Assembly (NCBI GenBank): GCA_946616535.1
Contig: CAMOJA010000018.1
Coordinates: 1 to 24,188, forward strand
DNA from: an uncultured Bacteroidales bacterium
Lineage (GTDB): Bacteria; Bacteroidota; Bacteroidia; Bacteroidales; Paludibacteraceae
Length of the DNA: 24,188 bases
Direction of reading: 5' to 3'
The translations under genes were made by a program, and so were the position numbers. Positions 1-24,188 of this stretch are shown one piece after another. Within the stretch, counting starts at the first letter, position 1. The number at the start of each line of letters is the position of its first letter. The notes below the pieces were generated by a model. The model was not told the origin of the DNA and did no database searches. It saw only the letters and a program-made list of their open reading frames with translations.

Positions 1-601
1 AGGACTGGATGATAGCGGTAATAATGGTTCCTAAAAGCACCAATAACAGCGGGTTGCGTATCGAAGCGAGGAACAGTTTGACGGAGTGCAAAGCCGCAAA
101 CTCATCCATGGCGTTGGACATCATACTGAGGCCGACAAACAACATTCCGAAGCCGGTGAGCACACCTCCTGCCTGCTTCCACGCATCGCTTTTGGTAAAG
201 AGCATAATGAACGCACCGATACCTGCCAAAGCGCTGAAGATGAGGGTGGTGGAGATACTGTTGGAGCCGGACAGACCGAGCGCCACTAACTGGGCGGTAA
301 CTGTCGTACCGATGTTCGCGCCGTAGATGATGGTGGCGGCTTGCGTGAGCGACATGATGCCCACGTTCACAAAACCGATGACCATCACAGTAACAGCACC
401 ACTGCTTTGGATAGCAGCGGTGCCGATAGTGCCGATTCCCACGCCGAGCCACTTATTGTCGCCGGTCTTGGCAAAGAGGCGTTTGAGCCGTTTGGAGGAA
501 GCCGATTCGAGGTTACTGCTCATCATCGTGCAGGCAATCAGAAAGACTCCGATACCTGCCAGGAGCGTTAGAACGGCGGTAATAATAGCTAAGAGATCCA
601 T
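1..601 (-). CDS. Na/Pi cotransporter family protein, N-terminal part (truncated by window edge)
   Basis: Reading the minus strand from the ATG at 601 gives 200 residues open to the window edge. The product is hydrophobic with several membrane segments. It carries the hallmark of the Na-dependent phosphate cotransporter family (NptA/PF02690): a QSS motif followed by a glycine-rich helix (AAIQSSGAVTVMVIGF, residues ~62-77), and a second QSS at the very end of the visible part, as expected of the inverted internal duplication. An NIGTT stretch (residues ~95-99) is also typical. The family imports phosphate with sodium across the inner membrane; bacterial members often carry a C-terminal PhoU-like domain, which would lie outside the window. 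The start is 3 bases after the stop of the PepSY-like gene, so the two are probably co-transcribed. Family call is firm; substrate is inferred. Confidence 0.88.
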   Translation of the reverse strand, partial: MDLLAIITAVLTLLAGIGVFLIACTMMSSNLESASSKRLKRLFAKTGDNKWLGVGIGTIGTAAIQSSGAVTVMVIGFVNVGIMSLTQAATIIYGANIGTTVTAQLVALGLSGSNSISTTLIFSALAGIGAFIMLFTKSDAWKQAGGVLTGFGMLFVGLSMMSNAMDEFAALHSVKLFLASIRNPLLLVLLGTIITAIIQS

Positions 602-604
602 CTT

Positions 605-1039
605 TTAGTCGTCAACGCGGACGAACTCGTATTTGCGGTTGAACTTGAGATCGAGACCGTTATTGAGTTCGGCTTTGTAGCCGCGGTCGTCTTTGCCCCA
701 CTCGGTAATGAAAGCGTTCGGGAAATTGGCTTTGACATAGGCTTGAACGGATTCCGGAATAAGCGCGGAGGGCACTTCCGTCAGTTTGCAATCCACTTTC
801 AGCAACTCGCCCGCCTTGTTGAACTCGATGGTGCGGCCGTCATTGAAGCGAACTTCGTATTCGTCGTCCAGAAGCCCTTTATCCAGCATGACATACGCGA
901 TTTGCGCAGCATCGAAATGGGCAGCCACGATGGCTTTGGCCGGTTCGGGAACTTGGTCATAAGTGATCACTTGGTCCTTAGCACAAGCTGTGAAGGAGCA
1001 TGTCAGCGCCAGCAGCGCTACAAATAAATTCTTCTTCAT
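605..1039 (-). CDS. Exported PepSY-like (BLIP-like) domain protein
   Basis: A 144-residue protein with an N-terminal signal sequence (MKKNLFVALLALTCSFTACA). Cleavage could be by signal peptidase I after ACA, or at Cys19 as a weak lipobox. The rest shows two similar ~60-residue halves, each with a Tyr/Val-rich helix beginning (AKAIVAAHF; VQAYVKANFP) followed by a strand carrying a D/N-G turn (YEVRFNDGRTIEFN; YKAELNNGLDLKFN). This is the pattern of the PepSY-like, 'putative beta-lactamase-inhibitor-like' family (PF11396), common as small periplasmic proteins in Bacteroidales. Exact role is unknown; inhibitor activity is not shown. It is the first gene of a two-gene minus-strand unit with the phosphate cotransporter. 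No TAnnTTTG promoter was found upstream on this strand, although the 155-bp gap is shared with the divergent hypB promoter. Confidence 0.82.
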   Translation of the reverse strand: MKKNLFVALLALTCSFTACAKDQVITYDQVPEPAKAIVAAHFDAAQIAYVMLDKGLLDDEYEVRFNDGRTIEFNKAGELLKVDCKLTEVPSALIPESVQAYVKANFPNAFITEWGKDDRGYKAELNNGLDLKFNRKYEFVRVDD

Positions 1040-1130
1040 AATAGTTCGTTTTTGTAGGTTAAAATGTTTTCAAATAGAATACTACAAAAATCATGCCATA
1101 AATTAATTATACAAAAAAATATGTGCAATC

Positions 1131-1161
1131 TTGCGTATATCAAAAAAAAGTTGTAATTTTG
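1131..1161 (+). promoter_or_regulatory. Bacteroidetes-type promoter of the hypB operon
   Basis: A -33 TTG at 1131-1133 and a -7 box TAATTTTG at 1154-1161 (consensus TAnnTTTG) are separated by 20 nt. Transcription would start a few bases downstream, giving a leader of about 25-30 nt before the hypB ATG at 1195. Confidence 0.8.
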
Positions 1162-1194
1162 CAGTCGATTTCGAAATAAGTAGAAATTTATACC

Positions 1195-1869
1195 ATGGAA
1201 AACGTTAAAATTATCGAGATTAAGAAGAGTGTCTTCGAGAATAACGACTGTGCGGCGGATGAGTTGCGCGGTGAGTTGAAGACCAAGGGTGTGTTTCTGC
1301 TCAATCTGATGTCTTCGCCCGGAAGCGGCAAGACCACAACCCTCATTCAGACCATCAATCGTCTTAAAGACAAAATCCGTATTGCCGTTATGGAAGCGGA
1401 TATCGACAGCGATGTCGATGCGATCAAGATTAAGGAAGCCACCGGCGTGGAGTCCATTCAGTTGCATACCGGCGGCATGTGCCATCTGGATGCGGAGATG
1501 ACGAAACAAGGATTGAACAACGTGTCAATGGAGCAAGCGGACTTAGTCATTCTGGAGAACGTGGGCAATCTCGTGTGCCCTGCGGAGTTTGACACCGGAG
1601 CCGTGAAGAACGCGATGATCCTCTCTGTGCCGGAAGGACATGACAAACCGCTCAAGTATCCGTTGATGTTTTCCATTTGCGATGTGGTGGTAATCAATAA
1701 GATAGATGTACTGCCGTATTTCGATTTCGATATGGAGAAATGCAAGGAGTACATCCATATGCGTAACCCGAAAGCGACCGTCATTCCTATCTGCGCCAAA
1801 ACAGGAGAAGGCGTGGATGTTTTTGCCGAATGGCTCTTGACCGAAGTCAAGAATTGGAAGTCGATATAA
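1195..1869 (+). CDS. hypB: Hydrogenase/nickel-enzyme maturation GTPase HypB
   Basis: A 224-residue SIMIBI-class GTPase that, with HypA, inserts nickel into [NiFe]-hydrogenase (in some species also urease). Visible motifs: P-loop SSPGSGKT (residues 40-47), EADIDSDVDA (switch I region), the metal-binding Cys96-His97 pair in GGMCHLD, Cys128 in NLVCPAEF (third G-domain metal ligand), and the guanine-specificity NKID (168-171). It lacks the N-terminal CXXCGC high-affinity nickel site of E. coli HypB and the His-rich stretch of rhizobial HypB, so it can only use the G-domain metal site. First gene of the operon, behind a clear promoter. Its last codons and TAA lie inside an 8-base tandem repeat. 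No hypC, hypD, hypE or hypF is in the window. Identification is firm; the client enzyme is unknown. Confidence 0.95.
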   Translation: MENVKIIEIKKSVFENNDCAADELRGELKTKGVFLLNLMSSPGSGKTTTLIQTINRLKDKIRIAVMEADIDSDVDAIKIKEATGVESIQLHTGGMCHLDAEMTKQGLNNVSMEQADLVILENVGNLVCPAEFDTGAVKNAMILSVPEGHDKPLKYPLMFSICDVVVINKIDVLPYFDFDMEKCKEYIHMRNPKATVIPICAKTGEGVDVFAEWLLTEVKNWKSI

Positions 1870-1894
1870 CGACATATCGACATAACGATATAAC
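1863..1894. repeat. 8-base tandem repeat over the hypB stop codon
   Basis: Four adjoining 8-base units with consensus GAYATAWC. The hypB TAA (1867-1869) is inside the first unit and the next gene starts 17 bases after the array. The unit is nearly the same as that of the array at 5491-5522 in the same operon. Confidence 0.85.
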
Positions 1895-1910
1895 GAAAAT
1901 AATCTATACT

Positions 1911-4763
1911 ATGCCGCAAATGTCAGACAAGTTTGTCCCAAAACACAAAGGGGACAAGAACCCGAATCCGAAATTATTGAAGTTCGTCCGCCATGTTACG
2001 GACCGTATTCCCGGAAAGATCAAGATGACCACAGACGCCCCGGAGTATTGGGGTCTCGCCTGTATCTTCGAAGATGAGATGGATGCGGTAACCCGTGAGG
2101 CGTCGCTGGATCTGCTGTTAGATATGTTGCCCGGTAATTTCTTTAAGGTTCGCAAGCACCACACGTACGCGCAGTTGCATGAGATGAACACCGAGAAGCA
2201 CTACACACCGGATGACAAGAGTTTTGACGAATTATTAGATAAACTCGCCTATTTCGGCATGCTGGAATACGATTACGGCGATCACTATACCAACGGCCAA
2301 GGACCGGACGAGGGTACGACATTCAACCGCGATGACCGTATCTACTGGGTGCCGATGTTCGTGCCGGGAAGTGCCGAATATACGAACATGAACACCGAAC
2401 TGATGGATCGTCATCCGGAGCTGGCGATGTTCTTCGAGCGAATGACATTCCTGCCCTTGGAGAAGATTACACCGATGGTTCCAATGGGCGGCAGCGGTAT
2501 TGGTATGCACGTCATTCCGGTGGAAAAAGCCATCTCGATGGAAAATCAGAGTGTCGATATCGAGCATATCAGTTACTGGCTTAAGAAATACGAGGGACAT
2601 ATCGGCGTCGGCATCTGCTCTTGTCGATATGGGCGCAAGAAATTAGATGAAGGCTGCGCAGACGATTACCGCGATTGGTGTATCGGTGTGGGCGATATGG
2701 CGGATTATCTGCGTGAGACAGGCCGCGGGCACGACATCACTTACGATGAGGCGATGGCGATTCTCAAGAAAGCCGAAGACCACGGTTTTGTACACCAAGT
2801 AACGAATATCGACGGCGAGGGTAAGATCTTTGCGATTTGTAATTGTAACGTGAAGATATGCAACGCGCTACGCACCTCGCAGTTGTTCAATACACCTAAT
2901 ATGTCTCGTAGCGCGTACGTGGCTGAAGTGGATCCGAAAAACTGCGTGGCGTGCGGCCGGTGTGTGGAGTATTGTCCGGCAGGAGCGGTCAAGTTGGGTC
3001 AGAAACTATGCACCAAGCATGGTCCGCAGACCTACCCGAAACAGGAGTTGCCTGACGCAACCCGATGGGGCGAAGACAAATGGACGGAAGACTACCGCGA
3101 CAAGAACCGGATCAACTGCTACCCGACAGGAACGGCGCCGTGTAAGACCGCATGTCCGGCACATATCGCCGTGCAGGGCTATCTGAAAAAAGCGGCAGAA
3201 GGCAAATACACAGAGGCGTTGGAACTGATCAAACGCGAGAACCCGTTCCCGGCAGTATGCGGACGAATCTGTAACCGCCGTTGTGAGGACGCTTGTACAC
3301 GCGGCACGATTGATCGTGCGGTAGCGATCGACGCCGTGAAGAAATTCATCGCTGAGAAAGACTTGCATGCCGAGACGCGTTTTGTGCCCGAAGTCAATAT
3401 CTGCTCGAACGTCCAAGAGCGTTGGGAGGAGAAGATTGCCATCATCGGCGGCGGACCTGCTGGGCTGAGTTGTGCGTATTATTTAGCGACGATGGGTTAC
3501 AAGCCCACTGTGTTCGAACGCAATGCAGAACCAGGTGGTATGCTACGCTACGGCATCCCGTCGTACAAACTGGACAAGGCGGTTATTGATGCCGAGATAG
3601 ATATCATGCGTGAGATAGGCGTGGAGATAAAGACCGGCGTGGAAGTGGGCAAGGACATCACGATAGCCCGGTTGCGCGAGCAGGGTTACAAAGGATTCTA
3701 CGTAGCTATAGGTTGCCAAGGTGGTCGTCTGCCGGGTATTCCGGGAGAGGATTTGGAGGGCATAATGACCGCGATTGATTTCCTGCATGAGGCAAATTGC
3801 GGCGACAAGAAGATCAGCGGAAAAGTCGTTGTTGTCGGCGGCGGAAACGTAGCTATCGATGCAGCGCGTGTTGCAAAACGCAGCGGCGCAAGCGAAGTGA
3901 CGATGCTGTCGCTGGAGAGTGAAGATATCATGCCGGCTTCGCTTGAAGAACGCATGGAAGCGCGTGAGGATGGCGTGGTAATCAACCCGGGATGGGGACC
4001 AAAAGAAATTAAAAATTCAAAATTAAAAATTAACAATGTCGGTGGCATAACGTTCAAGAAGTGCGTGTCGGTATTTGATGCAGAGCATCGGTTTGCGCCG
4101 AAGTTCGATGAGAACGAGACGATTACGCTGGAGGCGGACTTGGTGATTTTTGCTATTGGTCAGACGGTAGTGCTCAAAGATCTGCTCAAAGATACGAAAG
4201 TGGAGTTCTTCCGCGGCGTATATCCGGTAGCGGACAAACTGACGTACCAGACCGCCGAACCCGACATCTTCGTGGGCGGCGATGTGTTCACCGGTCCTAA
4301 GTTCGCGATTGACGCTATCGCCGCAGGCAAGGAAGCGGCAGAGAGTTTGCATCGCTTCGTGCAGCACGGACACATGACTATCGGTCGCAACCGCCGTGAT
4401 TTCATCGAACTGAATAAGCAGGATATTCTGGTGGAGCAATACGATAACAGCAGCCGGCAAGACCCGGGAGTCATTCCGACGAAAACGAAATTCGAGGAAT
4501 ACCACGGTACGTTGACCGAAGAACAGGTGAAGAAAGAAACTGCCCGCTGCCTCAGTTGCGGTGCATCGGTAGTGGATGAGAACCGCTGTATCGGTTGCGG
4601 TATTTGTACCACCAAGTGCGCGTTCGACGCCATTCACCTGCATCGCGAGCACCCGGAAGCCAGCGTCATGCGCACTTCCGAGAACAAGTTTGATGGCATT
4701 TTGCCGTACATGATCAAAAGAGGCGGAAAGATATTGATTTCGGGGCTAAGCAAGAAAAATTGA
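1911..4763 (+). CDS. Multidomain Fe-S / FAD / NAD(P) oxidoreductase (GltD-like core with extra N- and C-terminal iron-sulfur domains)
   Basis: 950 residues from the ATG at 1911; an upstream in-frame ATG at 1830 would overlap hypB and encode repeat sequence, so it was not chosen. Domains in order: a ~330-residue N-terminal region with a Cys cluster (Cys236, 238, 249, 257; then Cys310, 312, 317 in ICNCNVKIC) resembling iron-sulfur domains of anaerobes; a [4Fe-4S] motif CVACGRCVEYCP (345-356); a GltD/dihydropyrimidine-dehydrogenase-type helical Fe-S domain (Cys411, Cys415, then CGRICNRRCEDAC); an FAD Rossmann motif GGGPAG (513-518); an NAD(P) motif VVGGGNVAIDAA from ~641; the closing FAD motif VGGDVFTGP; and a C-terminal ferredoxin domain (Cys880, 883, then CIGCGICTTKC 893-903). 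It should move electrons between NAD(P)H and an iron-sulfur partner, probably in the cytoplasm. Residues ~698-709 are encoded by a heptamer repeat on a surface loop. Its TGA overlaps the hypA ATG. Partner and true substrate are unknown. Confidence 0.9.
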   Translation: MPQMSDKFVPKHKGDKNPNPKLLKFVRHVTDRIPGKIKMTTDAPEYWGLACIFEDEMDAVTREASLDLLLDMLPGNFFKVRKHHTYAQLHEMNTEKHYTPDDKSFDELLDKLAYFGMLEYDYGDHYTNGQGPDEGTTFNRDDRIYWVPMFVPGSAEYTNMNTELMDRHPELAMFFERMTFLPLEKITPMVPMGGSGIGMHVIPVEKAISMENQSVDIEHISYWLKKYEGHIGVGICSCRYGRKKLDEGCADDYRDWCIGVGDMADYLRETGRGHDITYDEAMAILKKAEDHGFVHQVTNIDGEGKIFAICNCNVKICNALRTSQLFNTPNMSRSAYVAEVDPKNCVACGRCVEYCPAGAVKLGQKLCTKHGPQTYPKQELPDATRWGEDKWTEDYRDKNRINCYPTGTAPCKTACPAHIAVQGYLKKAAEGKYTEALELIKRENPFPAVCGRICNRRCEDACTRGTIDRAVAIDAVKKFIAEKDLHAETRFVPEVNICSNVQERWEEKIAIIGGGPAGLSCAYYLATMGYKPTVFERNAEPGGMLRYGIPSYKLDKAVIDAEIDIMREIGVEIKTGVEVGKDITIARLREQGYKGFYVAIGCQGGRLPGIPGEDLEGIMTAIDFLHEANCGDKKISGKVVVVGGGNVAIDAARVAKRSGASEVTMLSLESEDIMPASLEERMEAREDGVVINPGWGPKEIKNSKLKINNVGGITFKKCVSVFDAEHRFAPKFDENETITLEADLVIFAIGQTVVLKDLLKDTKVEFFRGVYPVADKLTYQTAEPDIFVGGDVFTGPKFAIDAIAAGKEAAESLHRFVQHGHMTIGRNRRDFIELNKQDILVEQYDNSSRQDPGVIPTKTKFEEYHGTLTEEQVKKETARCLSCGASVVDENRCIGCGICTTKCAFDAIHLHREHPEASVMRTSENKFDGILPYMIKRGGKILISGLSKKN
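4004..4031. repeat. 7-base tandem repeat inside the oxidoreductase gene
   Basis: Four units with consensus MRAAATT, clearly more A/T-rich than the surrounding gene. They are read in frame as roughly EIKNSKLKIN, in the loop between the conserved GWGPKEI and TFKKC segments of the GltD-like core. The frame is open across the array. Confidence 0.85.
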
Positions 4764-5110
4764 TGCACGAGTTAGGAATCGTATTCTATATTATAAGAGA
4801 TGTCAAGAAAGCAGCGCAAGAACATGGCGTTGAGCATGTCTCGGCGGTGGTGATGAACATTGGTGAGGTGTCCACCATTGTACCGGAATACCTGACCGAT
4901 TGTTGGCATTGGGCGGCAGATAAAGAAGAGTTGCTGCGGGGTTGCGAATTGAAGATCGAACCGATACAGGCGGTGACGCATTGCGACGGTTGTGGCAAGG
5001 AGTACCCCACAGTGGCGCATGGAAAGATCTGTCCGCATTGCGGCAGCGAGAAGACTTGGCTGCTACAAGGGAACGAAGTGGAGATTAAGGAATTGATAGT
5101 TGATAATTGA
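4763..5110 (+). CDS. hypA: Nickel metallochaperone HypA
   Basis: 115 residues starting MHELGIV. The N-terminal Met-His-Glu is the known nickel-binding end of HypA, so the ATG at 4763 was chosen over the TTG one codon earlier. The C-terminal half holds the structural zinc site with two CxxC motifs (CDGCGKEYP and CPHCGS). HypA passes nickel to the hydrogenase large subunit together with HypB. The ATG overlaps the TGA of the oxidoreductase by one base (TGATG), which suggests translational coupling. The last residues (IVDN) and the stop codon are encoded by a heptamer repeat, so the natural C-terminus may have been altered. Identification is firm. Confidence 0.95.
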   Translation: MHELGIVFYIIRDVKKAAQEHGVEHVSAVVMNIGEVSTIVPEYLTDCWHWAADKEELLRGCELKIEPIQAVTHCDGCGKEYPTVAHGKICPHCGSEKTWLLQGNEVEIKELIVDN

Positions 5111-5129
5111 TAATTGATAATTTATAATT
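5095..5129. repeat. 7-base tandem repeat over the hypA stop codon
   Basis: Five units, consensus GATAATT (first GATAGTT, last TATAATT). The array supplies the final hypA codons and its TGA (5108-5110), and ends 2 bases before the start of the next gene at 5132. Confidence 0.88.
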
Positions 5130-5131
5130 TT

Positions 5132-5482
5132 ATGGCTTGTTTTATTGTACCCTTAGTACAAGCGGTGGCAACAACGGCATACCGCAAACGTATGGAAAAA
5201 ACGCAGGTTGAACCTGCACAAAGTAACTACCATGCGCTCAGCAAGCATCTACCGGCTCTGGAGAAAATGCTCTGGGGCGGTTCATTGATGCTGATAGTGG
5301 ATCATATCCTCAACGGCGAGGTGACATGGATGTACCCGTTCTTTACCGCCTTGGAAACCGAAGGCGGCGGTTTGGTGATGCTCAAAGAGATGCTGACCGT
5401 GGGTGTACCGATGTCGATAATCGTCACCGTTGCATGGGCTATATGGGCTTATACCAAGGAGCGCAAAACTGTTAACGCATAA
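5132..5482 (+). CDS. Small membrane protein of unknown function in the hypAB operon
   Basis: 116 residues beginning MACFIVPLVQA at 5132; an earlier in-frame start at 5114 lies within the repeat and was rejected. Hydrophobic segments lie near the N-terminus (CFIVPLVQAVATTA), in the middle (WGGSLMLIVDHILNG, then TWMYPFF) and at the C-terminus (VGVPMSIIVTVAWAIWAY), giving 2-4 membrane passes. The second segment contains a buried Asp-His pair (VDH) that could matter for ion or cofactor binding, which is only a guess. No family was recognised. It follows hypA by 21 bases and precedes a larger membrane protein, so the two may form a membrane complex linked to the upstream oxidoreductase. Confidence 0.75.
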   Translation: MACFIVPLVQAVATTAYRKRMEKTQVEPAQSNYHALSKHLPALEKMLWGGSLMLIVDHILNGEVTWMYPFFTALETEGGGLVMLKEMLTVGVPMSIIVTVAWAIWAYTKERKTVNA

Positions 5483-5490
5483 AGAAACCC

Positions 5491-5522
5491 GACATATCGA
5501 CATATCGTCATATCGATAAATC
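5491..5522. repeat. 8-base tandem repeat between the two membrane-protein genes
   Basis: Four units, two of them exact GACATATC, the others variants (consensus GWYAWATC). It lies in the 79-bp gap between 5482 and 5562. No promoter consensus was seen in that gap. Overlapping ATCGAT palindromes give it some hairpin potential. Confidence 0.85.
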
Positions 5523-5561
5523 GATTAAAATCAATCATTTAATCTTAAAAATTACTAATCT

Positions 5562-6665
5562 ATGTTTTTTGAAGTGTATGGGGCAAATGCCCTTGCTCAA
5601 TGGGGCATGCTGTTGGTTGTCCTCGTGGGCTTAATCCTTTTCAATGAGTTTGCTCGCCGTACGAAACTCGGCGGTGCTATCACGTTCTTCGCTATTCCGC
5701 TGGCACTGACGATTTATTTCATTGCCATCGCAGTGGGTGCCCGTATGGGTGCTGAGTGGGCGCTGACGAACCAGACTCATCTGTACATGAACGGTTGGTT
5801 CCACTATGCTAAGCTGTATGCTGCCTTGACCGGATGTATTGGTTTTATGATGATCAAGTACGAATGGGGAATTGGCGCAAAACGCTGGTTCAAACCATTC
5901 CCGTTCATCATCGTAGCTATTAACATTCTGATTGCCGTGGCTTCGGATTTCGAGTCCGCTATCATGGGATGGAACAAATGGTGGCTGTCAAGCGAAGGTG
6001 TATGGTTGTATGGCGGTTGGCATAACGTATTCAATGGTCTTGCCGGTCTGTTCAACATCTTCTGTATGACCGCATGGTGGAATGTGTATCCGTCCAAGGA
6101 CAAGAAAGATATGATTTGGGCGGACATGACTTGGGTCTATATCCTCGTTTATGACATCTGGAACTTCGCGTACACGTACAACTGCCTGCCGACACACAGC
6201 TGGTATTGCGGTATTGCGTTGTTGCTCGCTCCGACAGTAGCTGCTCTCCTTTGGAACCGTGGCGGTTGGATTCAGAACCGTGCTAACACTCTGGCTATAT
6301 GGTGTATGTTTGCACAGGTATTCCCGCTCTTCCAAGAGGTCTTCAAAGATGGTTTTCACAAGTTCAGCTGGGTTGTTCTGCCGACGCAGTACGTCAACGG
6401 CTTTGACACCATCACCGCTCTCTATGCAGAGGCTGGCGGCGAGGCTGCAGCAACCGGTACTACTATTGAGGCTGTGGGGGCTACAGCTGCTAATCCGACA
6501 GCTATGCTGGTCATCTCCGCTTTGGCGCTCATTACGAACATCGTTGCTTTCGGTTACATTATGTACCAAGCCAAGGTACGCCGCATCAACCCGTATAAGG
6601 AGGATGTCTTCGTTAATCAGAAGTACTACAAAGACGCGATGGCTCGCGCCGTGGTCAACAGCTAA
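5562..6665 (+). CDS. Polytopic membrane protein of unknown function (possibly DUF5692-like)
   Basis: 367 residues with about eight to nine membrane segments, for example residues ~13-32, ~40-61, ~82-100, ~110-128 and a last one near ~320-340 before a basic cytoplasmic tail (KVRRINPYKED). It is unusually rich in Trp, Tyr and Asn/His within or near the membrane (WLYGGWHNVFNG, MTWVYILVYDIWNFAYTYN), suggesting a binding site in the bilayer. A short Ala/Thr/Gly-rich loop lies around residue 290-310. It recalls an uncharacterised family listed as DUF5692, but from memory only. Last gene of the operon; a strong terminator follows about 40 bases later. Function unknown; a membrane partner, transporter or quinone-interacting subunit for the oxidoreductase are all possible. 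Confidence 0.8.
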   Translation: MFFEVYGANALAQWGMLLVVLVGLILFNEFARRTKLGGAITFFAIPLALTIYFIAIAVGARMGAEWALTNQTHLYMNGWFHYAKLYAALTGCIGFMMIKYEWGIGAKRWFKPFPFIIVAINILIAVASDFESAIMGWNKWWLSSEGVWLYGGWHNVFNGLAGLFNIFCMTAWWNVYPSKDKKDMIWADMTWVYILVYDIWNFAYTYNCLPTHSWYCGIALLLAPTVAALLWNRGGWIQNRANTLAIWCMFAQVFPLFQEVFKDGFHKFSWVVLPTQYVNGFDTITALYAEAGGEAAATGTTIEAVGATAANPTAMLVISALALITNIVAFGYIMYQAKVRRINPYKEDVFVNQKYYKDAMARAVVNS

Positions 6666-6703
6666 TAGACGGAAAGACACCGTAAAGTAGCTGAAAGCGA
6701 AAG

Positions 6704-6733
6704 AAAAATCGTCCTTCTGGGCGATTTTTTTTT
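6704..6733 (+). terminator. Rho-independent terminator ending the hypB operon
   Basis: An 11-bp stem (6704-6714 with 6719-6729, one T-G pair) closes a 4-base TTCT loop, and the 3' arm runs into a stretch of nine T (6725-6733). It is placed 39 bases after the last gene and just before the next promoter. Confidence 0.9.
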
Positions 6734-6741
6734 GTCTTTAT

Positions 6742-6772
6742 TTGCATATCTCGAAAAAAAGTAGTAATTTTG
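6742..6772 (+). promoter_or_regulatory. Bacteroidetes-type promoter of the flavodoxin/efflux gene block
   Basis: TTG at 6742-6744, 20-nt spacer, TAATTTTG at 6765-6772, then about 24 bases to the flavodoxin ATG at 6797. The -7 box is identical to that of the hypB promoter. Confidence 0.82.
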
Positions 6773-6796
6773 CACTCGTAAATAAAAAATACGCAA

Positions 6797-7285
6797 ATGA
6801 AAAAACTATTTTTGATTTTAGCGGCGGTGATGATGACCGTAAGCGTAATGGAAGCAAAAACTATTGTTGTTTATTTCTCGGCCACAGGAACCACCAAAGC
6901 GGCGGCAGAGCAGATTGCCAAAGAGCAGAAAGCGGATATTTGGGAGATCGTGCCGGCGGAGAAATACACGGCAGCGGACTTGGACTGGCGCAACAAACAA
7001 TCGCGTTCGTCGATTGAGATGGCAGACCCGGAAGCTCGTCCGGCGATCAAACAATGCACCAACATCCAGCCGTACGACGTCATTTATGTGGGTTATCCCA
7101 TCTGGTGGGGTGTCTGCCCGAGAATCATCAACTCGTGGATCGACAACAACCTCCCGCAGCTGGAGGGTAAGCAACTCATTCCGTTCGCTACCTCCGGCAG
7201 TAGTACCATCGGGCAATCAGTGGAGTACCTGCGCAAGACCTATCCGAGCTTGAAATGGGAGAACGGAAAACTGATGAATAAATAA
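6797..7285 (+). CDS. Exported flavodoxin-like protein
   Basis: 162 residues: an N-terminal signal-like segment (MKKLFLILAAVMMTVSVMEA) followed by a flavodoxin fold. The FMN phosphate loop is visible as YFSATGTTKAAAEQ (residues ~27-40) and the second flavin loop as GYPIWWGVCPRIINSW (~99-114), where Trp and Pro would stack on the isoalloxazine ring. A third loop is TSGSSTIGQS. This matches the Flavodoxin_4 group (PF12682), whose Bacteroidales members are often exported. Flavodoxins usually work in the cytoplasm, so a periplasmic or lipid-free exported form implies an electron donor at the membrane or in the periplasm. First gene behind its promoter, 21 bases ahead of the efflux adaptor. Redox partner unknown. 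Confidence 0.87.
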   Translation: MKKLFLILAAVMMTVSVMEAKTIVVYFSATGTTKAAAEQIAKEQKADIWEIVPAEKYTAADLDWRNKQSRSSIEMADPEARPAIKQCTNIQPYDVIYVGYPIWWGVCPRIINSWIDNNLPQLEGKQLIPFATSGSSTIGQSVEYLRKTYPSLKWENGKLMNK

Positions 7286-7306
7286 TCTGCACCAAACTAT
7301 AATACA

Positions 7307-8401
7307 ATGCAAAGCAAAAGTAAAAGATTGTGCCTATTGGCAGTAGTGGTATGTTGTGTGCTGACCGGTTGCGTGAAAGAGCCCGAGGCGCAGCATACGA
7401 GTTTTGAAACGCTAACGCTGGCCCGTGAGACTGTGACCGCTCCGATGACATGGAGTGCCGCTATCCGCGGTAAAGGCGATGTGTCTATCGTGTCCCGATG
7501 CACAGGAACGCTGGATGCCATCCGGGTGAAAGACGGTCAGAGCGTGAAGAAGGGCGACGTGCTCTTTATGATTGATAATCGCTCTGCCGTCAATGCCTTG
7601 GTACATGCGAAGGCGGATCTGCAGACGGCTCTTGCCAACTGCGAAAATGCCCGGCTGGAGGCGGAGAGCAACAAGGAGTTGGCCGACAAAGGAATCATCA
7701 GCGGCTATCTGTTGCGTAAGAGTCTGAACACCCTGCAATCGGCTGAGGCACAAGTGGCACAAGCCCGTGCTACCGTTCGTGACGCAGAGTTGCGCCTGGA
7801 TTATTGCACGATCAAGAGTCCGGTAAATGGTTTGGTGGGAAATATCATCCCCCACGTAGGTGACGTGATCTCCGAAGGGACGATGCTCACCCGCGTAGCC
7901 GGTGTCAGCGAGATGGAAGCCAGCTTCTCCATCACGGAGAGTCAGGTTCACGCGCTGATCAGCGAGTTGGGCTCGCTGGATGCCATGGTAAAGATAGCAC
8001 CGCCGCTCTCTTTCCGTTTTAAAGACGGCAGCGAGTACAGCGAGAAAGGTCGTATCACCAGCCTCTCCGGTATGGTCGATCAGCAGACCGGTTCGGTGAC
8101 CTGCTACGTAACTTTCCCGAACCCCAAAGGTGAACTGTTCTCGGGAATGCAAGGCTCTGTAGTGATGCCTGTAGAGTGGGAGAATGTGATGTTAGTGCCG
8201 CTGACCGCTGTTGTTCGTATCCAAAACAAGGCCCTCGTCTATAAAGTGGGTGCAGACAGCCTCGCTACCAGCGCTATCGTGGAGATAGAGGAACTGGGCG
8301 ACGGCGTGCGTGCGGTAGTCAAATCCGGTGTCGAAGAGGGCGAGACGATTGTGGCTAAAGGTGCTGCGAATGTGCATGAAGGACAAAAAGTGTTGTACTG
8401 A
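7307..8401 (+). CDS. RND efflux periplasmic adaptor lipoprotein (AcrA/MexA type)
   Basis: 364 residues with a lipoprotein signal ending LTGC (Cys22). After it come a barrel-sandwich/lipoyl half-motif (SRCTGTLDAIRVKDGQSVKKGDVLFMID), a helical hairpin (~residues 97-155, ALVHAKADLQTALANCENARLEA onwards, split here by description only), the second lipoyl half (LDYCTIKSPVNGLVGNI), a beta-barrel and a membrane-proximal domain ending AKGAANVHEGQKVLY. This is the membrane-fusion protein of a tripartite pump, bridging the inner-membrane transporter and the outer-membrane channel. Two bases separate its stop from the pump gene, so they are one operon. Substrates cannot be read from the sequence. Confidence 0.93.
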   Translation: MQSKSKRLCLLAVVVCCVLTGCVKEPEAQHTSFETLTLARETVTAPMTWSAAIRGKGDVSIVSRCTGTLDAIRVKDGQSVKKGDVLFMIDNRSAVNALVHAKADLQTALANCENARLEAESNKELADKGIISGYLLRKSLNTLQSAEAQVAQARATVRDAELRLDYCTIKSPVNGLVGNIIPHVGDVISEGTMLTRVAGVSEMEASFSITESQVHALISELGSLDAMVKIAPPLSFRFKDGSEYSEKGRITSLSGMVDQQTGSVTCYVTFPNPKGELFSGMQGSVVMPVEWENVMLVPLTAVVRIQNKALVYKVGADSLATSAIVEIEELGDGVRAVVKSGVEEGETIVAKGAANVHEGQKVLY

Positions 8402-8403
8402 TT

Positions 8404-11400
8404 ATGGCAAAGGGAAATATCTTCGTAGATCGGAAAGTGATGGCGGTGTGTATCTCGCTGCTGATCGCTTTGGTGGGTTTTATATGCCTCAAGACGCTGC
8501 CTATCGAGCAGTATCCGGATATCGCACCACCGACGGTGATGATCTCAACGTCCTATTCCGGCGCGGACGCCAACACGGTGATGAAATCCGTGGTGATGCC
8601 TATTGAGGAGGCAGTGAACGGTGTGGAGAACATGGCGTACATGACTTCGGAGGCTTCGGCTACCGGTGATGTCAATATCAACGTCTATTTCAATCAAGGT
8701 ACGGACGCGGACATGGCAGCGGTTAATGTGCAGAACCGCGTGTCGGCAGCGTTGGGATTGCTTCCGCAAGAGGTGACTCGCGTGGGTGTAAAGGTAGAGA
8801 AGAGGCAGAATAACATCCTTCAGATCTCTGCACTTGTCAGTCGTGACGGGAAGTTCGACATGGATTTCATCGCCAACTATATCGACATCAACGTCAAGCC
8901 TCGTCTCTTGCGAGTAACGGGTGTCGGTGCTGTGCAGCTGTTAGGTAACACGTACTCCTTGCGTATCTGGATGAAGCCGGATGTGATGGCGCAGTATGGT
9001 TTGGAGCCGAATGATATCTTCGCCGCCATCGGGAACCAGAATATGGTGGCTGCTACCGGTTCGTTAGGCGAGCAAAGCGGCAACACGTATCAGTATAATT
9101 TGGAGTACAAAGGTCGTCTGCAGTCCATCGAGGAGTTTGAGTCGATCGTGCTCCGTACGGATCATGGCAACGTGCTCCATCTGCGCGACGTAGCGGATGT
9201 GGAGTTAGGCGCATTGAACTACAGCTTCTCTTCACGCGTGGACGGCAAGCCCGGTGTAGCATTCATGATCAACCAGGCGCCGGGAGCCAATGCGACCCAG
9301 GTCAATGCGGCGATCAATGACCTGTATGACCAGATCAAAAAGACTATGCCGGCAGGCTTGGAGTTCACCACGCTCCAGACTTCCGATGACTTCCTCTATG
9401 CCGCTATCCATAACGTCGTAGAGACCCTGATCATTGCGATCATTCTGGTCATCCTGGTGGTGTATTTCTTCCTCCAGAACTTCAAAGCAACCCTCATTCC
9501 GTCGATCTCCATCATCGTATCGCTGTTAGGTACGTTCGCAGTGGTGAAAGTGGCGGGATTCTCATTAAATATCTTAACGCTCTTTGCCCTCGTGTTAGCC
9601 ATCGGAACGGTCGTCGATGATGCGATCGTCGTCGTCGAGGCGGTGATGGCGAAGATGGAGAGCGGCTACACATCGGCGTACAAGGCTACGAAAGATGCCA
9701 TGAGCGAAGTGACGGTGGCGGTTATCAGTTGTACGCTGGTCTTCATGGCGGTGTTCATCCCCGTGACCTTCATGCCCGGCACGAGCGGTACGTTCTTCAC
9801 GCAGTTCGGTATCACTATCGCCAGTTCCGTGGGACTCAGCTGTCTCTCGGCGCTGACCCTTTGTCCTGCGCTGACCGCCATCCTTTTCCGGCCTAAGAAA
9901 GAAGAGCCTAACGGAAAGAAAAGCTTCGCGCAGTATGTAAAAGAAGCATATGACGCCGGCTATAACGCCATCTTGGGCAAGTATAAGAATGGTGTTGCCA
10001 AGTTCTTGCAGAAACCCCGCCGTGCGTGGCTTTGGCTCATTGCTGCAGCGATAGCGATGGTGTTCGCCATGCGTGCGTTGCCTTCGGGTCTTGTGCCCCA
10101 GGAGGACCAAGGTGTGATCATGGTTGATGTAACGGCTCCGGCCGGTTCACCGCTGGTGGAGACCGATAAGATCATGGCGCAGGTAGAGGAACATGTGCTG
10201 CGGCTTGAGGAGGTGGAGAGTTATGCCAAGATCTCCGGTTTCGGTCTGATCTCCGGTACGGGTGTCAGCTACGGTACGCTCGTCGTGCGCCTCAAACCTT
10301 GGGACCAGCGCAAAGGTATCGAGCACTATATCGACTATGTGATGGCGAAACTGTACCTCTCTTGCGAGGATATCAAGGACGCACAAGTCATTCCGTTCCA
10401 GATGCCGCAGATTCCGGGGTACGGTAACAGTAACGCGATCGATCTACAGATGGAAGACCTGCAAGGAGGCGATATGTCGAAGTTCAACGAGGTGGTGAAT
10501 AACTTCCTTGCCGAGCTCCAGAAATACCCCGAGATACAGATGGCGATGTCGCTCTACAGTGAGTCCTTCCCCAAATACAAGGTCGATGTCAACGCTACGC
10601 AGTGTGACCGCGCAGGCATCTCGCCGGACGTAGTCTTGAACACTCTCGGTGCGTACTGCGGTAGTGCGTATATCAGTAACTTCAACCAGTACGGAAAGGT
10701 CTATCGTGTCATGGCCGGCGCAGCACCTGAGTACCGTCTGGATCCTTCGTCGCTGAATAATATCTTCGTGAAGATAGGGAGCGAGATGGCGCCCATCTCG
10801 CAGTTCGTGACGCTCACGCCGGCAGTCGGTTCGGCTACCCAGAAGCGTTTCAACCTCTATCAGTCGATCGCTTGTTCCGTGCAACCGAGTGCCGGTTATA
10901 GCGAGGGTAACGTGCAGAAAGTGATTGAGGAGGTAGCGAAGACACACCTGCCGGCGGGCTATACGTTCGAGTACGGAGGTATGAGTCGTGAGTTGCAGGC
11001 AAACAGCAAATCCAACCTCACCGTCCTTATTTACCTTGTTTGTATCCTGTTGATTTATATGATTCTCGCGTCGCTTTACGAGTCATTCTTCATCCCGCTG
11101 GCAGTCCTGCTGTCCGTACCTTTCGGTCTGATGGGCTCGTTCGCGCTGTCATGGCTCTGCGGCCAGGAGAATAACATCTACCTCCAGACCGGTGTGATCA
11201 TGTTGATCGGTCTGCTGGCGAAGACGGCTATTCTTATCACCGAGTTCGCGGTCGAGAAACGCAAACAGGGTATGCCTATCGTAGAGGCGGCTTTGGGAGC
11301 TTGTGAGGATCGTCTGCGTCCTATTCTGATGACCGTCGTGACGATGATTGCCGGAATGATTCCGCTGATTATCGAAGGTGGTGCCGGAGCAAACGGAAAC

Positions 11401-12942
11401 CGTGCACTCGCTATCGGTGTGACGGGTGGTATGGCGGTCGGAACGCTCGCCCTCGTCTTCGTCGTGCCTGCCTTCTATATCATCTTCCAGACACTCCACG
11501 AGCGCTTCCAAGGAGAGCCCGAGCTTATTGAAGAAGAATCTTCGGAATCTCGAAATACCGATATACCGAAATCTCGAAAACCGAATACGGCGATGATGGT
11601 AGGTGTCTTGATCATCAGCACAATGACCCTCTCTTCCTGCGGTATCTTCAAGAAATACGAGCCGGCGCAGAAACCCGAGCAGGACAGTCTTATCACCGCT
11701 GTCAGCGAGACGAACTGGCAGACCTATATCACCGATCCGATCTTACAGGGATATATCCGCAAAGCGCTGGAGAACAATGTCGATTACCGTTCGCGCAAGC
11801 TCGCTGTGTTAGAAGCAGATGCACGCCTTCGTGCCGCTAAGTTAGGCTTCCTGCCGACCCTGGCTATCTCGCCTGCCAACGTGGGCGTCTCGGGCACTTA
11901 TACACCCGGCACAGGTATGTCCGGCGCGACGCTGAGTTACCAGGTGCCGCTATCCCTCAACTGGGGAGGAGAAGGCTTCGGTACGATCACGAATCGCAAA
12001 CGTCAGGCGCAGGTGCTTCGCGACCAAGCGGAGGATAACCGTGCAGCGGCTCATGCAAACCTCGTTGCCACCATCGCCCGCACTTATACGCAACTGCAGT
12101 TGCTGGACTACCAGGGAGTTATCCTCGATAGTACGGAGATTATCTGGCAGCAAGTGCTGGAGATCCAACGCGTCCTGGTCAAGAACGGACAGGCGTACTC
12201 GCCTTCTATCGGCCAGATGGAAGCTTCGCTAATTAACGTGCAAATCCAACGCAAGCAACTCTTGGAGCAGATCCACTCGCTGGAATTATCTATGTGTCTG
12301 CTGCTGAACGTTGAGCCGCAAACGATAGCCCGTTCGCCGTGGACGAGTTATACCTTCGATCCCTGGACGCTGGAGTCCGTGCCGGCTGCGCAACTCAGCA
12401 ACCGTGCCGATGTCCGCGCGGCAGAGCGGAATGTAGCTGCGGCGTTCTATCAGACGAACATGGCAAAAGCCGCTTTTTGTCCGGCGCTGTCTCTCTCGGG
12501 ACTCATCGGTTGGACCAATAACGGCGGCATCGTCGTGAACCCCGGTCAGTTGCTGATGAACGCAGTACTCGGCCTCTCGCAACCGATCTTTGCCGGCGGC
12601 AAACTCAAAGCGGACCTCAAGATCGCCAAACTCGAGCAAGAGGAAGCCGCTAACCGTTACGTGGAGACCATGCTGAGAGCCGGAAGCGAAGTCAACGACG
12701 CCATCTTCCGTTGCAAGAATGCGCAGGAACAAGACACCCTCTACCAACGTCTTCTGACCACCCAGAGCGAGGCATATGAAGGCACGTATGAGTTGATGAA
12801 AACCGGTAGAGCCAACTACTTGGAGGTGCTTACGGCGCAGGAGAACTACCTCAAGGCGCAGCTCTCTGATGTCACCAACCGCTATAACGGACTCATCAGC
12901 CTCATCGACCTTTATGTGGCACTCGGCGGAGGAACGAAATAA
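8404..12942 (+). CDS. Fused RND (HAE-1 type) efflux pump and TolC/OprM-type outer-membrane factor
   Basis: One open frame of 1512 codons. Residues 1 to ~1035 are a complete AcrB/MexB-type proton-driven transporter: TM1, two large periplasmic loops, and the proton-relay residues Asp405-Asp406 in GTVVDDAIVVVE and Lys940 in GLLAKTAILITEFA. Residues ~1080-1512 are a complete outer-membrane factor, with the paired helical-hairpin pattern (KALENNVDYR, then ARTYTQLQLLDYQ; second half RADVRAAERNVAAAFYQTNMAKAAF and EVLTAQENYLKAQLSDVTNRYNG). Between them, residues ~1047-1058 come from an octamer repeat, and 1064-1079 (MMVGVLIISTMTLSSC) look like a lipoprotein signal with lipobox LSSC at Cys1079. So it may be a true fusion, a polyprotein cut by signal peptidase II, or two products through internal initiation at the ATG pair 11593/11596. 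Together with the adaptor it forms an export pump. Confidence 0.93.
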   Translation: MAKGNIFVDRKVMAVCISLLIALVGFICLKTLPIEQYPDIAPPTVMISTSYSGADANTVMKSVVMPIEEAVNGVENMAYMTSEASATGDVNINVYFNQGTDADMAAVNVQNRVSAALGLLPQEVTRVGVKVEKRQNNILQISALVSRDGKFDMDFIANYIDINVKPRLLRVTGVGAVQLLGNTYSLRIWMKPDVMAQYGLEPNDIFAAIGNQNMVAATGSLGEQSGNTYQYNLEYKGRLQSIEEFESIVLRTDHGNVLHLRDVADVELGALNYSFSSRVDGKPGVAFMINQAPGANATQVNAAINDLYDQIKKTMPAGLEFTTLQTSDDFLYAAIHNVVETLIIAIILVILVVYFFLQNFKATLIPSISIIVSLLGTFAVVKVAGFSLNILTLFALVLAIGTVVDDAIVVVEAVMAKMESGYTSAYKATKDAMSEVTVAVISCTLVFMAVFIPVTFMPGTSGTFFTQFGITIASSVGLSCLSALTLCPALTAILFRPKKEEPNGKKSFAQYVKEAYDAGYNAILGKYKNGVAKFLQKPRRAWLWLIAAAIAMVFAMRALPSGLVPQEDQGVIMVDVTAPAGSPLVETDKIMAQVEEHVLRLEEVESYAKISGFGLISGTGVSYGTLVVRLKPWDQRKGIEHYIDYVMAKLYLSCEDIKDAQVIPFQMPQIPGYGNSNAIDLQMEDLQGGDMSKFNEVVNNFLAELQKYPEIQMAMSLYSESFPKYKVDVNATQCDRAGISPDVVLNTLGAYCGSAYISNFNQYGKVYRVMAGAAPEYRLDPSSLNNIFVKIGSEMAPISQFVTLTPAVGSATQKRFNLYQSIACSVQPSAGYSEGNVQKVIEEVAKTHLPAGYTFEYGGMSRELQANSKSNLTVLIYLVCILLIYMILASLYESFFIPLAVLLSVPFGLMGSFALSWLCGQENNIYLQTGVIMLIGLLAKTAILITEFAVEKRKQGMPIVEAALGACEDRLRPILMTVVTMIAGMIPLIIEGGAGANGNRALAIGVTGGMAVGTLALVFVVPAFYIIFQTLHERFQGEPELIEEESSESRNTDIPKSRKPNTAMMVGVLIISTMTLSSCGIFKKYEPAQKPEQDSLITAVSETNWQTYITDPILQGYIRKALENNVDYRSRKLAVLEADARLRAAKLGFLPTLAISPANVGVSGTYTPGTGMSGATLSYQVPLSLNWGGEGFGTITNRKRQAQVLRDQAEDNRAAAHANLVATIARTYTQLQLLDYQGVILDSTEIIWQQVLEIQRVLVKNGQAYSPSIGQMEASLINVQIQRKQLLEQIHSLELSMCLLLNVEPQTIARSPWTSYTFDPWTLESVPAAQLSNRADVRAAERNVAAAFYQTNMAKAAFCPALSLSGLIGWTNNGGIVVNPGQLLMNAVLGLSQPIFAGGKLKADLKIAKLEQEEAANRYVETMLRAGSEVNDAIFRCKNAQEQDTLYQRLLTTQSEAYEGTYELMKTGRANYLEVLTAQENYLKAQLSDVTNRYNGLISLIDLYVALGGGTK
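11544..11575. repeat. 8-base tandem repeat at the RND-TolC joint
   Basis: Four units, consensus GRWATMYC, with a fifth degenerate copy to 11583. Read in frame as a Ser/Arg/Lys/Pro-rich linker (SRNTDIPKSRKPN) that directly precedes the internal lipoprotein-type signal sequence and gives it a positive n-region. 32 bases is not a multiple of three. Confidence 0.85.
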
Positions 12943-12951
12943 CAAAAACGC

Positions 12952-14202
12952 ATGACCTGGTTAACCATTCTTTTATCGGTATTGACCTTGACGGTGGACA
13001 GTAAGAACGCAGTCGTCGCGACGGGGGATATCCCTCCGTCCGCCGAGGTTTCCTATAGCTGCTCGTACCAGAAAGGAACGGTTCGCCAGGGCGATGAGGC
13101 TGTACTGCAACTGTCCTACCTCGCGGGCATGACGGTGAACAAAGTAGAGGTCTATATCCGCTCTAATAAAACCGAAGGAGCCGGAACTTGGTCCGTCTCT
13201 GTCAATAATCAGCCGGCGGCGACCAAGAGCGGCACTTTCGAGCAGTGGTTCGGCGCGTACGACAACACGAATCTTCATGCGCTTTCCCTCTTGCCAAAGG
13301 CCTACACGGGCGTACAGGAGATGACTATCCGGCTGCAGGGCACGGCGAACTCTATCTATATCGACCGCTACCTTATTTATTACACACCTGCGCCCGCGCA
13401 TAGCGTGACGCTCATGCGCGGAAACGAAGTCTATCAGACGCTTACGGAAACGACCGGTGGAGCAGGGGTTTTCCTGCCTCCGATGGATGACTATAACGGA
13501 TGGCGGTTTATCGGTTGGACGGAGACCGAATGCGGTCAGACGACCACACGGCCGGAGTTGATAGCGCCTAATACACAGTGTTTCCTGCCGGAGGACATCA
13601 CTCTCTGGGCGGCGTACGAATATATCCGGCCTGAGGACTCGATCTATGTCTCCGAACTAACCGACGGCGACTACCTCTATGTGAATACGCAGTCCCAAAT
13701 GGCGCTATCCGGAGTACCGGACGAAAAAGGGTGGATGATACCCCAGATGACGAATCGCCGGACCTTGAACCAACTCTATTCGATGACCTTCAATGCCGCC
13801 AAAGACACCGCCTATATCGTCCACACTATGACGGGCACACCTATCGGCTATGACGCCCAACAAAAACTGGTGTCTGCCGCTTCGCCTTGGCGCGTCTATC
13901 ACAAAGAAAACGAGACCATTCTCTATGCCACGATTGCGAATAAGAACTACATCTTGTGGCTGAATATAGAGGATTCGCATACCAGAGATTTTTATGCCGG
14001 ATTGTTTCCTGCTAACCCGCTGAACTCCCCTTTGAAACTCGCTTTCCCGGCATCGGAAAAAGAACAGGTCTATACCTGCCATCCGGAGTCTGGCATGGGT
14101 TTTGAACGTACTTTAGAGACAATAAAAAATGAATATATCTTTCCTTTCGGAATCTACGATCTGATCATCCGAAACGGGGAGAAAGAACTACGATTGAGAT
14201 GA
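12952..14202 (+). CDS. Secreted protein of unknown function with InlB/Listeria-Bacteroides-type repeat
   Basis: 416 residues. The N-terminus (MTWLTILLSVLTLTVDS) looks like a signal peptide but lacks the usual Lys/Arg. Residues ~30-145 are beta-rich and may form a jelly-roll-like module (SYSCSYQKGTVRQGDEAVLQ...; NKVEVYIRSN; NSIYIDRYLIYYTP). Around 150-220 there is one copy resembling the Listeria-Bacteroides (InlB B-type) repeat: a VTLMRGNEVYQT strand, WRFIGWTE, and LWAAYEY. The C-terminal ~200 residues (SIYVSELTDGDYLYVNT...) are not recognised. It begins 9 bases after the pump gene and overlaps the next gene by 4 bases (ATGA), so it is transcribed with both. No enzymatic motif was seen; a surface or periplasmic binding role is a guess. 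Confidence 0.78.
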   Translation: MTWLTILLSVLTLTVDSKNAVVATGDIPPSAEVSYSCSYQKGTVRQGDEAVLQLSYLAGMTVNKVEVYIRSNKTEGAGTWSVSVNNQPAATKSGTFEQWFGAYDNTNLHALSLLPKAYTGVQEMTIRLQGTANSIYIDRYLIYYTPAPAHSVTLMRGNEVYQTLTETTGGAGVFLPPMDDYNGWRFIGWTETECGQTTTRPELIAPNTQCFLPEDITLWAAYEYIRPEDSIYVSELTDGDYLYVNTQSQMALSGVPDEKGWMIPQMTNRRTLNQLYSMTFNAAKDTAYIVHTMTGTPIGYDAQQKLVSAASPWRVYHKENETILYATIANKNYILWLNIEDSHTRDFYAGLFPANPLNSPLKLAFPASEKEQVYTCHPESGMGFERTLETIKNEYIFPFGIYDLIIRNGEKELRLR

Positions 14203-16226
14203 AAATACTGCTGATCTTTTTGACTGTCCTGCAAGGTATTCTGGCGGGCGATTATAATCCGAAAACCCTTTCTGCGGCAGAGCAGGATAGTATCTTATCC
14301 ATCGGCGATCAGACCGCTTCTGCCGGCCGGTACCGTTTGGAATGTGAGAACGAAGAGCGTATCTTCCGCCATTCGCGTTTGGCGGAATGGTACGTAGTGG
14401 ACACCATGCGTCATACCCGCAAGAAAATAGGCGCAGGCATGGGTTTTGACCGGGTGCGCGACGCGGTCATGAGCCCCAATGGACGGTACGTGGCGTTCGC
14501 CAAGGATAACAACCTCTACATCCATAAACTCGATTTCGGGACCGAAGTGGCGGTAACGAAGAACGAGGACACGGATATCATCTCCGGCATCGCCGATTGG
14601 CTGTACGAAGAGGAGTTCGGCACGACGGCGCTTTTTGCTTGGAGTCCGGATTCCAAAATGCTGGCTTTCGTCCGTCTCGACGAACATGAAGTGCCGAGTT
14701 TCAGTTGGGAGGTCTATAGCGATACCCAGTACCCGACCCAAGAGAGCCTGCGTTACCCCAAAGCCGGATGTCCGAACGCAAAGGCGTCTGTCTGCGTCTA
14801 TGACGTCGCTACCAAAGGTATTCAGACCATGCAGGTAAACCCGAAAAGTGAAGACCTCTATTTCCCGCGCCTGAGATGGACGCCTGCGGGCGAACTGCTC
14901 GTGCTGCGCGTCAATAGGGACCAGACTAAACTGGAGATTTTCTCCTGCAATGCCAAATCGACCGTCTCGCACCTGCTCTACAAGGAAGAAAGCGACCGCT
15001 ATTTCGTGGACTACAGTCTCTTCGACGAGTACCAGTGGCTCTCCGACGGTTCTTTCGTCGCCTTGAGCGAAAAAGACGGTTGGCGTCGTGCATACCTGCA
15101 TAACGCCCAAGGCTCCCAACTGCGCGCTCTCACGCCCGCAGAGATGGATGTGACAGCCCTTTACGCCGTGGATGAGAATTCTCAGACCCTCTACTACCAA
15201 GCCGCTACTACACCCGCAACACGCGATATCTACGCCGTCTCCATCAAACCCAACGGCAAAAACATCAAACTGAGCGAAGGCGAAGGAACCCATTCCGCGC
15301 GCTTCTCCAAGGACACCAAACGAATGATCGATTGCTTCCAATCCTTCGATACGCCGAACACCTATACCCTTTATACTATCAAAGGGGTAAATAAGACTCA
15401 AGTAAGACTTATCCTAGACCATACAGCCACTATTACAGCATGGAAAGAGCAGGGTTTGCCTGAGCCGCAGTTACTCCGCATCCCCAACGGCAAGGGTCAG
15501 GAATTGGAAGCGATGTTGATGCTTCCAAATCCTAAATCACAAATCACAAATCCTAAATCACAAAACCCCTTAGTCGTCATGCACTACTCCGGTCCGGCGA
15601 GCCAGAGAGTGCTCAACCGCTGGCGCAAGAAATTCGAGTACGCCTTGGTCGAGCAGGGTTATGCGGTTCTGATCGTCGATACCCGAGGAAGCGATTGTCG
15701 TGGCCGCGCTTGGCGGAATGAGACTTATATGTCTCTTGGCCAGAAAGAGGCGGAGGACCTGATTGCGGCAGCGAACTATATCGGCGCCCGCGAAGAGATT
15801 GATGCAAGCCGCATGGCGATTCTCGGTTGGTCTTACGGCGGCTACGAGACGCTTTACACCATGAGCCAGAAGAACCATCCTTTCAAAGCCGGCATCGCCA
15901 TCGCGCCGGTGACCGATTGGAAACTCTACGACTCCGCTTATACGGAGCGGTACATGCGTCGTCCGCAGGTTAACCCGCGAGGCTATGAAGAAGCGTCGCT
16001 TCTAAACAAAGCTGCCGACCTCTCCGGCTCCGTACTGATCATCCATGGCACGGGTGATGACAATGTCCATGTACAACATACAATGCAGTATATCAATGCG
16101 TTAGTGGAGGCGGATAAGCAGTTTGAGATGCAGTTATACCCCGACGACAACCATCATCTGCGTCAGGGCAATAACGCCAAACACATGCACGAGAGAATCT
16201 TGCGGTTCTTGAACACAAATTTATGA
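14199..16226 (+). CDS. Dipeptidyl peptidase IV family serine peptidase (S9B)
   Basis: 675 residues with a signal peptide (MKILLIFLTVLQGILAG). An N-terminal beta-propeller (to ~residue 430) carries the substrate amino-terminus clamp DWLYEEEFG (133-141, double Glu) expected in DPP-IV. The C-terminal alpha/beta hydrolase domain has the nucleophile motif GWSYGGYE (Ser545), Asp620 in HGTGDDNVH, and His652 in PDDNHHL, so the triad is complete. Such enzymes remove X-Pro or X-Ala dipeptides from peptides in the periplasm, and Bacteroidales use them for protein foraging. The start overlaps the previous stop by 4 bases. A heptamer repeat encodes PNPKSQITNPKSQNP in the linker between propeller and hydrolase. 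Slightly shorter than typical DPP-IV (~720). Exact dipeptide preference is unknown. Confidence 0.93.
   Translation: MKILLIFLTVLQGILAGDYNPKTLSAAEQDSILSIGDQTASAGRYRLECENEERIFRHSRLAEWYVVDTMRHTRKKIGAGMGFDRVRDAVMSPNGRYVAFAKDNNLYIHKLDFGTEVAVTKNEDTDIISGIADWLYEEEFGTTALFAWSPDSKMLAFVRLDEHEVPSFSWEVYSDTQYPTQESLRYPKAGCPNAKASVCVYDVATKGIQTMQVNPKSEDLYFPRLRWTPAGELLVLRVNRDQTKLEIFSCNAKSTVSHLLYKEESDRYFVDYSLFDEYQWLSDGSFVALSEKDGWRRAYLHNAQGSQLRALTPAEMDVTALYAVDENSQTLYYQAATTPATRDIYAVSIKPNGKNIKLSEGEGTHSARFSKDTKRMIDCFQSFDTPNTYTLYTIKGVNKTQVRLILDHTATITAWKEQGLPEPQLLRIPNGKGQELEAMLMLPNPKSQITNPKSQNPLVVMHYSGPASQRVLNRWRKKFEYALVEQGYAVLIVDTRGSDCRGRAWRNETYMSLGQKEAEDLIAAANYIGAREEIDASRMAILGWSYGGYETLYTMSQKNHPFKAGIAIAPVTDWKLYDSAYTERYMRRPQVNPRGYEEASLLNKAADLSGSVLIIHGTGDDNVHVQHTMQYINALVEADKQFEMQLYPDDNHHLRQGNNAKHMHERILRFLNTNL
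15526..15560. repeat. 7-base tandem repeat inside the peptidase gene
   Basis: Five units, consensus YAAATCM, with a sixth degenerate copy to 15567. It is read in frame as an Asn-Pro-Lys-Ser-Gln-type linker between the propeller and hydrolase domains. The unit is close to that of the array at 17206-17233. Confidence 0.88.
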
Positions 16227-16251
16227 TTCAAAATTTTTAAATTTAATAGTT

Positions 16252-17208
16252 ATGAAAAAGTATGCTTTAGGTATCGACTTAGGTGGTACAGGCACCAAGT
16301 TTGGTTTGGTTAACGATGAAGGTCAGGTTTTGCGTAGCAACTCTATTCCTACCCAGCAGTATCCGGAGATAGACGAGTATTGCGACGTGCTCTGCGAGGG
16401 TATGAAACGTCTCGTAGCCGATGAGGGTATTGAGATGAGCGACATCGTGGGTGTGGGCTGCGGTGCGCCGAACGGCAATTTCTATTCGGGCTGCATCGAG
16501 TATGCGCCTAACCTGCCGTGGAAGGGTGTAGTGCCTCTGGCTAAACTCATCAGCGAGCGGATGGGTATCAAGTGTACTGTTACCAACGACGCCAACGCAG
16601 CAGCACAAGGCGAGATGATCTACGGTTCTGCACGCGGCATGAAGAACTTCATCGTCATCACCCTCGGTACCGGCGTGGGATCGGGTATCGTGATTGACGG
16701 CAAGCTGCTGTACGGCCATGACGGTTTTGCAGGCGAGTTAGGCCACTGCAAGATCGATCACTCGGGCAACGGACGTCTCTGCGGTTGCGGTCAGAAGGGA
16801 TGTATTGAGGCATATGCTTCGGCTACCGGTGTTGCTCGTACCGCCAAAGAGATCGTGACCTCAACGACGCAACCGACACTCCTGCGCCAAGTGGCAGACA
16901 TCGATCATATTACCTCCAAGGACGTCTTTGACGCAGCGGAGAAAGGTGACTTGGTGGCAAAAGAGATCTTCGATTATACGGGTCATCTGCTCGGTCAGAA
17001 GTTGGCGGATTATGTACATTTCTCTTCGCCCGAAGCAATCATCCTCTTTGGCGGTCTGACCAAGTCCGGTCACTGGATCATGGATCCGATCCGTGAGGCG
17101 CTCGATGAGAACCTCATGCCGATCTGGAAAGGCAAAATCCCGGTATCCATCTCTATCCTCAAGGACAGCGATGCCGCTATCCTTGGTGCTTCGTCCCTCG
17201 CATGGTAA
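16252..17208 (+). CDS. ROK-family sugar kinase (glucokinase-like)
   Basis: 318 residues with the ROK signatures: phosphate loop GIDLGGTGTKFGLV (residues 7-20), NDANAAAQGE with the likely catalytic Asp, the glycine loop LGTGVGSGIVIDGKLL, a GELGH motif, and the zinc-binding CGCGQKGCIE (177-186). ROK proteins with an intact ATP site and no N-terminal DNA-binding domain are kinases, most often of glucose, fructose or N-acetylated hexosamines, in the cytoplasm. It lies 25 bases after the peptidase gene in A/T-rich sequence with no promoter consensus, so it is probably read from upstream. Its TAA is the first triplet of a heptamer repeat. Glucose is the likeliest substrate but not shown. Confidence 0.92.
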   Translation: MKKYALGIDLGGTGTKFGLVNDEGQVLRSNSIPTQQYPEIDEYCDVLCEGMKRLVADEGIEMSDIVGVGCGAPNGNFYSGCIEYAPNLPWKGVVPLAKLISERMGIKCTVTNDANAAAQGEMIYGSARGMKNFIVITLGTGVGSGIVIDGKLLYGHDGFAGELGHCKIDHSGNGRLCGCGQKGCIEAYASATGVARTAKEIVTSTTQPTLLRQVADIDHITSKDVFDAAEKGDLVAKEIFDYTGHLLGQKLADYVHFSSPEAIILFGGLTKSGHWIMDPIREALDENLMPIWKGKIPVSISILKDSDAAILGASSLAW

Positions 17209-17233
17209 ATCCTAAATCATAGATCCTAAATTT
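17206..17233. repeat. 7-base tandem repeat from the ROK stop codon to the next start
   Basis: Four units, consensus TARATYH (best unit TAAATCC). The array begins with the ROK kinase TAA and runs into the TTG start codon of the deacetylase at 17232, so it makes up the whole intergenic gap. Confidence 0.82.
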
Positions 17234-17867
17234 GAAATATCTCAAATCTATATTACAACGCCTGTACCCTTACGGCATCTGCCGGCAGGGGCAGGCGGTG
17301 TATCTTACTTTCGACGACGGACCTATTCCAGAGGTCACGCCGAAAGTTTTGGAGATTCTCGACCGTTACGGCGTGAAGGCGACGTTCTTTATGGTCGGAG
17401 AGAATATCGACAAGCACCCGGAGGTGTTTGCTCAGGTCGTGAAAGGCGGGCATGCCATCGGCAATCACACCTATAACCACATGAAAGGCTGGAAGGTCTC
17501 CACCCGGACGTATATGGAGAATGTAGCCAAATGGGAGGAGGCGGTCCAACGGAACTATCCGAACGGCTATCCTGCTCCGGTCCTAAACCGGTTCAGACCG
17601 CCTTACGGCCGCACGTGGGTATGGGAGCGCAAAGCGGTTGCAGCAAAAGGCTACCGCATTTACCTGTGGGATGTTCTGACCCGCGATTATAACCCGCGGC
17701 GGACACCCGAAGCGATGCTCGAGCAGATCAAAAGCTGTACCCGACCGGGAAGTATTATCAATTTTCATGACTCCGTCAAATCCAATGAACGGATGTTAGC
17801 TACCTTGCCCAAAGCCATCGAGTGGTTGCTTGCGCAAGGGTACGAACTGAAGACTTTAGACGAATAA
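17232..17867 (+). CDS. Polysaccharide deacetylase (NodB/CE4 domain)
   Basis: 211 residues, mostly one NodB domain. Motif 1 is LTFDDGP (25-31, catalytic and metal Asp28/Asp29), motif 2 HAIGNHTYNH (metal His79 and His83), motif 3 RFRPPYGRTW, motif 4 an LWDVLTRDYN segment, and motif 5 INFHDS. All metal and catalytic residues expected of carbohydrate esterase family 4 are present. These remove acetyl groups from peptidoglycan GlcNAc or other amino-sugar polymers. No ATG is available ahead of motif 1; the TTG at 17232 gives MKYLKSILQRLYPYG and was chosen, which means an unusual start next to the repeat. No signal peptide is obvious, though the N-terminus could be a short amphipathic anchor. Exact polymer unknown. 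Confidence 0.9.
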   Translation: MKYLKSILQRLYPYGICRQGQAVYLTFDDGPIPEVTPKVLEILDRYGVKATFFMVGENIDKHPEVFAQVVKGGHAIGNHTYNHMKGWKVSTRTYMENVAKWEEAVQRNYPNGYPAPVLNRFRPPYGRTWVWERKAVAAKGYRIYLWDVLTRDYNPRRTPEAMLEQIKSCTRPGSIINFHDSVKSNERMLATLPKAIEWLLAQGYELKTLDE

Positions 17868-17877
17868 GAAGAACAAG

Positions 17878-19713
17878 ATGAAGATCCTCCGAAAGATAAT
17901 TTATGTCCTCCTTCTTGCGTTTTTTATCGCGGGATGCGCTAACCGTGGGATAGGTCCGCAAGGTGGACCGAAAGACACCACTCCGCCTAAGCCCCGCAGC
18001 AGCGAGCCGGAGATGGGTGCGCTGAATTTCAAAGGCAAGCGGATTGAGGTCACTTTCGATGAGTATCTTCAACTCGATAATATTGCTCAGAACCTGCTGA
18101 TGTCCCCTCCGCAGCAAACGCCGCCGGATGTCAAGGTGCGAGGAAAAAAACTCGTTGTGCTGCTGCAGGACACCCTGCGGGATAGCACCACTTATACCCT
18201 CAATTTCGGCGACGCGGTATGCGACTATCGGGAGAAAGTGCCGCTCCATAACTACTCTTTCTATTTCTCAACGGGTCCGACGATTGACACGCTCGAGTAC
18301 ACCGGTCGCGTCTATGAGGCGGCGACACTCAATCCGATGCAAGGCATCTTCGTCGGCGTCCACGAGACGATGGAAGACTCTGCGTTCACGTCAACAACAT
18401 TCCTGCGGGTCGCACGTACAGACTCTGCGGGTTTCTTCCGAATCAGTAACATGCATGCCGGCACCTATCGGCTTTATGCCGTAGAAGAGGTCAGCCGTGA
18501 CTACCGACTCTCGCCGGGCGAAGCGCTGGCTTTTGCCGACGAACCGATAGAGCCCGTCCTGCCGCCTGTCCGCATGACGGACACGCTTACGACGGACACG
18601 CTCTTGACAGATACACTCATGACAGACTCCCTCATGACTGATACGCTTGCGTTAGACACGCTCCCGGAGCCGGAAGTGAAAGGCGCGACGCTGATGCTCT
18701 TCCGCGAGGAGCAACAACGATTGTATCTCCAGCGTACGATTCGTGATCAGCAGCATCGGATTCAGATCTATTTCTCTTCTACGCCGGACAGTCTGCCTGA
18801 CTTGCGGCCGTTGAGCGACTCGCTGAACTACTTCACGTCTTATTCTCCGAAGCGCGACACGGTGACTGTATGGCTGACGGACAGTTTCTCCATTGCGCAA
18901 GACACCCTCTTCATCGAGGCGCGATACCGCCGTACGGACAGTCTCTACCGCCTGGAGTGGTACACGGACACCTTACGCGCTATCTGGCGCGCACCTAAAC
19001 TCAATGCGAAAGCCAAGGCAGCGGAGGAGAGGAAGAACAGAAACCGCCGGTTGGAACTCAAGACCAATGCCCGTAACGGCTTTGAATTGAATGACACGCT
19101 CCGCCTGCAATGTACGACGCCGATAGCGTCCATTGAACCGGACTCGATCCATCTCTTTGAAAAGGTGGATACGGTGCTCAAACCGATGCCATTCACTCTT
19201 GCGCCGTACGACACGCTGCCGATGCAGCTGATCTTCCTGGCGGACTTCAAACCAGAAGGCAAATATGAACTGCATATCGATAGTGCCGCAATCCATGATA
19301 TCTACGGAATCACGCATATCAAGGGCTCTTACCCGCTGCAGGTCAAGTCGCTCTCCGACTACTCGACGCTGCGCGTGAAACTCAATCCCTATCTGCCGAA
19401 GGCGCGTATCCAGGTGTTGAACAACAAAGACCAGGTGCTTCGTGAACTGCCGGCTGATCCCGAAGGAGCATTTTTCGAGTACCTCAAACCCGATGCGTAT
19501 TACCTGCGTCTCTATCTGGACGAGAACGGAGACGGCAAGTGGACTACCGGTTCGTGGAGCGAGAAACGGCAACCGGAGCCAATCTACTATTTCCCGGAGA
19601 AGATACAGACCAAGTCCAATTGGGATTTTGAGGAAGAGTGGGATTATCAGGCGGTAGAACAGCTGAAGGCGAAGCCGAAAGAGCTGATCTTGGCGGCGCC
19701 GAAAAAGAAATAA
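17878..19713 (+). CDS. Ig-like domain lipoprotein
   Basis: 611 residues with a clear lipoprotein signal (lipobox IAGC, Cys20) and the CANRGIGPQGGPKDTTPP opening typical of a Bacteroidetes Ig-like (SbsA_Ig/Big_5-type) family. Residues ~35-130 form that domain (GKRIEVTFDEYLQLDN..., TYTLNFGDAVCD). Around 140-210 there is a carboxypeptidase-regulatory-like beta module (TGRVYEAATLNPMQGIFVGV; DSAGFFRISNMHAGTYRLYA). Residues 233-262 are six tandem five-residue units (TDTL type), followed by a long beta-rich region and a Lys-rich C-terminus (KAKPKELILAAPKKK). Lipoproteins of this class sit in the outer membrane; function is unknown. It starts 10 bases after the deacetylase and ends 2 bases before the PnuC start, so the three are co-transcribed. 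Confidence 0.85.
   Translation: MKILRKIIYVLLLAFFIAGCANRGIGPQGGPKDTTPPKPRSSEPEMGALNFKGKRIEVTFDEYLQLDNIAQNLLMSPPQQTPPDVKVRGKKLVVLLQDTLRDSTTYTLNFGDAVCDYREKVPLHNYSFYFSTGPTIDTLEYTGRVYEAATLNPMQGIFVGVHETMEDSAFTSTTFLRVARTDSAGFFRISNMHAGTYRLYAVEEVSRDYRLSPGEALAFADEPIEPVLPPVRMTDTLTTDTLLTDTLMTDSLMTDTLALDTLPEPEVKGATLMLFREEQQRLYLQRTIRDQQHRIQIYFSSTPDSLPDLRPLSDSLNYFTSYSPKRDTVTVWLTDSFSIAQDTLFIEARYRRTDSLYRLEWYTDTLRAIWRAPKLNAKAKAAEERKNRNRRLELKTNARNGFELNDTLRLQCTTPIASIEPDSIHLFEKVDTVLKPMPFTLAPYDTLPMQLIFLADFKPEGKYELHIDSAAIHDIYGITHIKGSYPLQVKSLSDYSTLRVKLNPYLPKARIQVLNNKDQVLRELPADPEGAFFEYLKPDAYYLRLYLDENGDGKWTTGSWSEKRQPEPIYYFPEKIQTKSNWDFEEEWDYQAVEQLKAKPKELILAAPKKK
18574..18663. repeat. Six 15-base tandem units coding a Thr/Asp/Leu stretch
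   Basis: Six in-frame 15-base units encode pentapeptides of the form x-T-D-T-L, residues 233-262 of the lipoprotein. The units have drifted in third positions, which points to selection on the protein rather than a recent DNA expansion. It differs from the 7/8-base repeats in being codon-phased. Confidence 0.9.
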
Positions 19714-19715
19714 AA

Positions 19716-20387
19716 GTGAAAAAACAGAAGATTTTCGATTATAGTTTCTTGGTGTTAGGACTGCTGATTCAGGTGGTCACTTTCTCGCTAATACCCCATG
19801 ACAGTTGGTTGTCGTTGGTGTGCGGCTGTCTCGGAGTGTGCAGCGTCGTTCTTTCTGCGCAGGGCAATATATGGAATTTCCTCTTCGGTTTTGCGCAGGT
19901 GGGGATATACACGTATCTTTGCTATACCCAGCGTTTCTACGGGGAGATCGGCATCAACATCTACTATTTCTTCACGATGATCTACGGCGTGTATGTATGG
20001 CGTCAGCGTCTGCGTGTGAACGGCGAAGACGGTGCCGAAGAGCCCCGTGTCGAGCCACGGCGGTTAGCATGGCCTGTGATAGCAGGTATCGCAGTAGCAA
20101 CGCTTGTCATCGCGCAGCTGGTGGGGTGGGGCTTAGCCTCCTGGACGGACGACACGCAGCCTTACCTCGATGCCTATACAACAGTACCCGCCCTTGTGGG
20201 GCAGGTACTGCTGATTCTCGTCTATCGCGAGCATTGGTTCTTCTGGCTGGCGGTGGATATGCTGAGCGTCGTCTTATGGCTCCGGGCAGGCGATTATTGT
20301 ATGGCGGCGCAGTATGCCTTCTGGTGCGCCAACTGCCTCTACGGCCTCCACCGCTGGAAATCCCTCACCGTTCATTCGGCATCGTGA
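19716..20387 (+). CDS. pnuC: PnuC-family vitamin (nicotinamide riboside) transporter
   Basis: 223 residues from the GTG at 19716, which lies 2 bases after the preceding stop and gives MKKQKIFDYSF. An ATG at 19638 would overlap the lipoprotein gene by 76 bases and add a charged, non-membrane tail, so it was rejected. Six to seven membrane segments are visible. The family signature GNIWNFLFGFAQVGIYTYL and YGEIGINIYYFFTMIYGVYVW is present, as is the second-half YREHWFFWLAVDMLSVVLWL and YAFWCANCLYGLHRW. PnuC proteins move nicotinamide riboside by facilitated diffusion coupled to phosphorylation; related Bacteroidetes PnuT proteins move thiamine, and no thiamine gene or riboswitch is near to settle this. 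Its last 23 bases overlap the convergent DUF4837 gene. Confidence 0.88.
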   Translation: MKKQKIFDYSFLVLGLLIQVVTFSLIPHDSWLSLVCGCLGVCSVVLSAQGNIWNFLFGFAQVGIYTYLCYTQRFYGEIGINIYYFFTMIYGVYVWRQRLRVNGEDGAEEPRVEPRRLAWPVIAGIAVATLVIAQLVGWGLASWTDDTQPYLDAYTTVPALVGQVLLILVYREHWFFWLAVDMLSVVLWLRAGDYCMAAQYAFWCANCLYGLHRWKSLTVHSAS

Positions 20388-21396
20388 GCGAGTAGAGGAT
20401 CGCTTCGTCCTGACGAAGGGCGTTACGCTTCTTCTGACCCGGTGCGTAGAGGAAGGTCTCTGCGGTCACGATCCTTCCGTTCACTTGGTCGAGTCTCGTG
20501 AGCGATACAAACGGTCCGCCCATAGCTTCGCCGTCCTCGATCTTCCAAAGTCCCCTTGTTTCTATCCCGTAGAAGCCACCCACGCTGTCCCTAAGCGCCG
20601 CTACCTGACGGCTTACCGGCGGGAAGTGTTTGTATTCCGTTCCCATGTGACTGCCTTCTACCTGGGCGCTGACGAGGCGGCCTAAGACGGCATTCCGCAT
20701 GGCGATGATGGAGTCGTTGGAGAACTGCTCCTGCGCCGTGTAAGGGAAGTCATAAACGAGGATATCTTTGCGCATCGGGCCTTTGTTGTTGCAACACCAT
20801 AATACATTTACCATTTGGTCATTTGCCATTTGGTCATTTAGTGCCAGGGTTGTGTCCATGATCAGCATAAAGTTCTCCGGGATGAGCAGGTCGTAGCCTT
20901 TCTTGTTGAGTTTGGCACGCGCTTCCTTATTGGTGCTCGCGCGGTAGAAACGCAGCTGGCGGGCTAACTCCTCCTGTACGAACCACTCGCGGATCTTCTC
21001 GCCGTTCGCCTGCCAATATGCCAGGAACTCCTCGTCGCTCGGCGCCTGAATACGGAGCATAGCTTGCGGTTGGGACCATACGTCACGCGCCTTGGTCGCT
21101 TTGATATGCGTGTATTTCTGCTCGTTGACGTCCACGATAAGGATGTTTCGCGTGGATTTCAAGAGGTCGTCAAACTGCGACGTGGGTACAAACATCGTCG
21201 TGAAATACGGCTCCATCTGCGGCAGGCCGTACATATCGGCGCCCATAGTTTCGCATACCGGTGTCTTGACGGCTGCATCGCCGACAATCAGACACTCATA
21301 AATAGAACCCGTTGCGGAGGTGAGCAACCGATCTGAATTACCCGAACAGGCGCAAAACATAAGCGCTAAAATCGATAAAATAGCAATTTTTTTCAT
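20365..21396 (-). CDS. DUF4837 family lipoprotein
   Basis: 343 residues from the ATG at 21396, which gives a proper lipoprotein signal (MKKIAILSILALMFCAC, Cys17); an upstream in-frame ATG at 21507 precedes the promoter and was rejected. Conserved parts of this Bacteroidetes-only family are recognisable: GSIYECLIV near the start, TRNILIVDVNEQ, DVWSQPQAMLRIQAP, NKKGYDLLIPENF, DILVYDFPYT, and the C-terminal GLWKIEDGEAMGGPFVSLT...YAPGQKKRNALRQDEAILYSL. No biochemical role is known; it should be anchored in the envelope. The two-fold repeat NDQMA/NDQMV near residue 190 is encoded by a short tandem repeat. Its own promoter faces away from that of the AraC gene; its 3' end overlaps pnuC. Confidence 0.92.
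   Translation of the reverse strand: MKKIAILSILALMFCACSGNSDRLLTSATGSIYECLIVGDAAVKTPVCETMGADMYGLPQMEPYFTTMFVPTSQFDDLLKSTRNILIVDVNEQKYTHIKATKARDVWSQPQAMLRIQAPSDEEFLAYWQANGEKIREWFVQEELARQLRFYRASTNKEARAKLNKKGYDLLIPENFMLIMDTTLALNDQMANDQMVNVLWCCNNKGPMRKDILVYDFPYTAQEQFSNDSIIAMRNAVLGRLVSAQVEGSHMGTEYKHFPPVSRQVAALRDSVGGFYGIETRGLWKIEDGEAMGGPFVSLTRLDQVNGRIVTAETFLYAPGQKKRNALRQDEAILYSLTMPNER
20806..20840. repeat. 7+8-base composite tandem repeat inside the DUF4837 gene
   Basis: Two 15-base units differing at one position, plus a partial third. Each unit is itself a 7-mer and an 8-mer, both beginning ATTTRSC/ATTTGGTC on the plus strand. On the coding (minus) strand it is read in frame as NDQMANDQMVN. Confidence 0.85.
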
Positions 21397-21416
21397 AAAA
21401 AGAGGTATTTTGACTG

Positions 21417-21447
21417 CAAAATTACAAAAAAAATACGGTTTCTGCAA
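21417..21447 (-). promoter_or_regulatory. Bacteroidetes-type promoter of the DUF4837 gene
   Basis: On the minus strand the -33 TTG is at 21447-21445 and the -7 box TAATTTTG at 21424-21417, with a 20-nt spacer. It leaves a leader of about 15-20 nt before the ATG at 21396. Confidence 0.8.
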
Positions 21448-21464
21448 AAAAAAATGAAAAAAAT

Positions 21465-21495
21465 TTGTGTATTTGCCAAAATTGTTGTACTTTTG
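21465..21495 (+). promoter_or_regulatory. Bacteroidetes-type promoter of the AraC-family gene
   Basis: TTG at 21465-21467, 20-nt spacer, TACTTTTG at 21488-21495, then 26 bases to the ATG at 21522. Its -33 element is only 17 bases from that of the divergent DUF4837 promoter, so one bound regulator could affect both. Confidence 0.8.
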
Positions 21496-21521
21496 CACCG
21501 AAAACAAGAAATTTTGCCTTT

Positions 21522-22391
21522 ATGACACTATCTACCGACTTACTCTTTATTACGGATGAACCTGAAGGATTCCGTTATTGTCGTGAGACCCGTACTACCT
21601 CATCCGCAACGATGACTGTCATTCTTTGCCGCGCAGGGCATATTGATGTCGAGTATCGAGGAAAAACCTTACGTATCGCAAAAGGCGATCTGTTTATCCG
21701 TATTCCGGATTTCACCCATCCTCTGGGGCCATACAAGATGTCGCCGGACTTCGCCTTCTCGCAAGTTACTGTTGATGCTTCCATCTATGAGCAGATCATG
21801 TTCGATCACATGCGTATCGAGCCCAACTGGTATGTGAAGCAGGAGTACGTGAAGGAGAATCCTATTTTCCATCTGAACGAGATCAGCATTGAGTTCTTCT
21901 ATACCTATTATCACCTTCTGACCCTTCAGTTGCAGGATAAGCGTACGGCGTACCGCCAGCAGATTATGATGCTCATTGCCCGTGGTGCGATGATGGAGAT
22001 GCTCAATTATATCGACAAGTTAGCGGTCATTCCCGCAGATCATACCTCTATGCGTGTGGAGTCCAACTCCAGCGATTATACTTTCCATGCCTTCCTCCAG
22101 AAGCTCCATCAGTACCCGCATGTGCGCGAGGTGCAATGGTACGCACGCGAGTTAGGACTCACGCCTAAGTACCTGTCGGAGATTTGCAAGGACCGCAGTG
22201 GTAAGTCTGCCGGCGAATGGATTGCCGATGTGACGGTCGCTGAGATCAAGCACTACCTCCGTAGTACCACGCTGCCCATTCAGGCGATTGCAAAAGCAAT
22301 GGAGTTCCCCAATGCGTCATTCTTCTGTCAATATACGAAGAAGCACACGGGGCTCACTCCAAATCACTTCCGTAAACAACGGGGTATATAA
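21522..22391 (+). CDS. AraC-family transcriptional regulator
   Basis: 289 residues starting MTLSTDLLF at 21522. An in-frame ATG at 21465 overlaps the promoter and was rejected. The N-terminal ~100 residues form a cupin-like sensor (MTVILCRAGHIDVEYRGKTLRIAKGDLFIRIPDFTHPL). The middle is helical (dimerisation or linker). The last ~100 residues hold the double helix-turn-helix: VQWYARELGLTPKYLSEICKDRSG for the first, and IQAIAKAMEFPNASFFCQYTKKHTGLTPNHFRKQ for the second, matching the AraC C-terminal signature. These regulators usually respond to a small ligand and bind promoters upstream of the -33 element. The target is not evident; autoregulation and control of the divergent DUF4837 gene are possible. 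Its stop is 3 bases from the stop of convergent glyA. Confidence 0.92.
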   Translation: MTLSTDLLFITDEPEGFRYCRETRTTSSATMTVILCRAGHIDVEYRGKTLRIAKGDLFIRIPDFTHPLGPYKMSPDFAFSQVTVDASIYEQIMFDHMRIEPNWYVKQEYVKENPIFHLNEISIEFFYTYYHLLTLQLQDKRTAYRQQIMMLIARGAMMEMLNYIDKLAVIPADHTSMRVESNSSDYTFHAFLQKLHQYPHVREVQWYARELGLTPKYLSEICKDRSGKSAGEWIADVTVAEIKHYLRSTTLPIQAIAKAMEFPNASFFCQYTKKHTGLTPNHFRKQRGI

Positions 22392-22394
22392 CTC

Positions 22395-23690
22395 TTACCA
22401 AGCGAACAGCGGGTGCTGATTCATCTCGCGGTTCACTTCTTCCCGAACAGCATCGATGACCTTCGTGTTAGCGATGCTGTTATTTTGTACATCAACGAGC
22501 ACGCGGTCGATGAGCTCGACGATCCATCCCATCCGGTCCTCTTTGAGGCCGCGGGTGGTGATAGCCGGTGTACCGAATCTGAGACCCGAAGTCTGGAACG
22601 CACTACGGCTGTCAAACGGAACCATGTTCTTGTTGGTCGTGATATCGGCGGCTACCAGCGCCTGCTCGGCTACTTTACCCGTCAGCTCCGGGAACTTGGG
22701 ACGCAGGTCAATCAGCATCGAGTGGTTGTCCGTACCGCCGGAGATGACCTTATAGCCCTTGTCCATGAACGCCTGCGCCATGACTGCAGCGTTGGTCTTC
22801 ACCTGTTTCTGATAGATCTTGAACTCCTCCGTCAGCGCTTCGCCGAAGGCCACTGCTTTAGCGGCTATCACGTGCTCCAGCGGTCCGCCCTGAGTACCCG
22901 GGAAGACAGCCGAGTCGAGTAGGGCGGACATCTTCTTGATCTCGCCTTTCGGCGTAGTCTTGCCCCAGGGGTTTTCGAAATCTTTGCCCATGAGGATCAC
23001 GCCGCCGCGGGGACCACGAAGCGTCTTGTGGGTCGTCGAGGTCACGATATGCGCATACTTCAGCGGGTTCTCCAGCAGTCCGGCGGCAATCAGTCCTGCC
23101 GGGTGCGCCATATCCACCATGAAGATCGCGCCTATCTCGTCTGCTACGCGGCGGATACGGGCATAATCCCACTCGCGGCTGTATGCACTCGCGCCGGCGA
23201 TAATCAGTTTCGGCTTGTGCGTGCGCGCCTTCATCTCCAAGTCGTCATAATCCACGCGCCCGGTCTCTTCCTTCAGGTCATAACCGATGGCATTGAACAT
23301 CAGTCCGCTGAAGTTCACCGCTGAACCGTGGCTCAAGTGACCGCCGTGACTCAGGTTCAGACCCATGAACGTGTCGCCGGCTTTCAGACATGCCATGAAC
23401 ACAGCCATGTTCGCCTGTGCGCCGGAGTGGGGTTGTACGTTCACGTACTCGGCGTTGTAAAGCTGTTTGAGCCTGTCGCGGGCGATGTTCTCTGCGATAT
23501 CTACTACCTCGCAACCTCCGTAATAACGGTGACCCGGGTAGCCCTCCGCGTACTTATTGGTCAGCACGCTGCCCATGGCTTCCAACACCTGGTCGCTCAC
23601 GAAGTTCTCGCTGGCAATCAACTCAATACCTTTTGTCTGACGTTCCCGCTCACGGCGGATGACGTCAAAAATAGCTGTGTCTCGATTCAT
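22395..23690 (-). CDS. glyA: Serine hydroxymethyltransferase
   Basis: 431 residues, normal for bacterial SHMT (about 420). The enzyme interconverts serine plus tetrahydrofolate with glycine plus 5,10-methylene-tetrahydrofolate, using pyridoxal phosphate in the cytoplasm, and supplies one-carbon units. Visible signatures: IELIASENF and [17 protein letters not shown] near the N-terminus, [21 protein letters not shown], the cofactor Asp-His pair in [10 protein letters not shown], and the Schiff-base lysine Lys222 in [14 protein letters not shown]. The C-terminal folate-side motif [15 protein letters not shown] is also present. Transcribed alone from a clear minus-strand promoter, with a 46-base interval to the start that contains an octamer repeat. 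No oddity in the coding region. Confidence 0.97.
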
Positions 23691-23694
23691 TGCA

Positions 23695-23726
23695 ATTTAA
23701 CGGTTTAACAATTTAACAGTTTAACG
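23695..23726. repeat. 8-base tandem repeat in the glyA 5' leader
   Basis: Four units, consensus RTTTAACR on the plus strand. It fills most of the interval between the glyA promoter and its ATG at 23690, so it would be transcribed into the untranslated leader. Confidence 0.87.
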
Positions 23727-23735
23727 ATTTTGCTG

Positions 23736-23766
23736 CAAAGGTACAACAAAAATTGCACATATGCAA
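23736..23766 (-). promoter_or_regulatory. Bacteroidetes-type promoter of glyA
   Basis: On the minus strand the -33 TTG is at 23766-23764 and the -7 box TACCTTTG at 23743-23736, spacer 20 nt. The -33 element lies at the outer end of an inverted-repeat arm that continues to 23788. Confidence 0.82.
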
Positions 23767-24112
23767 ATAAAAATGTATTTTTCCGCAAAAAATAGAATTT
23801 ATTCTATTATGGGCTATACCTATACGGGCTTGGATGCTTGCTTACGAAGAACGTATAGGTATAGTCGATAGCGGGCAAAGCCCCTTGCGGAAAATACATT
23901 TATTGGCGTATGCCCCGCAGGACGCGAACGTAGCTACGGGGGAATGCCGAAGGCAGGCAGATGTCCGAAGTACTGCTTTTTTTTGATATATGCAAGGATT
24001 TTGGCTGAAAAATCAATTTATTTGTTTTTTTAGCAAAAAAACTAATTAACCCAATTTATTAACACCAAAACCGACAAAATAGCGTGCAAAAATTATTTTT
24101 CTTCCAAAAACC
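23767..24112. other. Gene-free interval with nested inverted repeats
   Basis: No coding region was found. The first part (23771-23984) is G/C-richer than its A/T-rich flanks and full of inverted repeats: an outer pair 23771-23788 with 23885-23901 (one unpaired base), a 7-bp pair 23791-23797/23802-23808, a perfect 13-bp pair 23814-23826/23852-23864, a small GGGC-AAA-GCCC hairpin (23873-23883), and a hairpin 23905-23948 around the palindrome CGTAGCTACG (23929-23938). Eight T follow at 23977-23984. This could be a structured RNA gene on the plus strand or a small non-autonomous mobile element. The rest, to 24112, is A/T-rich with one weak 6-bp hairpin (23997-24014) and nothing else recognised. 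Confidence 0.55.
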
Positions 24113-24143
24113 TTGCGTAATTCCGAAAAAATGTGTATCTTTG
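24113..24143 (+). promoter_or_regulatory. Bacteroidetes-type promoter for a gene beyond the window
   Basis: TTG at 24113-24115, 20-nt spacer, TATCTTTG at 24136-24143. The remaining 45 bases contain no convincing start of a long frame, so the gene it serves lies to the right of the window. Confidence 0.72.
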
Positions 24144-24188
24144 CAGCGGATTTGTGCTTAATGCAAAAAACACATATTCGCGATATGT

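Follow-up and report, generated by a model that had tools for sequence, protein, structure and literature searches.

The operon examined here (Table 1) lies within a window of 24,188 nucleotides from an uncultured Bacteroidales bacterium and comprises hypB, a gene for a 950-residue Fe-S/FAD oxidoreductase, hypA, and genes for a small membrane protein and a DUF5692 protein. Profile searches confirmed that this five-gene operon, delineated in a first-pass annotation, is real, with HypB, the oxidoreductase and HypA falling in the expected families. The reported TGATG overlap is exact, the oxidoreductase stop TGA occupying 4761–4763 and the hypA ATG 4763–4765. The length and family of the oxidoreductase also held, but its mechanically called ORF start at 1830, inside hypB, was moved to ATG 1911 because aligned homologues begin at MP.MS; the corrected start sits 41 bases past hypB. 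The single terminator is strong, with a 15-pair stem, a T run and a fold energy of −19.2 kcal/mol for 6695–6740 (z −5.1); terminator-like sites in the scan of 600–7200 were near chance overall (8 versus 6.7 expected). The single promoter was borne out only in part: the motif TTG-N20-TAnnTTTG, which we take to be the Bacteroidetes-type promoter consensus, has five plus-strand matches in the whole window (a count without a chance expectation), one of them upstream of hypB, whereas a sigma-70 scan of 600–7200 did no better than chance (9 found versus 8.2).

Table 1. Features of the hypB–oxidoreductase–hypA operon, in window coordinates
Feature	Position	Strand	Basis
Promoter match TTG-N20-TAnnTTTG, Bacteroidetes-type	1131..1161	+	plus-strand pattern scan
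hypB, Ni-binding GTPase, G-domain type	1195..1869	+	TIGR00073; C96, H97, C128 kept
isrA-like Fe-S/FAD oxidoreductase, 950 aa	1911..4763	+	PF14691, PF07992, Fer4; start from homologues
Codons of N-terminal Cys cluster, candidate metal (Ni/Fe-S) site	2616..2861	+	invariance and CxC spacing
hypA, nickel metallochaperone, start overlapping (TGATG)	4763..5110	+	PF01155; invariant ligands
Small membrane protein, 116 aa, familyless	5132..5482	+	homologues, alignment
DUF5692 (PF18948) polytopic membrane protein, 367 aa	5562..6665	+	PF18948, 2.6e-129
Intrinsic terminator	6700..6733	+	stem, T run, fold energy

HypB scores 234.6 bits against TIGR00073 (cut-off 121.2) and is of type 1, G-domain only, with both the TIGR00073 match and the CH...C metal ligands present; C96, H97 and C128 are invariant in 77/77 homologues. 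HypA matches PF01155 (106.6 bits) and has an MHE N-terminus and two CxxC zinc motifs, with H2, E3, C74, C77, C90 and C93 invariant in 79/79 homologues. Both membrane proteins had been described as unrecognised. This no longer applies to one of them, which belongs to DUF5692, a named family of unknown function; the other (ATG 5132) is indeed familyless, with no Pfam, NCBIfam or PHROG match, and has 1295 homologues in the database with E values no higher than 0.01.

The oxidoreductase combines an N-terminal Fer4 domain scoring over the cut-off with PF14691 (DPD domain II) and PF07992 (FAD/NAD(P)). A C-terminal Fer4_9 match (residues 919–945 of the longer ORF) falls below the cut-off, at 25.7 versus 27, and six C-terminal cysteines are invariant in the homologue alignment. 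Towards the N-terminus, seven cysteines (C236, C238, C249, C257, C310, C312 and C317) are invariant in 82/82 proteins, including a Bacillota homologue; the CxC pairs C236/C238 and C310/C312 stand 72 residues apart. The same spacing separates the CxC motifs Cys180/182 and Cys254/256 of IsrA, as given in Kronen 2023 (PMC10134865). By its predicted architecture, CxC motifs and HypA/HypB neighbourhood, the protein thus has the features of the IsrA family ("clade 9", putative isoprene reductase). Profile positions ~398–813 align with solved chains of NfnA, the glutamate synthase small chain and dihydropyrimidine dehydrogenase; the N-terminal Cys-cluster part matched none of the 50 solved chains listed, except in the 4Fe-4S stretch 335–379. 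The flavoprotein part is common to NfnB/GltD-type flavoproteins, whereas the Cys-cluster part differs. Our structure model of the IsrA-like protein was unusable (pLDDT 49), so the geometry of the cluster rests on Kronen's model.

Turning to conservation, the five genes were located by tblastn at 80 related Bacteroidales loci. They occur in the same order at 60 of these, 58 of them with every gap <600 bp, which argues that the arrangement is more than chance. Individually, hypA was found at 79/80 loci, hypB at 77/80 (2 further loci lacking room) and DUF5692 at 70/80 (7 further loci lacking room); three loci with room carry HypAB and IsrA yet no DUF5692 match, and the small membrane protein is absent from 7 loci with room. 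Among the Bacillota neighbourhoods covered, which were two plasmid records, a Subdoligranulum record (L124) reproduces this order as hypB-isrA-hypA-DUF5692, with an IsrA 64% identical; the small membrane protein was not seen there. Genes flanking the operon in the window seldom stay beside it in the relatives at the 80 loci. The downstream flavodoxin was rejected as a conserved partner, adjoining the operon solely in L044 of the 80, and carriage as phage cargo was likewise rejected: a viral_contigs scan matched 42 stretches, none encoding a relative. By title keywords, 64/80 loci have a ruminant source, an excess biased by query and sampling.

Other clients of HypAB were sought in the genomes belonging to the first 50 loci, which are metagenome-assembled genomes with no completeness values given. 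HypA scored over the cut-off in 50/50, with no second gene over the cut-off; in one genome (G557), two adjacent over-cut-off HypA pieces were read as one gene. HypD, the [NiFe] large subunit and urease alpha were each found in 0/50 operon-bearing genomes, and HypD and [NiFe] are likewise absent from G001 and G404. The annotation's remark that HypAB occur here with no hydrogenase in sight thus extends to the genome level, and the operon persists as a unit that co-occurs with neither HypD nor a [NiFe] large subunit. Incompleteness of the assemblies could conceal a few clients, but hardly 50 of 50. Service to a hydrogenase or urease is rejected for the genomes searched, leaving the IsrA-like protein as the likely HypAB client.

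These results agree with the suggestion of an as yet unrecognised nickel protein served by HypAB, although the oxidoreductase family has already been proposed as that client. Kronen 2023 (PMC10134865) describes the pairing of the family with HypA, HypB and DUF5692 (neighbour values among 988 IsrA homologues of 0.73, 0.56 and 0.40, respectively) and proposes nickel delivery to a Cys6 site; the core idea is therefore not new. New here are the five-gene order in 60/80 Bacteroidales loci, the ruminant share and the genome-wide lack of other HypAB clients. The words glycerol, rumen and membrane protein are absent from the main text of PMC10134865, and its available part yielded no mention of the small membrane protein, a glp link or a genome-wide lack of other HypAB clients in Bacteroidales.

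In Acetobacterium wieringae, the isr operon is isoprene-induced, in a strain without hypCDEF and [NiFe] genes; other Acetobacterium with 47–49% homologues fail to reduce isoprene (both reported in PMC10134865). Strains carrying such a cluster, a putative diene reductase, reduce isoprene or 1,3-butadiene (PMC12509576). The operon studied here resembles isr in having an oxidoreductase of ~900–950 aa that carries Fer4, DPD domain II and FAD/NAD(P) domains, in the two CxC motifs 72 residues apart, in combining HypA and HypB in one operon, and in the lack of [NiFe] machinery. It differs in its Bacteroidales host, in placing hypB first, in including DUF5692 and the small membrane protein, and in adjoining glpABC at some loci. 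Having one hypA rather than two, and lacking the ENOG4105DQ9 isr ferredoxin gene, it is not the isr operon proper; it looks like one of the 988 clade 9 homologues of Kronen 2023 with the same gene set, and may work like the isr operon.

Adjacency to glpABC, which encodes the anaerobic glycerol-3-phosphate dehydrogenase, is confined to 8/80 loci, where these genes lie 85–466 bp from the operon, downstream or divergent. Mapped onto the IsrA tree, a three-state glp label requires a minimum of 4 changes, and GlpA had no match in 25/50 genomes, including the window's nearest relative, and only weak partial matches in 2 more. GlpABC is a quinone-linked dehydrogenase. At three loci (L060, L064 and L076) a lipase adjoins glpK; as evidence of lipolysis this was discarded, the L060 protein being no more than a generic alpha/beta hydrolase whose matches are of esterase type.

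From the observed gene content and order, the conserved metal-type residues, the absence of other known HypAB clients and the glp adjacency, we consider it reasonably probable that the operon represents the IsrA (clade 9) system as it occurs in Bacteroidales and that its enzyme is a C=C reductase which depends on nickel and acts as an electron sink; the nickel, the substrate, the electron route and the roles of the membrane proteins are the parts that we infer. HypB and HypA would load nickel into the IsrA-like enzyme at its Cys-rich N-terminal site, while electrons would enter via the FAD/NAD(P)H domain or a low-potential carrier and pass along the [4Fe-4S] chain. The N-terminal site would then reduce a C=C bond in a substrate that is hydrophobic and probably conjugated, providing the cell with an outlet for electrons. 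DUF5692 and the small membrane protein would be membrane partners, likely binding or presenting this substrate or forming a link to the quinone pool, and the donor chain of some hosts may start from glycerol-3-phosphate via the neighbouring GlpABC.

Alternatively, as the first-pass annotation had suggested, the flavoprotein might feed a membrane complex. A respiratory module in which NADH electrons pass from the flavoprotein to DUF5692 and the small protein, and on to quinones or an ion pump, would suit the FAD/NAD(P)H domain, the several [4Fe-4S] domains, the operon's two membrane proteins and the glpABC-adjacent loci. We nevertheless regard it as rather unlikely: DUF5692 has no clear kinship with known respiratory subunits, and it turns up in genomes lacking the oxidoreductase. 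Its structure model (pLDDT 85) contains many long helices, a PDB sequence search at E up to 1 returned no match, and fold comparison, including 7-TM folds (class C receptors, rhodopsins), revealed no clear relative.

It is also unlikely that DUF5692 or the small membrane protein receives the nickel from HypAB, with the flavoprotein merely supplying electrons. Many His, Asp, Glu and Cys positions of DUF5692 are invariant (40 sequences), and the protein accompanies the operon at most loci, yet genomes G278, G199 and G318 carry it without IsrA and without any HypA match, so that it is no obligate subunit and is disfavoured as the nickel client; it also stands alone among unrelated genes on a Latilactobacillus plasmid. 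The three loci that have HypAB and IsrA but no DUF5692, and the patchy presence of the small protein, including its absence from the Subdoligranulum record, argue in the same direction. Improbable, too, is a role for HypAB in delivering zinc or another metal, or solely as general chaperones of Fe-S cluster assembly. HypA is divergent, scoring below the NCBIfam TIGR00100 equivalog cut-off (72 versus 88.1 bits, scored with one extra N-terminal residue), and a nickel measurement in IsrA was not found in the available part of PMC10134865; against this stand the invariant nickel ligands, His2-Glu3 of HypA and CH...C of HypB. Finally, an ordinary split maturation locus with incidental neighbours is highly improbable: HypA and HypB fall in hydrogenase-classed families, and two genomes from the same taxonomic order, G249 and G240, combine a DUF5692 or DUF5692-like match with a [NiFe] subunit, HypD and HypA, but these two lack full-length IsrA, the operon's gene order is conserved, and the genomes searched lack the known clients.

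Within the favoured reading of a nickel-dependent C=C reductase, a more specific proposal, which we put forward tentatively and with considerable doubt, is that the enzyme serves rumen Bacteroidales as a biohydrogenase acting on conjugated unsaturated fatty acids. Lipolysis would release glycerol and unsaturated acids; oxidation of glycerol-3-phosphate by GlpABC would donate electrons in some hosts, and the IsrA-like enzyme, with HypAB-delivered nickel, would saturate a conjugated double bond, with DUF5692 handling the membrane-dissolved acid. We found no paper in the open-licence literature searched tying this gene set to rumen lipids. According to PMC2654759, the conjugated linoleic acid reductase of Butyrivibrio reduces conjugated C18 acids, not t11,c15-18:2; the likeness to that enzyme (Hughes 1982, Fukuda 2007; cited in PMC2654759 and PMC4478896) is one of proposed reaction type, by description.

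If the nickel assignment is true, the IsrA-like enzyme would be a third, widespread kind of HypAB client, extending the nickel biology of anaerobes past hydrogenase and urease. Ruminal biohydrogenation determines how much trans and saturated fat milk and meat contain, and it vies with methanogens for electrons. Should the substrate prove to be a conjugated fatty acid, this process would gain a genetic basis outside Butyrivibrio, and the operon would supply a marker gene for it.

Re-examination of the operon in the window bore out the coordinates of the first-pass annotation, with all five genes in place, as well as the TGATG coupling it described between the oxidoreductase gene and hypA. hypB and the oxidoreductase gene do not overlap when the start of the latter is chosen as in aligned homologues. 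Short repeated runs of cgacatatcga-like units occupy two of the operon's intergenic gaps (1860–1910 and 5480–5545).

Features of the operon and of its downstream flank in the window
Feature	Position	Strand	Basis or remark
Bacteroidetes-type promoter match	1131–1161	+	pattern match upstream of hypB
hypB	1195–1869	+	family profile matches
Fe-S/FAD oxidoreductase (isrA-like)	ATG 1911 to 4763	+	profile matches; start as in homologues
hypA	4763–5110	+	profile match
small membrane protein gene	5132–5482	+	ORF
DUF5692 membrane protein gene	5562–6665	+	profile match
strong terminator	6700–6733	+	downstream of DUF5692 gene
flavodoxin (PF12682)	6797–7285	+	signal-peptide-like N-terminus; just downstream of operon
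apparent RND–outer membrane factor fusion	8404–12942	+	single 1512-aa ORF

Domain profiles place PF14691, PF07992 and Fer4 stretches in the oxidoreductase, and its profile positions from about 398 to 813 match solved chains of NfnA, glutamate synthase and dihydropyrimidine dehydrogenase; the N-terminal part matched none of the listed solved chains, except for a 4Fe-4S stretch at 335–379. None of seven N-terminal cysteines (236, 238, 249, 257, 310, 312 and 317) varies across the 82 sequences compared, namely those of 80 homologous loci (the best 80 of 361), the window and L124, a Bacillota (Subdoligranulum) record. Acetobacterium wieringae has a putative isoprene reductase, IsrA, described in PMC10134865. 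Judged from that description, IsrA and the window protein share the same domain architecture, and CxC motifs are spaced 72 residues apart in both (Cys180/182 and Cys254/256 in IsrA; C238 to C310 in the window protein). The paper gives values of 0.73 for HypA, 0.56 for HypB and 0.40 for DUF5692 as neighbours across 988 IsrA homologues, and puts forward the Cys6 site as a possible nickel site. The window operon looks like one of these HypA/HypB/DUF5692-neighboured operons. Given these neighbours, the nickel proposal and the matching architecture and cysteines, the core of our finding is already in print as regards both gene set and nickel (PMC10134865).

Scanning contigs yielded 361 stretches encoding a relative, of which the best 80 were analysed, with gene presence scored by tblastn. 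Among these best 80 of 361, all five genes occur in the same order and on one strand at 60 loci, with every gap shorter than 600 bp in 58 of the 60. Taken singly across the same 80, hypB is present at 77 loci (flank too short at two, absent from L063), hypA at 79 (flank too short at L114), the small protein gene at 68 (absent despite room at seven, flank too short at five) and DUF5692 at 70 (three and seven, respectively). At L117, isrA and hypA lie 7.9 kb apart (11850–19742); the intervening DNA, whose open frames include ones of 886, 269 and 136 aa, has probably been inserted into the operon, splitting it. At L086, 2.2 kb lies ahead of DUF5692. The Subdoligranulum record (OY725877.1; L124; a plasmid according to the record) carries hypB-isrA-hypA-DUF5692 in the order of the window, encoding an IsrA 64% identical to the window protein; the small protein was not seen in this operon.

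That no hydrogenase accompanies HypA and HypB, as the first-pass annotation had remarked, extends from the window to the genomes searched. These were the genomes of the 50 top-ranked loci among the 80 (themselves the best of 361). The searches for HypD, the [NiFe] large subunit and urease alpha were each accompanied by 14 control genomes, and each gave matches in some of these. HypD, the [NiFe] large subunit and urease alpha were each found in 0/50 operon-bearing genomes, the completeness of which is not given. HypA scored above cut-off in 50/50; three genomes (G524, G541 and G558) had a second match below cut-off, and G557 had two adjoining pieces, both above cut-off, which we read as one broken gene. 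Since hypA adjoins isrA at all 50 loci (the exceptions, L114 with none and L117 with a distant copy, fall outside the 50), the single HypA copy should be that of the operon. Residues H2, E3 and four Cys of HypA are intact in 79/79 sequences, and C96, H97 and C128 of HypB in 77/77, from the best 80 of 361 loci. Full-length IsrA occurs in two, G001 and G404, of a second set of 17 genomes that were chosen as genus mates or for their matches to DUF5692. Both are HypA-positive without HypD or the [NiFe] subunit, and the remaining HypA-positive genomes (G249 and G240) have HypD and the [NiFe] subunit without full-length IsrA.

The genes glpA, glpB and glpC adjoin the operon at eight of the best 80 of 361 loci, recognised at L060 by equivalog scores (GlpA 762, GlpB 320 and GlpC 589 bits) and at the other seven by tblastn. 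Six sets (L060, L064, L071, L076, L079 and L085) lie downstream on the same strand, 85–466 bp from the DUF5692 match, and two (L093 and L123) are upstream and divergently oriented, with 98 and 126 bp between them and the hypB match; glpT, glpF or glpK is found further out in 8/8. Nothing was found in a glp search of the window and L124. An IsrA tree, built by a quick method, had 82 rows: eight labelled glp, 46 without glp (44 loci with flanks of at least 3 kb and at least 4.5 kb, plus the window and L124 by hand) and 28 set aside; L064 fails the upstream flank rule, and a single rule throughout gives glp in 7/51 loci. This tree requires at least four changes for the three-state glp label and at least three for presence alone, and the arrangement was therefore gained or lost more than once; the glp loci are not eight independent events, because they cluster in two parts of the tree. 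GlpA was above cut-off in 21 of the 50 genomes and in pieces in two more (G544 and G545), with weak and partial matches only in G553 and G560 and no match in 25, the window's closest relatives included. Seven of the 23 GlpA-bearing genomes have glp adjoining the operon; assuming one copy per ~2.2 Mb, we estimate a chance expectation for glp within 0.5 kb of ~0.01 of 23, on the assumption, untrue here, that the genomes are independent. A glp neighbour at this distance is not expected by chance.

The window comes from a host close to Bacteroidales of the rumen. RUG225 is the isolate behind the best locus (L044; 98%) among the best 80 of 361, and several homologues are named Paludibacteraceae. 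By title keyword, 64 of these 80 loci are ruminant, a count in which we take RUG and RGIG names to be so, and for 16 the origin is not given; this is weak evidence, because the query is rumen-like, coverage was limited to the best 80 of 361 and rumen MAGs are abundant. The genes flanking the window's operon are seldom kept at the other loci of this set, many of which have short flanks: flavodoxin adjoins the operon at L044 (98%), with a weak opposite-strand match at L106, membrane-fusion and RND genes at L044 only, PepSY is nearby at L044–L046, and the Na/Pi gene at L045, L046 and L052, with weak matches at L072 and L104. In the window, a separate Bacteroidetes-type promoter match, at 6742, precedes the flavodoxin gene.

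Several further observations concern the surroundings. The 1512-aa ORF runs from an RND permease (PF00873, residues 5–1028) through a lipoprotein-like stretch into an outer-membrane efflux protein (PF02321, matched best over 1324–1508); in L022, a single 1516-aa ORF has an identical start. Diverged DUF5692-like membrane genes directly adjoin TetR regulators with an HI_0893-type C-terminal domain at L029 (9567–10974) and L030 (10259–11720); profile scans covered both genes at L029 and the regulator at L030. A DUF1846 gene (PF08903, NF010184) occurs at varied distance from the operon at eight of the best 80 of 361 loci, identified in L095 and by clustering in L118, L123, L116, L108, L069, L106 and L120.

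As far as our literature searches go, three elements are new: the Bacteroidales genomes without other known HypAB clients, the small membrane protein in the operon and the glpABC neighbourhood.

Turning to the substrate, PMC10134865 suggests terpenes, and also records an oleate hydratase gene beside the genes of the IsrA family (clade 9) in A. woodii and A. fimetarium. Isoprene and 1,3-butadiene were biohydrogenated by two A. wieringae strains, Y and N, that have a similar cluster (PMC12509576). According to PMC2654759, the Butyrivibrio CLA reductase acts on conjugated linolenic acid and t11,c13-CLA and not on t11,c15-18:2; a fatty acid oxidoreductase, drawn after Hughes 1982, is presumed in PMC4478896 to be present in most butyrivibrio genomes. 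Conjugated fatty acids are our leading guess, though an improbable one in absolute terms. We lean towards the more general reading of the oxidoreductase as a C=C-reducing electron sink: HypA and HypB would mature the Fe-S flavoprotein, which probably contains nickel and, following the interpretation of IsrA in PMC10134865, would be NADH-linked, and its hydrogenation of C=C bonds may provide the cell with an electron sink.
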